Part shown: piece after piece, positions 1 through 55,807 of the stretch | Layout: each line of letters begins with the position of its first letter | Position numbering within the stretch: the stretch's first letter is position 1 | Origin: Bacteroidota bacterium | GTDB taxonomy: Bacteria > Bacteroidota > Bacteroidia > B-17B0 > Aurantibacillaceae | Length of the DNA: 55,807 bases | Assembly: GCA_021323535.1 (NCBI GenBank) | Contig: JAJONO010000053.1 | Location: forward strand, 1 to 55,807 | Reading direction: 5' to 3' | Made by a program: the position numbers and the translations under genes | Notes under the pieces: generated by a model | The model's database searches: none | Seen by the model: the letters and a program-made list of their open reading frames with translations, nothing else | Told to the model about the DNA's origin: nothing

Positions 1-93
<93 letters not shown>

Positions 94-100
94 TTTAAAT

Positions 101-133
101 AAAAAGCCTCAGCTATCGCTGGGGCTTTTTTGC
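101..133 (+). terminator. rRNA operon terminator
   Basis: A 9-bp stem (AGCCTCAGC paired with GCTGGGGCT, one G-U pair) with a TATC loop is followed by a run of T. It lies directly downstream of the 5S gene on the same strand. The next gene, on the minus strand, converges on it. Confidence 0.85.
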
Positions 134-190
134 TTTTATATACCCCGTATTATTTAATACAGGCATCCTGGTAAACTTTTATCATCAGGA

Positions 191-3100
191 CTAGATTCTG
201 ATACCCATTACACATACATCGTCCGTCTGATCCGTTGTTTTTCTCCATTCCTCAAATTTCTTTTCTAAAAAATTCCTCTGTAGTCCAATCGGTAATTCAC
301 ATGCTTGCGACAAAATCTCTTTAAATCTTCTGTAATTTAATTTCTTATCGTCGTTTCCTCCAAACTGATCAGCATACCCGTCTGAAAACAAATAGATGTT
401 GTCTCCTGGTAATAAATCAAATTCACATGACTCATAGTTGCTGATGTTTTCATTTATTAAACCGATTGCTTGTTTGGTAGGATGTAAAATAGTAAGCTGA
501 GCTTTTTCCGATACCTTTCTGAAAATATAAACGGGGTTGTTGGCCCCAGAGTAATAAAGCGTTTGACTACTGTAGTCAATTCCAATTAGTGCAATATCCA
601 TCCCGTCTTTTACTTTTATTTTTGAGTCTGATGATTGATTTAAAGTGGAAATAATACTTTTGTTTAACTGATCAAGAATTTCATTTATTCTTCTTCCGTG
701 ATTTGTGTTCAGAGATTGCTTTAAAAAATCATTGGCAACAATACTCAGGAAGGCTCCCGGTACACCATGCCCCGTGCAATCTACAACTGCAGCGAGAGAC
801 AAAGTAACCTGCTCGTTAATTTTTAAAGGAGCCGACCAATAAAAATCACCACTAACAATGTCTTTCGGTTTATAAAGAACAAAATATTTTTTCAGAAAAA
901 GTTTATTCATAAGGCTTTCCGGTGGTAATAAGGAATCCTGTATTCTTTTTGCGTAATTAATACTATCAGTAATATCTTTATTCTTATGCTCGAGCTCTAC
1001 TTTTATTTTTTCAACTTCTTCCTTTTCTCTTTGCAATAAAAAAGTTTTCTGCTTCACCGTATCCTGTAACAAAATCTGCGTCTTTTTAAGACTATTAATT
1101 CTTATATACACACTTACATAAGTCAGAATAACAATCATGGTGATCAACAGAAAATAAAACCACATTTTTTTCCATATAGGAGGTTCTATCCTTAATGAAA
1201 TTCTTGCAGGCACAGATGAATAGATGCCGTTTGAATTACTGGCCACTACTTCAAAAACGTAGTCTCCGTCGTTTAACCGCGGAAAATCGGCATTTGAAAA
1301 TGTAGTTGATTTCCAGAACGAATCTATTCCGAGTAAACGATATTTGTATTTTATACTTTGAGGATCTGTAAGCGAAATTGCCTTATAATCTACTTTAAGA
1401 GAATAATAACCGTATTTTTTTTTGATGGATTCACTTGCCGGATGCTGAACGCCATTGAGACTGATGCCAGTGATAAATAAACGCGGAATAACTTCATTAT
1501 TGCCGCCCATATCCGAATCATAATGAACAATTCCCTGCGAGGTGCCAAACCATAGATTACTATAGTTGTCTTTATGGATAGCATTCAGGTTATTTTCATT
1601 GAATAATAAGCCGTTTTTGTTTGTAATACTATTGAATAAAGTATGAATCTCTTTCTTCTCGCTTAGGCCATTGCGGTGAGTTACCCAAACAGAGTTATTA
1701 TCATCTGCTATAATACCACTGCAGTAATTGGAAAGAAGCCCGTTTTTATCAGTAAAACATGAAAATAATTTATTGTCATATTTAAATACGCCATCGCCGT
1801 CGGTCGCAATCCAGATATTGCCATTTTTATCTTCTGTAACACAATTTATATTGAATGAATTTAGACCAGGAATATTTTTAAACGGCACCACTTTTCTTTC
1901 GTAAATATAATAGGGTGGAGAACCATGCGACGAGACCCATATCCGTCCACGGCTGTCGGAAAATAAATCGATAATGTTATTATGAAGTAAACCATTTGTA
2001 GTTGTTACCAGTTCTGTTTCATTTGTCTCAGTATCGTATGAGTATAATCCATTAGTGGTTCCAATTAGGATCCTGTTTTCTTTTTCTATTATGCAATTAA
2101 CCGATAAATTATAAAGCTTATTTTTCTTAGAAAAATCTTCAAATTTGAGTTTAGATTTATCATATTTGTATACACCGTTTTCGGAGGTACCTATCCACAG
2201 CTGATTTTTTGAATCATAATGTAACGCAGTTATTCTATCAGTTACAAATCCATTATTTTTATCAAAAAAATGAAATGAATTTGTTGTTTTATCAAAATAG
2301 CAAAGCCCCTTGTCGGTACCAATCCACAAATTCCCCTGGTCATCATTAACCAGCTTTTTAATATTTGTTCTTTGCAAACCTTCCTTTGCTCCAAAAAAGG
2401 AAAATTTTTCTATTGGTTTTTCAATTAACCCACCACCAAAGGTGCCAAACCACATATTACCTTCATTGTCCTGGTAAATAGATTGAATATATTGGTTCTT
2501 CAAACCGTTATTTTTATCCATCTTAAGAACTGTGAAAGAAGAATTATTTTTATTGTCAAGAATAACTTTTCTGATCCCTTCCCCGAATAGTCCTACCCAT
2601 AAATTCCCGGCCTGATCGGCAAAAAGACAAGTGATTTTTTGTTTTTCGGAATTAAGTTCATTCTGAATGTGTAAATTTTCAGTGAATGATAAACCGTTCC
2701 GTTCTATTTTATAAACTCCTTCTCCTTCCACTAATATCCAAAAGGATGAGGCTTTCTCTGATGCCGGAATAACCTGTTTTACGTTTTTGTAATCAAAGAA
2801 AGAAATGGTATGTATTAATTCAGTTTTATTTCCACCGCTTCTTTTTAAAAGTTTAAGTCCGTCAGAAGTTCCAACGATTATCTCTCCACCAGGAATAAAA
2901 CAAAACCAGTTAATTTCTTTAATTTCTTCGGGCGATACACAGGCAACATTCATGTTTACATCAATCCTGAATAAACCGCCTCCAAGAGTAGAAACCCATA
3001 TGTTATTTTGAATATCTTCGGTTATGTGGGTTACTTTGTGATCTTTTAGCTGATCACTTTTAAGATGAAAGAATTTTCCTTCTTTAAAACAGGAAACTCC

Positions 3101-3394
3101 GTTTTGATTATGGCCGAGCCATACCGTTCCTTTTGAATCGATATAATGAGTAGTTACAAAATTGCCGGAAATAATTTTGTTTTTGTATGTTTTAAAATTA
3201 GTTCCGTCAAAAATGCATAATCCTTCACCTGTAGATAAATGAAGGAACCCATTAGATGATTGGGAAATACAATAAATATATTCGTCATTCAGACCGTTTT
3301 CTTCGGAGTAGTTTCTGAAGTTGTAAGTTTGTGTATATCCACGGAATACCTCGGTTAAACTGAAAATAAGGAACAAAATGTATTTAAGTTTCAT
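191..3394 (-). CDS. Propeller-Y_Y_Y sensor with SpoIIE/PP2C phosphatase output
   Basis: A 1067-residue membrane sensor phosphatase. Residues 1-22 are a signal peptide. About 25-640 is a run of two-component-regulator propeller blades (repeated WxGT/WVSS and D.xGNxW motifs), about 650-735 a Y_Y_Y domain, and 744-765 a membrane helix, then a coiled coil to about 815. The PP2C/SpoIIE domain fills about 840-1067, with DCTGHG at 872 and SDGYADQFGG near 1005 as metal-binding motifs. The layout implies periplasmic ligand sensing and cytoplasmic Ser/Thr dephosphorylation of a partner such as an anti-sigma antagonist; none is seen nearby. Unlike classical hybrid propeller sensors it has no histidine kinase. 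It is the last gene of the T9SS-like operon, 10 bases after its neighbour, so its signal may concern that cassette. Confidence 0.88.
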   Translation of the reverse strand: MKLKYILFLIFSLTEVFRGYTQTYNFRNYSEENGLNDEYIYCISQSSNGFLHLSTGEGLCIFDGTNFKTYKNKIISGNFVTTHYIDSKGTVWLGHNQNGVSCFKEGKFFHLKSDQLKDHKVTHITEDIQNNIWVSTLGGGLFRIDVNMNVACVSPEEIKEINWFCFIPGGEIIVGTSDGLKLLKRSGGNKTELIHTISFFDYKNVKQVIPASEKASSFWILVEGEGVYKIERNGLSFTENLHIQNELNSEKQKITCLFADQAGNLWVGLFGEGIRKVILDNKNNSSFTVLKMDKNNGLKNQYIQSIYQDNEGNMWFGTFGGGLIEKPIEKFSFFGAKEGLQRTNIKKLVNDDQGNLWIGTDKGLCYFDKTTNSFHFFDKNNGFVTDRITALHYDSKNQLWIGTSENGVYKYDKSKLKFEDFSKKNKLYNLSVNCIIEKENRILIGTTNGLYSYDTETNETELVTTTNGLLHNNIIDLFSDSRGRIWVSSHGSPPYYIYERKVVPFKNIPGLNSFNINCVTEDKNGNIWIATDGDGVFKYDNKLFSCFTDKNGLLSNYCSGIIADDNNSVWVTHRNGLSEKKEIHTLFNSITNKNGLLFNENNLNAIHKDNYSNLWFGTSQGIVHYDSDMGGNNEVIPRLFITGISLNGVQHPASESIKKKYGYYSLKVDYKAISLTDPQSIKYKYRLLGIDSFWKSTTFSNADFPRLNDGDYVFEVVASNSNGIYSSVPARISLRIEPPIWKKMWFYFLLITMIVILTYVSVYIRINSLKKTQILLQDTVKQKTFLLQREKEEVEKIKVELEHKNKDITDSINYAKRIQDSLLPPESLMNKLFLKKYFVLYKPKDIVSGDFYWSAPLKINEQVTLSLAAVVDCTGHGVPGAFLSIVANDFLKQSLNTNHGRRINEILDQLNKSIISTLNQSSDSKIKVKDGMDIALIGIDYSSQTLYYSGANNPVYIFRKVSEKAQLTILHPTKQAIGLINENISNYESCEFDLLPGDNIYLFSDGYADQFGGNDDKKLNYRRFKEILSQACELPIGLQRNFLEKKFEEWRKTTDQTDDVCVMGIRI

Positions 3395-3404
3395 AGCAAA
3401 TAAT

Positions 3405-4370
3405 TTAGTCTTCTACTTTTACACCTATTTTATAGGCGTATTTTGGGATCCCGCCGATAGGAGAAGTAAAGAAAGGCATCAGTTCTCCATATTGATTTGA
3501 AATAAACACAACTATATTGTTGTTCTTGATGTCTTTTTGTTTTACAAATTGCACATCAAGAGAGGTATTTATTTCGGGTTTTGAAATTCTATGCGTGCTT
3601 TCGAGCCATGTGCCTTCAACCGAAGGTATATTCACATCGCCCTTTTTTGCAACTGAAACAACACGGATAAGTCCATCGTTGTCGAAATCGAAAATTTTAA
3701 TTTTTACCGCTGTTACGTTTTGCGACACAAAGGGGTAAAGATGAGAAGTGGAACCCTTCGAATCGGCCAGCCTGAAACAATATTCATAAGCAAAACCATT
3801 TCCTCCCTCAACAGGTTTGTTTTCATCGGCGTTTGATGATAAAAAAAGCCTGTACAGGTTTCCATCATCACCTTCAAGACCTTCAATAACTACTTTTAAA
3901 ACCCTACCGCCAATATCATTTTGTAATTCTCCCTCAATTGGATTAAAGGGCCCAAAACTGTACCATTTACCATCATAGTTTTTTTCGTTACTGAAGGTTT
4001 GTGTAGCGAGCAGGGTGCCACTTTTATAATTACCCGTAGGATCAGGGTTTTTAGCTGCAGGGTCTGAATGCGCTTTGTTGCCTCCGTAAATCGAAAACCT
4101 TGTTTTGCTGTTAAACGGTCCATGATTTTCATCAATGGTTCCTCCTGTTTCCGGATCAAGGATTCTTATATAAACTGGTTTTTTATATGATTCGGGAATT
4201 ACAAAGAAAAAAGTTTGTACAAAATCATCATCACCCCAGTGTTTATCGGAATTTTTACTGAACGTGCAGATGTAAGGAATTTGTTCTTCTTCGGACGGGA
4301 TTTGTTGCGCCAGTACGTTTGAAGTAATTATTAAAAATAATAATAAGAGTATGTATTTATTTTGATGCAT
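3405..4370 (-). CDS. Secreted protein of unknown function in T9SS-like operon
   Basis: A 321-residue protein with a clear Sec signal peptide (hydrophobic residues 5-19, cleavage near VLAQQ). I do not recognise the mature part. It is acidic and Gly/Asp/Asn rich, looks like a beta-sandwich, and lacks a C-terminal T9SS sorting domain and cysteine pairs. Its start overlaps the end of the upstream PD40-PKD gene by 14 bases, so the two are translationally coupled, and the SpoIIE sensor follows after 10 bases. Context suggests an exported partner of the PorP/PD40 envelope assembly. This is inference from position only. Confidence 0.75.
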   Translation of the reverse strand: MHQNKYILLLLFLIITSNVLAQQIPSEEEQIPYICTFSKNSDKHWGDDDFVQTFFFVIPESYKKPVYIRILDPETGGTIDENHGPFNSKTRFSIYGGNKAHSDPAAKNPDPTGNYKSGTLLATQTFSNEKNYDGKWYSFGPFNPIEGELQNDIGGRVLKVVIEGLEGDDGNLYRLFLSSNADENKPVEGGNGFAYEYCFRLADSKGSTSHLYPFVSQNVTAVKIKIFDFDNDGLIRVVSVAKKGDVNIPSVEGTWLESTHRISKPEINTSLDVQFVKQKDIKNNNIVVFISNQYGELMPFFTSPIGGIPKYAYKIGVKVED

Positions 4371-5805
4371 AAATTTTCTGGTCTCTGACCACGATTTGTT
4401 TTTCGACTTTTAGTTTTTCTATTTTACCTGTTGACTGGTTTTTTGCTTCAACCAATAATTCTACGGTATAGTATCCTTTTTTCTGGTAAGTGTGTTTCAC
4501 AGCTGCTCCTTCATTGTATTTTCCGTCGCCAAACGACCAGTATGTTTTATTAATAGTGTATTTTTTAAGGGCCGATGATCGGGAAAGCACAATGTCATTT
4601 CCGGTAATAATGGTATCTCTAGAATTAATACTTATTTGTTCCGGTTCTTCTACGGTTAATGAATAACTGGCCTGGCTCTGAAAAACTTCGCCCGAAACTT
4701 TTTGTACAATGTTTAGGTCAACAGTGTAATGGCCGGGTTTATTATAGCAGTGTTTTATTTTTTCTCCCCTGGCTTTCTGGCCATCGCCAAAGTTCCATTC
4801 ATATGTAAGATCGAGCGTGTCTCTTCCGCTAATGACCGATTCTTCGTAAAACGTGTAACAGAATTTATCTTTAGCGACAAATTTATTAAAGTCGGATAAT
4901 TGAGGTATCCAGGTATAGAAATAAAAAATATCGTCTTTATTCTGGGCAATTCTGTCGGAAGAAAAATAACCTGAAGTGCCTGAAGAATCTATAAACACGC
5001 CAAAATCATCTGACCCGGAATTTATTGGTAATTCAGGATGATAGATCTTTTCTTTTTTGTCGAGAAAAGTGAAATAAATATCCAGCTTGCCATAGCCCTC
5101 TTTTCTGTTGCTGGAAAAATAAAGCTTATTATCTTTTGTCAGAAAAGGAAAGACTTCATTGTTCTCTGAATTTATTTTTTTTCCAAGATTTGTAGCTTTT
5201 GTCCATACATTATTTTCCAGTCGCACCTGATAAAGGTCCATCCCTCCAAAGCCACCGCTTACATCTGATGAAAAGATAATCGTTTTTTCGTTCTGCGAAA
5301 GAGTAGGGTGGCAGGAAGAAAAGCCGGCTGGACAAAACGACATTTCTTCGGGGGCGGACCAGCCATTCTCTGTTTTTTTTGATCTGAAAATTTTTAAAAG
5401 ATTGGAGGCATCGTTAGATGTAAAATAAATAATGTCGCCCTTTTTATTAAAACAAAAGGGCCCTTCGTTGTGTTTACTGTTTATTTCCCCATCAAGGCTC
5501 TTTACTTTTGAAAAAGTAATTGAATCAATTTTTTTTGTATAGAAGAGATCGGTTGTTTCGGCGTTGTTTTTATCATCGGCGTAAACCACTCCTAATTCGT
5601 TGTATCTCGACGAAACAAAAAAAAGTTTCCCGTTCAGAATGAACGGACAAAAATCTGAGTTCTCGGAGTTAACTTTTAATCGTTTTATTTTAATACGAGA
5701 TGAGTCTTCTTTTTTAGAAGAAGCTTTAATGGCCTTATTTTCATTTTGTGAAAATAAATTCAGCGCACCCAGGCAAGTAATTATTAAACAAATTTGCTTC
5801 AGCAT
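4357..5805 (-). CDS. PD40 beta-propeller and tandem PKD protein
   Basis: A 482-residue exported protein. After the signal peptide (1-20), residues about 45-290 hold WD40-like PD40 repeats (SSDVSGGFGGMDLY, SSNRKEGYGKLDIY, FFSSDR). Two PKD domains follow at about 315-386 and 395-474, each with a WxFGDG strand and a Y..(K)GYYTVEL-type strand. PD40 proteins next to PorP/SprF are typical of T9SS accessory (PorE/SprE-related) lipoproteins and scaffolds, but here the usual OmpA peptidoglycan-binding domain is replaced by PKD repeats. The start shares one base with the PorP stop (TAATG), a sign of translational coupling. Role inferred: periplasmic or surface scaffold. Confidence 0.82.
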   Translation of the reverse strand: MLKQICLIITCLGALNLFSQNENKAIKASSKKEDSSRIKIKRLKVNSENSDFCPFILNGKLFFVSSRYNELGVVYADDKNNAETTDLFYTKKIDSITFSKVKSLDGEINSKHNEGPFCFNKKGDIIYFTSNDASNLLKIFRSKKTENGWSAPEEMSFCPAGFSSCHPTLSQNEKTIIFSSDVSGGFGGMDLYQVRLENNVWTKATNLGKKINSENNEVFPFLTKDNKLYFSSNRKEGYGKLDIYFTFLDKKEKIYHPELPINSGSDDFGVFIDSSGTSGYFSSDRIAQNKDDIFYFYTWIPQLSDFNKFVAKDKFCYTFYEESVISGRDTLDLTYEWNFGDGQKARGEKIKHCYNKPGHYTVDLNIVQKVSGEVFQSQASYSLTVEEPEQISINSRDTIITGNDIVLSRSSALKKYTINKTYWSFGDGKYNEGAAVKHTYQKKGYYTVELLVEAKNQSTGKIEKLKVEKQIVVRDQKIYASK

Positions 5806-6683
5806 TAAAAGTATCTTGTACTTAAAGATTCAACTTTGTAACGGAACAAATAACGAAGCAGCACTTCATGACTTCCAATACAGTACGTATTCAACTTTGT
5901 AAGAGTGTGATCGTAGCCGTATCCAAAGCGAAACTGATCGTTTAAACGCAGGTCAAGAAAAGCAATTAAAGAAGTATTTAAAGTATAACCGGCTCCAACA
6001 CCAATGATATCTTTCCAGTAAAAAGAACCAGACACGTTTGCAGCAACCGGAGAATTGAAAATATATTTTACAAAGACTGCAGGTTTAAATTTTAAGGTGC
6101 TTGTTATGTCGGCGAGGTAACCGGTATGAAATAATAAGGAACGGTATTTATCAAAATATCCATTGAGTAAATCGGGCGCTGATGCTCCAATGAAAAAACG
6201 TTTTGAATAATAAAATGTTCCGGCTCCTGCATTTAACACTGTGTTTCTTTGAATTACAGAATTAAAACTGGGATCATTGACTTCAATTGTATGAAGTTTG
6301 CTTTGGTTGGAAGTATACGTGTCAAAACCAGCCTGAAGCCCAAAGGATAAATAGCCGTTAATTAATCTTAATCTGTATGCATAAGCCAGGCTGGCCCTGG
6401 TATGATTAAATACACCATATTGATCGTTCATTGCGAGAAATCCAAGATTGACCTTCTTACTTCTAATGGGAGCATCTATACCAAATGAAATTGTTTCGGG
6501 AGCACCCTCTATACCAATCCATTGCTTACGGTAGTGGGCCGACATGTTCAGAGCCTCCCTGCTTCCTGCACAAGCCGGATTAAAAAAGAAACCATTGAAG
6601 ATGTACTGAATATAATCGCTACGGTGCTGCGAAAATAAACTGATAGAAAATACCAATAATATAATCAGTAAATTAAATTTCAT
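5805..6683 (-). CDS. PorP/SprF family type IX secretion membrane protein
   Basis: A 292-residue outer-membrane beta-barrel protein. A signal peptide (1-18) is followed by the diagnostic family start: QYIFNGFFFNPACAGS, then YRKQWIGIEGAPET near residues 50-62, and alternating amphipathic strands ending in a family-like GYGYDHTLTKL stretch. PorP/SprF proteins work with T9SS to hold type B (gliding-motility C-terminal) cargo at the surface. The upstream gene here encodes such a cargo and overlaps by four bases (ATGA), giving a cognate cargo/anchor pair. Confidence 0.95.
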   Translation of the reverse strand: MKFNLLIILLVFSISLFSQHRSDYIQYIFNGFFFNPACAGSREALNMSAHYRKQWIGIEGAPETISFGIDAPIRSKKVNLGFLAMNDQYGVFNHTRASLAYAYRLRLINGYLSFGLQAGFDTYTSNQSKLHTIEVNDPSFNSVIQRNTVLNAGAGTFYYSKRFFIGASAPDLLNGYFDKYRSLLFHTGYLADITSTLKFKPAVFVKYIFNSPVAANVSGSFYWKDIIGVGAGYTLNTSLIAFLDLRLNDQFRFGYGYDHTLTKLNTYCIGSHEVLLRYLFRYKVESLSTRYF

Positions 6684-9157
6684 TTCTCATGTTTTAAAAC
6701 TATAAATCCCGTATAGTTTGTTTTCGATGGTATTTCAAGTGTATAGTAGTAGGTGTCGTCTGCCAGCCTTGCATTGTCCATGTTACTTCCTCGCCAGTTA
6801 TTGCGGTAATTATCGTTATAATAAACCAGGCTGCCCCAGCGGTTATAAACATAAAATCTTACATTTTCATAACGATCAAGTGAAGGAATAGTAAAAGCGT
6901 CGTTGATATTATCTCCATTAGGGGAGAAGGCGTTTGGAAATTCGAGAGGAGAAAGATAAATGCTGATGTCGTCGCTGTTATCAGGACATGATCCGTTTTT
7001 GAGTGTCCATCTTAAACGATTTTGTCCCTCTGCTATTAACGTGATCTTTGCTTTTGGATCGTTGATGTTGCTAAAGGTCACATCTCCTTCCAGTATACTC
7101 CAGGTTCCTGTACCCGCGGAAGGAGTGTTAGCGCTTAATTGAAAAACAGGAAGATCAACTGTTAGGTCGGGTCCTGCATAAGCTATATCGGTAGCCGCAT
7201 CACGGATTATTTCCACATCATCGGATGAAGAAGGACAAGCGCCGTTTGAGACGGTCCACCTGAAAACAGATTTTCCTTGTGGTAAATTACTAATGAGTGT
7301 AGAGTTCGAATTTATTGAAACAATAGAAGCGTTTCCTTGTACGAGTGTCCATTTTCCCGAACCTGTTACTGGCAACTGAGCATTAAGGTTTATGCTGGCG
7401 CTGCATACGGTATTATTTTCACCTGCGAAAGCCTGAGATGGAAGAGGGGTATATTTTACTGAAGTTATATTACTTATTGGAACCGGACCGCAGTTTTGGG
7501 AAGTGACAATTTTTCTTCTGTAATACACATCGGAAGATAATTGGGGAGGCGAATAATTTTGCGTTGTGTAGTTTCCGCTTGCCTGTATCCAGAAGTTTCC
7601 ATCGCTACTTTGTTCCCATAAATAGGTAAAGGAACTGCTTGTACCAACCGGCACAGAACCGGCAATACCAGCGGGTTGGGTACCTACGCAAACAGTTTGT
7701 GAACCCGAAATAGTATTGTTGCTTATTTGTGTGCAACCCGTACGGCCAACAAAAATATTTTTGCCTCCTCCGTTAGAAAGAACAATGCTTCCGAATGCAG
7801 CATTATCTTCATACTCTCCGGAAAAATAAACATCGCCGTTATAAAGGCTTAAACCATGCGGTATATCGCGGCCATTATCTCCTGCTTTTTTTGCCCATTG
7901 AAAATTACCTGAAGTATTGAATCCTGTAATAAAGATGTCTTCGTTGCCTGATGAATTCAGGTTAGGCCCCCCGTAGGAGGAAAAATTGAGAGAACTTTTA
8001 AAATATCCCGCTACAACAACGTTCCCATTGCCATCGCAATCTATTTCATAAGGCATTTCATCTCCGTTGGCCGATCCTGTTTGAGACGAAACCCATTGGT
8101 AATTTCCTGTGGTTTTTGAAATGGCAGCAACAAAAATATCTGTTCCTCCCTGGCAATTCTGAGTGAACGTGGCTGAAGGATAAGGGAACACTGCATCGTC
8201 TTTAAAAGAACCAGTTATGTAAATATTGTTTGCATCCTGTGTAATGCCATTTCCTGTTTCCTGATCAGGAGAAGAAGCGTTCGTAATCCACGCAAAGGAT
8301 CCTGAAGGATCAATAGCAAGAATGAACACATCTGTTTTGTCGTTGGATTGTATTGGCATTACATTACACTGTGTGCCTGATCCATCGTATACAGTTAAAT
8401 TATTTTTATAATCGCCAAGAAAATAAACACGATTGTTATCTGCAACAACATCATGACCCGAATCATCTTTATCGCTTCCCGCAGTTACCACCCAGGTACA
8501 TATTCCGGCAGAATTATATTTGGCGCCAAAGAAGTTTTCACCGGCTTGATTAGCGGCGGTATTTTTTGTAGTTGAATTTGTGGAGTAAAATGTGGCAGAC
8601 GAACGGTAGGAGCCAGTAATGTATACAGCATTTCCGTCGGCAAATATTCTCCACACATCTTCATCGTTTGTTCCTCCTAATTTTACTGCCCAGATAAATT
8701 GCCCGGCAGAATTGTATTTAGCAAGATAACCGTCAATACCGCCATTAGCTGTTAAAGTGAAGTCGGAGGCAGAAGGGTCGGCATCAATGATTCCTTTAAA
8801 GGTTCCTGTAACGTAAACATTCCCCGAAGGGTCGGTGGCTACACCTTTTATCTCATCTTCATTTGATCCGCCGATCTTATTGGCCCAGATAATCGTTCCT
8901 GTAGGAGAGTACTTTGTGAGATAACCATCTTTTTGTCCGAACACATTCAGAAAAGAAGATCCGAAAACAGAACTCAGACCTCCCTCAAAACTACCTCCGA
9001 TATATACATCCCCGGTATTCATATCGCATGAAACATCCCAGGCAATTTCATTGTTACCAGAAGTGGCATCTTTCACCCACAGCCAATTCGGAGTTTGAGC
9101 AACAAGTAATGTGCAATTAAAAAAGGCAATAATCCAACAGCATACATCTTTTTTCAT
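6680..9157 (-). CDS. T9SS type B sorted surface protein with SBBP-like repeats
   Basis: An 825-residue secreted protein. The signal peptide is at 1-20. Residues about 25-480 repeat an SBBP-like beta-propeller unit (YLTKYSPTG, G.IIWA.K.GG, D..GNVYVTG.F). About 490-735 holds Ig/PKD-like segments with paired cysteines. The last about 85 residues are a gliding-motility C-terminal (CHU_C, type B) sorting domain: FPNAFSPNGDNIND, then FYVYNRWGSLVY, ending FIVLKHEK. It should be exported by Sec, then by T9SS, and retained by the PorP/SprF protein encoded next. It is the first gene of the operon; no promoter box was confidently found in the 134 bases upstream. Confidence 0.93.
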   Translation of the reverse strand: MKKDVCCWIIAFFNCTLLVAQTPNWLWVKDATSGNNEIAWDVSCDMNTGDVYIGGSFEGGLSSVFGSSFLNVFGQKDGYLTKYSPTGTIIWANKIGGSNEDEIKGVATDPSGNVYVTGTFKGIIDADPSASDFTLTANGGIDGYLAKYNSAGQFIWAVKLGGTNDEDVWRIFADGNAVYITGSYRSSATFYSTNSTTKNTAANQAGENFFGAKYNSAGICTWVVTAGSDKDDSGHDVVADNNRVYFLGDYKNNLTVYDGSGTQCNVMPIQSNDKTDVFILAIDPSGSFAWITNASSPDQETGNGITQDANNIYITGSFKDDAVFPYPSATFTQNCQGGTDIFVAAISKTTGNYQWVSSQTGSANGDEMPYEIDCDGNGNVVVAGYFKSSLNFSSYGGPNLNSSGNEDIFITGFNTSGNFQWAKKAGDNGRDIPHGLSLYNGDVYFSGEYEDNAAFGSIVLSNGGGKNIFVGRTGCTQISNNTISGSQTVCVGTQPAGIAGSVPVGTSSSFTYLWEQSSDGNFWIQASGNYTTQNYSPPQLSSDVYYRRKIVTSQNCGPVPISNITSVKYTPLPSQAFAGENNTVCSASINLNAQLPVTGSGKWTLVQGNASIVSINSNSTLISNLPQGKSVFRWTVSNGACPSSSDDVEIIRDAATDIAYAGPDLTVDLPVFQLSANTPSAGTGTWSILEGDVTFSNINDPKAKITLIAEGQNRLRWTLKNGSCPDNSDDISIYLSPLEFPNAFSPNGDNINDAFTIPSLDRYENVRFYVYNRWGSLVYYNDNYRNNWRGSNMDNARLADDTYYYTLEIPSKTNYTGFIVLKHEK

Positions 9158-9291
9158 CCCTTTTTAGTTTTAAATTCATTCCATTATGATCAGGATAAAT
9201 TCTTATACCAGAAATAAGGATTAGCGGAAACCTTTTGGGCAGAGGGATGCGGGAATGTTACTGAAGGAGTGGGGATTATTTTCTACGTGTT

Positions 9292-10443
9292 TTATAGGTC
9301 CCATTTCCTTATTAAGCCAATGGCCGTTTCCAACATAGATGTGTTCCAGGATGCGATGTTCCAGTCGGGAAGTTGTTTTTGTTTTAAGAGTGAAAATGCT
9401 TCTGATGGACGTTGAGATTTTCGAAGAACATCAAGAATAAATTGCTGTTCATTGTAAAGTGGTTGATCGAAAAGAGGTGGATTTAGTTTCTGGTTATTAG
9501 TTATTGGCCGCGCTGTCGGCAAGCCTTTGGCGGCCGATGGTTTCTGATTCTGTGTTTGTGTTTTTTTCGATGAATTTATTCCTGCGATAATTTTCCTAAG
9601 CCTCCTGAAATCTTTCCTGAAATCTTCTGCTTCTTTTTCGTTGTGTAAAGTATCACCAAGACGTTCAAAAATAACATACTCAACATTTGGACAAAGTTTC
9701 ATTACTTCCGGAAGTACTTTAAAAATTTCAGCCGGAACTTTTTCATCGTGTGTATCCCGTCTTACTTTTTTAATGTCTTTTGTGTAAACGCTGTTCTGCC
9801 AGCTTCCCCCCGAAATATGAATCTCCTTCACTTTTTTAAGAGGATAGGATTTTACTAATTCGATAATCGCGGTTTTAAAATTCTGTGACTGGCAATAAAG
9901 ATTATGCAGATCAAGAATGAGAAATCCATTTACGGATTCAACAAGCGAGTCTAAAAATTCACCCTGTTTATTTATTTCATGTTTTGAAAACGCGAAGGCG
10001 AGATTCTCGACACCTACTGGTAATTCAGCAGCATGTTGTAATCTTTTTAAACGATCGGTTCCAATAGCAAGAGATTTTTTATTGAATGGAACCGGCAATG
10101 GCGCGCCTTTATGAAAATCGGAATGACTCATAAAACCAAAATGCTCGGTAATATGATTATAGTTATATCTTTTTACCTCGGCTTTTAGTTTTCTGATCCA
10201 GGACTCTTGTCGCTTTGTCCATTTAGCATCAAACAATGAGTAACGCACACCATGACCAATTAATCTGTTATTGATAGAATATTCCTTCAATAACTGATGA
10301 ACCCATTCTGGTTTGTATTTTTCAACGAGAATAGTGTCAAACGACCACTCTAAAACATCCACCTCGTTTTTTAAAAAGAGTGGGATGGCAGCGTTGAGAA
10401 ATTCCTGCTCATGCATAAGAGAGAGACCAACGAGAGGTTTCAT
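9292..10443 (-). CDS. DUF692/MNIO multinuclear non-heme iron oxidase with C-terminal extension
   Basis: A 383-residue cytoplasmic protein. Residues 1-290 match the DUF692 (MbnB/TglH-type) TIM-barrel: GHGVRYS (His64), ITEHFGF (Glu100, His101), LPVPF (116-120), ENLAF (Glu146, Asn147), LDLHNLY (Asp178; family usually has Asn-Asn here), EIHISGG (His209), DTHDEKVP (Asp230, His232) and VIFER (Glu260). MNIO enzymes oxidise Cys or C-terminal residues of ribosomal peptides. Three short Cys-ended peptides are encoded immediately upstream, so these are the likely substrates. No separate MbnC/TglI-like partner gene is adjacent. Residues about 295-383 form an extra segment, a low-complexity linker (containing a dispersed repeat) plus about 60 residues that may be a fused partner or recognition domain. 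That fusion role is inference. Confidence 0.88.
   Translation of the reverse strand: MKPLVGLSLMHEQEFLNAAIPLFLKNEVDVLEWSFDTILVEKYKPEWVHQLLKEYSINNRLIGHGVRYSLFDAKWTKRQESWIRKLKAEVKRYNYNHITEHFGFMSHSDFHKGAPLPVPFNKKSLAIGTDRLKRLQHAAELPVGVENLAFAFSKHEINKQGEFLDSLVESVNGFLILDLHNLYCQSQNFKTAIIELVKSYPLKKVKEIHISGGSWQNSVYTKDIKKVRRDTHDEKVPAEIFKVLPEVMKLCPNVEYVIFERLGDTLHNEKEAEDFRKDFRRLRKIIAGINSSKKTQTQNQKPSAAKGLPTARPITNNQKLNPPLFDQPLYNEQQFILDVLRKSQRPSEAFSLLKQKQLPDWNIASWNTSMLETAIGLIRKWDL
9515..9536 (-). repeat. GC-rich dispersed 22-bp element, copy 1
   Basis: The 22 bases CGGCCGCCAAAGGCTTGCCG plus AC (minus strand) occur identically at 19850-19871. Here they lie inside the MNIO gene and are read as AAKGLPT in the linker after the catalytic barrel. 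The element is much richer in G+C than its surroundings and has short inverted ends (GGCCG/CGGCC at 9506-9510 and 9531-9535). Word-like A+T-rich sequence flanks it. Confidence 0.75.
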
Positions 10444-10497
10444 GGAACTAAGATAACAATTAGTTGAAAGCTGAAGGGTGAAAGCTGAAAGAAAGGC

Positions 10498-10710
10498 TTA
10501 ACCTAATCCACATTTGTTGCAGCAATATTTCTCATCCACGTTCTTTTTTGGCGGAATAAGAATAACAGTGTCTTTTGAAGCTAAGTTTATTTTCGGATCG
10601 GAACTTAGTTTTACACGTGAAGTGTCGCTTTTTAAAGAGGGGTTACTTTGAGCGTTTGCTGAAGAAGCGTTCAATAATAAAATGCCTATTGTAACATGTG
10701 ATAATTTCAT
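10498..10710 (-). CDS. Candidate MNIO substrate peptide 3 (C-terminal CNKCGLG)
   Basis: A 70-residue peptide. I start it at the ATG giving MKLSH, because all three paralogues share that start and a signal peptide follows; the frame is open further upstream but that part overlaps the previous gene. Residues 1-21 are a Sec signal ending ANAQ, then a Ser/Lys/Asp-rich linker, then the terminal YCCNKCGLG. Cysteines occur only in this tail. It is the gene next to the MNIO enzyme (54-base gap). Not a family I recognise. The inferred role is a secreted peptide modified on its cysteine tail, perhaps for metal binding. Confidence 0.8.
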   Translation of the reverse strand: MKLSHVTIGILLLNASSANAQSNPSLKSDTSRVKLSSDPKINLASKDTVILIPPKKNVDEKYCCNKCGLG

Positions 10711-10721
10711 ACAAAAATAAT

Positions 10722-10946
10722 TTAGCCCATTCCGCAAGGGCCACAGGTCCATTTTTTTCCTTCTTCGGGTGAATTACGAATAATAATGGTGGAAGAATCT
10801 TTTTCCGTAGTTCTTGCTTTGGTGAGAGGCTTTATTTTGTGTTTATTTTTTAAGGTATCGCCTTTTGTCTTGGATTTATCGTCCTGAGCTTTACCTGCTG
10901 TAGCGCTAACTAAAAGAACTCCTAATGTGATATGTGATAATTTCAT
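10722..10946 (-). CDS. Candidate MNIO substrate peptide 2 (C-terminal CGPCGMG)
   Basis: A 74-residue peptide that starts MKLSH like its two neighbours; the signal peptide ends near GKAQ (residue 21). The middle is Lys/Thr/Ser-rich and the end is KKWTCGPCGMG. Its only two cysteines lie in the CxxCGxG tail. The gene is 17 bases after copy 1 and 11 bases before copy 3, so the three form one transcription unit. The linkers differ strongly between copies while leader and tail are kept, the pattern expected of precursor peptides. Function inferred from that pattern and the adjacent MNIO gene. Confidence 0.8.
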   Translation of the reverse strand: MKLSHITLGVLLVSATAGKAQDDKSKTKGDTLKNKHKIKPLTKARTTEKDSSTIIIRNSPEEGKKWTCGPCGMG

Positions 10947-10963
10947 ATTATTAAATTTTAATA

Positions 10964-11179
10964 TTAGCCTCTTCCACAGGCAGGGCAATAACGTGGTTCT
11001 TTAACTGTAATGTTTGGAACAACAACAGTCTCATTTTTTTCGCACACTGTTTTTGTTTTTTGCTTCACAGTTTTAGTTTTTGATTTACTCTTAGGTTGTT
11101 TTGTTTTTGGTTCGGTTTGAGCCGATACCACAATACTTGAACTAATAAGTGTGGCTATTAAAAGATGACTTAATTTCAT
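10964..11179 (-). CDS. Candidate MNIO substrate peptide 1 (C-terminal CPACGRG)
   Basis: A 71-residue peptide, the first gene of the unit. The start is set at MKLSH (ATG at 11179) rather than 45 bases upstream, since the extra residues are not shared and precede a good signal peptide ending VVSAQ. The linker is very Lys/Thr/Gln-rich, with one extra cysteine (VCEKN). The tail is PRYCPACGRG, ending exactly at the stop codon. A 158-base gap separates it from the GT9 gene, so it probably has its own promoter, though I found no clear TAnnTTTG box there. Confidence 0.8.
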   Translation of the reverse strand: MKLSHLLIATLISSSIVVSAQTEPKTKQPKSKSKTKTVKQKTKTVCEKNETVVVPNITVKEPRYCPACGRG

Positions 11180-11337
11180 TGGTAGTGGTTTACTATTAAG
11201 ATGAGGAAACACAAACGATTCCATAAATAAATTTTAAGTCTATGATTATCAGGTATTTAAGCTGTATTAAAAATTGCTTTAATTTTTCTGCAAAAAGGGA
11301 AAGACAAAATCCAAGGTATCTACGCGGTAAAACCTGA

Positions 11338-12435
11338 TCAGAAAATTAAAGAATCAACCGCATTACAAACCTCTTTTTCCGAGATCTGTTTCATACATTG
11401 ATTATCGCCTTTGCATGGCGGTATAAGGTGTGTGTGCACGCAAGGACTACAATGTGTTTTTTTGTAAAAAGTAATTCCGTTTTTCAATCCACCGTATTGT
11501 AACGGAGAACATGGTCCGAACAGGGAAATGGTTTTTGTTCCTACTGCAAAAGCAATATGCATAGGGCCGGTATCATTAGTAAGCATAAGATCCGCATGCG
11601 AAATAAGATAAATGAGTTCGCTTAGCGAAAGTTTACCGGCTGAGTTGATGAGTCGCTGGTTTTGCCCGATCTGGGTTTCAATTTCGTTTACATAATCCGC
11701 TTCAATTTTGTTTCCGATCAGAACAATGTTGTGCGATGGGTATTTAGCGAGAATATGTTTTATTGTTGTTATATAGTATTCTTTCGGCCAGCGGCGTTCA
11801 AGCCGCAGATCAGAAGCATTAGGGTTTACAGCAATGTATTTCTGATTTTTTTCAAATATTATTTTTTTGCTGATGCTATCAGAGAGATCTTCTTTTAGTT
11901 CTATTTTTAAATCTCTTATCAATTCTTCGCATTTTACCATTTTAGCAAACTGTAGATAGGTTTCTGAAATGGGAACGTCTATGCTGAAGGGAACGAGATA
12001 ATTATATACGCCCTTACGGTATGTTTTATCCTGTTTATAAAATCCAAGCCGGTTAGTAGATTTGCTCAGGGTGGTAACAATGCTACTGTAATTAGAATAA
12101 AATTCCAGGTCAATAAAAAGCTCTGGTTTTAATTTCCATAAGGCTGAAACCAATTTGAAAGTTGTACCTATGACTTTGAAAAAACTTTTGTCTGAGATGG
12201 TGATCACTTCATCAATTTCAGGAATATGTTTTAGAAGCGCTGAATTTCCTTCTACAGACACAAACACAATTTTTGCAGCCGGAAATTTTTTGCGTAAAGT
12301 CTGAAGCAGCGGTGTTGCCTGGATAATGCTCCCGAGGCCTACATATTTAGCCACCACAATAGTTTTAAAAGGTTTGTCGAGCGAATGATCTATCCTGAGG
12401 ATAAACCCAAGGAACCTTGCCAATACATTGATCAT
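11338..12435 (-). CDS. Glycosyltransferase family 9 (heptosyltransferase-like)
   Basis: A 365-residue cytoplasmic GT-B enzyme. The N-terminal AKYVGLGSIIQATPLLQTL (residues about 29-47) is the acceptor-side loop typical of WaaC/WaaF-like proteins. The C-terminal LTNDTGPMHIAFAVG and SLFGPCSPLQYG (about 280-315) are the GT9 donor-site motifs, and a Cys-rich CSPCVHTH stretch follows. Such enzymes add heptose or similar sugars to lipopolysaccharide or other envelope glycans. It is the last gene of a three-gene unit with the methyltransferase and polytopic protein, 53 bases after the former. Confidence 0.9.
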   Translation of the reverse strand: MINVLARFLGFILRIDHSLDKPFKTIVVAKYVGLGSIIQATPLLQTLRKKFPAAKIVFVSVEGNSALLKHIPEIDEVITISDKSFFKVIGTTFKLVSALWKLKPELFIDLEFYSNYSSIVTTLSKSTNRLGFYKQDKTYRKGVYNYLVPFSIDVPISETYLQFAKMVKCEELIRDLKIELKEDLSDSISKKIIFEKNQKYIAVNPNASDLRLERRWPKEYYITTIKHILAKYPSHNIVLIGNKIEADYVNEIETQIGQNQRLINSAGKLSLSELIYLISHADLMLTNDTGPMHIAFAVGTKTISLFGPCSPLQYGGLKNGITFYKKTHCSPCVHTHLIPPCKGDNQCMKQISEKEVCNAVDSLIF

Positions 12436-12488
12436 GTAAACCAGGGGCGTACCAAAAAGAGTATCGATAATTATTTTCTGACGGGTCT

Positions 12489-13352
12489 TCAGTTTTTCTT
12501 CATTACTACGGTTATTTCACCAATTCCTATATGAAAATTTTTTCGGGTAAGGGATTTTGGTAAAACAAAACGCAGGATATTAATAACCGGTGTCATGAAC
12601 CAGTGTTTATAAACGTTGAGTTGGGTGTGCAGGTAATCAATATTCAGAGCCTTTTTCGAACTCTCATGATAGATAATATTCATATTGCATTGCCGGGCAA
12701 TATACTTTAGCGATTCAAGATCGAAATAATAGAAATGTTCTTTTTTATAATGTGTCCATTTCTTTCCCATTCTTTTATTAGACGTACTTTTACAATCGGG
12801 GGTTGTAATAATAATGATCCCGTTCTTATCTAACAGTTTTCCGGCGTGAGCGAGTGTTTCTCTGGGTACGCGCACATGTTCAATAAGATCAAACATAGAT
12901 ATAACATTAAACATTCCGTCGGCAAAACGACAGTCTTCGAGTTTACCGTTAAAAACAGAATCGTTTCCGAATTTCTTTTTAGCAATGGAAGAAGAATATT
13001 CTGAGAGTTCAATGCCATAAGGTTCGAATCCTGAAGATTGCGCGGCTTCAAGAAAGAATCCGGTGGCGCAGCCAATATCAAGAACTTTTCCTTTGGTAAT
13101 ATAATTTTTTATAGTTTCAAGCCTCAGCAAAAAAGTAGCGATCTTCATTTGCTTCGAACTTTCATTTTCCGATTCTCCGGAAATACCCCATGATTTGTAG
13201 TATTGTTCAGAATACAGTTCGGTAATTTCAGCGTCGCTTAGTTGCGGGTCCATAAACTCCACATTACATTCAACGCAGGAGTAGATCCCAAGTTTTTCGG
13301 TTAAGTTAAATTTATGAGATACGGCTGTAGATCCGCAGATTTTGCAATTCAT
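12489..13352 (-). CDS. Class I SAM-dependent methyltransferase with N-terminal zinc ribbon
   Basis: A 287-residue cytoplasmic protein. The N-terminus has a CxxC..CxxC zinc-ribbon pattern (Cys3, 6, 26, 29). The Rossmann methyltransferase core follows: VLDIGCATGFFL (SAM-binding motif I, near residue 92), an acidic strand end (GIELSEYS) and a DLIEHV motif. This is the Methyltransf_23 arrangement often found in sugar or O-antigen clusters. The gene begins two bases after the polytopic membrane protein ends. The substrate is unknown; an envelope glycan or lipid intermediate is inferred from its neighbours. Confidence 0.88.
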   Translation of the reverse strand: MNCKICGSTAVSHKFNLTEKLGIYSCVECNVEFMDPQLSDAEITELYSEQYYKSWGISGESENESSKQMKIATFLLRLETIKNYITKGKVLDIGCATGFFLEAAQSSGFEPYGIELSEYSSSIAKKKFGNDSVFNGKLEDCRFADGMFNVISMFDLIEHVRVPRETLAHAGKLLDKNGIIIITTPDCKSTSNKRMGKKWTHYKKEHFYYFDLESLKYIARQCNMNIIYHESSKKALNIDYLHTQLNVYKHWFMTPVINILRFVLPKSLTRKNFHIGIGEITVVMKKN

Positions 13353-13354
13353 GT

Positions 13355-16252
13355 TTAGTTTCCTTTTGTAAATATAACTTCTTCCAGCTTCACTTTATTT
13401 TCTTCTTCGGCGGTCATCCAGAAATGATTTACATCTTCATGTATCCACGAATAGCAGGCGCTTATCCTGATAGCGTAATTAAGTGTCGCTTCTGATTTTA
13501 AAACAGTGAATTTAATGACTGACCAATCGTTTTTCTGAACAGAGCCAAAAAACAAACTCAGGGTATGATCCTTGTCCGACAGGTTCTTCAGCTTAAGCAG
13601 TAAGGTGTTTCCGGAAGATTTATCAAGTAATGGAATACGCTGGAGCCTTGAATAATAGGAGCTGATAGTTGCCGTATCCTTATGCCTGTACAATTTTTTC
13701 TCGTCACCTTTAGAATCAAAATTACCCCATATGTAAGGAAGTTTTACTAACTCGTATTTCTTATACCGTCTTACCGAACGATCCGTTATGGTATCCTGTT
13801 TGCTTTTATGAGCGGTAGAATTAATCCTTCTCCATATGCGAACTTCTTCAATGATCGTATCAGGTTCAAATGTTTTATAGAAATACTCTGCCATTCGGTA
13901 ATGCCTGAAATTATTAGGTACTTCATCCATATGATTAGGCCCCTTTACAAAATCGAATAAGAGATACGGTGTATTATAATCCTTTAAATCTTCAATGAAC
14001 TTATCCTGCAGCCAATCGTTATGACTACAGATAGGATTCTGGTAAAAATAAGAAGGTGTTGGTTTTCCCGTATAAAAATAGAGCAGTGATGTGTTTGTAA
14101 AATCGATGAATGTTTCGTTTTCTTTCAGATTATGGTTGAGAAAACTGATCACCTCTTTTTTATCGTTGAGTTTTGAATCACCTGTAAAGCTAATAATGGT
14201 GCGTGATTTTAGTGTATCCAGGTTAGTAACAGGTTTTAAAAGTTTTGACATAGTTGTTTCAAAAACACTAACAGAGCCGTTTACTGATGGCAATTTGTAA
14301 TTTAAAAGAGAAAAAAACAGAACAAGAACAACAAGAACAGTTTTTACGTAACCCTTTTGTTTGTAAAGAAAAATAAAAACGCTTCCCGCGAGAATAATGT
14401 ATATAAATGAAGATACAAGTGAATCTATTCGCTCAATGAAACTGTGTCGAACCAATCCCCTCTGAAAATTGATGAAGTAATATCCGCAAATGACCATTAA
14501 GGCTAAAAACGCAAGCCGCTGTGGTTTTGTTTTGCTCAGTTCCCTGAACTTTATAAGCATATAAATAAAAATCAAAGCAACGCAAACAGGAAAAATATAG
14601 TAATGCATTTTGTACGAAGCCATGTTCGCGTCGCCGGTAGAAGTATAACCGTAAGTTTGCGCCGAAGAAATATAATTGAGTATGTAAGGGACTTTCGCGA
14701 AAAGATTCACTCCACGTAAAGCCGAAATAATAATGGTGATGCCTGAAAATACGATCCCTGTAATCGCGAGAGCTTTAAACATTGTTTTGAAATTGATCCG
14801 GAAAGAAGACGAATTGAAATGGTAATAGAAAAGAATTGGCGGCAAAATAAGCAGGCAGGGAAAACCAACGTCTATACGCCATAAGATCAAAAAAACCAGG
14901 GTAGAAAAAAGCAGGATATAATTTCTGATTGTTTGTTTCTCTTCTAGAATTTTATAAAACACAACAATTCCCAAAGCGGCAAAAGCGTGTTCATAAGGAC
15001 AAAGCGCGTAATAAAACGGAAAGAAAAGAATAACATAAAGCGCAATGTAAGGGCTCCTGGTTAATACCCGGATAAGGTAATAGTAAAGAATGGCCATGAA
15101 TGTATGATGGAGGAAATCGTAAAGCTCAAGATCATTTACTTTGATATCGTTAAAAAAAGCATAGATGCCGCTAAAAACAATGTCGCTTAATACATGGGAG
15201 TTAAATTTTTCAATGACCGGCACAGTTCCCCACTTACTGAATTCCATGATGGGCAGGTAGTGATTGGCCGGTTCAAACATGTCCTGCATACTTTCACGTA
15301 AAAAGTAATGCGAGTAAAATGTGTAAGAAACAATTGAGAAAATAAACAATGGAAAATAGGATTTTCCTACCAGAGAAGTAAATGAGAGCTGGTTTTGCTT
15401 TGTAACGTTTTTGCTGATCCTTTTATATCGAAAAAAAATAATCGCGATAAGTATGATCCAGATGCAGATAAAAATGGGAGTAGGGGCCACATCCATTCCT
15501 TTTCCTTTAAAGATCAAAAAAATCTCGTCTTTTAAAAGAGAAGCAAAAGGCGCAAATGCCAGCGGAACCAATGAATAAACAATGATTTCTGTTTTCTGAA
15601 CAATCAATGGAATCTGTGTCCCGAAAAATAAATTTGTTGTAATGATCAAAAGCAATCCAATTATAAAACTCACTATCCAGAAATCGGGTCCGGTACCGGA
15701 ACCATTGAGAATTAAAATATCTGACACAAAAAAGTAAAGCGATGCCGAAAGTGTAAGAATAATGGTGTAGACAGAAACAGGTATTTCTTTTCTTCTTATA
15801 AAGATCCCAATTAAAGCGGCAACGGGCATTAGTTTATGAAGAAAAAACACAAACTCAAGGCCATCTGTTACCTCAAATCCAAAAATTCTGAACAAAAAAT
15901 AGATGATCCCTGCAAACGAACTATAGTTTACAATCTTATTTTCGGCGCTGTTTAAAATGCCATTTCGTAATTTATGAAAGCCATAGGCCACCAGTCCAAA
16001 CACAAAAAGCGCGAGTAAGAAAATGGCAAGAGAGTTATAAAACAGCGAAACCCTTGCCTGGATATCTAACGCGTTAAATGTAGCGTTACTTATCATTCTG
16101 CCTTTAAAGTGTACAAGTTCGAAGTCGGCCGAACCTGCATACCTCATTACCAGCCAAAGGGAATAAAACAAGGAGGTAAACAGAATATGTTTTCCGTGCG
16201 AACCTAGAAATGTTCTGAATGCAGTAAAAAAAGAGATCACAGCTACCTTCAT
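13355..16252 (-). CDS. Large polytopic membrane protein, possibly GT-C-like
   Basis: A 965-residue inner-membrane protein with about 18 hydrophobic helices over the first about 640 residues, then a soluble C-terminal part of about 300 residues. I place the start at the ATG giving MKVAVISFF. The frame extends 16 codons upstream, but that stretch is the terminator hairpin of the preceding gene and would encode a Lys/Phe/Tyr-rich artefact. I do not recognise the family with certainty; overall shape and neighbours (methyltransferase, GT9) suggest a lipid-linked-sugar transferase or O-antigen-type protein. No confident catalytic DxD/ExD loop was identified. Confidence 0.7.
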   Translation of the reverse strand: MKVAVISFFTAFRTFLGSHGKHILFTSLFYSLWLVMRYAGSADFELVHFKGRMISNATFNALDIQARVSLFYNSLAIFLLALFVFGLVAYGFHKLRNGILNSAENKIVNYSSFAGIIYFLFRIFGFEVTDGLEFVFFLHKLMPVAALIGIFIRRKEIPVSVYTIILTLSASLYFFVSDILILNGSGTGPDFWIVSFIIGLLLIITTNLFFGTQIPLIVQKTEIIVYSLVPLAFAPFASLLKDEIFLIFKGKGMDVAPTPIFICIWIILIAIIFFRYKRISKNVTKQNQLSFTSLVGKSYFPLFIFSIVSYTFYSHYFLRESMQDMFEPANHYLPIMEFSKWGTVPVIEKFNSHVLSDIVFSGIYAFFNDIKVNDLELYDFLHHTFMAILYYYLIRVLTRSPYIALYVILFFPFYYALCPYEHAFAALGIVVFYKILEEKQTIRNYILLFSTLVFLILWRIDVGFPCLLILPPILFYYHFNSSSFRINFKTMFKALAITGIVFSGITIIISALRGVNLFAKVPYILNYISSAQTYGYTSTGDANMASYKMHYYIFPVCVALIFIYMLIKFRELSKTKPQRLAFLALMVICGYYFINFQRGLVRHSFIERIDSLVSSFIYIILAGSVFIFLYKQKGYVKTVLVVLVLFFSLLNYKLPSVNGSVSVFETTMSKLLKPVTNLDTLKSRTIISFTGDSKLNDKKEVISFLNHNLKENETFIDFTNTSLLYFYTGKPTPSYFYQNPICSHNDWLQDKFIEDLKDYNTPYLLFDFVKGPNHMDEVPNNFRHYRMAEYFYKTFEPDTIIEEVRIWRRINSTAHKSKQDTITDRSVRRYKKYELVKLPYIWGNFDSKGDEKKLYRHKDTATISSYYSRLQRIPLLDKSSGNTLLLKLKNLSDKDHTLSLFFGSVQKNDWSVIKFTVLKSEATLNYAIRISACYSWIHEDVNHFWMTAEEENKVKLEEVIFTKGN

Positions 16253-16265
16253 GTTGTAAAAATAA

Positions 16266-16294
16266 AAAAAGAGGGAGTTTTGTTCCCTCTTTTT
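16266..16294 (-). terminator. Terminator of the PPIase operon
   Basis: An 11-bp perfect stem (AAAAAGAGGGA with TCCCTCTTTTT) around a 7-base loop, flanked by A/T runs so that it could work in both directions. It lies 20-50 bases after the stop of the cyclophilin-FKBP gene, between it and the start of the membrane protein. Confidence 0.85.
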
Positions 16295-16315
16295 CTTCAT
16301 TATTATTAAACGAGA

Positions 16316-17380
16316 TTAGTTGTTAACTTTAATAAGCTCCACTTCAAAGAGAAGATCGCTTTTTGGCGGAATTGCTCCCGGGTAACCTTGTTCTCCATAC
16401 GCTAATTGGTAAGGAATGTAGAACATATATTTAGATCCTTCCTTCATTAACTGAACACCTTCTGTCCAACCCGGAATTACCTGGTTAAGGCCAAATGTAG
16501 CAGGTTGTCCGCGTTGTACACTGCTGTCGAATACACGGCCGTCAAGAAATTTACCGGTATAGTGAACAGTAACGTTGCTGGTAGGTTTTGGCTGCGCGCC
16601 TGTACCATCCTGAAGAACCACGTATTTTAAACCTGAAGCGGTTGTTTGTCCTTTTTCAAATTGCTTAAGAGCCCCTGCAGATGCCGCTATTCTTGCTTCT
16701 TCTTCGGCTTTTGCTTTTGCAGCTGCTTTTGCGCCTGCATTTGCCTGTTCTGAAGTAAATGTAGCTGCTGCGTCAAAAGCTTCAGCTTCTTTACCTTTTC
16801 TTAAAATAACAAGTTTGTTTATTTTATCGCCACCGGCAATTGTATCAACTATTTTTTGTCCCTGTACTACATGTCCAAACACGGTGTGTTTTCCGTCGAG
16901 CCATGGAGTTTCAAGATGTGTGATAAAAAATTGAGAACCGTTGGTACCAGGTCCGGCGTTGGCCATACTTAAAATACCAGGTCCTGAGTGCTTTAATGTA
17001 GCGTCAATCTCATCGGCAAATTTGTAACCAGGATCGCCTGTTCCTGTTCCGAGAGGACAGCCACCCTGGATCATGAAATTAGGGATTACACGGTGAAACT
17101 GAAGTCCGTCATAATAAGGAACACCTTCGCCTTTAGCCGTATTTTTAATAGAACCTTCTGCAAGTCCTACAAAGTTAGCTACTGTCATTGGTGTTTTTTT
17201 GAATTCGAGTACAGTATAGATATTTCCTTTAGATGTTTCGAATTTGGCATAAATGCCATCAGGTTGTTTGCTTAAAAACTCTTTATCCATTTTGCTTAAT
17301 TTTTGTTTTTCTTTTTTTTGCGCTATAGCACCAAAACTAAGTGTTGTAAGTGCAGTTACTATCAAAAGTAATTTTTTCAT
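16316..17380 (-). CDS. Secreted cyclophilin-FKBP fusion peptidyl-prolyl isomerase
   Basis: A 354-residue exported foldase with two isomerase domains of different families. After the signal peptide (1-20), residues about 40-205 form a cyclophilin domain ([31 protein letters not shown]). An Ala/Lys-rich linker leads to an FKBP domain at about 250-354 with its usual active-site residues ([31 protein letters not shown]). Both active sites look intact. It probably assists folding of exported proteins in the periplasm. It is the last of four consecutive isomerase genes, followed by a strong terminator. Confidence 0.94.
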
Positions 17381-17422
17381 GATATGATGTTTTGCTTTTG
17401 TTTTACAAATACTTTGCCATTT

Positions 17423-18364
17423 TTAGTGTGCCTGTGGTGGCATTTGAGGACCGCCGGCTGGTGCCGGTTTAATATCAATAAGCTCTACTTCAAACGTTAA
17501 CGTTGAATATGGAGGAATTGGTCCGCCGCCTTGTGAGCCGTAAGCAATAGCCGAAGGAATGATCAGTTGGGCCTTTCCGCCTTTTTTCATGAGTTGTAAG
17601 CCTTCTGTCCAACCTTTAATAACCTGGTTAAGAGCAAATTCAATTGGCTCACCTCTTTCAACAGAGCTGTCGAAAACTGTTCCGTCAAGAAGTTTTCCGG
17701 TGTAGTGAACTTTAACGATATCGGTTTCTTTAGGGCTGGCACCGCTTCCTTTTTTAGTTTCAATGTAATATAAACCAGAAGCAGTTGGTTTTGCCTTGAT
17801 GTTATTATCTGTTAAATATTTTTCGCGGGCCGGAGCTTCCTGGCCCTCCAGTTCTTTTACCATCGCTTCGCGTTCAGCCATTTGTTTTTTCTGGTTCTCT
17901 TCAATGTCTTTTTTCGAAAGAATTTCTCTAACCGAAATAATAGCTTTAAGATGATCGCCTTGTTTAAATTGTTTTGGAATTTCGTTGGCTTTTAATGTTT
18001 TTAAGAAAAAAGAATCGGCCGAAATAATGAATGCTGCGCTGTCGCCTTTTGCCATCATCATCATACCTTCTTCGAGACTTCCAACAAAGGTAGATTTAGC
18101 AACCCCAAAGTTAACGTAACCTGACCCATCCTGTGAACCTGCTTTTGAATCCATAATGACGGAGTCGTTTTTTTGGTTCATAATGATGTAGCGCATTAAA
18201 AGGCCATCGCCTTCCTTAGCTACCTGGGCATCTTTATTATGTTTAAAGAATTTGTAATGTAAACCACTTTCAGCACGGGCGAAACCTTCAAATTCAGAAT
18301 TTTTACAGCTAAAGAAAAGAATGCTGGTACCTAGGACCGAAAGGGCAGTAATTAATTTTTTCAT
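17423..18364 (-). CDS. FKBP-type peptidyl-prolyl isomerase lipoprotein, two FKBP-like domains
   Basis: A 313-residue protein with a lipoprotein signal (ILFFSC, Cys20). Residues about 30-155 are a degenerate FKBP-like domain (a [12 protein letters not shown] strand, a D.SMKAG-like region, no active-site Trp). A middle Glu/Lys helix follows. The C-terminal domain, about 195-300, is canonical FKBP ([32 protein letters not shown]), ending with a Pro/Gly tail. It is membrane-anchored and acts on exported proteins. It sits 42 bases before the cyclophilin-FKBP fusion. Confidence 0.9.
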
Positions 18365-18372
18365 GTTGTTTT

Positions 18373-19269
18373 TTAGTTATTTATGCTTATTTGATAAAGC
18401 ATTGGGGTAAAGGGAGGAACGCTTCCGTTGCTACTGCCACTTTCTCCAAATGCGAGATGCGAAGGTAATATTATTTTTGAAGTTTGGCCCATTTTTAATC
18501 TGCCGATAACATAATTTAGACCTTTAAGAAGCTGATCGGGAGTACCATAAACAACCTGGAATTTTCCGGGAGAAACATCTATAACACGGCCATTAAGAAA
18601 GCCACCCGAATAGCTTACGGAAACGGTGCCGCCTTGTTCAACCGGGGCCGATGAAGTATCCCTTGGTCTTTCTACCCAATAAAACCCCAGAGGATCGCGG
18701 GCCCTTTCAAATTTTTCGGGGGAGCCAAAGAAGTCTTCAATTTCCTGTAACTCGTTGTTGGTCCTATCGCGAACAACCCCGGCGAATTCGTCAGATTTAA
18801 GCATCGCTTTTACTTTAAAATAGATCTTTATTGCAGAGTCTTTTTTACAAAAATCAGGAACCGCGCTTTTGAATTGTTCTTCAAAAAACCTGTCCGGAGG
18901 AAGAAGCACGCATACGCTATCACCCTTGTTGAAATTACTGAGAGTTGTTTTAAAAAGATGGTCGTTGTTAGAAGAATAAAGTTTTATAAAGAAACGATCC
19001 TTAAGATCATTGTGACTGTCGTAGAAGGTTGAATCCCTCAGGGTTTTAAAGGCGGCGCTAACCCATGCCATGCAACTGTCTTTAATATGATTCTTTTTAA
19101 CATCCAGGTCCTCAAACGCTATCAGCTTGAACCAATAGCCATTCTCACTTTTCTTAAAAGACTCTTTTTTTGCCGCAGGATCGCAGGCAAACAGGACGAG
19201 AAGGAGAAAAAGAAAGAGAAAGAGAACGGAAGCAATACGTGAATTATTGACTAAAAAGGAACAACGCAT
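18373..19269 (-). CDS. Degenerate FKBP-type lipoprotein (GldI-like)
   Basis: A 298-residue lipoprotein; a long Leu/Phe-rich signal ends in a lipobox (LFAC). It has the same two-part plan as its neighbour. In the C-terminal FKBP domain ([18 protein letters not shown]) the Phe-Asp pair has become Ile-Asp, and the central Trp is missing ([10 protein letters not shown]), so catalysis is doubtful. The late strands ([12 protein letters not shown]) remain. Related GldI lipoproteins are needed for gliding/T9SS function in Flavobacterium; that role is suggested, not shown. It begins 8 bases before the next FKBP gene. Confidence 0.8.
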
Positions 19270-19283
19270 GACTAAAGACTATA

Positions 19284-19321
19284 ACTATAAACCATTGACT
19301 ATCGACTATAAACTATTGACT
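19284..19321. repeat. Intergenic word repeat (ACTATAAACCATTGAC type)
   Basis: This 43-base gap between two FKBP genes is almost wholly built of near-repeats: ACTATAAACCATTGAC, then GACTATCGAC and GACTATAAACTATTGACT. The same words recur at 42125-42155. The 3' end of the repeat provides the last codons and TAG stop of the downstream-strand FKBP gene (19313). Confidence 0.7.
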
Positions 19322-19915
19322 GATTTGAATATCGTATAAAATCGGTACCTGGGGTGGGATCTTCTTCATATCGCCCAAAAGGCCGTGAGCCAGATGAGAG
19401 GGAATAAGCAGAATGGCGTGATCGCCTTTTTTAAGGTACTGAACACCTTTGTGTATGCCACTCTCAATGTTCTCATGGCCCACTTCAAATGTCTTTTTAC
19501 CTTCGGTTGTTGAAGAATAGCATTCGGTTCCATCGAGCAGGCTTACCTTATAATCCATGCTGATTAAGGAGCCCTCTCCTATACTGTCGCCTTTTTCAGA
19601 AGCTTTGTAAACGTAGTAGCGAATACCCGAACTGGTTTTAATAAAGGGCATTTTATGTGTCTTGCCATAATAATCCATCTCATCATTCTCTTTCTGAATC
19701 ACCATCTGGTTGGCCTTCATGAATTGTTTTCTAAGAGAATCTTCATTGATTTGCTTCATGGCGTGCTTTGTATGCGTATCGTCTTTAGCCGGACCGCACG
19801 AAATAAGAGCCAGGAAACAAGAACCAAGAAACAAGAACCAGAAAACCACCGGCCGCCAAAGGCTTGCCGACGGCGTTGTAAGAAACAACAAAGGATGGAA
19901 AAGGGTTTGGCGCAT
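19313..19915 (-). CDS. GldI-like FKBP lipoprotein with repeat-derived N-terminus
   Basis: A 200-residue protein. A hydrophobic segment ends in a lipobox-like ALISC at about residues 36-40, followed by a Glu/Lys helix and one FKBP domain (about 95-200). The domain is short and altered (LLDGTECYSS instead of FDSS; ESGIHKGV instead of the Trp motif), while IPSHLAHG and the final strands are kept, much like GldI. The first about 30 residues before the signal core are partly encoded by a dispersed GC-rich repeat, and the last codons by an intergenic word repeat, so both ends of the reading frame look repeat-remodelled. The true start could lie downstream of 19915. Confidence 0.78.
   Translation of the reverse strand: MRQTLFHPLLFLTTPSASLWRPVVFWFLFLGSCFLALISCGPAKDDTHTKHAMKQINEDSLRKQFMKANQMVIQKENDEMDYYGKTHKMPFIKTSSGIRYYVYKASEKGDSIGEGSLISMDYKVSLLDGTECYSSTTEGKKTFEVGHENIESGIHKGVQYLKKGDHAILLIPSHLAHGLLGDMKKIPPQVPILYDIQISQ
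19850..19871 (+). repeat. GC-rich dispersed 22-bp element, copy 2
   Basis: Identical over 22 bases to 9515-9536. Here the coding strand of the FKBP gene is the complement of that used in the MNIO gene, and it is read as PSASLWRP. On the plus-strand left it is flanked by a string of near-repeated AAACAAGAACCA words. Confidence 0.75.
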
Positions 19916-19919
19916 AAGG

Positions 19920-19927
19920 CAAAATTA
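19920..19927 (-). promoter_or_regulatory. Possible -7 box for the isomerase operon
   Basis: On the minus strand the octamer TAATTTTG fits the Bacteroidota -7 consensus TAnnTTTG. It is so close to the ATG at 19915 that transcription would begin at or after that codon, which would favour a shorter FKBP protein or a different promoter. Confidence 0.3.
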
Positions 19928-19955
19928 GTATTAAAAAACTTACTTTTACATAACA

Positions 19956-20642
19956 ATGACCAAAGAAGAAAGATACGAAAAGGTACTGGCCTGGTTTGAA
20001 AAAAATGTACCCCTTGCCGAAACCGAACTTAATTATAGTAACCCTTTTGAATTGCTTGTATCTGTTATTCTGAGTGCCCAGTGTACCGATAAACGGGTAA
20101 ACCTAACCACTCCAAAGCTGTTTGAGGATTATCCAACGGCCAGTGCTATGGCAGCGGCAACACCCGAAACCATCTTTGAATATATAAGAAGTATCAGTTA
20201 TCCTAATAATAAAGCAAAACATCTGGTAGGCATGGCTAACATGCTGGTACGCGATTTTAATGAAGAAGTACCAGGAGATGTAGATGAGCTGGTAAAACTG
20301 CCCGGGGTGGGTCGTAAAACGGCTAATGTAATTGCATCCGTTATATTTGATAAACCCACTATGGCGGTAGATACACATGTTTTTAGGGTAAGTAACCGGA
20401 TAGGACTCACCACAAATGCTAAAAATCCTTTGCAATCTGAGAAACAATTAATTAAATTTATACCTGAAGCTTTAATACCCAGAGCTCATCATTGGTTAAT
20501 TTTGCATGGCAGATATGTTTGCATTGCAAGAAAACCAAAATGTGAAATCTGTAAATTAACTTCGTATTGCAAGTACTTTGAACATCACAAAGCAGAACTT
20601 CGTTCTCTTCGTGCGACACTTAAAAAAAGAAATAAGAAATAA
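19956..20642 (+). CDS. nth: Endonuclease III
   Basis: A 228-residue base-excision repair glycosylase/AP lyase for oxidised pyrimidines. The helix-hairpin-helix LPGVGRKTA (115-123) holds the catalytic lysine (Lys121), and the catalytic Asp is in VDTHV (Asp139). Four cysteines spaced C-x6-C-x2-C-x5-C (189, 196, 199, 205) bind the 4Fe-4S cluster. Length and motifs are canonical. It diverges from the isomerase operon across a 40-base gap and is followed 22 bases later by the H1-like/peroxiredoxin gene, so the two may be co-transcribed in an oxidative-damage unit. Confidence 0.97.
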   Translation: MTKEERYEKVLAWFEKNVPLAETELNYSNPFELLVSVILSAQCTDKRVNLTTPKLFEDYPTASAMAAATPETIFEYIRSISYPNNKAKHLVGMANMLVRDFNEEVPGDVDELVKLPGVGRKTANVIASVIFDKPTMAVDTHVFRVSNRIGLTTNAKNPLQSEKQLIKFIPEALIPRAHHWLILHGRYVCIARKPKCEICKLTSYCKYFEHHKAELRSLRATLKKRNKK

Positions 20643-20664
20643 CTAAAATCAAAACCTAAAATTT

Positions 20665-21660
20665 ATGGCAAAAAAGAAAGTAGCAAAAAAGAAAGCTGCA
20701 AAACCCGCTAAGAAGAAAACGGCGAAGAAGAGCGCTAAGAAAAAAGCTGCTCCTAAAGCCTCTAAGAAAAAAGCCGCTAAAAAAGCGAAGCCGGCAAAGA
20801 AAAAAACCGCTAAAAAAGTAGCAAAGAAAGCTGCTAAAAAAGTAGCTAAGAAAGTTGCTAAAAAGGCTGCTCCTAAAAAAGCCGCTAAGAAAGCTGCCAA
20901 GGTTGCTAAAAAAGTTGTAGCTAAGGTTTCTAAACCGGTAAAAAAAGTAGTTAAGAAAGTTGTAAAAAAAGCAGCTCCTAAAACTACTACAGCAATTGGC
21001 AATCTTACCAGCGCGGTTTCTGATTTCGTGAAAACAGCTTATGAAACTGTAGTTGAAAAAGTAACTCCAACACATCACGAGCCGTCAAACGACACTTCAT
21101 CAAACGATGATTCGGGAAACAACAGCAACGATAATAACCAGGAAGACAACAAGGAGGAGTCTTCTGAGGAAAAGACGGAAGACGAGCCCTTTGTCCTGCA
21201 CAGCACAGGACTAATCGAAGGAAGCATAGCTCCTTACTTTGAGGGAAAAGACCAGGATGGTAATACCGTCCGGAGCAGTGATTTTATTGGCAAAACGCTG
21301 GTGCTGTATTTTTACCCTAAAGATTTCACCGAAGGTTGTACTGCAGAGTCTTGCAGTCTGCGCGATGAATACCAATACCTGAATAATAACAATTATGCAG
21401 TGATTGGTGTAAGTGCAGATGATGTTGATTCGCACAGGCGTTTCGCAGATGAACACAAACTTCCGTTTACATTAATTGCAGACGTTGATCATAAGATCAT
21501 TAACGACTACGATGTCTGGGGATGGAAAGAGTTAGCCGGCCACCGTTATGAAGGTATTGTAAGAACCACGTTCATTATCGATCCGGATGGCATCATCAAA
21601 AACATTATCACCAAGGTGGATAATGCCAACGCAGCGAAGCAGATATTAAGTTACGCTTAA
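20665..21660 (+). CDS. Histone H1-like tail fused to a BCP-type peroxiredoxin
   Basis: A 331-residue single open frame. Residues 1-107 are almost purely Lys/Ala/Pro (AKKA/KKAAPK repeats) like bacterial histone H1-like proteins. About 108-135 is a short helical link, and 136-177 a Ser/Asn/Asp/Glu-rich acidic linker. Residues 183-331 are a complete BCP/PrxQ peroxiredoxin with the peroxidatic and resolving cysteines five apart in TEGCTAESC (Cys225, Cys230), and YFYPKD and FIIDPDG motifs. The basic tail should bind DNA or RNA, so the enzyme may remove peroxides at the nucleoid. The gene follows nth and ends in a strong terminator. The fusion is unusual; the frame shows no break at the junction. 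Confidence 0.92.
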   Translation: MAKKKVAKKKAAKPAKKKTAKKSAKKKAAPKASKKKAAKKAKPAKKKTAKKVAKKAAKKVAKKVAKKAAPKKAAKKAAKVAKKVVAKVSKPVKKVVKKVVKKAAPKTTTAIGNLTSAVSDFVKTAYETVVEKVTPTHHEPSNDTSSNDDSGNNSNDNNQEDNKEESSEEKTEDEPFVLHSTGLIEGSIAPYFEGKDQDGNTVRSSDFIGKTLVLYFYPKDFTEGCTAESCSLRDEYQYLNNNNYAVIGVSADDVDSHRRFADEHKLPFTLIADVDHKIINDYDVWGWKELAGHRYEGIVRTTFIIDPDGIIKNIITKVDNANAAKQILSYA

Positions 21661-21674
21661 TTGAAAGTAATAAG

Positions 21675-21719
21675 AAAAGCCTCGCAATCCAGATAATTAT
21701 CGGGATGCGGGGCTTTTTT
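21675..21719 (+). terminator. Terminator after the peroxiredoxin gene
   Basis: A long hairpin: outer stem AAGCCTCGCA with TGCGGGGCTT, inner ATCC/GGAT, then six or more T. It lies 15 bases after the stop codon at 21660. Confidence 0.85.
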
Positions 21720-21967
21720 GTTTGTCGCATTTTACACCTGTTATTGTCTGATTCGGACTGTGGAAAATAAAATTAAGATTGGATATTTGTTGTGTAAAAA
21801 AACAAGAGGAATTATAGTACGAATTAGTCCATTTTTTAACACAAAGGACACTCCGTGTCTTCGCAAAGTAAATCGCAAAGGGCACAAAGCTGTTGGAAAG
21901 GAATTTATTCCCGCGTAGGGAAATAAGAGCATAAATCAAAACTAATAACTAATACCTAATAACTAAC
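21720..21967. other. Non-coding gap with word-like repeats
   Basis: No convincing gene. The right part is made of phrases common between genes of these bacteria: a string around CACAAAGGACACTCCGTGTC, AAATCGCAAAGGGCACAAAG, then AACTAATAACTAATACC just before the next start codon. Several short open frames here on both strands look like chance. Confidence 0.5.
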
Positions 21968-22492
21968 ATGACAACAACACTCATCATCATTGGCTCAATA
22001 ATCGCGGTAATTCTTTTAATGGCATTACTCATAGGCAACAAAGTAAACCTCGAGAGAACAGTAATCATCAACAAACCAAAACAACAGGTGTTTGATTATG
22101 TAAGGCATGTTAAAAATCATGACAACTTCAGCGTGTGGCACATGATGGATCCCGACATGAAAAAAGAATATAATGGAACCGACGGGCAGGTTGGTTTCGT
22201 TTACGCCTGGGACAGTAGTAAACAAAAGAATGTTGGAGCAGGGGAGCAGGAAATAAAAAATATTACAAGTGATACTATCGAATTTGAACTTCGGTTTAAA
22301 CGACCAATGGAAGATACTGCTCATGCAAAAATGGTTATTATAGACGCTGAAGGCAATAAAACAAAGCTTACCTGGGGCTTTTACAGCACCATGAAATTTC
22401 CTATGAACCTTATGAAGCCATTAATGATGGGCATGCTTGGGAAAAGTCTCGACAGCGGATTACAAAATCTGAAAAATGTAATGGAGAAATAA
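21968..22492 (+). CDS. Membrane-anchored SRPBCC (START-like) protein
   Basis: A 174-residue protein. Residues 3-24 form one membrane helix, followed by an SRPBCC fold: INKPKQQVFDYVRHVKNHDNF at 35-55 (split here as family strand and helix), mid strands with EQEI.NI, and a long C-terminal helix (LDSGLQNLKNVME). Members of this superfamily bind hydrophobic ligands; the ligand is unknown. It is probably co-transcribed with the small membrane protein 38 bases downstream. Confidence 0.85.
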   Translation: MTTTLIIIGSIIAVILLMALLIGNKVNLERTVIINKPKQQVFDYVRHVKNHDNFSVWHMMDPDMKKEYNGTDGQVGFVYAWDSSKQKNVGAGEQEIKNITSDTIEFELRFKRPMEDTAHAKMVIIDAEGNKTKLTWGFYSTMKFPMNLMKPLMMGMLGKSLDSGLQNLKNVMEK

Positions 22493-22530
22493 TTATTGAT
22501 TTTATAGTTGTATTTTAGTCTCGTTATTTT

Positions 22531-23052
22531 ATGATTAACGAGCTGATCCCTAAGAAAAATAAATCCAATGCAGCGATTGCCTTTTGGATAATTACCGGCG
22601 TTCTTTTATGGGGGGCGGTAAGCGGATTATGCAGAAGTCTTGTTACGGGAGCAGAACTTATTTTAATATATAGTCAGGTTTCTTACCAGAATTACCTGTT
22701 GTTTCTTGTTTTACTCGAAGTAATGGACCAGATTTTATTTTTCACTTTATTTCTTGTATTCATAAAGCATTTTAGTAAAGATCCAATCCTCCCGGTAGGA
22801 ATGGTTGTTACACTTATCGTGTCATGGATTGTGTTTTGGGTGGGCTCCTTTTATCTTTCTTTTATTTCATCTTCAATGCTGACACATCATTTCAAGCATA
22901 AAGAATTAATAGACGCTATGACCACAAAGGGTACGATCAATAGTGTGGGTAACATTGTGTATGTTTTTTGCACTGTTGGAATCTTCGTTTATTTCTACAT
23001 AAGATACAAAGATCAAAACGACGAACTACCGTATCAAAGTGAGAATCTTTGA
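22531..23052 (+). CDS. Small four-helix membrane protein, unknown
   Basis: A 173-residue protein with four hydrophobic helices (about 15-38, 48-78, 88-112, 138-158) and charged termini. I recognise no family motif. It follows the SRPBCC gene closely on the same strand and converges on a T9SS cargo gene. Membrane location is clear; function is not. Confidence 0.7.
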   Translation: MINELIPKKNKSNAAIAFWIITGVLLWGAVSGLCRSLVTGAELILIYSQVSYQNYLLFLVLLEVMDQILFFTLFLVFIKHFSKDPILPVGMVVTLIVSWIVFWVGSFYLSFISSSMLTHHFKHKELIDAMTTKGTINSVGNIVYVFCTVGIFVYFYIRYKDQNDELPYQSENL

Positions 23053-23112
23053 AGAAATAGAATCTGCGTAATATACCATTGAACCTGAAAAATGAAATGT
23101 ACAAAAGATGGT

Positions 23113-24699
23113 TTAGTGTCTGATAATCTTTTTTATTACAGTTTTGTCTTTGGCGTTTATCTTAACAAAATAAATTCCAGGCGCCTGATGTTGTAAGTTA
23201 ATCGTAGCCTCATTTCTGAATTCAGTTGAAAGGACCAATTGTCCTGTTACATTAAGAATTTCCACGCGAGTAACGGAAGTTGTATTATTTTTTAAATGAA
23301 AAACATCAGATGATGGATTAGGATATAAACTCATTTCATCATCTTCACTGTTTCCTTGTTCCTTTGCTCCAACTGCTATACAATAATTATTTGCCAGTGA
23401 AAAATTTGTAATACTTGTAACGGTTGATGTAGCCGTAGGAATTGAAAAGCCGCTCACAGTAAAAGTTTTCAGATGCTTACCAAAAGATGGAAGTGCTACA
23501 GTTCCTAAAGAACCTTGTGGCATCGTAAGCGAACAATTTATCGGAGTTATTAAGTGACCTATTGTAAGTGGATTAGAAGGCATGTTACCGCCACCTACTT
23601 CAAAGAAAATATTTCCGTTGTGAATGGAGTGAATTTTTCCTGTGGGAACCATTGGCGACATGGCGGAAAAAAGATATCCATTAAGGTATTGCATATTGGT
23701 TGAATTATAAATACCATTTGTGTCAACGCCTATAAAACCTTCGTTCCAGTTAGTATGACTCATATTGTATCCTTTCGACAACAAATAAACATTACCTTTT
23801 TCGTCTTCGTCAAAATCACCAAAATGATTGTCTGCAGCCCAAGAGCCCAGACTGTAATTCCATAACGCTTTATATGGATTCAGTCTGTGAAGTTCAGTTG
23901 AATAAATCTGGGGTGATCCTCCGATTTTGATACCCAGATAAAAAAATGAGCCTTTTTTTGACTTGTAAAATTGTACGGCCGGATATGAGTTGTTATGAGG
24001 GACCCCATCAACCATTACTTTTGAAGTTATTGAATCCGCAGCATCAGAGTAGTTCCAGACATAAGAAACAATTCCCGGAAGAGAATAGCCATGACCATAA
24101 ATTTTATAATGACCAAGCGAATCATTTATTACATGAAAAGCATCCACCATCGAGCCCATATTTGTGCTCGAAGGTCTGAATAACCTTATTTTACTAGTGT
24201 TTCCAAGCGTATCGATTTTTACGAAAGATGCGTTTGAAAAAGTACTGTATGAGGCAACACCGGTTAAAACAAGATCATCGTTACGGTCGAGCTGAAGTTG
24301 GTGAAAGTTCACATTACCCAATGTATATGATCCGGAAGATAATGTAACCATTATTCCAGTAAAGTCTTTCATCCATTCCAGATTTCCACTGGCACTAAGT
24401 TTACCAATTTTGCCGCTACTAATGAAATACATACTTCCTGTTTTAGAAAGAAGAATGTTTTGAAAATTTAAACCCGAATAACTATTTACCCATATCTGTG
24501 ATAAGTTTTTATCGAATTTGGCAAGCCGGCTACTGTGATACAGGTAAAGATTTGAATCAGCATCGGTAAATGATTGGTCCATATTTCCGTTGGAAGCATT
24601 GAGATACGGAAAATTCTGTCCTTTTAAAATAAAAGAAGAAAACAGAATAAGCAGAAGGAGCGGATAAAAATTATTATGTTTTGGTTTTTGAGATTTCAT
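23113..24699 (-). CDS. T9SS type A sorted secreted protein
   Basis: A 528-residue protein. A signal peptide lies near residues 10-28. The body (about 30-430) has repeated propeller-like beta strands (D.DSNLYLYHSS, KLSASGNLEWMKDF, D..GNVYLLSKG). The last about 75 residues are a type A (Por secretion) sorting domain: LYPNPSSDVF, VEILNVTGQLV, APGIYFVKI, ending KKIIRH. It is exported through Sec and T9SS and released or anchored at the surface; the mature function is unknown. It stands alone on the minus strand, 17 bases after the alpha/beta hydrolase start region on the same strand's upstream side. Confidence 0.9.
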   Translation of the reverse strand: MKSQKPKHNNFYPLLLLILFSSFILKGQNFPYLNASNGNMDQSFTDADSNLYLYHSSRLAKFDKNLSQIWVNSYSGLNFQNILLSKTGSMYFISSGKIGKLSASGNLEWMKDFTGIMVTLSSGSYTLGNVNFHQLQLDRNDDLVLTGVASYSTFSNASFVKIDTLGNTSKIRLFRPSSTNMGSMVDAFHVINDSLGHYKIYGHGYSLPGIVSYVWNYSDAADSITSKVMVDGVPHNNSYPAVQFYKSKKGSFFYLGIKIGGSPQIYSTELHRLNPYKALWNYSLGSWAADNHFGDFDEDEKGNVYLLSKGYNMSHTNWNEGFIGVDTNGIYNSTNMQYLNGYLFSAMSPMVPTGKIHSIHNGNIFFEVGGGNMPSNPLTIGHLITPINCSLTMPQGSLGTVALPSFGKHLKTFTVSGFSIPTATSTVTSITNFSLANNYCIAVGAKEQGNSEDDEMSLYPNPSSDVFHLKNNTTSVTRVEILNVTGQLVLSTEFRNEATINLQHQAPGIYFVKINAKDKTVIKKIIRH

Positions 24700-24716
24700 C
24701 TGTATTAAAAGATAAT

Positions 24717-25607
24717 TTATTTTGTAATTAAAGAGTTAATCCTTGCAGCGATACTGTCATTATAATACACCGGCCCGCATACATGGCATTTTTGTATTTC
24801 GTAGAATTGTTTTGGCTCGTTGGCTTTTTCAAACAATTTTTTTCCGTGACTGAAAGGAATCACTTTGTCCTCGGTACTATGAATAATAAGAACAGGTTTA
24901 TGAAATCCGGCAATCGATTTTTTGGCGCTGTATTTCTCTTTCACAAACCATCTTCCTATAAAACCGGCGCGGTTGGCGGCAATATCTTTATGTGACGAAA
25001 AAGCCCCTTCAATAACAAGCCCATCAATATCCTTTTCAACTTTTTGCGCAACCACGGCCGATAAATGTCCTCCAAGCGATTGACCGTAAATAATTACTTT
25101 ATTATTTTTCTGATCCTCGCGTTGCTTCATATAATTAAAGGCTGCCAGCGCGTCGGACAATACATTGGAGCGTGTTGCTTTTCCCTCAGAAAAACCATAG
25201 CCACTGTAATCGGGAATAAAAACGCTATATCCTTTTTTAATGAATGGAATGAAGCTTTGGTATTGCAACATAATATTTCCACCATTGCCATGAAGATAAA
25301 ACAAAGTAATGTTGTTGGAATTTGTTCTTGGTTTAAGTAACCAAGCATTGATATTTTTCTGATTCTTGTTTTTGATCAAAACACTTTCGATGGTGTATTC
25401 CAGTTCTCTCGGGTTGTTTTTTGTATCAGTAAATGAAGGCTGAAAATTTTCGCCAAAGTTTACATAAGTGGTATCGCGCGTTTGCCAGTCAATCATTTTG
25501 GCGCGTTTTTTAGCGGGATCAATTTTTGTAGGTGCCAGGAACATGAAGTTGAAATTGCATGATTGCAACAGAAAACAGGAAACTATTAAAATGATAAAAC
25601 GGTTCAT
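24717..25607 (-). CDS. Alpha/beta hydrolase lipoprotein
   Basis: A 296-residue lipoprotein (lipobox LQSC, Cys17). It has the hydrolase oxyanion region YLHGNGGN at about 104-111, the nucleophile elbow GQSLGG (Ser177), Asp247 in HSTEDKVIP, and His275 within a CHVCG sequence as the likely catalytic His. It is close to the BEM46/YqjL-type hydrolase group. The two cysteines bracketing the catalytic His are unusual and could form a disulfide in the periplasm. Substrate unknown. Confidence 0.87.
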   Translation of the reverse strand: MNRFIILIVSCFLLQSCNFNFMFLAPTKIDPAKKRAKMIDWQTRDTTYVNFGENFQPSFTDTKNNPRELEYTIESVLIKNKNQKNINAWLLKPRTNSNNITLFYLHGNGGNIMLQYQSFIPFIKKGYSVFIPDYSGYGFSEGKATRSNVLSDALAAFNYMKQREDQKNNKVIIYGQSLGGHLSAVVAQKVEKDIDGLVIEGAFSSHKDIAANRAGFIGRWFVKEKYSAKKSIAGFHKPVLIIHSTEDKVIPFSHGKKLFEKANEPKQFYEIQKCHVCGPVYYNDSIAARINSLITK

Positions 25608-25639
25608 TCATCACGAAGATAATAAACCTTCGAATATGT

Positions 25640-26227
25640 TTAGCTATTACGCTGCATTTTAAGAGCGTTGAGATAAATAAGGATCTCCCCTGGCCTCAGG
25701 TAGTGTTTATTAAGTTCTGGCCGCTTTTTTATGTATTTAGGAATGCTTCTGAGGTAAAGCGCATGTACATGAAGCTTTTCGCCCAAGCCGTGACGAATGG
25801 CCTCTATATCGGCGCTTCTTTCTATTTCTTTTTTAAATTTTGGAAACGTATAAAGAAACATGAATTTAAGAAGTTGAGGAACGTTGCACCTGTGATATTG
25901 TAAAACGTGAACGAGTTCGTGACCAATAACAGCTATCTGTGCATCCAAAGGAAGATTTTTAAACAAGGCTGAGAATTCAGGTTCTTTGGCTTCTTCTAAA
26001 AGTTGTACAATGTATTTGCGTTTATCGGGAGATTTAAACAGGCTGCTTTTTTCGGGAACAGTGGCGTAGGGAACAGAAAGTTTACTTACCGGTAAAAATT
26101 CCACATGCACATCGCGTAATTCGGGATATGCAGCAAGAGCCATTAATACAGGTAATTCGTACTGACTGGGAATAACCTTGTTTTTACCTGTTATTTCTCT
26201 GAGTTTTTGAATTTCTGAAACAGACAT
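25640..26227 (-). CDS. Minimal HExxH metalloprotease-like protein
   Basis: A 195-residue protein with no signal peptide. It carries HELVH (His103, Glu104, His107) and, 29 residues later, ERSADIEAI (Glu136/Asp140), the arrangement of a gluzincin zinc site. A Lys/Arg-rich C-terminal part follows. I do not recognise the family beyond this zinc-site pattern. It may be a small cytosolic peptidase, or a protein that only keeps the fold. It lies 32 bases upstream of the hydrolase gene on the same strand. Confidence 0.75.
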   Translation of the reverse strand: MSVSEIQKLREITGKNKVIPSQYELPVLMALAAYPELRDVHVEFLPVSKLSVPYATVPEKSSLFKSPDKRKYIVQLLEEAKEPEFSALFKNLPLDAQIAVIGHELVHVLQYHRCNVPQLLKFMFLYTFPKFKKEIERSADIEAIRHGLGEKLHVHALYLRSIPKYIKKRPELNKHYLRPGEILIYLNALKMQRNS

Positions 26228-26452
26228 GGAGTTTTAATGTTGAAGTTACAGTCTAAAGCCACCCAACCCCGATCTTTTTCGTTTAAGAGTACAATTTTAT
26301 AGTTGTAAGGGCGAAAAAATAACGTCATTGAACATGAAAAAATGTGATTCCCAATTATTAAATCTGGTTCATTTGATTAGAAATATAATCCGACTCAGAT
26401 CTTTCCGGAAGCGGAACATTCTCTTTAAAGAAATTAATTATCTTTATAGTAA

Positions 26453-27403
26453 ATGCTAGGCAAACTATTTTTCTTTTTAACATTGCTGCCGGTCATGTTC
26501 CAGGCTCAGGTAAATTTTTTATATGCTCCTCAGATCGGAATTTTCAGGTTCCAGGGAAAAGTAAAATCATGTAAGGAAACTGAATATGGTATCAGGATAA
26601 AGAATGGCGACACCACAAAAACGAGAAGAAAGCAACGTCCGTCGGACTACGATTTTCATGTTGTTTTTAATGCCAATGGAAAAATTTCTGAGCAAACTTT
26701 TTTTTATAATAATGATAAGGTACGCGAAGTCAGAAAGTTTTATTATGATGCTGATGAAAAGCTAATTCATGAACGCATAACAGTGAATGGAAAAGATTCG
26801 GGTACAGCTTTCTTTAATACCGATTTCTTTTATAATACTGCCGGTAAACCCGTCAAAGAACAAACCACCATCATGGACAGTTCGATCAGAACCAACAGGG
26901 TTACAAAAGGAGTATCTGATAAGGTTTACACCCTTGATTCTCTGGGCAGAAAAACGCAATTCATTCTTTCTCAAGATGGGAAGATCAAAACAAAAATTGC
27001 CTATAAATATAATGCTCAAGGCGATTTGATAGAGGAAAAAGTATACAATCCTAAAGCATTAGAAGATGTAACAATTTATGCGTACGATAATAGTCATCGT
27101 TGTACAGAAGTAAAATACAGCGATGACGGTATTTCAAAAATGAAATATAAATATGCAGAGACAATTTATCCTACCGAAGAAGCTTGCTATTCGGCCAAAG
27201 GATTAGTGTATCGCCAGGTGTTTAAGCGCGATAAATACAACAACAAAACAGAAACTTACAGGTATGATAATAAAAAGCAAAAACCGTCTTTACTCGAATT
27301 TAAATACGAATACGATTCTCATGGTAACTGGATAAAAAACAGAGTGATTTATGAGGGACTCTTATTGTATGAAATGTACAGGGTGTTTGACTATTATGAG
27401 TGA
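26453..27403 (+). CDS. Secreted YD-repeat-like protein
   Basis: A 316-residue protein with a signal peptide (about 1-19). The rest is a series of beta-hairpin repeats of the YD/RHS-like kind (KFYYDADEKLIHE, FFYNTAGKPVKE, YKYNAQGDLIEE, YAYDNSHRC, YEYDSHGNWIKN). Such repeats usually form a surface shell or bind carbohydrate; here there is no toxin domain or core motif. It stands alone. A broken 3' fragment of a related gene lies at 31741-31833. Confidence 0.8.
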   Translation: MLGKLFFFLTLLPVMFQAQVNFLYAPQIGIFRFQGKVKSCKETEYGIRIKNGDTTKTRRKQRPSDYDFHVVFNANGKISEQTFFYNNDKVREVRKFYYDADEKLIHERITVNGKDSGTAFFNTDFFYNTAGKPVKEQTTIMDSSIRTNRVTKGVSDKVYTLDSLGRKTQFILSQDGKIKTKIAYKYNAQGDLIEEKVYNPKALEDVTIYAYDNSHRCTEVKYSDDGISKMKYKYAETIYPTEEACYSAKGLVYRQVFKRDKYNNKTETYRYDNKKQKPSLLEFKYEYDSHGNWIKNRVIYEGLLLYEMYRVFDYYE

Positions 27404-27530
27404 AACTGCTCATTTATGGCTTTAGAAGAAGATAATGTGAAAAGCAAAACTGTAAACAAACTATTACATTTTTGTACCAGATTTACCTGAGGATTCTCAT
27501 AGGTCTTTATTTTACCTGGTAAGTTTTCTA

Positions 27531-28022
27531 TTACTTTAAGCGTGTGATTTTTAGTTTGATCGATCCTCTATTATTCCGGTACCAAAAGCGGGTCCTATGA
27601 TCATTGGCAAAAAAATGCAGATTGCCATCGAGAGGCACTACATACCTGGTCAGGCCACAGCGTATCGCAAAATTATTTGGTTCGCTCGCGCATATCGTTC
27701 CGCAAAGCGCAAAACAGTTTTCTCCCCGAACACGTTTCTTTTTTTCTCTAAGCAGTTTATTGTGGAAGCCCTGTGCACCACATGTAATCGAAAGGTCGGT
27801 CCATTCGTCATGCCCAACTACTTCAAAACTGTATTCCTGACCCTTCTCAACTTTTATAAAGTTACGCGAGTAATATTGGCCCGAGCATACCTCTATTTCC
27901 GCCTCTCCTTTCGCGTTAATAGTTATCCCGTTCCATGGCATTTTCCGGCACACTTTACTTTGTCGGCACCCTTGCAAACAAAACAGAATTAAAACAATAT
28001 TTATAATAATTTTAAAATTCAT
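27531..28022 (-). CDS. LecA (PA-IL)-like lectin-fold lipoprotein
   Basis: A 163-residue lipoprotein (lipobox LQGC, Cys19). The mature domain follows the PA-IL-like plan: an INAKGE strand, Y.FEVVGHDEWTD, FALCGTI near the middle, and the C-terminal FFANDH...FWYRNNRGSIKLKI, where LecA carries its calcium and galactose site (ND...Y.NN.G). It has extra cysteines, probably disulfides. It diverges from the DUF2235 lipoprotein gene, and such lectin domains and DUF2235 hydrolases are found together elsewhere in effector-type proteins. Sugar binding is inferred from the motif only. Confidence 0.65.
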   Translation of the reverse strand: MNFKIIINIVLILFCLQGCRQSKVCRKMPWNGITINAKGEAEIEVCSGQYYSRNFIKVEKGQEYSFEVVGHDEWTDLSITCGAQGFHNKLLREKKKRVRGENCFALCGTICASEPNNFAIRCGLTRYVVPLDGNLHFFANDHRTRFWYRNNRGSIKLKITRLK

Positions 28023-28148
28023 AGGAATACTTATTAAAGTTTACAAAATCCGGCACAACATTATCTTTTGTTTGTACCTCATTTAATTAATACCTTGCTG
28101 TTTCGCTTCACAAATTACAAAATAAAATATAAACCAACTCTGTTCACT

Positions 28149-29435
28149 ATGACAACAAAAAGCTCAATCATCAGGAATTTGTTTTTTATTTCAATTCTCA
28201 TTTTTTTCGCGTCGGCCTGTACGCAAAGAAAAGTAAATCTGGCAGAGGGTTCCAAACGCAGGTTTATAGCTGTTTTCATTGATGGCACAGGAAACCGTAT
28301 AAGAAAAAAGCCGCATAAAAACACCAATGTAGTTAAACTATATAATTTAGTTAAAAAAGAGAATAAAACATTTTACATTGAAGGTGTTGGTACACGCGCC
28401 AAGGTATTAGGGTTAGAAAGCGGCGCGGGAATAACGAAGAGGGTACGCGACTCTTACCGTTTTATCTGCGAAAATTATAACGAAGGCGATAGTATTGGTC
28501 TTTTTGGTTTCAGCAGGGGAGCAGCTGCCTGCCGAATGCTCAGCAACGTTATATTTACAGCCGGTATCCTGGATCTTGATAGCGTAAAAAGCAGCAGATC
28601 TAAAAATAAGATCATAAAAAAAGTGTACAGGAAGTACAGGGGTCGCCGTGAATCTTTAGCAGAAAAAAGACTTAAGGTAGCAAAGTATGTTACTAAATGG
28701 AACACATCTCATCGTTCACAAAAGATTAAGGCAGATACGAGTGGTACAACCAAAATTGAAGTAATGGGGCTATGGGATACAGTTGATGATGTTGGTTGGC
28801 CATCTGATTATTGCGAAAAGGATTTTGATTCACCGGCGTCAAACCATCTTTATCAGGCCTGCAATCTCAAAAAAGTATTTCATGCCATGTCGCTCGACGA
28901 TAATCGTGCCCAGTTGTACACGCCCATTTTAATGACCGGAAAAAATATAACAAAAAATTGTTACGGTGTTAATATCGATGATATTGTAGAAGAGGTTTGG
29001 TTTTCAGGCGCTCATTCACAGGTTGGGGGCTACATAAAAAAATCGCCCGGTTTATCTAATACCTCATTAAGGTGGATGACATTCAGGTTAAAACCCTACA
29101 ACCTGCTAAGGGATACCTGCCTCAACGAAACCAGTCTTGCACCTGTAAGGAACATGCAGGATTCCAGGGCTTTCAGGATTATAACCAAAGATAAAAACCG
29201 TAGTATAGATCTTTATTATCATGCCACGCTTAAGGATAAAAACGGAAAATTAAAAGTTCATCAAACTGTTATCGAAAGAATTGAAAAAGGAGCAGCGCCA
29301 TTATTTAAGAAAAGACGGGATGGTTTCGATTGGTTTGAAAAATGTACATTCTCAAAATGCTTTACTTTTGAATGTAACCAGGTAAAATTTAAGCCTGATT
29401 GCGATTGTATCCAGGTGGTTAAGGATGAGAATTGA
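28149..29435 (+). CDS. DUF2235 (Tle1-like) hydrolase lipoprotein
   Basis: A 428-residue protein. I use the ATG at 28149, because it directly precedes a lipoprotein signal (lipobox ASAC, Cys24); the frame could also begin at a TTG 81 bases upstream, but that gives no sensible leader. DUF2235 motifs: FIDGTGN (43-49, Asp45), nucleophile elbow GFSRG (Ser122), a WDTVDDVG acid loop and WFSGAHSQVGG (His). The best-known DUF2235 proteins are type VI phospholipase effectors; this one is a membrane-anchored lipoprotein with no T6SS genes nearby. It ends three bases before the converging SpoIIE gene. Confidence 0.88.
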   Translation: MTTKSSIIRNLFFISILIFFASACTQRKVNLAEGSKRRFIAVFIDGTGNRIRKKPHKNTNVVKLYNLVKKENKTFYIEGVGTRAKVLGLESGAGITKRVRDSYRFICENYNEGDSIGLFGFSRGAAACRMLSNVIFTAGILDLDSVKSSRSKNKIIKKVYRKYRGRRESLAEKRLKVAKYVTKWNTSHRSQKIKADTSGTTKIEVMGLWDTVDDVGWPSDYCEKDFDSPASNHLYQACNLKKVFHAMSLDDNRAQLYTPILMTGKNITKNCYGVNIDDIVEEVWFSGAHSQVGGYIKKSPGLSNTSLRWMTFRLKPYNLLRDTCLNETSLAPVRNMQDSRAFRIITKDKNRSIDLYYHATLKDKNGKLKVHQTVIERIEKGAAPLFKKRRDGFDWFEKCTFSKCFTFECNQVKFKPDCDCIQVVKDEN

Positions 29436-29438
29436 GCT

Positions 29439-31634
29439 TTAGATTTTTATTCCAATAACACATATATCGTCTACCTGTTCTAACGACCCTTTCCAATCAT
29501 TGAGTGTTCTTTCGAGAATATCTTTTTGCCTGTTCAGTGACTGCCCGCAATTGTTGAGCAATACATCTTCCAGTTGTTTGTATTTAAATTTTTTTCCCTG
29601 CCCGAATTGAAATCCGTTCACACGGGCTTTAGGGCCACCAAACTGGTCGGCATAGCCATCGGTATACAAATAAATGAGATCGCCTTTTGATACAGGTATC
29701 ATATGTAAAGTAAAAGGATCATACCGTTCGCTGTTACCAATGGGCATTTTATCGGCTTTCAGATTTTCAAGTCCGCGCGCGCTGATAAGTACCGGTGAAT
29801 TATGGGCTGCTGCATAACTGATGGTATCATTATTTTTATCAAAACAAAGAAGTATGCCGTCCATTCCGTCTTTTTGCTCGCCTTTACTAACGGTTTGAAC
29901 AAGTCTACGGCGCACATAATCGAGTATTTCATTAGGTTGAACAATATCTTTTTCTTTTATGGCTTCGCTCAGAAATCCCATGTTGAGTAAACTCATAAAG
30001 GCTCCGGGAACGCCGTGACCCGTACTATCGCATACAGCCAGGTAAAAGCGCTTGTTATGTTCCACTGCCCAGTAGAAATCACCGCTAACAATATCTTTTG
30101 GCTGAAATAAAATAAAATGTCCGGTAAGATTTTCTTTTAAGCTTTCTTCGGTAGCCAGCAAGGCGTTTTGTATTCGCAAAGCGTAATGAATGCTGTCTGT
30201 TATTTCCTTATTCTTTTCCATCACCAGCTCCTTCTGTTGTTCCACCTCCACTTTTTGTGCGGCAATAATTTCGTGAGCTTTTCTTTTGTTCCTGTAACTT
30301 CTGTAAATAACAACAGCTAATACCAGCATCAGCGCAAATCCTCCAATAAAAGCGTTTCGCTGCAGGGTTTGTTTCTGCATTTCTTCCTGCACAACGGCAT
30401 CTTTCTTTTCCTGCTCAGCTTTAACAAGCGCTTCTTTTTTCTCGAACTCGTAGGTCATTTCTCTTTTTGTAGCGTCTTTGTTTTTCTCTTCGCTAAACAA
30501 AGAATCCTTTAAGGCGCTGTATTTTTCGTGATGTTTAAAGGCTTCCTGCCAGCGATTTGTTTTTGAAAACAGATCTGCAAGATTTTTGTGGGCATCTTTA
30601 ATATCGTCTGCAGATCCGGTTTCTTCTGCAATCTCAAGAGACTTTCGGTTATATTTTTCGGCTTCTTTAAAATTACCGGTCGCGGTGTAAAGAGCACCTA
30701 GGTTACACATATGTCTTCCCACTCCTTCCTTGTTCCCAAGTTCTTCTTCCATCTTTAGCGCCTGTAAATAATAGTCGAGCGCTTTTGTATAATCTTTCAT
30801 ATTGAAATATGTGCCGCCAATATTACCAAGAGTAGGGGCCATATGGCTCTTGTATCCCATTTTTGTAAAAGCCTCAAGCGCTGTCTGGTAATATTCCAGG
30901 GCTTTTTTATAGTTTTTAAATTCCTGGTAGGCTCCTGCAATGTTCATGTTGGCGGTAGCGATGCCGGTTTCATGACCTAGTTCCTTAAACGCGGCAAGGG
31001 CCTTTAAATAATATTCGAGCGATTTTTCGGTATTGCCTTGTTCGCCATGGGTAATACCAATATTTCCCAGCCACACAGCGCTGTTTAATTTATTGTTTGT
31101 TTCTTCCGACCATTTTAATGCTTTAAAATAATGTTCAAGGGCTTTTGGATAATTGCCCTGGTGACGGTAAACACCGCCTATTTTACCATCACAAATAGCA
31201 ACCTGTCCTTTTACCAGTTTAAGAAGATCTTTATCACTTACATTTTTTTCAATTTCCCGCCATACAGCAAGGGATTTATCATAATTCAAGAGTGCATCTG
31301 AGAAGTTACCTTGCTCTTTGGTAATGGTTCCAAGAATAATCAAGGAGCTTCCGACACCCATTTTTGCCGCAAACCACAGAGGTAAATTTTCAGAATTCAG
31401 TTTTGTTTCTGAAACCAGTTTTTCACCAAGTGTGTAGGCTTGTTTGTTAATGATAATGGCTGTATCGGGATTGCTATAAGAAATTTCGTAAGCTAAAGCG
31501 TTTAAATTCCTGAGGCGCGTTGTATCATGAATGTTCTTTGATAAAACAGCTTTAATAGAATCTACTTTCTGCTGAGCAAGGAAAAAATTTACCTTGAAAA
31601 ACAACAAAAGGGAAATGATAATTGTTTTTCTCAT
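29439..31634 (-). CDS. TPR-SpoIIE/PP2C sensor phosphatase
   Basis: A 731-residue protein: signal peptide (1-20), then about eight tetratricopeptide repeats (about 80-400; units such as ALEYYQTALEAF), a membrane helix at about 427-445, a coiled coil ending KEITDSIHYALRIQ, and a SpoIIE PP2C domain at about 505-731. Metal-site motifs are DSTGHG (536) and TDGYADQFGG (near 658). Periplasmic TPRs probably detect a protein partner, and the cytoplasmic phosphatase passes the signal on. It is close in plan to the proteins at 37531 and 40059. Confidence 0.92.
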   Translation of the reverse strand: MRKTIIISLLLFFKVNFFLAQQKVDSIKAVLSKNIHDTTRLRNLNALAYEISYSNPDTAIIINKQAYTLGEKLVSETKLNSENLPLWFAAKMGVGSSLIILGTITKEQGNFSDALLNYDKSLAVWREIEKNVSDKDLLKLVKGQVAICDGKIGGVYRHQGNYPKALEHYFKALKWSEETNNKLNSAVWLGNIGITHGEQGNTEKSLEYYLKALAAFKELGHETGIATANMNIAGAYQEFKNYKKALEYYQTALEAFTKMGYKSHMAPTLGNIGGTYFNMKDYTKALDYYLQALKMEEELGNKEGVGRHMCNLGALYTATGNFKEAEKYNRKSLEIAEETGSADDIKDAHKNLADLFSKTNRWQEAFKHHEKYSALKDSLFSEEKNKDATKREMTYEFEKKEALVKAEQEKKDAVVQEEMQKQTLQRNAFIGGFALMLVLAVVIYRSYRNKRKAHEIIAAQKVEVEQQKELVMEKNKEITDSIHYALRIQNALLATEESLKENLTGHFILFQPKDIVSGDFYWAVEHNKRFYLAVCDSTGHGVPGAFMSLLNMGFLSEAIKEKDIVQPNEILDYVRRRLVQTVSKGEQKDGMDGILLCFDKNNDTISYAAAHNSPVLISARGLENLKADKMPIGNSERYDPFTLHMIPVSKGDLIYLYTDGYADQFGGPKARVNGFQFGQGKKFKYKQLEDVLLNNCGQSLNRQKDILERTLNDWKGSLEQVDDICVIGIKI

Positions 31635-31740
31635 ATAGATTAAAAATACTGTTTTCTTTTTAATAGAAGGATAGTTTTAAAGGGAGGCGGATTTAGTTAG
31701 GTTTCCCAACAGTTTAGAATTCAAGTTGCTATTATTTTCC

Positions 31741-31833
31741 GTTATAAAACCCCTGCTTACTGGTTGGGAGCATTTTATGAGGAATGGTCAGGAATAAGAT
31801 GTGCAGGGTGTTTGAGCATTATGAGTAAAATTT
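31741..31833 (+). pseudogene. 3' relic of a YD-repeat paralogue
   Basis: The bases near 31796-31829 (GTGCAGGGTGTTTGAGCAT then TATGAG) closely match the last codons of the YD-repeat gene at about 27375-27400, giving MCRVFEHYE-stop against MYRVFDYYE-stop. The matching codons run in two frames, so a frameshift is present, and the rest of the gene is absent. The left limit is uncertain. Confidence 0.5.
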
Positions 31834-31834
31834 T

Positions 31835-32395
31835 TTATTCTTTTACAAGTTTATTGGAGTAAAATATGTCATTGTTTCTTACAATTATGTTGTAAACGCC
31901 ACTTGGCTATAATGAGCAATTAAAAGTAAGATCATTCAAATCGGAATAAACAGTAAAGATTAATCTTCCTGTAAAATCATAGACTTTAATGTTAAAGCCA
32001 TTCTTTTCTGGTGATTTCATTGAAATGTTTAATTTGTCTTTCGCCGGGTTTGGGTAAATATTAATATTTAAATTTTCTTTATTCTGTTCATCCGTTCCTA
32101 ACAGGCAGGTACTTGCAGGGCAAATAATCCTAACTCTATTTCCAACATCGCTCACAAAAATATTTCCGTTTGCATCTTGAATTGATAAGAGAATAGATTT
32201 TTTCTTGTTGCTAATATCCAGCTTCAGGATAGGATCAAGTAAGCCTAAATGTTTCAATAAAAGCATTTGTTGCCCTCGGGTAGATTTTGAAGTTTTCTCT
32301 GTAGGCTTTGCTGTTTTCTTTTCTAACTCCTGAATTTTGGCTTCCAAAAGGGCAAGACTTGCACGAGCAGCAAATTTTTTACTAATACTATTCAT
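31835..32395 (-). pseudogene. Chimeric, stop-interrupted T9SS-domain gene remnant
   Basis: From the ATG at 32395 an open frame of 162 codons runs to a TAG at 31907-31909. Residues 1-70 (MNSISKKF..., QQMLLLKHLGLLD) resemble the N-terminus of small proteins often seen with Bacteroidota mobile DNA. Then one NHL-like piece appears (DANGNIFVSDVGNRVRII) and a type A sorting domain (INIYPNPAKDKL, YDFTGRLIF). The sorting domain is cut by the TAG but continues in the same frame (PSGVYNIIV ... KLVKE) to a TAA at 31835. It therefore looks like two gene pieces joined by deletion and then stopped. It has no signal peptide. Confidence 0.65.
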
Positions 32396-32442
32396 GAGAA
32401 TTAAGACTAAGATATAATTTATTAACCGTCCCCTGAAAACAG

Positions 32443-32478
32443 AAAACCCTTGAAAACATTGGGCTTTCAAGGGTTTTA
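32443..32478 (-). terminator. Terminator of tRNA-Asp
   Basis: An inverted repeat pairs AAAACCCTTGAAA with TTTCAAGGGTTTT around a loop of about 9 bases, with T-rich sequence on the minus-strand exit side. It begins three bases after the tRNA 3' end. Confidence 0.8.
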
Positions 32479-32480
32479 AG

Positions 32481-32554
32481 CGGACCGGACGGGACTCGAA
32501 CCCGCGACCTCCGCCGTGACAGGGCGGCATTCTAACCAGCTGAACTACCGGTCC
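32481..32554 (-). tRNA. tRNA-Asp (GTC)
   Basis: A 74-base cloverleaf on the minus strand: acceptor GGACCGG paired with CCGGTCC plus discriminator G, D-arm GTTCAGCTGGTTAGAAT, anticodon stem CCGCC..GGCGG with the loop CTGTCAC giving anticodon GTC, and T-arm GCGGGTTCGAGTCCCGT. The 3' CCA is not encoded. A spurious open frame reads across it. Confidence 0.97.
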
Positions 32555-32590
32555 ACTTTCCGGATCTCTCCGGAAGCCCTTTGAGGAGTG

Positions 32591-32598
32591 CAAATGTA
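32591..32598 (-). promoter_or_regulatory. -7 promoter box of tRNA-Asp
   Basis: On the minus strand TACATTTG is a perfect match to TAnnTTTG, 37 bases before the tRNA 5' end. A TTTTTTGG run lies roughly where the -33 element is expected, with spacing slightly shorter than usual. Confidence 0.6.
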
Positions 32599-32854
32599 CT
32601 AATTTATCTTTATCCAAAAAAATATTTTTTAAGGATTTTTTCGGCCCATTGTAAGTCCCTGACTGCCTGTTTTCTGTGGATTTTACCGAATTGTAATTCT
32701 TAATTTCTTACAACATCTTCTATGGAACATTCTCAGAGCCCCGTTGAATTTAAATTGAATTAACTCTGATAATTAAAAAGCCCCCGTTATTAGGGTTTGG
32801 AAGAATAACAAGGTTGTTCGCATGATTTTGAAACATATCCGGAAAAGGAATGTC
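32599..32854. other. Gap between tRNA-Asp and the LytTR gene
   Basis: No gene seen. At about 32778-32801 AAGCCC/GGGTTT can pair weakly and may be the terminator of the LytTR/LytS operon on the minus strand. The rest is A+T-rich upstream sequence of the tRNA gene. Confidence 0.4.
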
Positions 32855-33604
32855 TCAGATCTGCAGGTAAGAAAGTTTTGTAAGAAGCTCTGCTTTTTTT
32901 CTTCTCGAAACCTCCACGTTTTCACCATCACTCATAATCACATAACCTCCTTCGCCTTTTACATACCGGTTTACGTGAGCAAGATTAATGAGACAGGAAT
33001 TATGTACCCTGAAAAAATTGAGGCCTGATAAAAGTCCTTCATATTCCTTCAGCAATTTTGATACAACTATTTTTTTTCCATCTGTCAGATGTATTTCTGT
33101 ATAACACTCATCTGCTACGCATTTAATAATGTCTTCTGCGCGTATCATTTGTAAACCGTCAAATGTAGGCACAGCAATTTTGGCCGACTTACTTTTTACT
33201 GCTGATAAAAGCGACTCAAAGTTCTTTAATCTTTCAGAAGAGCTATGCTGCCTTTTTTCTACTTTATCAATTGCAATTTTTAATTCATCTACATCTATTG
33301 GTTTTAATAAATAATCAATGGCATTCGATTTAATGGCTTGTATCGCATAATGGCCGTATGCTGTTACAAAGATCACATCAAATCCAGGTTCTTTTACTTT
33401 TTCCAGCAATGTAAAGCCATTTTCATAAGGCATTTCAATATCGAGGAACACAAGTTGCGGATTATGCTTGTCTATTGCTTTCAGAGCTTCCTCAACCGAG
33501 TCGCATAGTTCCAGTATCTTAACCGATGTACAGTATTTATTTACAAGGTCCTGTAATGTTATACGGCCCTTTTCTTCGTCATCAACTATTATAGCAGTTA
33601 TCAT
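32855..33604 (-). CDS. LytTR-family response regulator
   Basis: A 249-residue DNA-binding regulator. The receiver domain (1-120) has acidic DDE at 8-10, phospho-acceptor Asp55 in VFLDIEMP, Thr81 in FVTAYG, and Lys101 in LLKPID. A LytTR DNA-binding domain fills about 140-249 (ADECYTEIHL, RVHNSCLINLAHVN). It is 7 bases after the LytS-type kinase gene and surely its partner. Targets are unknown; LytTR proteins bind direct repeats upstream of their genes. Confidence 0.95.
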   Translation of the reverse strand: MITAIIVDDEEKGRITLQDLVNKYCTSVKILELCDSVEEALKAIDKHNPQLVFLDIEMPYENGFTLLEKVKEPGFDVIFVTAYGHYAIQAIKSNAIDYLLKPIDVDELKIAIDKVEKRQHSSSERLKNFESLLSAVKSKSAKIAVPTFDGLQMIRAEDIIKCVADECYTEIHLTDGKKIVVSKLLKEYEGLLSGLNFFRVHNSCLINLAHVNRYVKGEGGYVIMSDGENVEVSRRKKAELLTKLSYLQI

Positions 33605-33611
33605 ATATTAT

Positions 33612-36563
33612 TTAACGTAAGGGTATATTTAATTCAACGCGTGTTCCTTTACCAAATCCTGATTCATCGTAAAGATCATGTATTTCCACGCTTAAGTTGG
33701 TATTATTGATCTGGTTTATTATTTCAAGTCTTTCTTTCGTTAGTTTCATTCCAAGGGATTTATGTCCCGCCGAGCCAGATTTTATTTCAGCGGATCTTTT
33801 TCGGCCTATTCCGTCATCTTCAATAACGCATTTAAGATTATTATTAATTAATTCAAGAGAAATTATAATACTTCCGCTTTCCTTTTTATGCATGAGTCCG
33901 TGCCATATGGCATTTTCTATGTATGGTTGTACGATCATGGAAGGAATATGAATATAATTAGTGTCAATTTTTTTATCGATCGTTAAAACATAGTTGAATT
34001 TTTTTTCAAAACGCAGGGATTCCAGTTCAAGGTAAAGATTAATGGCCTCCAGTTCTGTTTTCAATGGAATAAGGGAGAGGCTCGAGTTGTCTACCACATA
34101 TCTTATAAGCCTTGCAAATTTGGCAAGGTATTTCTGCGAAGACTCAGGATCGTTACGTGTAATAAAATATTGTACAGAGTTAATGGCGTTAAATACGAAG
34201 TGAGGATTCATCTGCGCTCTTAAGGCATGCAATTCGGTTTCTGCGATGCGTTGATGCAGTTTTGTTTTTTCAATATCCCTTTCTTTTATTTTTTTTAAAC
34301 GTAATTTAAATACGAGCGTGGTTAAAGTACCGGCCGACATAAGTAATAAAGCAATGAACCACCATGTTTGCCACCATGCCTGCGAAATTGTAAATGATAT
34401 TGTGTCCGGTCTGTCTCCCCAGAAGCCGTCGCTGTTTTTTGCGAATACAATAAAACGGTAAGAGCCCGGAGGAAGGGTTTGATATTTGACAGATGTATAT
34501 TTTGTGTAGGTCCAGCCCGAGTCAATACCTTCCATTTTATATTTATATTCTATGTTGCCGGCGTCTTTATAACAAAGGCCTATGTAATCAATGTTAAAGT
34601 AATTCTGACTATGATGTAAGGGAATCTGAGTGTTCTCAGGATAAAAAACACTGTCGTTCACCAATACACGAAGAATATAAACAGGAGGCGAGTAGGTATT
34701 ACTTTTAGCGTAATCGGGCTCAAATACTGAAATGCCGTTATTGTGCGCCAGCCATAATTTTCCTTCTTCCTTAATGATATCATTCACTTCGTTATTAAGT
34801 AAACCATTAGAGGAATAAAAATTATCAATAAAGAACTTTCCGTTTTTGAAGATAATTTTGCTCAGGCCTTTGTTTGTTCCTACCCATACTGTGTTGGAAT
34901 CGGTAAAAATTGTGCGGCACATATTTCCGGCAAGTCCTTCTTTTTCTGTAATATGAGTATAGGTGCTGCCGTTTTTTATTATAACCCCCGAGCCCCGCGT
35001 TGCGATCCACATAATATGATCGCTGCTTTCTTTAATGTTTACGATACGCTGTTTCAGTAATTTGTTGTCCGGTTCGAACTGTTTCAATTGTTTTCCATCC
35101 CAGGTATAAACTCCTTCCATGCTTCCGAGCCAGAGGTGACCTTTACTGTCTTCAAAAATATTATCTATCCGGAAAGGTAACACTACTGTGTCGAGAGCTT
35201 TGAAACTTTCCCATTCATATTTAAAAATACGACTGTAGCCAAGTGCCCAGATATTGCTGTCGGCCGACATGCAAAACTGGCGAAATGGTGTTGGTATATT
35301 AAGCAAAGGATGTAATTGCTGGTTTTCGAAGTAGTATGAATCTGATCCCGTACAGATAAAAGCTCTTTTACCATGATTAAAAATGTCATTTATTCTTCGT
35401 TTAAGAGGAAATTTTTTCTTTAAGTGATCCAGAAAAAAAGGTCTGATAGCATCTTTTCCGAAAACGCTCAGTGAAGCGTCGAGGTGACCCGCGATTACTT
35501 TTGAATTATAAATCCCCAGACAGGTGATCTTACTTTCCGGTAATCCGTTTTCTGGTGTGTAATACTTAAAGTTACGGTGAGTTATACAATATATACCATG
35601 CCCTTCGGTAGTAAACCAGACATTATTTTCCCTGTCAACAAAAATTCCGGTAATCACTTTTCCCTGAAGAGCGCTTATAATTCTCTGCTTTTTTAGATTT
35701 TCCGGATCATAAACCATTACTCCGCCCGTTGTTGCTGCAAGAATTGAGCCATCATTGTCGTTAGCAAGAAAAATGAATGTAAAGTTCTCTCTTTGTTGAT
35801 TTTTAATTCCATTGTTATTGAATTCAAAAATAAAATCGTTGAGGGTGACGCAAAGGTTACCGTTAGGAAGTTGCTTTGCAAAAAAACGTGGGGCTCTGGC
35901 TATTTGTTTGTTCGCATCCACAGAATATATTTTTTTCAATTGCCGGTCATAAACCTCTATTATACTGGTGGCCGTAAGGTTATGATCGCCATATAAAATG
36001 GCCTCTTTATTGATACGGTAAATATATTTTTCTTTACCGGGAACATTCATTTTTACAACATGCTGGTTTTTCCATCCGGGATTGATTTTAATAATATATC
36101 CTATGGTGGTTCCCAGCCATACGGTGTCTCCCTCTACATAAATAGAATTATTAAGCGCTGATCTGAAAAAAGAAACAAGGGTGTCGTTACAAGGCAGTGA
36201 AAAAACAGAATCGTTCCTGAGCCAGGATAATTTTCCTGAAAAGGACCTGAACCATATTCTGTGTTGTTTGTCCTCATACGCGCCGAAAAGTGTATTATCG
36301 GCAAGCCCCTCTGCCGAACTGAAATTTTTGAATTTGTAACCGTCAAAACAACTCACTCCCATATCCCCGGTCATCCATATAAATCCTTTGCTATCCTGCA
36401 TGATGCTATAGATATCGGAGCTGGGAAGACCGTTCCGGATATTGTAGTTTCGTAATTGGTCGAATTGGGAAAAAAAACGGTTTGGAACCATTGCAACAAC
36501 CAGTAGAAAATAAAGAAATAATTTCTTTAAATAAGGTTTAAAGTTTAAAATATGGAGATGCAT
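33612..36563 (-). CDS. Propeller-Y_Y_Y LytS-type sensor histidine kinase
   Basis: A 983-residue membrane kinase. A signal/anchor (about 12-32) is followed by propeller blades (about 35-610, with DSKGFIWMTGD, DSNTVWVGTNKGL), a Y_Y_Y domain (about 640-725), and a membrane helix at 733-753. A His_kinase (LytS/YehU) dimerisation box has the phospho-His788 in AQMNPHFVFNAI, and an HATPase domain has PYIENAIWHG and DDGIG (near 917). It senses an external signal and phosphorylates the LytTR regulator encoded next. A truncated paralogue of its N-terminus lies upstream. Confidence 0.95.
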   Translation of the reverse strand: MHLHILNFKPYLKKLFLYFLLVVAMVPNRFFSQFDQLRNYNIRNGLPSSDIYSIMQDSKGFIWMTGDMGVSCFDGYKFKNFSSAEGLADNTLFGAYEDKQHRIWFRSFSGKLSWLRNDSVFSLPCNDTLVSFFRSALNNSIYVEGDTVWLGTTIGYIIKINPGWKNQHVVKMNVPGKEKYIYRINKEAILYGDHNLTATSIIEVYDRQLKKIYSVDANKQIARAPRFFAKQLPNGNLCVTLNDFIFEFNNNGIKNQQRENFTFIFLANDNDGSILAATTGGVMVYDPENLKKQRIISALQGKVITGIFVDRENNVWFTTEGHGIYCITHRNFKYYTPENGLPESKITCLGIYNSKVIAGHLDASLSVFGKDAIRPFFLDHLKKKFPLKRRINDIFNHGKRAFICTGSDSYYFENQQLHPLLNIPTPFRQFCMSADSNIWALGYSRIFKYEWESFKALDTVVLPFRIDNIFEDSKGHLWLGSMEGVYTWDGKQLKQFEPDNKLLKQRIVNIKESSDHIMWIATRGSGVIIKNGSTYTHITEKEGLAGNMCRTIFTDSNTVWVGTNKGLSKIIFKNGKFFIDNFYSSNGLLNNEVNDIIKEEGKLWLAHNNGISVFEPDYAKSNTYSPPVYILRVLVNDSVFYPENTQIPLHHSQNYFNIDYIGLCYKDAGNIEYKYKMEGIDSGWTYTKYTSVKYQTLPPGSYRFIVFAKNSDGFWGDRPDTISFTISQAWWQTWWFIALLLMSAGTLTTLVFKLRLKKIKERDIEKTKLHQRIAETELHALRAQMNPHFVFNAINSVQYFITRNDPESSQKYLAKFARLIRYVVDNSSLSLIPLKTELEAINLYLELESLRFEKKFNYVLTIDKKIDTNYIHIPSMIVQPYIENAIWHGLMHKKESGSIIISLELINNNLKCVIEDDGIGRKRSAEIKSGSAGHKSLGMKLTKERLEIINQINNTNLSVEIHDLYDESGFGKGTRVELNIPLR

Positions 36564-36753
36564 GGCTTTATCCGGTTAAATATACTATCTAAATAGTTAA
36601 TAATCCCGGTTTAGCAATCCATGAACATATCCACATATCAAGGGGTTTTTGATTGTGCATAGAGATTTTTCGGATCCAAATTAAACCAAAAGCCATCCGG
36701 TTTGTTAACCAGAACCTATAATTGGCGGTTTTTTATAAATAGATGACGGTTTT

Positions 36754-37452
36754 TCAGTAATAACCGGAAAAAATAAAAGAGCCCGGTACCAGTAATCTGC
36801 CTGAATGATGCGCCGCAATTTTTGTTTGAAACTGCCAGGTATGATCACTAAAAAAAATACTGTCGTGCCAGGTTTTGTTTTGTTCCTCCATGTCAATTCC
36901 GGCAATGAACGTGTTGCCGCTCAATTCGCGGATAAATGCATTGGTTCCGGGCCGTAGTTTTATTCTTTCAATTTTTCCGGTTTTATAACTTTGTCTGAAT
37001 AGTCCAAAAGGTTTTCGGATACTCATGAACCAGAGATCGCTGGTTGAGTCAACGGCAAAGGTTTGTATGAAATTTTTGCCGAGGAAAAGTTGCAGACTTG
37101 CATTATGGACATAAGGATAGATTTTTCCATTTTCTAAATAGCAAAGCGCGTTGTTTAGGGTTCGCATCCATACCCGGCGCCTGTTATCTTCAAAGAAACC
37201 AAAAACAACATTATGCTCAAGTCCGTCGCTTGTAGAATAGTTTTTGAAGTTATATCCATTAAAGCGCGAAATGCCATGGTCTGTTGCAATCCATATGTAT
37301 CCGAGGCTGTCTTCAAAAATATCATAAACTTCGTTAGAAGGGAGCCCGTTGTCTACGTTATAATTAATGTAAACCGGGTCCTGTGCGCGGACAGAAATAA
37401 AAGGCCAGAATAAGCCTGATAAGATAAAGAACAAACCGCGTTTCCAGCTCAT
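36754..37452 (-). pseudogene. Truncated propeller sensor (paralogue of the kinase N-terminus)
   Basis: A 232-residue frame with a signal peptide and the first three to four propeller blades (YNVDNGLPSNEVYDIFED, then GYIWIATDHGISRFNGYNFK) aligning with the start of the 983-residue kinase downstream (GLPSSDIYSIMQDSKGFIW). It stops long before any Y_Y_Y, membrane or kinase part, and nothing in the 190 bases that follow restores them. Most likely it is the remnant of a duplicated sensor after a large deletion; a secreted decoy fragment is the alternative. Confidence 0.7.
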
Positions 37453-37530
37453 TCATTAAATGTATAAAAGTTCTGCTTTATTTACCTGATAAAATACAGA
37501 GATAATTGGATTTCAGATGAGATAAAACTT

Positions 37531-39903
37531 TTATAATCTTATTCCCATCAGTGTTACATCATCCACCTGCTCCAGGCTGCCTTTCCAGGTATTAAATGAA
37601 AGTGATAATTCTTCTTTTTGTTTTTGAGGAGGAAGAGAATGCACTTTAAGTAGAATTTCTTTTAGTTGCTTGTATTTATACTTTTTGCCTTTTGGCCCGC
37701 CAAACTGGTCGGCATAACCATCGGTTAAAAGATAAATAACGCTTCCCTTTTTCAGATTTAAACGATGTGTGGTAAAATTCTTTGGGTTATCTATTTTACC
37801 AATTGGTTGTTTATCGGGAGTAATCTCTTTTAGTTCATTGTCTTCAATATACCAGAGAGGATTGTTAGCGCCGGCCCACTGCACAGAGTGAAAAACGGAG
37901 TGCGTAGAGCGCGAGATCGCAACTAATGAGATGTCCATTCCGTCTTTCACATCTTTATCGCTTTTCGAAAATGTTTCAAGAACAAGCTTGCGTGTTTTAT
38001 CAAGTATTTCCCCCGGATCGGTTAAACCGAATTCGTTCACACTTCTGTTAAGGGCATTTGAACATACAACACTTACGAGCGCTCCCGGTACGCCGTGGCC
38101 AGTAGAATCGGCAGCAGCAAATAAAATAAGTTCAGGGTTATTTGTTATACGTTCTGAACCTTTAACGTTTAACGGATAACTTTCAACCGTATGCATCCAA
38201 AAGAAATCCCCCGCAACAATATCCTTTGGCTGATAAAAAATAAAATTTTCCGGTAAATGTGCGTCCACAAATTCCTGAGGTGGTAAAATAGCATCCTGTA
38301 ATCGTCTCGCGTAAGTAATGCTATCGGTGATCTCCTTATTTTTTTCTTCTACAATGTGTTTTTGGCTTTCTACTTCCTGTTTTTGCTGCGCAATAATTTT
38401 ATTGGCTTTTTTACTTTGGCGAAGCGATCTTAGAACAACAAAGGAAAGACAAAGAAATAGCAAGGCTCCTACTATCATCGCGTTTCTGAATATCTTCTCG
38501 CGTTGAAGCTCCACGTTTTTTTGTTTCGATTCGGCTTCCTTTAGCTGAACATCTTTATTCAGGATCTCTACTTGTTTTTTCTGCGCCTCGCTCTCGGCTT
38601 TTTCCTGCTTAAGGGCCAGAGCAGATTTACTAAGATTAAGCTCTTTTAATTCATTTTCTTTTTCCAGCATGGCCAGCACATGCTGTTTCCGGTCAAGTTC
38701 AACACGCTGCAGAGCCTGCTGTTTCTCAAATTCACTACGGTTAATGGCTTCTTTTTTCTCGTATTCAAACTGCAATTGTTTTTCCAGTATTTGCTTGTTT
38801 GTTTTCTCATTGAACATCGAATCTTTAAATGCCATGTATGTCTTGTAATGCTCCAGGGCCAGAGCGAAATTTTCTGTTTTCTCGTAAATGATGTACAGGT
38901 TCCGATGGCTGTCGGCCTGATCTTCATAAGAACCTGTTTCTTTTGCTAAGGCAAGAGCCTTAGTGTAATAAGATTGAGCTTCACTATATTTTTTCTGTTT
39001 TTGTTTAATGATGCCCATGGCATTGTAATTCGTGAGAATGCTTTCTTTGTTTTTCAAAACCTCGCTGATCGTCAGAGCTTTTTCGTGATACTCAATGGCT
39101 TTATCAAAGTTTCCGAGTCTCATTTCTGTACTGCCAATATTGGAGTAATTATTGGCCAGATACTCTTTATCATTAAGTTCCTCGTTTATTTTAAGAGCAT
39201 CTAAATGATAACTCAACGCTATTGAATCGTTTTTTAAACGGGTATAGACATTAGCAATACAAATAAGGTTAATAGCAATGCCTTGCTTTCGGTCTATTTC
39301 CTTATTGATTTTCAGTGATTTTTCGTAGTGCTGTAAAGCCTTGTCGAACTCCTTTCGTCTTTCATAAATGGCGCCAATGTTTCCGCTATATCCGGCAATT
39401 TCTGTTTTTGAGTTTAACTCTTCAAAACATTTAAGAGCTTCAAGGAAATGTTCCAGCGCTTTGGGATGCAGGCCTTTTCTGTAATAAATATTTCCTATTT
39501 GACCATGCATAACAGCAGCAGGTCTTTTATTCCTGATCTTAGTGTGTTCTTCCAGCGATTTTAAACTGAATTCAATCCCCTTATCCAGGCTTCCTAATTT
39601 AAAATAGGCGTTTCCAATTGCCCCGTAAGAGGCAGCAACACCTCTGTAATATTTTATTTTTTTACTAAGTTCAAGGTTTTGCTCAGCTAAAGTTTTCGCT
39701 TTTTCAAATTGTTTTTTTGATACGTGAATCTGAACAATTTCATATAAAGCTTTTGCTTTTAAAGAATCGTCTTTCATGTTTTGAACCACATTCAATAACG
39801 AATCTGTTTTTGAAGCTTGTGCAAATAATGTAACAGAAATAATAACGAAAACAAAAGTGCTTACGTGTTTTAAAAGAAAACTATTCAAACTCAGAAATTT
39901 CAA
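37531..39903 (-). CDS. TPR-SpoIIE/PP2C sensor phosphatase
   Basis: A 790-residue protein: signal peptide (about 10-28), nine or so TPR units (about 40-370; ALEHFLEALKCFEEL and similar), a long Glu/Lys/Gln coiled coil (about 375-470), a membrane helix at about 475-493, and a SpoIIE PP2C domain (about 550-790) with DSTGHG at 599 and TDGYADQFGG near 728. The coiled coil before the membrane is much longer than in its two paralogues. The gene is in the same orientation as the next TPR-SpoIIE gene, with a 155-base gap that holds word repeats. Confidence 0.92.
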   Translation of the reverse strand: MKFLSLNSFLLKHVSTFVFVIISVTLFAQASKTDSLLNVVQNMKDDSLKAKALYEIVQIHVSKKQFEKAKTLAEQNLELSKKIKYYRGVAASYGAIGNAYFKLGSLDKGIEFSLKSLEEHTKIRNKRPAAVMHGQIGNIYYRKGLHPKALEHFLEALKCFEELNSKTEIAGYSGNIGAIYERRKEFDKALQHYEKSLKINKEIDRKQGIAINLICIANVYTRLKNDSIALSYHLDALKINEELNDKEYLANNYSNIGSTEMRLGNFDKAIEYHEKALTISEVLKNKESILTNYNAMGIIKQKQKKYSEAQSYYTKALALAKETGSYEDQADSHRNLYIIYEKTENFALALEHYKTYMAFKDSMFNEKTNKQILEKQLQFEYEKKEAINRSEFEKQQALQRVELDRKQHVLAMLEKENELKELNLSKSALALKQEKAESEAQKKQVEILNKDVQLKEAESKQKNVELQREKIFRNAMIVGALLFLCLSFVVLRSLRQSKKANKIIAQQKQEVESQKHIVEEKNKEITDSITYARRLQDAILPPQEFVDAHLPENFIFYQPKDIVAGDFFWMHTVESYPLNVKGSERITNNPELILFAAADSTGHGVPGALVSVVCSNALNRSVNEFGLTDPGEILDKTRKLVLETFSKSDKDVKDGMDISLVAISRSTHSVFHSVQWAGANNPLWYIEDNELKEITPDKQPIGKIDNPKNFTTHRLNLKKGSVIYLLTDGYADQFGGPKGKKYKYKQLKEILLKVHSLPPQKQKEELSLSFNTWKGSLEQVDDVTLMGIRL

Positions 39904-40058
39904 AAAATGTTTTTTCGGCCCGAAAGATAGCTTTTTTTATTGTGAAATTAATTGTCAAAATTAGTTTTAAGGAAGTGGAATTATTATGATTAGAAACCAG
40001 AAACCAGAACCAGGTAGTGTTGATATTAAAAACTCAACACTTAACATTCAACATTAAA

Positions 40059-42059
40059 TTAAACCTCCACGCCTATAAGCGTTACATCGTCTACCTGCTC
40101 AAGATTAGCTTTCCAGCTTATGAAAAATGATTCCAGCTTTAGCTTTTGCTGTTCGAGCGGTAAATGATGTGTGTCGAATAATAATTTTTCGAGTTCCTTA
40201 TGTTTTAGTTTTTTTCCTTTTGGTCCGCCAAACTGGTCCGCAAATCCGTCGGTAGAAAAATAAATCCGGTCGCCTTTTTTTAGCTGTACTTTTTGTTTCG
40301 AAAATTTAAAGTCGGGATTATAATTATCGGCGCTGATAGATTGCTTGTCGGGCTTAAGGAATGTAAACTCTTTTCCGTCGCAAATGTAAACGGGTATATG
40401 TGCCATGGAGCACTCCAGGGTCAGGTCTACAAAATCGATTGCTGCCACTGCAATGTCGAGCCCGTCTCTTAAATCACCCGGGTTTCCTTCCGATTTTAAA
40501 GCGATAGGGAGCTCTCTGGCTAAATAATTTAATACTGTATCAGGACTAGTAGTATCCGGATCTTTTACCACCTGATTGAGTAAATTATAACTGATAAGAC
40601 TCATAAACGCGCCTGGTACACCATGCCCGGTACAATCGCATAAGGCAACAATAGATAAAGGATTGTTTTTTTGGCCCGCTTTTTTTACCAGGTACGACCA
40701 GTAAAAATCACCGCTCACAATATCTCTTGGTTTATAGATCACGAAATGCTGCGGAAGCATTTTCTTTAACTCTTCGTGATGAGGAAGAATTGAATCCTGT
40801 ATTCTTCTGGCATAAAGAATGCTATCAAGAATTTCTTTTTTCTGGTATTCTATCTGTACATTCTTGTTGGTAAGAAGTCCGTTCAGCTTCTCCGTCTTTT
40901 TGTAATTCTTATAAAATAAAAATGCAAGAAAGGCAATGATGATGGCCACAACAGTTCCTGCGATAAGAAGAATTCTGTTTTTCTTTAATTCATTTTTCTG
41001 GGCGTTATTTTCTTTTGTTTTTAAATCGTTAAGATTTGACAGGAGGGCAATTTCTTTTTGCGATTTTTCGGAATGGAATTTTTCTTCCATTTCGAGGGTA
41101 CTTTGTTTGTAACGGCTCTTTGATAAACTATCATAAAGTTTATGAAATAATTTCTGGTAATGAAGCGCTTCATTTATTTTTCCCTGTGCTTCATAAATGG
41201 CGGAGAGATTCTGATAATTGTTGGCCTCGTTCTCGGTGTTCCCAAGTTTTTTTCCGAGTTCGATCGATCTTTTTGTATACTCTTCGGCGAGTTTGTAATC
41301 CTTAACTCTGTAATAACAGTTGGCGAGATTTTGAGCGGTTAATGATTTATCTCCCATGTCATTCTGGATAATGGCTACACTATCGGCCCTTTTAAAAAAC
41401 GACAAAGCTCTTTTATAATCCAGCTTATCTTCCATATAAACGGCGCCAAGCGAGCTAAAGGATGATACCAATCCATCTTTATCACCTTCCCCGGCAAACA
41501 GTTTGTAGGCTTCGTTGGAACAATTAATGGCCATATCGGGTTGTTTGTCGCGACGGTAGGCATTTGACATGTTTTGCAAACAATTGGCGATCCCGATCTT
41601 ATCACCAAGCTCTGTGTATCTTTTGCGTGCTTCTTTAAGATATCCGATGGCTTTTTTATAATTGCCCTGATTCTTGAATAAAATGGCAAGGTTATTATAA
41701 CCGGAAGCGAGCAATTTTTTGTCTTTCATTTTATCGGCCATTTTTATGGCTTCGCTCTGGTAATAAAATCCTTTGTCAAAATCGCCGCTGTTACGGTAAT
41801 AAATTCCTTTTACGATATAATTGCGGCAGGTGCCTCTTAAATAATTTAGTTTTTTAGAAAGTAGTTCGCCCGAATCGGCATAGGCCAGGGCCAGCTTGGC
41901 ATCGCGGTAAAGGAATTCACGTCCTACTTTGGAATACATCGTTGCCTTGTTGGTATCGCTTTTCATAGCGTAAAGCTTCCTTACAAGAGAATCAAGTTTA
42001 GTATCGGCCTTTGCGAGCCAACCCAAAGAAATGAATATGAGGAATAGGACTCTCTTCAT
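40059..42059 (-). CDS. TPR-SpoIIE/PP2C sensor phosphatase
   Basis: A 666-residue protein with a signal peptide (1-18), about six TPR units (about 75-310; AIGYLKEARKRYTEL), a membrane helix at about 363-384, a coiled coil, and a SpoIIE PP2C domain (about 435-666) with DCTGHG at 475 and TDGFADQFGG near 603. It shares with its paralogues the ILDSILYARRIQDSILP linker that couples membrane and phosphatase. Its stop lies just after the word repeat at about 39990-40055. Confidence 0.92.
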   Translation of the reverse strand: MKRVLFLIFISLGWLAKADTKLDSLVRKLYAMKSDTNKATMYSKVGREFLYRDAKLALAYADSGELLSKKLNYLRGTCRNYIVKGIYYRNSGDFDKGFYYQSEAIKMADKMKDKKLLASGYNNLAILFKNQGNYKKAIGYLKEARKRYTELGDKIGIANCLQNMSNAYRRDKQPDMAINCSNEAYKLFAGEGDKDGLVSSFSSLGAVYMEDKLDYKRALSFFKRADSVAIIQNDMGDKSLTAQNLANCYYRVKDYKLAEEYTKRSIELGKKLGNTENEANNYQNLSAIYEAQGKINEALHYQKLFHKLYDSLSKSRYKQSTLEMEEKFHSEKSQKEIALLSNLNDLKTKENNAQKNELKKNRILLIAGTVVAIIIAFLAFLFYKNYKKTEKLNGLLTNKNVQIEYQKKEILDSILYARRIQDSILPHHEELKKMLPQHFVIYKPRDIVSGDFYWSYLVKKAGQKNNPLSIVALCDCTGHGVPGAFMSLISYNLLNQVVKDPDTTSPDTVLNYLARELPIALKSEGNPGDLRDGLDIAVAAIDFVDLTLECSMAHIPVYICDGKEFTFLKPDKQSISADNYNPDFKFSKQKVQLKKGDRIYFSTDGFADQFGGPKGKKLKHKELEKLLFDTHHLPLEQQKLKLESFFISWKANLEQVDDVTLIGVEV

Positions 42060-42086
42060 TTTGAAGCATTGAAGTTAGTGAAATTA

Positions 42087-42155
42087 GTTGATAGTTTATA
42101 GACTATAGTCAATAGACGCGCCTCACTATAAACCATTGACTATAAACTATTGACT
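42087..42155. repeat. Inverted and direct word repeats between divergent genes
   Basis: The gap between the divergent SpoIIE and DUF5916 genes holds ATAGTTTATAGACTATAGTC at left and ACTATAAACCATTGAC then TATAAACTATTGACT at right. The two halves are partly inverted copies, so the DNA could fold into a cruciform. The right half is nearly the same as 19284-19321. Confidence 0.65.
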
Positions 42156-42216
42156 TACGACTTTTCACGCTGAATGGGGGATATTCCGTGTTTCAACTTT
42201 AGTTAACTTTATACCG

Positions 42217-44643
42217 TTGAGAACCCTCTTCCTCATATCTATCCTCTTCTTTTCTTTAAGCTTTTCTGCCCAGAACAAAAACGTAAACGCCCTTCGTATA
42301 AATACTGCGCCAAAAATTGACGGACTTCTTGAAGATAGCTGCTGGACGAATGCCGAAGTTGCTAAAGATTTTATTCAGCGCGATCTGCATCCGGGACTTC
42401 CTTCCGAACAAAAAGCAGATGTAAAATTTGTCTATGACGATGAAGCAATTTACATAGGCGCCCAACTTTATGATTCTTCTCCTGATAGTATTCTGAGAGA
42501 ATTAAGCACGAGGGACAATGAAGCCAATGCCGATCTCTTCGGAGTACTTTTTGATACGTATAACGACGATATTAACGCTTATGGTTTTTATGTAACCGCC
42601 GCAGGCACACAAATCGATGCGCGGTATAGCGGTCAGACCCAGGATTTTGAATGGAACGCGGTATGGGTAAGCGCCGTAAAAATAAATAAGAACGGATGGG
42701 CCATCGAATTTAAAATTCCATATTCCGCATTACGCTTTTCAAAACAAAGCGAGCAGGTGTGGGGTATGAACGTTTGCCGTAAGATACGTCGCTTACGTGA
42801 AATGAGTTTCTGGAACCCTGTAGATCCTAAAATAGAATCGCTCGTGAGGCAATTTGGCGATCTTTCAGGATTAAAGGATATCAAACCCCCGGTTCGTTTG
42901 TCGTTCACGCCTTATGTGGCTGGTATTTTAAATCATTATCCTTACAACGATCCTACCATCGAAAACCTTACTTACAATTTTAGCGGAGGAATGGATGTGA
43001 AATACGGCCTCTCCGACGCGTTCACGCTTGATATGACATTGGTGCCGGATTTCAGCCAGGTGCAATCCGATAACCAGGTGCTTAATTTATCGCCTTTCGA
43101 AGTTCAGTTCCAGGAAAGAAGACCGTTTTTTACAGAAGGAACCGAACTCTTTAATAAAGGGGGATTGTTTTATTCGAGAAGGGTGGGAGGTACGCCGTTC
43201 GATTATTATAATGCTTACGCGCAATTGAACTCCGGAGAGAAAGTGATCAGAAATCCTGCGCAGACACAATTGATCAATGCTACGAAGTTATCCGGCCGGA
43301 CCGATAAAAAACTCGGAATTGGAATTTTTAATGCGCTCTCAAATACGTCCTGGGCTACCTTGCAGGATAGCGCCGGTGATGCCAGGCAGGTGCTTACATC
43401 GCCACTTACCAATTATAACATTGTGGTGCTCGACCAAGCTCTTAAAAACAATTCTTCTGTAAGTCTCATTAATACCAATGTAACCCGCGAGGGTCATTTC
43501 TACGACGCTAATGTTACAGGAACTGTTTTGAGGTTCAACGATAAAACCAACAGATATACCATTGGGGGTCGGGGCGTTTTAAGCAGCCGCATGTTTTCCG
43601 ATAGTGCCCAGGCGGATAATGGTTACAGTGCTAATTTTGATTTTGGAAAGAATGGCGGGAATTTTAAATGGAACATTTACGGATCATTAAATACGGATCG
43701 TTACAATCCAAACGATCTTGGCATTCTTACTCTCACAAATAATATGGAGACGGGATTAATTCTCGGGTATCATATTTATAAGCCGTTCTGGATAGTAAAT
43801 AACCTGCATAACAACATCACGTTCCAATATCAGCGCATGTATAATCCTAATGCTTTCTGGAATTTTGGTATATACGGAAATCATAATACCACTTTTACAA
43901 AACGCTTTGTAACCTGCGGAATTAATTATGGCATAGAACCAATAATTACGTATGATTATTATGAGGCGAGGGTGCCCAATCGTTTTTATACCTATCCGGT
44001 CAATTATAATTTCGGAGGATTTATTTCAACAGATTACCGCAAACCTTTTGCCTTTGATATTTCTACACACTATCATCCGTTTAATGAAAACGAAAGAGTT
44101 TATTTTGATCTATGGATTTCACCTCGTTACCGGGTAAACAATCGTCTTTCTTTTATTTATGAAATTGGCAATAATCTGAAAAATGATGATATAGGTTTTG
44201 TTAATTATGATGCAGCAAGCGATACGATTACTTTTGGAAGAAGGGACATGCATACTGTAAATAATATTCTGTCGAGCGTGTATAAATTTTCCAATAAAAT
44301 GTCGTTGTCGTTTCGTCTCCGTCATTATTGGTCAACCGCCCAATACAAAGAATATTACCAACTTGGCAAAGATGGCTACCTGAATTCTTATGCTTATCAG
44401 AATAATCACGATGTAAATTTTAACGCCTTTAATATCGACATGGTTTTCTTCTGGCAATTTGCACCCGGGAGCGAGTTGAATATTGTGTGGAAGAATTCTT
44501 TATTGAAACGCGAGAGCGAAATTGATCCGGATTATTATAACAACTTCACAGGTTCTTTAAATTCCCCGCAAAATAACATGATCTCGGTAAAAGTGTTGTA
44601 TTATATCGATTACAATACGGTGAGGCGGGGCTTCAGAAAATAA
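42217..44643 (+). CDS. CBM9-like/DUF5916 outer-membrane protein (TTG start)
   Basis: An 808-residue protein. The only start that keeps the signal peptide (RTLFLISILFFSLSFSAQ) is a TTG at 42217; no in-frame ATG lies nearby. Residues about 28-210 form a CBM9-like domain (IDGLLEDSCWTNAE, DDEAIYIGAQLYD, WAIEFKIPYSALRF). About 220-808 is the DUF5916 region with beta-barrel-like alternating strands (VPDFSQVQSDNQVLNLSPFE, FFTEGTELF). Such proteins are outer-membrane, function not established. It stands alone between word repeats and a converging PaiB-like gene. Confidence 0.9.
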   Translation: MRTLFLISILFFSLSFSAQNKNVNALRINTAPKIDGLLEDSCWTNAEVAKDFIQRDLHPGLPSEQKADVKFVYDDEAIYIGAQLYDSSPDSILRELSTRDNEANADLFGVLFDTYNDDINAYGFYVTAAGTQIDARYSGQTQDFEWNAVWVSAVKINKNGWAIEFKIPYSALRFSKQSEQVWGMNVCRKIRRLREMSFWNPVDPKIESLVRQFGDLSGLKDIKPPVRLSFTPYVAGILNHYPYNDPTIENLTYNFSGGMDVKYGLSDAFTLDMTLVPDFSQVQSDNQVLNLSPFEVQFQERRPFFTEGTELFNKGGLFYSRRVGGTPFDYYNAYAQLNSGEKVIRNPAQTQLINATKLSGRTDKKLGIGIFNALSNTSWATLQDSAGDARQVLTSPLTNYNIVVLDQALKNNSSVSLINTNVTREGHFYDANVTGTVLRFNDKTNRYTIGGRGVLSSRMFSDSAQADNGYSANFDFGKNGGNFKWNIYGSLNTDRYNPNDLGILTLTNNMETGLILGYHIYKPFWIVNNLHNNITFQYQRMYNPNAFWNFGIYGNHNTTFTKRFVTCGINYGIEPIITYDYYEARVPNRFYTYPVNYNFGGFISTDYRKPFAFDISTHYHPFNENERVYFDLWISPRYRVNNRLSFIYEIGNNLKNDDIGFVNYDAASDTITFGRRDMHTVNNILSSVYKFSNKMSLSFRLRHYWSTAQYKEYYQLGKDGYLNSYAYQNNHDVNFNAFNIDMVFFWQFAPGSELNIVWKNSLLKRESEIDPDYYNNFTGSLNSPQNNMISVKVLYYIDYNTVRRGFRK

Positions 44644-44662
44644 AATTCTGGTGTTGGTTACG

Positions 44663-44695
44663 CAAATTGTTCATAGCTGTTATGAATCGAATTTG
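44663..44695. terminator. Possible bidirectional terminator
   Basis: An imperfect hairpin (CAAATT/AATTTG outside, TTCATA/TATGAA inside, loop GCTGT) lies between two converging genes and overlaps the stop codon of the PaiB-like gene. There is no clear T run, so this is weak. Confidence 0.35.
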
Positions 44696-45348
44696 TTTGA
44701 ATCCCATTGCACACCCGGCGGAAATAACTCTTCTTTTCTTTTTTTCATCTCCTGAGCTATCAATGCACTGTTTCCGCCTTGACTTTCTAATTGCTCTATA
44801 ATGTTTAAATAGCTTTTTTCATCTCTGTTCTGACTCAGTTTAAAAACATTTTCAATGGTAGAAACTTTGATTTCAAATCCGGCAATGGCCGGCAGCATTT
44901 TATTTAAAAATTCTTTAGGCAGATTGTCAAAAAATGTTGGCGACGCAGTATTATTTTTTTCAAAATAGAGTGTCATTCTTTTCATGAAGCCGACCAGTTC
45001 TTCGTCTGAAAGAAATTTTAATTCACCTGCGATATGAATGCTCATATAATTCCACGTTGACCCGATTTGCGGGTTTGAATACCATGAAGCGCTTACATAT
45101 GCATTAGGACCGGTAAAGACCAATAAGGCTTGTGGATTTTCTATAAAGGCTTTATGATGGTCTGTATTTCGCATAATGTGTCCTTGCAGATATAACTCTC
45201 CATCTCTTATCTCGGTAAGAATTGGAATCTGAGTGGCAACTTGTTTACCAGAATTAAAACTACCGGTTAAAAACGCAAAAGGATAATCACGGAAAAACTG
45301 TAATAATCTGTCTTTGTCTTTCTCTTTGAAATATGAAAAATGGTACAT
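44680..45348 (-). CDS. PaiB-like FMN-binding protein
   Basis: A 222-residue protein of the FMN-binding negative transcriptional regulator family: FLTGSFNSGKQVATQIPIL near the start, LQGHIMRNTDHHKAF, VFTGPNAYVSASWY and TWNYMSIHIAGEL in order. Length is usual. In Bacillus, PaiB accompanies a polyamine acetyltransferase and affects sporulation and protease genes; no acetyltransferase is next to it here, so its role is open. Cytoplasmic. Confidence 0.9.
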   Translation of the reverse strand: MYHFSYFKEKDKDRLLQFFRDYPFAFLTGSFNSGKQVATQIPILTEIRDGELYLQGHIMRNTDHHKAFIENPQALLVFTGPNAYVSASWYSNPQIGSTWNYMSIHIAGELKFLSDEELVGFMKRMTLYFEKNNTASPTFFDNLPKEFLNKMLPAIAGFEIKVSTIENVFKLSQNRDEKSYLNIIEQLESQGGNSALIAQEMKKRKEELFPPGVQWDSNKFDS

Positions 45349-45369
45349 GATTTTTATTGTAAAAAGAAA

Positions 45370-45777
45370 TTACCTTGGTTTTTGCTGATTTGTTTTTGTG
45401 GTATCGGATTTTGATGTTTCAGAATATTTATATCTTGGAACATCATCCATTCTCTTACCCATAAAACAGCTGCTAAGGCTCAACAGGCTTGTCACCAAAG
45501 CGAGTAAGGCAACGCGAAGCGGCGTGAAAGAAATTGTATTAAAAAGCGATCTTAACTTAAGTAAAAATCTATCAGAAGCAGTTTTATCTTCCAACTGGTA
45601 ACTTTTTGCCCTGATACAGAGATACTCTTCCTTACTATTTTTCAGGTAAGTAGAAATTTCTTCTTCATTCATCTTCGAAAAATCCACAACTGTTTTTTCA
45701 CAGGCTTTGCAAAAACGTCCATGATTTTCTTTGATCATGTTGCTATAGTTCTCTTGACAAGGAGACTCGATCTTCAT
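45370..45777 (-). CDS. Small membrane protein with FCxxCxKxVxDF domain
   Basis: A 135-residue protein. The N-terminal part (1-55) has a motif common in Bacteroidota proteins, GRFCKACEKTVVDFSKMNEEEI, including the two cysteines. One membrane helix follows (about 88-108), then a short Lys/Ser/Thr-rich tail. The motif is often found ahead of TonB-like or carboxypeptidase-like parts, which are absent here. Function unknown. It lies 31 bases after the HPP gene. Confidence 0.75.
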   Translation of the reverse strand: MKIESPCQENYSNMIKENHGRFCKACEKTVVDFSKMNEEEISTYLKNSKEEYLCIRAKSYQLEDKTASDRFLLKLRSLFNTISFTPLRVALLALVTSLLSLSSCFMGKRMDDVPRYKYSETSKSDTTKTNQQKPR

Positions 45778-45808
45778 TGAAAGTAATTTTATTAAAGATA
45801 CAAAAAAT

Positions 45809-46396
45809 CTATTTCCACTTAAAGGGAAATCTTTTCAGACGCGTCTTTCTAATGGTTGGATAATTGCGGCTGGAAGTAATGTTGTTAAAGATAAGAGCTA
45901 CCAGGAGAAGAACGAGACAACCCGTTAACACCGGAGAAAAAACATAAATATATCCGAGCGCTTTTATTTTTTCAGAACCAATTACCGCGATCAGGGCCGT
46001 GGCTCCTCCGGGTGGATGAAGTGTTTTGGTAATCTGCATTATTACAATGGCAAGAGAAACAGCGAGCGGCGCGTTTAACCATAAAATATCGGGCATTAAT
46101 TTATACACGGTTACACCAACAAAGGCGCTTACAATATGTCCTCCCACAAGATTTTTAGGTTGCGCGAGCGGACTCTGAATAATTCCGTAAATAAGAACGC
46201 TTGATGCGCCGAAGGAACCGATCAGAAAAAAATTATCCTGCTGCGAAAATACTTTCCCCTGGAAATAAGCAATGAGTCCTATGCCCACAAACGATCCCAG
46301 GAATGACCAGAAATGTTCTTTAAAGTCAACTAATGTTTCTTTGTAGATGATGTATCGGGAAACCCGTATTGTACGCTTAATTCGCTTGCGGACCAT
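45809..46396 (-). CDS. HPP family membrane protein
   Basis: A 195-residue inner-membrane protein with four to five helices and the diagnostic TLHPPGGATALIAVIGS stretch (near 125-141). It also has the family motif SFGASSVLIYG and AQPKNLVGGHIVSAFVG. HPP proteins are linked in plants to nitrite transport; in bacteria the substrate is unknown. Its ATG begins one base after the selD stop, suggesting translational coupling to the selenium genes. Confidence 0.9.
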   Translation of the reverse strand: MVRKRIKRTIRVSRYIIYKETLVDFKEHFWSFLGSFVGIGLIAYFQGKVFSQQDNFFLIGSFGASSVLIYGIIQSPLAQPKNLVGGHIVSAFVGVTVYKLMPDILWLNAPLAVSLAIVIMQITKTLHPPGGATALIAVIGSEKIKALGYIYVFSPVLTGCLVLLLVALIFNNITSSRNYPTIRKTRLKRFPFKWK

Positions 46397-46397
46397 A

Positions 46398-47441
46398 TCA
46401 GTTGTTTATCACTATACAAAATTCGTTTTTAGCAGTAATCTTTCCAATGGGTTTGGCATATAGTTTAAGGCCGTTGGACGAAAGAAACCCTTCAAAATCC
46501 GCTTTATTCTCTTTTGAAACCGTTATCATTAATCCTCCATTAGTTTGAGGATCGTTTAATGTGAAGAAGGATTGCGCGCCAATATCTTTTACTTTTTTCT
46601 CGTAACTGTTCCAGTTGCGGTACATGTTATCAGGCACTATCATTTTTGAAGTGTACTCTTCAATACCTCTGATCACTGGAACATCGCTGTAATTTAATTC
46701 GGCAGATAATCCTGCCCCTTCGGTAATTTCAATTAAATGCCCGAGGAGACCAAAACCGGTAATGTCGGTCATAGCATTTACATAATCGAGTGTACCTATC
46801 TTTTCTCCGATCTTATTCAGTTGTGATAATTGCTCAATGAAAAGGTTTTGATGTTCTTCGTTAAGCACGCCACGTTTTAAAGCAGTGGCAAGAATTCCAA
46901 CACCAAGTGGTTTCGTAATGTAAATAAGATCGCCTTCCTTGGCCGCCGAATTTTTCTTGATATGTTTCACCGGAGCAAGTCCGTTTACCGAAAGTCCGAA
47001 CATGGGTTCAAGAGTATCAATGCTGTGCCCGCCCGCCAGGGTAATTCCTGCTTCATTGCACACAGATCTCGCTCCTTCAATCACCTGTTGCGCCAGTTCG
47101 GCAGGAAGTTTATTTATGGGCCAGCCAAGTAGGGCAGTGGCCAGCAAGGGTTTTCCTCCCATGGCGTAAACATCGCTTATGGCATTGGCAGACGCTATTC
47201 TTCCAAAATCAAAAGCATCATCTACAATGGGCATAAAAAAATCTACAGTGCTGATGAGAGCCGTTCCGTTTCCAAGATCGTAAACAGCTGCGTCGTCTTT
47301 GGTTGAATTTCCTACGAGGAGTTTTTCATCAACGATTCCTTCGCTATCTGATTTTAAAATTTTTTCGAGAACATCGGGAGCTATTTTACAGCCGCAACCA
47401 GCGCCGTGACTATATTGGGTCAATTTTATTTTTTCAGTCAT
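46398..47441 (-). CDS. selD: Selenide, water dikinase
   Basis: A 347-residue enzyme that makes selenophosphate from selenide and ATP. The N-terminal QYSHGAGCGCKIAP carries the catalytic Cys16 and Lys19; this is the Cys form, not the selenocysteine form. Downstream are DDAAVYDLG, ALISTVDFF and GGHSID motifs, and NDPQTNGGLM near the C-terminus. It overlaps the mnmH gene by four bases (ATGA), matching use of selenophosphate by the tRNA enzyme encoded just before it. Confidence 0.97.
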   Translation of the reverse strand: MTEKIKLTQYSHGAGCGCKIAPDVLEKILKSDSEGIVDEKLLVGNSTKDDAAVYDLGNGTALISTVDFFMPIVDDAFDFGRIASANAISDVYAMGGKPLLATALLGWPINKLPAELAQQVIEGARSVCNEAGITLAGGHSIDTLEPMFGLSVNGLAPVKHIKKNSAAKEGDLIYITKPLGVGILATALKRGVLNEEHQNLFIEQLSQLNKIGEKIGTLDYVNAMTDITGFGLLGHLIEITEGAGLSAELNYSDVPVIRGIEEYTSKMIVPDNMYRNWNSYEKKVKDIGAQSFFTLNDPQTNGGLMITVSKENKADFEGFLSSNGLKLYAKPIGKITAKNEFCIVINN

Positions 47442-48469
47442 TTTGTATCGATCAGTTTTTTAGCGATAACATCAGCATCGAGTTTATCGAAGGGAAAATC
47501 TTCAAGCTTTAGGTTTTCTCTATTGTGTAATCCATGCTCGTACGATTTGTCGTAATACTTCAGGCAAATTTCACATGTGGTTTTAAGATCGTTTTCTTTT
47601 AAAGCGTTGATGCAATCTTTGGTTTGTTCGTTACCTAAACGTTTTGTGATTTTGAGAATGGATTCTTCTAACTGTTGCATCGGGAATTTTCCGTATTCTT
47701 TTACGAGGTAATTCACGCGTTCTTCGAAAGGAAGATTCACATATTTTATTTTCGCTTCGCGCATCTGTGTCCACAAGCCCTCCGGAATTACTTTTTTTCC
47801 AATGAGGCGGGCCTCATCTTCAAGCCACACTTCACGTTCAGGATTCATATTCATAAACCGGACACACAATTCATTTTCGAATTGCTCCTGCGTTGGAGGT
47901 TCAGTTTCACCAAGCGCGCCAAATGCGGAACCTTTATGTTTTGCAAGTCCCTCAAGATCCACTACCTGTTCGCCTAGTTCTTTCAGTTTATGCAGTATTA
48001 AAGTTTTTCCGGAGCCGGTTCTTCCACTCAGCAACAAAATATTTTTAGGTGTATTAAAACTTGTAAGGGCAAATGTTCTGAAAGCTTTATAACCACGCTT
48101 CAATGTAAACACTTTCAATCCGTACATCTCCAGCAGCCAGGCAACGCTTCCGCTTCTCATTCCTCCGCGCCAGCAATGAACGTACAAGGTGTTTTCTTGT
48201 GCAAGCTCCCGTGCTTTTAAAACTAAACCGGCCATTTTAGGCCCAACAATTTCCAGGCCTTTTACAATGGCTTCTTCGCGGCCTTTCTGTTTATAGATGG
48301 TACCCACAACAGCGCGTTCTTCATTGGAGAAAAGAGGAATATTGGTAGCGCCGGGAACATGTCCCTGTGCAAATTCTTTTGGAGAACGCACATCTATTAC
48401 ATTTCCTTTTCCGGAAGAATCCCAGATAAATTTCTGTATGTCTAAGGCCTGAGGCATATTGCGAGCCAA
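47438..48469 (-). CDS. mnmH: tRNA 2-selenouridine synthase
   Basis: A 343-residue enzyme (SelU/YbbB). The N-terminal rhodanese domain has DVRSPKEFAQGH and the active Cys99 in YVHCWRGGMRSGS. The C-terminal P-loop domain has GRTGSGKT (149-156). It replaces sulfur by selenium at the wobble 2-thiouridine of certain tRNAs, taking selenophosphate from SelD, whose gene follows with a four-base overlap. No selA or selB is seen in the window, so selenium may be used only for tRNA here; the rest of the genome would decide this. Confidence 0.96.
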   Translation of the reverse strand: MARNMPQALDIQKFIWDSSGKGNVIDVRSPKEFAQGHVPGATNIPLFSNEERAVVGTIYKQKGREEAIVKGLEIVGPKMAGLVLKARELAQENTLYVHCWRGGMRSGSVAWLLEMYGLKVFTLKRGYKAFRTFALTSFNTPKNILLLSGRTGSGKTLILHKLKELGEQVVDLEGLAKHKGSAFGALGETEPPTQEQFENELCVRFMNMNPEREVWLEDEARLIGKKVIPEGLWTQMREAKIKYVNLPFEERVNYLVKEYGKFPMQQLEESILKITKRLGNEQTKDCINALKENDLKTTCEICLKYYDKSYEHGLHNRENLKLEDFPFDKLDADVIAKKLIDTK

Positions 48470-48639
48470 ATATCGGTATTTGCTCCGAAATACTTCAATA
48501 TTTTAGGCCACAGATCAGACTAATTTGCACAAATCAGATCAGGGAAAACTATCGAAATTCTCACCCACTAAAAAAGCCGCAGATCTATCTGTGAAGATCT
48601 GCGTAAATCAGTGAAAATCTGTGGCTGGAACAATAGTAA

Positions 48640-49092
48640 TTAAAGTTCTAACTCGGTCTTTATAAAATCTTTCGCACCTTCTGCTCCCGTAATTTCAAGC
48701 CAGAGTTCGTCAGGATTTCCATTCACCGATAAATTAAAAGTAAAAAAGTCGCAGCATTGCCTTTCGGCTTTTATAAATGTGATCAACTGATCAATGGTTT
48801 CATCGTTGCCCTTGAATTTAAAAGCATAACCATTAGTGAGTTCTTTTTTACCAAGAACCTGTTTCCGTAAATCTTCAATAACGGTTTCTTTTCTCTTCTG
48901 AAGTTCGGGACTTGTGAGTTTGCAGCTTAATTCAGTTGTTGGAGTAAAGGCCGCGGATGTTTTTTTTGATCCACATTTATCTTTACAACAGGGTTCCTTT
49001 TCTGAAACCTGCCGGTATTTATCGGGATTATCTACCTGATTACAACAGGTGCATCCAAAAAGTGTGACGAGGAATAATAGTATTTTTTTCAT
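48640..49092 (-). CDS. Cys-rich exported protein with ERQCC domain
   Basis: A 150-residue protein with a lipoprotein-like signal (FGCTCC). A Cys-rich linker follows (EKEPCCKDKCGSKK), then a C-terminal domain (about 85-150) with FIKAERQCCDFFTFNLSV and LWLEITGAEGAKDFI. Domains with this ERxCCPFF-type motif often lie near mercury, arsenic or other heavy-metal genes. It probably binds a soft metal in the periplasm. It lies behind a terminator, so it may be expressed at a lower level than the genes upstream. Confidence 0.7.
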   Translation of the reverse strand: MKKILLFLVTLFGCTCCNQVDNPDKYRQVSEKEPCCKDKCGSKKTSAAFTPTTELSCKLTSPELQKRKETVIEDLRKQVLGKKELTNGYAFKFKGNDETIDQLITFIKAERQCCDFFTFNLSVNGNPDELWLEITGAEGAKDFIKTELEL

Positions 49093-49110
49093 ATTATGAA
49101 TTCAGGTTAA

Positions 49111-49142
49111 AAATAAGGGCCCCGTTTCCGGAGACCCTTTTT
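49111..49142 (-). terminator. Terminator between two Cys-rich genes
   Basis: On the minus strand AAGGGTCTCCG pairs with CGGGGCCCTT (one mismatch) around a GAAA loop, followed by a T-rich run. It comes right after the stop of the 56-residue peptide gene. Confidence 0.8.
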
Positions 49143-49147
49143 GTTAT

Positions 49148-49318
49148 TTATTGTTTGCAGCACTCTTCTGCATTGGTGCATTTTTCTTTGCACTGATCTG
49201 GTTTGCAAACACCCATTGGACAGTTTTCACAATCCGATATGTTTGAGTTTGTATTCGCAACAACAATTGCGCTGGTAGCGATCAATAAAGTCGCACCAAT
49301 TAAAATGATTTTTTTCAT
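49148..49318 (-). CDS. Small Cys-rich exported peptide
   Basis: A 56-residue peptide. The start is set at the ATG giving MKKIILIGATL; the frame extends upstream, but that part contains the inverted repeat at 49335-49362. A signal peptide ends near VVA, and the mature part has eight cysteines in CENCPMGVCKPDQCKEKC and ECCKQ. It probably binds metal ions such as Cu, Zn or Cd in the periplasm. Family not recognised. Confidence 0.75.
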   Translation of the reverse strand: MKKIILIGATLLIATSAIVVANTNSNISDCENCPMGVCKPDQCKEKCTNAEECCKQ

Positions 49319-49334
49319 TGTTAAATGTTTTAAT

Positions 49335-49362
49335 GAAGCATACATTCTTAGAATGACGCTTC
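49335..49362. promoter_or_regulatory. Inverted repeat upstream of the 56-residue peptide gene
   Basis: GAAGC...GCTTC encloses CATTCT-T-AGAATG, in the 17-44 bases before the start codon. It could be an operator or a leader hairpin. The GAAGCGTC octamer formed on the minus strand here also occurs at 49788-49795, upstream of the CC-repeat peptide. Confidence 0.4.
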
Positions 49363-49390
49363 GTTTTAATAATTTCTGGATGATTATATG

Positions 49391-49415
49391 AAACAAAACT
49401 TCTGAAGTCTTGTTT
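49391..49415. terminator. Inverted repeat after the 109-residue Cys-rich gene
   Basis: Twelve-base arms (AAACAAGACTTC with GAAGTTTTGTTT) around a one-base centre, 13 bases after the stop at 49428 on the minus strand. There is only a short T run, so it may be a weak terminator or a regulator site. Confidence 0.4.
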
Positions 49416-49427
49416 TAAACTGAAGTA

Positions 49428-49757
49428 TTAAGCTCGAGGAGGCTGCCAGAGATCAGAAGTAAAGTCGGATAAAAGATACTGATCCTCTACGGCAGCACTT
49501 TTAGAAATGGATTCAAAAACACGGATCTCGATTTTCTTATGGTCTATCGGGCAAACAAAATAACAAAAGCAACACTGGCAGGTATTACACATCTGAATAG
49601 GGCAGCAATCGTTAGATGCCAGATCGGCCGTTTTTTCAGCATCAACACAATCAATGATCTGGCATTTACTGAGCACGCTCATGGTTGCCATTTGTACGGC
49701 AGGACAAAACGTGAGCACAAAAAATGAGAAGAATAATATGTGAGCAATTGTTTTCAA
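49428..49757 (-). CDS. Cys-rich exported protein (TTG start)
   Basis: A 109-residue protein. The frame begins with TTG at 49757, giving a signal peptide (KTIAHILFFSFFVLTFCPAV). The mature part has a dense cysteine block: NDCCPIQMCNTCQCCFCYFVC (about 50-69). Likely metal binding in the periplasm. A TACTTTTG box (plus coordinates 49763-49770) lies directly upstream, close enough that a leaderless message or a shorter protein is possible. Family not recognised. Confidence 0.65.
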   Translation of the reverse strand: MKTIAHILFFSFFVLTFCPAVQMATMSVLSKCQIIDCVDAEKTADLASNDCCPIQMCNTCQCCFCYFVCPIDHKKIEIRVFESISKSAAVEDQYLLSDFTSDLWQPPRA

Positions 49758-49836
49758 TATTTCAAAAGTACTAAAAATTTTTCCGCCGAAGCGTCTTTAA
49801 CATCTGTTAACGTTAAAAGTCTGCGTCTTTTAAAAG

Positions 49837-49867
49837 TTTGCCCGTCAGTTTTGCGCAGTTATTATTG
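49837..49867 (+). promoter_or_regulatory. Promoter of the CC-repeat peptide gene
   Basis: TTTG at 49837-49840, a 19-base spacer, then TATTATTG at 49860-49867. This fits the Bacteroidota consensus TTTG-N19-21-TAnnTTTG with one mismatch, 24 bases before the ATG at 49891. Confidence 0.5.
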
Positions 49868-49890
49868 ACTGTAATTAAAAACAAAATAAT

Positions 49891-49989
49891 ATGAACGATA
49901 TCAAAAATGAGAATTGCTGCGACAACGATAATTGTTGTGGTGATAACAGCAACACCAATTGCTGCGGCAATGAAAGTAATTGCTGTTAA
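49891..49989 (+). CDS. 32-residue CC-repeat peptide (metallothionein-like)
   Basis: A tiny open frame of 32 codons: MNDIKNENCCDNDNCCGDN and so on, with four Cys-Cys pairs spaced 4-7 residues apart and separated by Asn/Asp/Gly/Ser, ending ...SNCC. It has its own promoter-like box and a strong terminator 5 bases after the stop, both on the plus strand. That makes a real gene likely despite its size. It has no signal peptide, so it would bind metal in the cytoplasm. It converges on the sigZ gene. No known family recognised. Confidence 0.75.
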   Translation: MNDIKNENCCDNDNCCGDNSNTNCCGNESNCC

Positions 49990-49993
49990 ACGG

Positions 49994-50019
49994 AAAAGCA
50001 GGATGAGAGTCCTGCTTTT
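49994..50019. terminator. Bidirectional terminator
   Basis: A perfect stem of ten bases (AAAAGCAGGA with TCCTGCTTTT), loop TGAGAG, with A and T runs on either side. It serves the CC-repeat peptide (plus) and the sigZ gene (minus), whose stop begins at 50021. Confidence 0.88.
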
Positions 50020-50020
50020 T

Positions 50021-50569
50021 TTAAGTCCCACAAGTGGTGTAATTCGGTTTTGATTTGTAATCAATAATGTTTCCGTATTTGTCTGATGAAATATGACAGC
50101 ATTTCAGAAACATGTTTTTTAGTAATTGCCTTCCACGTTGAACACGGCTTTTGACTCCTGAATAAGAAATCTTCAGTCGTTTGGCGAGTTGCACCTGGTC
50201 TATGTTTTGAAGATCGGCTAAAACTACGGCTTCTTTATAGTGTTCAGGGAGTTTTCCAATGAAGGATGACATACATTTAACAAAGCGCTCGTTGGCAGAT
50301 GAATCTTCTGGGACCTGAATAATATCAGGAACAATCCTAATATTCTTTTTATCTTTTCTGAAATGATCGGTGATCGTATTTTTCGCAATACGTAACAACC
50401 ATTGTTTACATTTTTGTTCTTCTTTTAATTGATGAAGATTTGAATGCGCCTTAATAAACACATCCTGTAAAATATCATGAGCCATATCTTTGTCTCTGAC
50501 TTCCGATAAAATATAATGCTTAATATCTTTGTGATAATTTGTCCAGATTTGTTCGCTGTTAAGATTCAT
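50021..50569 (-). CDS. sigZ: ECF sigma factor, SigZ type
   Basis: A 182-residue sigma-70-like factor. I start at the ATG giving MNLNSEQIW; the 16 codons before it would cover the palindrome. Region 2 has MAHDILQDVFIKAH, and region 4 (about 120-165) LPEHYKEAVVLADLQ and SYSGVKSRVQRGRQLL. The Cys-containing C-terminal tail (LKCCHISSDKYGNIIDY, then a final Cys) is the mark of SigZ proteins and may sense metal or thiol state. No anti-sigma gene is adjacent. It faces four Cys-rich genes and probably controls some of them. Confidence 0.88.
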   Translation of the reverse strand: MNLNSEQIWTNYHKDIKHYILSEVRDKDMAHDILQDVFIKAHSNLHQLKEEQKCKQWLLRIAKNTITDHFRKDKKNIRIVPDIIQVPEDSSANERFVKCMSSFIGKLPEHYKEAVVLADLQNIDQVQLAKRLKISYSGVKSRVQRGRQLLKNMFLKCCHISSDKYGNIIDYKSKPNYTTCGT

Positions 50570-50578
50570 GGGATAAAA

Positions 50579-50604
50579 TATTAATCGTAATATTACGATT
50601 AATA
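50579..50604. promoter_or_regulatory. 26-bp perfect palindrome upstream of sigZ
   Basis: A perfect inverted repeat centred between 50591 and 50592, core TTAATCGTAATATTACGATT plus AA. It lies 10-35 bases before the sigZ ATG. The CGTAA..TTACG half-sites resemble operators of ArsR/SmtB-type metal-responsive repressors. A CAATTTTG box (plus coordinates 50614-50621, minus strand) just upstream could be the -7 element, placing the palindrome at the transcription start. Confidence 0.7.
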
Positions 50605-50643
50605 AATGAGCTGGCAAAATTGGGAAGAAAGAAGAATGGTTTT

Positions 50644-51198
50644 TTAAGGTTTTTTGGTAACGTGTTTAACGGTATCGGGCTTTTGTTTCACATTCCACTT
50701 ACCACGAAGTGTGGTCCAGCAATCAAAGGTTTCTTTTACGTCTTTTTCAGTGGCCCAGATGCCATAACCTTTCGGAATGTAACGGTTAAGTACCCTGGCG
50801 AATTTTAAAGCCGTTAAATTAAATGTATTGGTTAGTTCGTAATTAACGCGTTTTGCTCCACTGCTTACGCGCATAAAATGAATACCGCCGTTTTGAATAC
50901 AGGGATTGTAATCGCTCACCAAAGTGTCTTTACAGCCTTTTAAAACAGCCATAACAGAGTCAAGCGCACCTTGTTTTAATTTTACAGAGAATTCCTGAGG
51001 CTTCGATGTCCAGTCGGATTTCGAATATGCCGTGTCGGTTTCTATTGTATATTTCATGGTATTACCAGAGACTTCGATCATTGGATACATTTTTTTTCCA
51101 ATGTTGGAGCCAATACCGGCATAACTGTAAGAAATTTTGAGGGAAGGATTTTGGGCCGCTAACTGCAGGCAGAACAATAAGGCAATCAGTATTCTCAT
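50644..51198 (-). CDS. Secreted protein of unknown function
   Basis: A 184-residue protein with a signal peptide (1-15, ending AAQ) and a mainly beta mature part with three cysteines (CKDTL, PCIQNGG, FDCWTTL). Its C-terminal tail is Lys/Thr/Pro-rich. I recognise no family. It is a single gene, 75 bases upstream of sigZ on the same strand. Confidence 0.7.
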   Translation of the reverse strand: MRILIALLFCLQLAAQNPSLKISYSYAGIGSNIGKKMYPMIEVSGNTMKYTIETDTAYSKSDWTSKPQEFSVKLKQGALDSVMAVLKGCKDTLVSDYNPCIQNGGIHFMRVSSGAKRVNYELTNTFNLTALKFARVLNRYIPKGYGIWATEKDVKETFDCWTTLRGKWNVKQKPDTVKHVTKKP

Positions 51199-51318
51199 TG
51201 TTGTTTTGTTTAGAATACTAAATGTAATACATTTTTTTTCATAAACAAATACTGTATGGATTTAGTCACTCGTGTTTAACTTTTTGTTGTGAAAGTGAGC
51301 GTGGAGAAGGGGAATGAT

Positions 51319-51693
51319 CTACTCACTCCCCGTTGGCTGAATTGTATCCGTTTCCACCATTAACATAACGGTTTTCTTTGGGGCGCGCGGACGATGCATT
51401 AATCCTTTTGTAATAGTGACGCCTTGTCCAGGGTTCAGTTCAATGGTGCGATCTTCAAGATCGATGAGTAATTGTCCTTCTACAATGTAAAAGAATTCAT
51501 CTTCGTTCTCATGTTTGTGCCAGTGGTATTCGCCTTCCACAATTCCCAAACGCACAACGCTGTCGTTTACTTTTGTCAGCGTCTGGTTCCACCATTTGTC
51601 TTTACACTCTTTTACCAGTTGTGGCACATCTACCGTTTCGAGATGTTTGTATTTAACGTCCATTAAGGTAACGTAGTTGTATTCTTTGCTCAT
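51319..51693 (-). CDS. Cupin-domain protein
   Basis: A 124-residue cytosolic single-domain cupin. Motif 1 is HWHKHENEDEFFYIVEGQLLI (metal ligands His57, His59 and Glu63 approximately), and motif 2 is PGQGVTITKGLMHRP. The jelly-roll with intact metal ligands suggests a small dioxygenase or isomerase, or a binding protein. Substrate unknown. Confidence 0.88.
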   Translation of the reverse strand: MSKEYNYVTLMDVKYKHLETVDVPQLVKECKDKWWNQTLTKVNDSVVRLGIVEGEYHWHKHENEDEFFYIVEGQLLIDLEDRTIELNPGQGVTITKGLMHRPRAPKKTVMLMVETDTIQPTGSE

Positions 51694-51746
51694 ATTATTT
51701 TGTTTTTAGTCTTGTTTCCTGGTTCTTGATTCTTGTTTCTCACTTT

Positions 51747-52268
51747 TTATTTTAAAGAGATCTTCAGTTCCATTTCATTTTTCATCATCAGTAAAACTTC
51801 AGCATTTCCTTTTGCATCGTCCACCGGATGGTGTGTATGTTCTGTTTTACGCAGATGTTTCCAGGTAGCGAAGGTATCTTTCTGAATGCCGCAATACAGA
51901 TCGGCCAATCTCCTCGAAGAAAAACCAAACGGATTTCTTCCAAGGAAATGATGAAAGTACCAGCAGATGAACATCCAGTCGAAACCATTATTGTCGCTGA
52001 TAAAAACCGGTCGTCCCTTCGAATGTTGTTTGATCCAGTTCTCAAATTTCTCCATTACTTCTTTGGGATCATCGAAAGTTAATGTTTCTTCTCTCGAAAA
52101 CCCTGAAATGGCAAGCGCCTCCGGAACGAATTTATCAGAGATTGGTTTTGTTTTTCCGTAAAATGTTTTGTCGAGTGTTTCATCCACCAGCACAGCTCCG
52201 AAGCAGATCATGGAATAATCTCCAGGAATAGGGCCGTCTGATTCGATATCGACCATTATGTAGCTCAT
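51747..52268 (-). CDS. DEDD-type 3'-5' exonuclease
   Basis: A 173-residue protein. ExoI is VDIESDGP (Asp7, Glu9), ExoII is around FISDNNGFDWMF (Asp near 97), and ExoIII is EHTHHPVDDAKGNAEVL (His and Asp). The order fits the DnaQ/RNase T (DEDDh) family, and length matches a lone exonuclease domain. It may act in RNA or DNA 3' end trimming. The 54 bases upstream of the cupin gene contain the word repeat at 51706-51745. Confidence 0.87.
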   Translation of the reverse strand: MSYIMVDIESDGPIPGDYSMICFGAVLVDETLDKTFYGKTKPISDKFVPEALAISGFSREETLTFDDPKEVMEKFENWIKQHSKGRPVFISDNNGFDWMFICWYFHHFLGRNPFGFSSRRLADLYCGIQKDTFATWKHLRKTEHTHHPVDDAKGNAEVLLMMKNEMELKISLK

Positions 52269-52294
52269 AATTTTATGATAAAGGTATCAAAGTT

Positions 52295-53227
52295 TTAAAT
52301 TGAAACCGAAGATTTTTCAAGAAGCAAAGTAATTCCGTCTTCTTCATTACTGAACTTTACTAATCCTTTTCCTTCAGCCAACCAAATAAAGGAAGTGTCT
52401 TTTATATAATCGCCCCATGGAGCAGATTGCCATGGAAATTGTTTCGGAAGCTTTTTTGCACACATTCCACAAAGGTCCAATCTTATTTTCAGGCATTTCA
52501 GATTTCCTTCTACCGTTTCAATGTTATCGTATCCTTCGGCATACAAAGCATAAAAGTCTCCTGACGAATAGGAGTGAACTACGTTAATAAATCCGGGCTT
52601 GATATCGGAAGAAAATAAAAGTTGTTTTGAGTGTTCAGTTTTTTCGAATGAACCATTAAAAAATGATCTTAGAACGCTTCTGAAGATGACAAAAACTGAA
52701 TTATTCTCGAAAGTAAAAAGTGCATCATCGAAAAGCAACCTGAACGCAGGCTCCATTTGGTAAAATTCCTTTTCATCGATACGGGTTTTCTTAAACGTAA
52801 ATTCTTCCGTCATCTTCCGGCCGGCGTGTCTGAATTTATAAAAGTTGCCTTCTTTTATTGGAAACCAGGACATTGTTTTAGTAATGGACGGTGACGGATA
52901 AATCAGTTCACTATAACCTTTAATTCCAAAATCCCAATCCATAAATTCCTTGTCTTCACCAAAGTCCATAGAACCCGATACGGAAATAAAAATACATCTT
53001 TCACTGAAAATACTGAAAGCAAGATCAAGACTTTGCCAGGTGGAAGCGGGCATGGAGCCTTCCCAATCAAAGAAAATAAAATGCGGACTCATCCGGCTAT
53101 CCGTCATCAGCCCTTCGAAAATGTGAGCATCGTCTCCTATTTGTGGTTTAATAAACGCAATGGCCTCATCACACTGTTGTGGCGATTCAAATAAAATGGC
53201 GCCGGCTAATTCGTAGGAGTAGGCCAT
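52295..53227 (-). CDS. Unknown protein with TapB/DUF3108-like C-terminus
   Basis: A 310-residue protein starting at the ATG (MAYSYELAGAIL) one base after the OmpA-like gene; the frame runs further upstream but only through that gene's end. The N-terminal part (1-140) is unknown. The C-terminal part (about 150-305), with NLKCLKIRLD and FIWLAEGKGLVKF, looks like lipocalin-like DUF3108/TapB folds. It has CGMC near residue 255. There is no signal peptide, which is odd for that fold. Function unknown. Confidence 0.65.
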   Translation of the reverse strand: MAYSYELAGAILFESPQQCDEAIAFIKPQIGDDAHIFEGLMTDSRMSPHFIFFDWEGSMPASTWQSLDLAFSIFSERCIFISVSGSMDFGEDKEFMDWDFGIKGYSELIYPSPSITKTMSWFPIKEGNFYKFRHAGRKMTEEFTFKKTRIDEKEFYQMEPAFRLLFDDALFTFENNSVFVIFRSVLRSFFNGSFEKTEHSKQLLFSSDIKPGFINVVHSYSSGDFYALYAEGYDNIETVEGNLKCLKIRLDLCGMCAKKLPKQFPWQSAPWGDYIKDTSFIWLAEGKGLVKFSNEEDGITLLLEKSSVSI

Positions 53228-53228
53228 G

Positions 53229-53744
53229 TTAATCTTCTTTTTCTTTTGTGTCGTTTGAACCTTTTTTAAGTTCTGCGAAATCAAAGCTGAGAATTTTAAA
53301 AGTGACTCTTCGGTTTTTCTGATGAAGCTCGTCTTTTTCTTTTTGTGTTTTTGCTTTTGTAATACTACTATTTGTTACGAGGAGTTGTGTTTTTCCCCAT
53401 CCAATGCATTTCAGGCGTTGAGGATTAATGTTTTTTTTGGTTAATTCGTTACGCACAAAGGGTGCTCTCCTGATGGATAATGAATCAGGAATTTTTTCAT
53501 TAGAGCTTGTATGACCATCAATTTGCAATACAATCCCAGGGTTTTCGATTAGTATTTTCGTTAGATTTTCTACCTGCTTATCAAAGGTTATACTATCCGT
53601 TACCCAAAGTGTTTTTGTTAATGGTGTAACAGAATTGTAATTAAAAAGCATTTCAGGGAGTGAAGGGCACGCAAGAAGCTTTTGTGAACGAACGGAATAC
53701 ACTAGAAGGAATACAGATAAAGAATATATCCACTTCAATTTCAT
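53229..53744 (-). CDS. OmpA-like periplasmic protein
   Basis: A 171-residue protein with a signal peptide (1-20). The C-terminal domain (about 60-160) follows the OmpA/MotB plan: VLQIDGHTSSNEKIPDSLSIRRA, VRNELTKKNINPQRL, GWGKT, NRRVTFKIL. It probably binds peptidoglycan. It is the middle gene of three; its start shares a base with the stop of the small gene before it (TAATG), and the next gene starts one base after its stop. Confidence 0.85.
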   Translation of the reverse strand: MKLKWIYSLSVFLLVYSVRSQKLLACPSLPEMLFNYNSVTPLTKTLWVTDSITFDKQVENLTKILIENPGIVLQIDGHTSSNEKIPDSLSIRRAPFVRNELTKKNINPQRLKCIGWGKTQLLVTNSSITKAKTQKEKDELHQKNRRVTFKILSFDFAELKKGSNDTKEKED

Positions 53745-54046
53745 TAATGTAATTTTTCCAATACTAAATAATTCTTCGCATCAAAGATCATATTCAGTAT
53801 TGCAATTCCCTTTTTGTGAGAAAGCTTAAGAACTTCATTTTGTCCCTGCTGTAATTCGAGCTCAATAGGGTTAGAAGTACAAATACGGTCAAGCGTTGCT
53901 TTGATATAATTATTTCCGGGCTCAAGATCGTATTTTCGTGTCTCACCGTTTTTTATGGCGCCAATTTCACGCCCATTCACTTCAATGACAATTGAACGGA
54001 TAGAACTTTTAAATTCTTTTGATCGTATAATGGTTATAGAACTCAT
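53744..54046 (-). CDS. Small PEGA-like beta protein
   Basis: A 100-residue protein without a signal peptide, mainly beta: IVIEVNGREIGAIKNGETRKYDLEPGNN is typical of the small PEGA-like or DUF2846-like domains that present a ligand-binding loop. Its start region has been copied in tandem (54034-54073), which puts a seven-codon frame MSSIKFL just before the true ATG. Co-transcribed with the OmpA-like gene. Function unknown. Confidence 0.7.
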   Translation of the reverse strand: MSSITIIRSKEFKSSIRSIVIEVNGREIGAIKNGETRKYDLEPGNNYIKATLDRICTSNPIELELQQGQNEVLKLSHKKGIAILNMIFDAKNYLVLEKLH

Positions 54047-54073
54047 AAGAACTTTATAGAACTCATAAGAACT
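54034..54073. repeat. 20-bp perfect tandem duplication over a start codon
   Basis: TTATAGAACTCATAAGAACT occurs twice in direct tandem (54034-54053 and 54054-54073). On the minus strand each copy carries an ATG. The upstream one opens a seven-codon frame whose TGA overlaps the ATG of the 100-residue gene. Confidence 0.9.
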
Positions 54074-54099
54074 AAGATACGGAATTCATTAGAGTTTTA

Positions 54100-54182
54100 A
54101 AAGGCTGACGCGAATTTCGCTTATTCCGCGAATTCTTTGGGTGGTACTTTCAATTAGCGAAATTTGCGTAATTAGCGTCAAG
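54100..54182. repeat. Inverted intergenic word repeat
   Basis: TGACGCGAATTTCGCTTATT at left and GCGAAATTTGCGTAATTAGC with GTCA at right are imperfect inverted copies separated by about 30 bases. This is one of several word-like strings between genes in the window and may form a hairpin. Confidence 0.6.
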
Positions 54183-54193
54183 TAAACAATAGT

Positions 54194-54562
54194 TTAATCT
54201 TCTGTCACCGCCACATTCGCCTCAACCGTCTCATTATTCCTCACTTTAACCGGAAGTCCGCCTACAACGATGGGTGGAGTCACTGCATTGTCAATTCCTC
54301 TTCCGTATAAATAATAATTCCCTTTATAACATTTGAAGCTGTAATTACCATCGGCGTCGGCTCTTACTTTATCATCGTACTTTGTAGTATCTGAACCCGG
54401 AAAATCTTTTGCGTCGAATTTAATGAATACAGTTGCATAAGCGATTACTTTTGAGTGATGTTTTACTGAACCTTTCACAGTGCTTTTTCCGCCGAGCTGA
54501 TTTTTTTTGCAGGCAACTCCAACAATAGTAAGTGCGAATAAAAGAATGACAATTTTTTTCAT
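54194..54562 (-). CDS. Small lipoprotein with carboxypeptidase-like (CnaB) fold
   Basis: A 122-residue lipoprotein, started at the ATG giving MKKIVILLFAL; lipobox VGVAC (Cys18). The mature domain has the CarboxypepD_reg-like order: GSVKHHSKVIAYATVFIK, ADADGNYSFKCYKGNYYLY, and a final beta strand. It directly follows the diheme peroxidase gene and could be its periplasmic partner. Function unknown. Confidence 0.75.
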   Translation of the reverse strand: MKKIVILLFALTIVGVACKKNQLGGKSTVKGSVKHHSKVIAYATVFIKFDAKDFPGSDTTKYDDKVRADADGNYSFKCYKGNYYLYGRGIDNAVTPPIVVGGLPVKVRNNETVEANVAVTED

Positions 54563-54563
54563 G

Positions 54564-55641
54564 TTACTGGAAATTTGGATCAGCGAAGCGTTTATCACCC
54601 AGGAATTTATAATCGGTTAATGTATTCAGAAAAGCAATGATGTCAAGTTTTTCCTGAGATGTTAAAGGAATACTTCCGCTTTGCAGCAAAGGATCAATGT
54701 TGGTCATATTGGTTACATTGTTTGTATAATGATCGAGACATTGTTCTATCGAAGCATATCGTCCGTCATGCATGTAAGGCGCTGTCTTCATTATATTTCG
54801 CAGACTCGGCGTTTTAAATTTAAAGGCATCTGTGAGAACGTGAGTAATAGTATAACGTCCGCTGTCTTTAATAAGCGGGTTGACTGAAAGTCCGTTGTTC
54901 CGTAATTGAAAATCAGAAAACAAAGGTTCTTTGTGGCACGAATTACATTTGGTGAGGAAGAGAGCGTATCCGTTTTGTTCCTGTCCGCTTAAAGTTGTTT
55001 CGTTTCTTTTGTAACGATCGTATTTGCTGTTATAAGAATACATCATTCCCATGAATTGGGTCATGGAGCGGAACATCCGTTGCGAGGTGACTTCTTCATC
55101 GCCATAAGCTTTATTGAATAAACTCCTGTATTTACCAGAAGCCTGAAGTTTTGCAATCACCGCGTTAATGTCTTCGGCCATTTCAATGTTTTGCAATCAC
55201 CGCGTTAATGTCTTCGGCCATTTCAATAGGATTGGTAATTGGCCCTATAGGTTGCATTTCAATGTGATTGATGCCGCCATCATGCATAAAGGATGTGTGC
55301 CAGTTCATATTAAAAATTCCTGGTGCATTTCTTGTTCCGTTTACATCGTTAAAACCGTGACTGAATTGATGGTCGGCATGCGCGAAAGCGGAAAACTGCT
55401 GGTGACAACTTCCGCAGGAAATGGTGTTATCCTTAGAGAGCATTGGCTCGTAGAACAGCGCCCGGCCCAATACAAAACGGTCTTCCGAAAGTACATTTAC
55501 GCTGAAAGTATAATTCGGTTGTGGCCATCCTTCAGGAACAATTTCTTTTACATTATCCGTTGGTAAAATCTCAACAATTTTAGGATCTACTTTACAGGAT
55601 AAAACAGCAAGCAATGGAAGTATGAACAGGAATTTCTTCAT
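54564..55641 (-). pseudogene. Diheme cytochrome c peroxidase (MbnH/CcpA type), frame-shifted
   Basis: Two overlapping frames together make one gene. The 5' part (55641-55183) has a lipoprotein signal (AVLSC) and heme site CGSCH (Cys76-His80). The 3' part (55196-54564) has CNSCH and the family end (FKTPSLRN, YMHDGRYAS, LDIIAFLNTL). A 40-bp exact tandem duplication at 55148-55227 joins them out of frame; removing one copy gives a continuous 345-residue protein. Intact proteins of this family reduce peroxide or oxidise Trp in MbnP partners in the periplasm. As it stands the gene is broken, unless this is a sequencing or assembly error. Confidence 0.85.
55148..55227. repeat. 40-bp perfect tandem duplication
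   Basis: A 40-base unit starting GTTTTGCAATCACCGCGTTA and ending GGCCATTTCAAT is present twice head to tail (55148-55187 and 55188-55227). Forty is not a multiple of three, so it shifts the reading frame of the cytochrome peroxidase gene. Confidence 0.95.
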
Positions 55642-55644
55642 TGC

Positions 55645-55807
55645 TTATTGAATGTTTTTGAATGTGATCATATCCGCGTAATTATCCGCGTACATTTTTG
55701 CGGTTGCACCGGCCGACATTTGCGAGTATTGAGTTGTAAAATCAATAAGGGCAGGGTTCTTGAAGAACTCATTCACGTCCACTTTAAAATTGATTTGTTT
55801 TGTTGCT
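55645..55807 (-). CDS. Probable MbnP-like protein, C-terminal part
   Basis: A 53-codon open end of a gene whose 5' part lies outside the window: QINFKVDVNEFFKNPALIDF, then MSAGATAKMYADNYADMI and the stop. The VDV.EFF.NP..ID and ADNYADMI signatures recall the C-terminus of MbnP-like copper/tryptophan-modified proteins, which are usually encoded next to a diheme peroxidase (MbnH), as here (three-base gap). The identity rests on that context and a short match. Confidence 0.55.
   Translation of the reverse strand, partial: ATKQINFKVDVNEFFKNPALIDFTTQYSQMSAGATAKMYADNYADMITFKNIQ

Follow-up and report, generated by a model that had tools for sequence, protein, structure and literature searches.

The window analysed here, i.e. 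the whole stretch of 55,807 nucleotides from a Bacteroidota bacterium, holds three adjacent genes for small peptides with cysteine-containing ends next to a gene for an MNIO enzyme, and the question raised by this locus is what a single enzyme of this superfamily makes of three such peptides. In our judgement it is probable that the locus is a small chryseobasin-like RiPP cluster of the ChrH/DybH subfamily equipped with a precursor array, in which one enzyme would install a macrocycle and a hydantoin on each tail and the Sec pathway would export the products. The tail family itself is known, as the CPACGMG tail was reported in 2023 from 115 clusters (PMC10214503) and the text of a 2025 preprint describes a CPxCGxG precursor C-terminus, with product structures, across the ChrH/DybH subfamily (PMC12636315). 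The preliminary description of this DNA, which knew of no described family with such a tail, is therefore corrected on this point. The feature that looks new, which that description did not single out, is the array: several precursors with different, paralogue-specific tails and a single enzyme to act on them all.

Gene order, precursors and enzyme

All four genes lie on the minus strand. In the order of transcription, three precursor genes of 71, 74 and 70 codons, separated by gaps of 17 and 11 bases, are followed after 54 bases by the MNIO gene of 383 codons. The features are as follows (a slash marks the predicted cleavage site).

10964-11179, minus strand: precursor 1 (R-type), 71 aa, signal peptide ending VSA/Q, Lys-rich linker with one extra Cys
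10964-10987, minus strand: tail CPACGRG of precursor 1, from the open reading frame call
10722-10946, minus strand: precursor 2, 74 aa, signal peptide ending GKA/Q, from the open reading frame call; included in alignment A1
10722-10745, minus strand: tail CGPCGMG of precursor 2, from the open reading frame call
10498-10710, minus strand: precursor 3, 70 aa, signal peptide ending ANA/Q, nearest to the enzyme gene; included in alignment A1
10498-10521, minus strand: tail CNKCGLG of precursor 3, lacking Pro, from the open reading frame call
9292-10443, minus strand: MNIO of the ChrH/DybH subfamily, 383 aa, assigned by PF05114, NF050165, AlphaFold2, Foldseek and active-site conservation
9506-9535, no strand assigned: copy of a GC-rich genome-wide repeat, in frame in the MNIO linker, encoding SAAKGLPTA

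The peptides share an MKLSH start, followed by a hydrophobic stretch and then by SA/Q, KA/Q or NA/Q, the signal peptides being judged by eye. Their linkers are rich in Lys, and the predicted net charge of the mature forms is +9, +6 and +4 for precursors 1, 2 and 3, respectively. The arrangement first described, i.e. three adjacent Sec-type peptides of 70-74 aa ending in CPACGRG, CGPCGMG and CNKCGLG with an MNIO gene after them on the same strand, was confirmed by the open reading frame calls and by the match of the enzyme to Pfam PF05114 (MbnB_TglH_ChrH; E 9.5e-33, 114 bits, above the cut-off of 25).

The NCBIfam model of the chryseobasin precursor ChrA (NF050124) matched precursor 1 (E 2.8e-9, 37.4 bits) and precursor 2 (E 0.0065, 17.1 bits), both below its cut-off of 50, and did not match precursor 3. 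The strict CPxCGxG form of the tail occurs in precursor 1, one of the three, the other two having CxxCGxG without the first Pro. A search of the 5.3 Mb genome for the DNA form of C..CG.G followed by a stop returned nine matches, versus four in the reversed control, and three of the nine are the window precursors. As for the remaining six, two contain an internal stop, one ends in TGG and three are in frame, with open frames of fewer than 20, 20 and 78 codons, the last without any Met, so that only the three matches in the window are credible peptides. Likewise, when 19 such peptides, including these three, were turned into a profile, it matched only these three in their own genome.

The enzyme belongs to the ChrH/DybH subfamily on the evidence of its sequence and predicted fold. 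The ChrH model (NF050165, MNIO_ChrH) covers residues 2-382 with positions 1-361 of its 363 and scores 471 bits, the cut-off being 600. With the cut-offs of NF050165 and NF050124 both missed, the system is to be taken as a relative of chryseobasin rather than as chryseobasin proper. An AlphaFold2 model computed from 10 sequences (mean pLDDT 79.5, pTM 0.85) predicts a TIM barrel at about 1-290, a low-confidence linker from 292 and a C-terminal helical bundle at 327-382, whose helices span 327-342, 346-356 and 368-382; this corresponds to the fused bundle by which the ChrH/DybH subfamily is recognised. When this model was submitted to Foldseek, the best matches among solved structures were TglH, MbnB and the MNIO 3bww, with E 6.5e-13 to the TglHI entry and 4.3e-10 to the MbnABC entry.

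Fourteen candidate polar active-site positions were compared across 84 ChrH-like proteins, the window enzyme included, and 13 are invariant in all of them (H64, H101, E146, N147, D178, H180, N181, H209, R228, D230, H232, D233 and E260), while H97 is kept in 83. From alignment to TglH and 3bww, most of these conserved positions would bind iron. The window enzyme is 48-53% identical to 29 chryseobasin-type enzymes and 40-45% identical to 43 lipoprotein-type enzymes. At the 26 positions which separate chryseobasin-type from lipobox-type enzymes it agrees with the former at 13, with the latter at six and with neither at seven, which is only suggestive as to whether it might methylate as ChrH does.

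Precursor arrays and their tails among relatives

The distribution of such loci was surveyed with NF050165 (E <= 1e-60) in several overlapping genome samples, in which f1 denotes the family of the host, f36 and f68 are lipobox-type families and g22 is the chryseobasin-type genus. ChrH-like genes were found in 10 of 87 f1 genomes, 13 of 195 in f36, 33 of 200 in f68 and 40 of 78 in g22 (39 of them above the chryseobasin cut-off, which the window enzyme does not reach), as well as in 7/395 genomes of a class sample and 6/395 of a phylum sample. In a tree of 85 proteins, with the second MNIO of the host genome (contig C91, locus L001) as the outgroup, f36, f68 and a single additional sequence are split off together by a branch supported at 100/100, and g22 is split off by another at 100/99. 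The f1 enzymes fall outside both and form no resolved clade of their own, in an analysis for which the tree tool warned of long branches.

Precursors were counted at each locus as peptides of at least 40 residues ending in CxxCGxG, the counts covering 30 of the 34 f68 matches and 30 of the 40 g22 matches. The ten f1 loci carry 4, 4, 4, 3, 3, 2, 2, 1, 1 and 0 precursors, i.e. arrays of two to four in seven. A single precursor was present at all 30 f68 loci and at 29 of the 30 in g22, where the remaining locus carries the tail in a shorter open frame; in f36 there is one in nine loci, two in three and three in one. Two further loci have one precursor (G235) and none (G097). Wider flanks, taken for all f1 and f36 loci, 11 of f68 and 10 of g22, left the counts of those loci unchanged. 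One f1 locus (L007) starts 25 bases before its only precursor, and another (L143) stops at a contig end inside or just before the enzyme start, so that arrays occur in seven of the eight f1 loci whose upstream side is present; L141 (L157) is a true single-precursor locus. A scan of genome contigs gave one relative, L029, which is probably the same as G1210:C548 (both 4350 bases).

Overall, tail peptides adjoin 82 of 85 ChrH-like genes, in four taxonomic groups. The search for such peptides near DUF692 genes in other Bacteroidota, suggested by the preliminary description, thus gave a positive answer, and its idea of an MNIO RiPP system whose substrates combine a Sec signal peptide with a Cys tail is supported; the same layout recurs at loci of other genomes.

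The tip of the tail, i.e. its sixth residue, is Met in all 29 g22 peptides, Met (25) or Leu (5) in the 30 of f68, Met (15) or Arg (3) in the 18 of f36, and Met (12), Arg (7), Lys (4) or Leu (1) in the 24 of f1. The commonest f1 tail is CPPCGMG (8/24), and Pro is often missing from the tails of this family. In all ten clusters with both Arg and Met/Leu tips (seven from f1 and three from f36), the Arg-tipped gene lies upstream and the precursor closest to the enzyme gene has a Met or Leu tip; since these clusters are related, ten is not a count of independent events. All five Arg-tipped peptides of the genus (precursor 1 and those at L030, L031, L032 and L034) have an additional Cys in the middle of the linker, at a distance from the signal peptide; it is missing from the Arg-tipped peptides of two other genera (L156, L158). 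In genome G007, where the CPGCGMG precursor is absent, the last precursor and the MNIO gene are separated by a gene for a secreted-looking protein of 142 aa (L031, 8716-9144). Elsewhere in the class of the host (G097:C41, L065, 1-1529), a ChrH-like MNIO has its apparent C-terminal bundle on a separate gene of 85 aa, and an upstream open reading frame of 82 codons ends in TGACGMG, without the first Cys of the motif; such a split of MNIO and bundle is in print from Cyanobacteria.

Tails are conserved by paralogue. When the last seven residues of 16 peptides from five genomes of the genus were removed, reciprocal best matching gave 25 pairs, and the two members carried an identical tail in 25/25; shuffling tails within loci reached 25 in none of 5000 trials, the maximum being 21. 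Precursor 1 without its tail has four best matches in the genus, all of R-type. The tail-less matching assigned no paralogue group to precursors 2 and 3 or to peptides of other genera, and the best matches of the tail-less L156 and L158 peptides do not follow the tail, so R-type orthology is supported within the genus. In tail-defined groups, 175 codon-pair comparisons gave 72 synonymous and no nonsynonymous differences, the zero following by construction from groups made by tail; the tail-less matching is the independent test. Meanwhile, the linkers of the same paralogue groups have a mean identity of 43-64%.

The profile of 19 peptides was moreover run against 40 genomes of the genus and matched in 10. 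Its 19 strong full-length matches are its own input and give no independent evidence. Six of the 40 genomes hold a ChrH-like gene, and the same six hold all 19 precursors. The sole new strong match (G025, E 5e-16) is a K-type peptide whose likeness is lost after ...SCGK, about 130 bases from the contig end, with upstream neighbours as in its relatives. Weak matches (G016, G003, G421 and a fourth in G007; E 1e-4 to 0.0025) show no C..CG.G-stop within the 3 kb examined. As the precursors co-occur with the enzyme and the weak matches have no tail, no free-standing peptide family is seen in these 40 genomes, i.e. the situation which had been named as refuting the RiPP reading was not encountered there.

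It could be argued that just the canonical-like peptides are substrates, and that the enzyme binds those with Pro-less or Arg/Lys tails without converting them, so that they would serve as decoys or inhibitors or be degenerate copies. CNKCGLG and CGPCGMG indeed occur only in the window among the 24 f1 peptides, and precursor 3 escapes the ChrA model; however, Arg and Lys tails stay unchanged across members of the genus while the mean identity of their linkers falls to 63 and 43%, and Arg tips recur in a second family (3/18 in f36). We regard this explanation as improbable, though the best placed of the rivals. Among the substrates whose tail is given in the text of PMC12636315, none has an Arg, Lys or Pro-less tail, and CNKCGLG and CPACGRG may therefore be poor or unmodified substrates. 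According to the same text, DybH needs just the seven-residue tail and no partner, a laboratory mutant with CPPCGMG was modified, the HymA tail CPGCGLG was modified too, and some subfamily precursors vary from CPACGMG. Multi-precursor or paralogue arrays and a CGKCG motif do not figure in the main text of PMC12636315, in which "tandem" refers throughout to tandem mass spectrometry and never to precursors, although arrays may be listed in its supplementary tables; among the other publications listed, judged by title and abstract opening, none on such arrays was found.

Proposed product and competing readings

For the cluster with a precursor array which we favour, the characterised relatives suggest the following course. 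The cytosolic MNIO would bind the C-terminal CxxCGxG of each peptide and, using O2 and an iron cluster, link the sulfur of the first Cys to the beta carbon of the second, thereby closing a macrocycle, and shift the carbonyl of the second Cys to a place between two amide nitrogens, that of Gly and that of the residue after it, thereby forming a hydantoin. This chemistry follows PMC10214503 and PMC12636315; the text of the latter gives the subfamily product as a thioether macrocycle plus hydantoin, at -4 Da for DybH, ChsH and HymH or at +10 Da and S-methylated for ChrH. The window tails would accordingly lose 4 Da, or reach +10 Da by S-methylation if the enzyme acts like ChrH. The modified peptides would then be exported by Sec, and signal peptidase I would free an N-terminal Gln, which would become pyroglutamate under the Q-rule described for Bacteroidota (PMC10653852). 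Gln follows the predicted cleavage site in 20 of the 24 f1 peptides, and the four Lys-tipped ones have Asn (two by eye). The outcome would be a set of peptides that are cationic and flexible, have both termini blocked and vary in the residue next to the hydantoin, which would be Met, Leu or Arg here and also Lys in relatives.

With the carbonyl of the second Cys placed between these two amide nitrogens, the first Gly would be part of the hydantoin and the sixth residue need only offer an amide NH. In 101 peptides of the four groups, Met, Leu, Arg and Lys are found at the sixth position but never Pro, and both ring residues are variable; variation without Pro fits the requirement which this chemistry implies, while the invariance of Gly is no test, as Gly is part of the search pattern.

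Among known systems, chryseobasin (chrA/chrH of Chryseobacterium; PMC10214503) is among the closest, sharing with the window a full-length ChrH-like MNIO with a C-terminal bundle, a precursor gene directly upstream, a Lys-rich linker, a C-terminal CxxCGxG and a signal peptide ending in AQ, the last as seen in g22, which passes the ChrH cut-off. It differs in that chryseobasin-type loci have one precursor with CPACGMG (29 of 30 in g22) and the window three, and the ChrI, ChrE and ChrP families are not among the window neighbours scanned. DybA/DybH and the other DAG-RiPPs, as described in the text of PMC12636315, belong to the same subfamily, characterised there by a fused C-terminal bundle and no partner protein, and share the minimal set of precursor and MNIO and the same tail logic. 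Their precursors, however, carry a lipobox Cys and become lipoproteins, whereas the window peptides have no lipobox; by our own regular expression this Cys is present in 0/24 f1, 0/29 g22, 14/18 f36 and 30/30 f68 peptides. The window enzyme also lies outside the f36/f68 clade (100/100), which is equated with DybH-like enzymes by its precursors, the tree containing no named DybH.

The bufferins, oxazolins and methanobactins have the MNIO superfamily and, in part, exported Cys peptides in common with the window, which invites the reading of a metallophore or metal buffer with oxazolone/thioamide or thiooxazole groups on copper-binding peptides. The enzyme, however, scores 92.5, 78.7 and 16.6 bits on the BufB, HvfB and MbnB models, all below their cut-offs, versus 471 on ChrH, and thus falls in a different subfamily by profile score. 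Furthermore, sources including PMC12452194 and PMC13419390 describe those systems as having partner proteins, precursor motifs of other kinds and heterocycles that bind copper; no partner-protein family is found among the neighbours scanned, and a relative's product has no UV-visible absorbance feature according to the text of PMC12636315. Such a reading is quite unlikely, and the suggestion of metal capture at the cell surface, made when the locus was first described, finds no support in these data. It is very improbable that the secreted peptides are ordinary ones whose tails act as small hooks for metals or disulfides, with the MNIO adjoining them incidentally: C..CG.G does resemble half of a zinc ribbon, but the tail sits exactly at the C-terminus, ChrH-like genes have tail peptides next to them in four taxonomic groups, and in the genus genomes searched no such peptides were seen away from these genes.

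With the array of modified peptides as the preferred reading, the differing and individually conserved tips suggest that the residue next to the hydantoin is important for what the products do; for the known products, the text of PMC12636315 calls the function unclear. Our guess is that the window products form a graded set of ligands or effectors working extracellularly. We give slightly less than even credence to a leader-independent system in which one MNIO yields a defined set of macrocycle-hydantoins with Met/Leu, Arg and Lys tips and selection keeps the tips because the mixture works rather than any single compound; such a system would itself prove, from nature, that enzymes of ChrH type accept charged tips and Pro-less rings. 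A role of the peptides in interaction with other cells rather than in housekeeping is a more doubtful proposal, towards which the patchy occurrence in the genus (6/40) and the diversity of tips weakly point. The arrays may in any case be regarded as a natural substrate panel for the enzyme, with charged tips, Pro-less rings and a Lys inside the ring, and they point to a third lineage in Bacteroidota, in addition to the Chryseobacterium and lipoprotein types, for which export would go through signal peptidase I and a pyroglutamate cap is predicted.

Neighbouring genes and an in-frame repeat

A domain scan covering the flanks other than 13355-16300 and 19313-19915 showed no export, immunity, peptidase, regulator or partner gene beside the cluster that the window shares with its relatives. 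Promoter-like and terminator-like sites are fewer than in shuffled sequences, and a sigma-70 consensus is unsuited to Bacteroidota. A block of PorP/SprF, PKD/PD40, a 321-aa gene and Reg_prop/SpoIIE stands beside the ChrH-like gene both in the window (191-6683) and at L033 (1449-7942). A link of the cluster to this T9SS-like block was rejected, since G021 has homologues of four of the block's genes near its ChrH-like gene but on the opposite side and strand, and the 321-aa gene occurs in 23/40 genomes of the genus, the enzyme in just six. Further along the window (46398-49691), an AIR-synthase-type gene, presumably SelD-like, and a rhodanese gene, which we take to be selenouridine-synthase-like, precede two small proteins that are rich in Cys and have no match in Pfam.

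The repeat in the MNIO linker has a core of 18 bases, GCGCYGTCGGCAAGCCTT, present in nine genome copies with at most two mismatches and in none in the reversed control. The copies lie in the window at 9506-9535 and 19859-19876, and in genome G000 on contigs C25, C63, C64, C66, C134, C16 and C17 (L190-L196). Two are found in open frames of about 630 codons (L190 and L196, perhaps homologous), and the other five copies of L190-L196 are in no open frame of 120 codons. In the MNIO linker and in both long frames the repeat encodes PSAAKGLPT each time, and, being in frame with the same peptide, it looks like a protein-inserting palindromic repeat.
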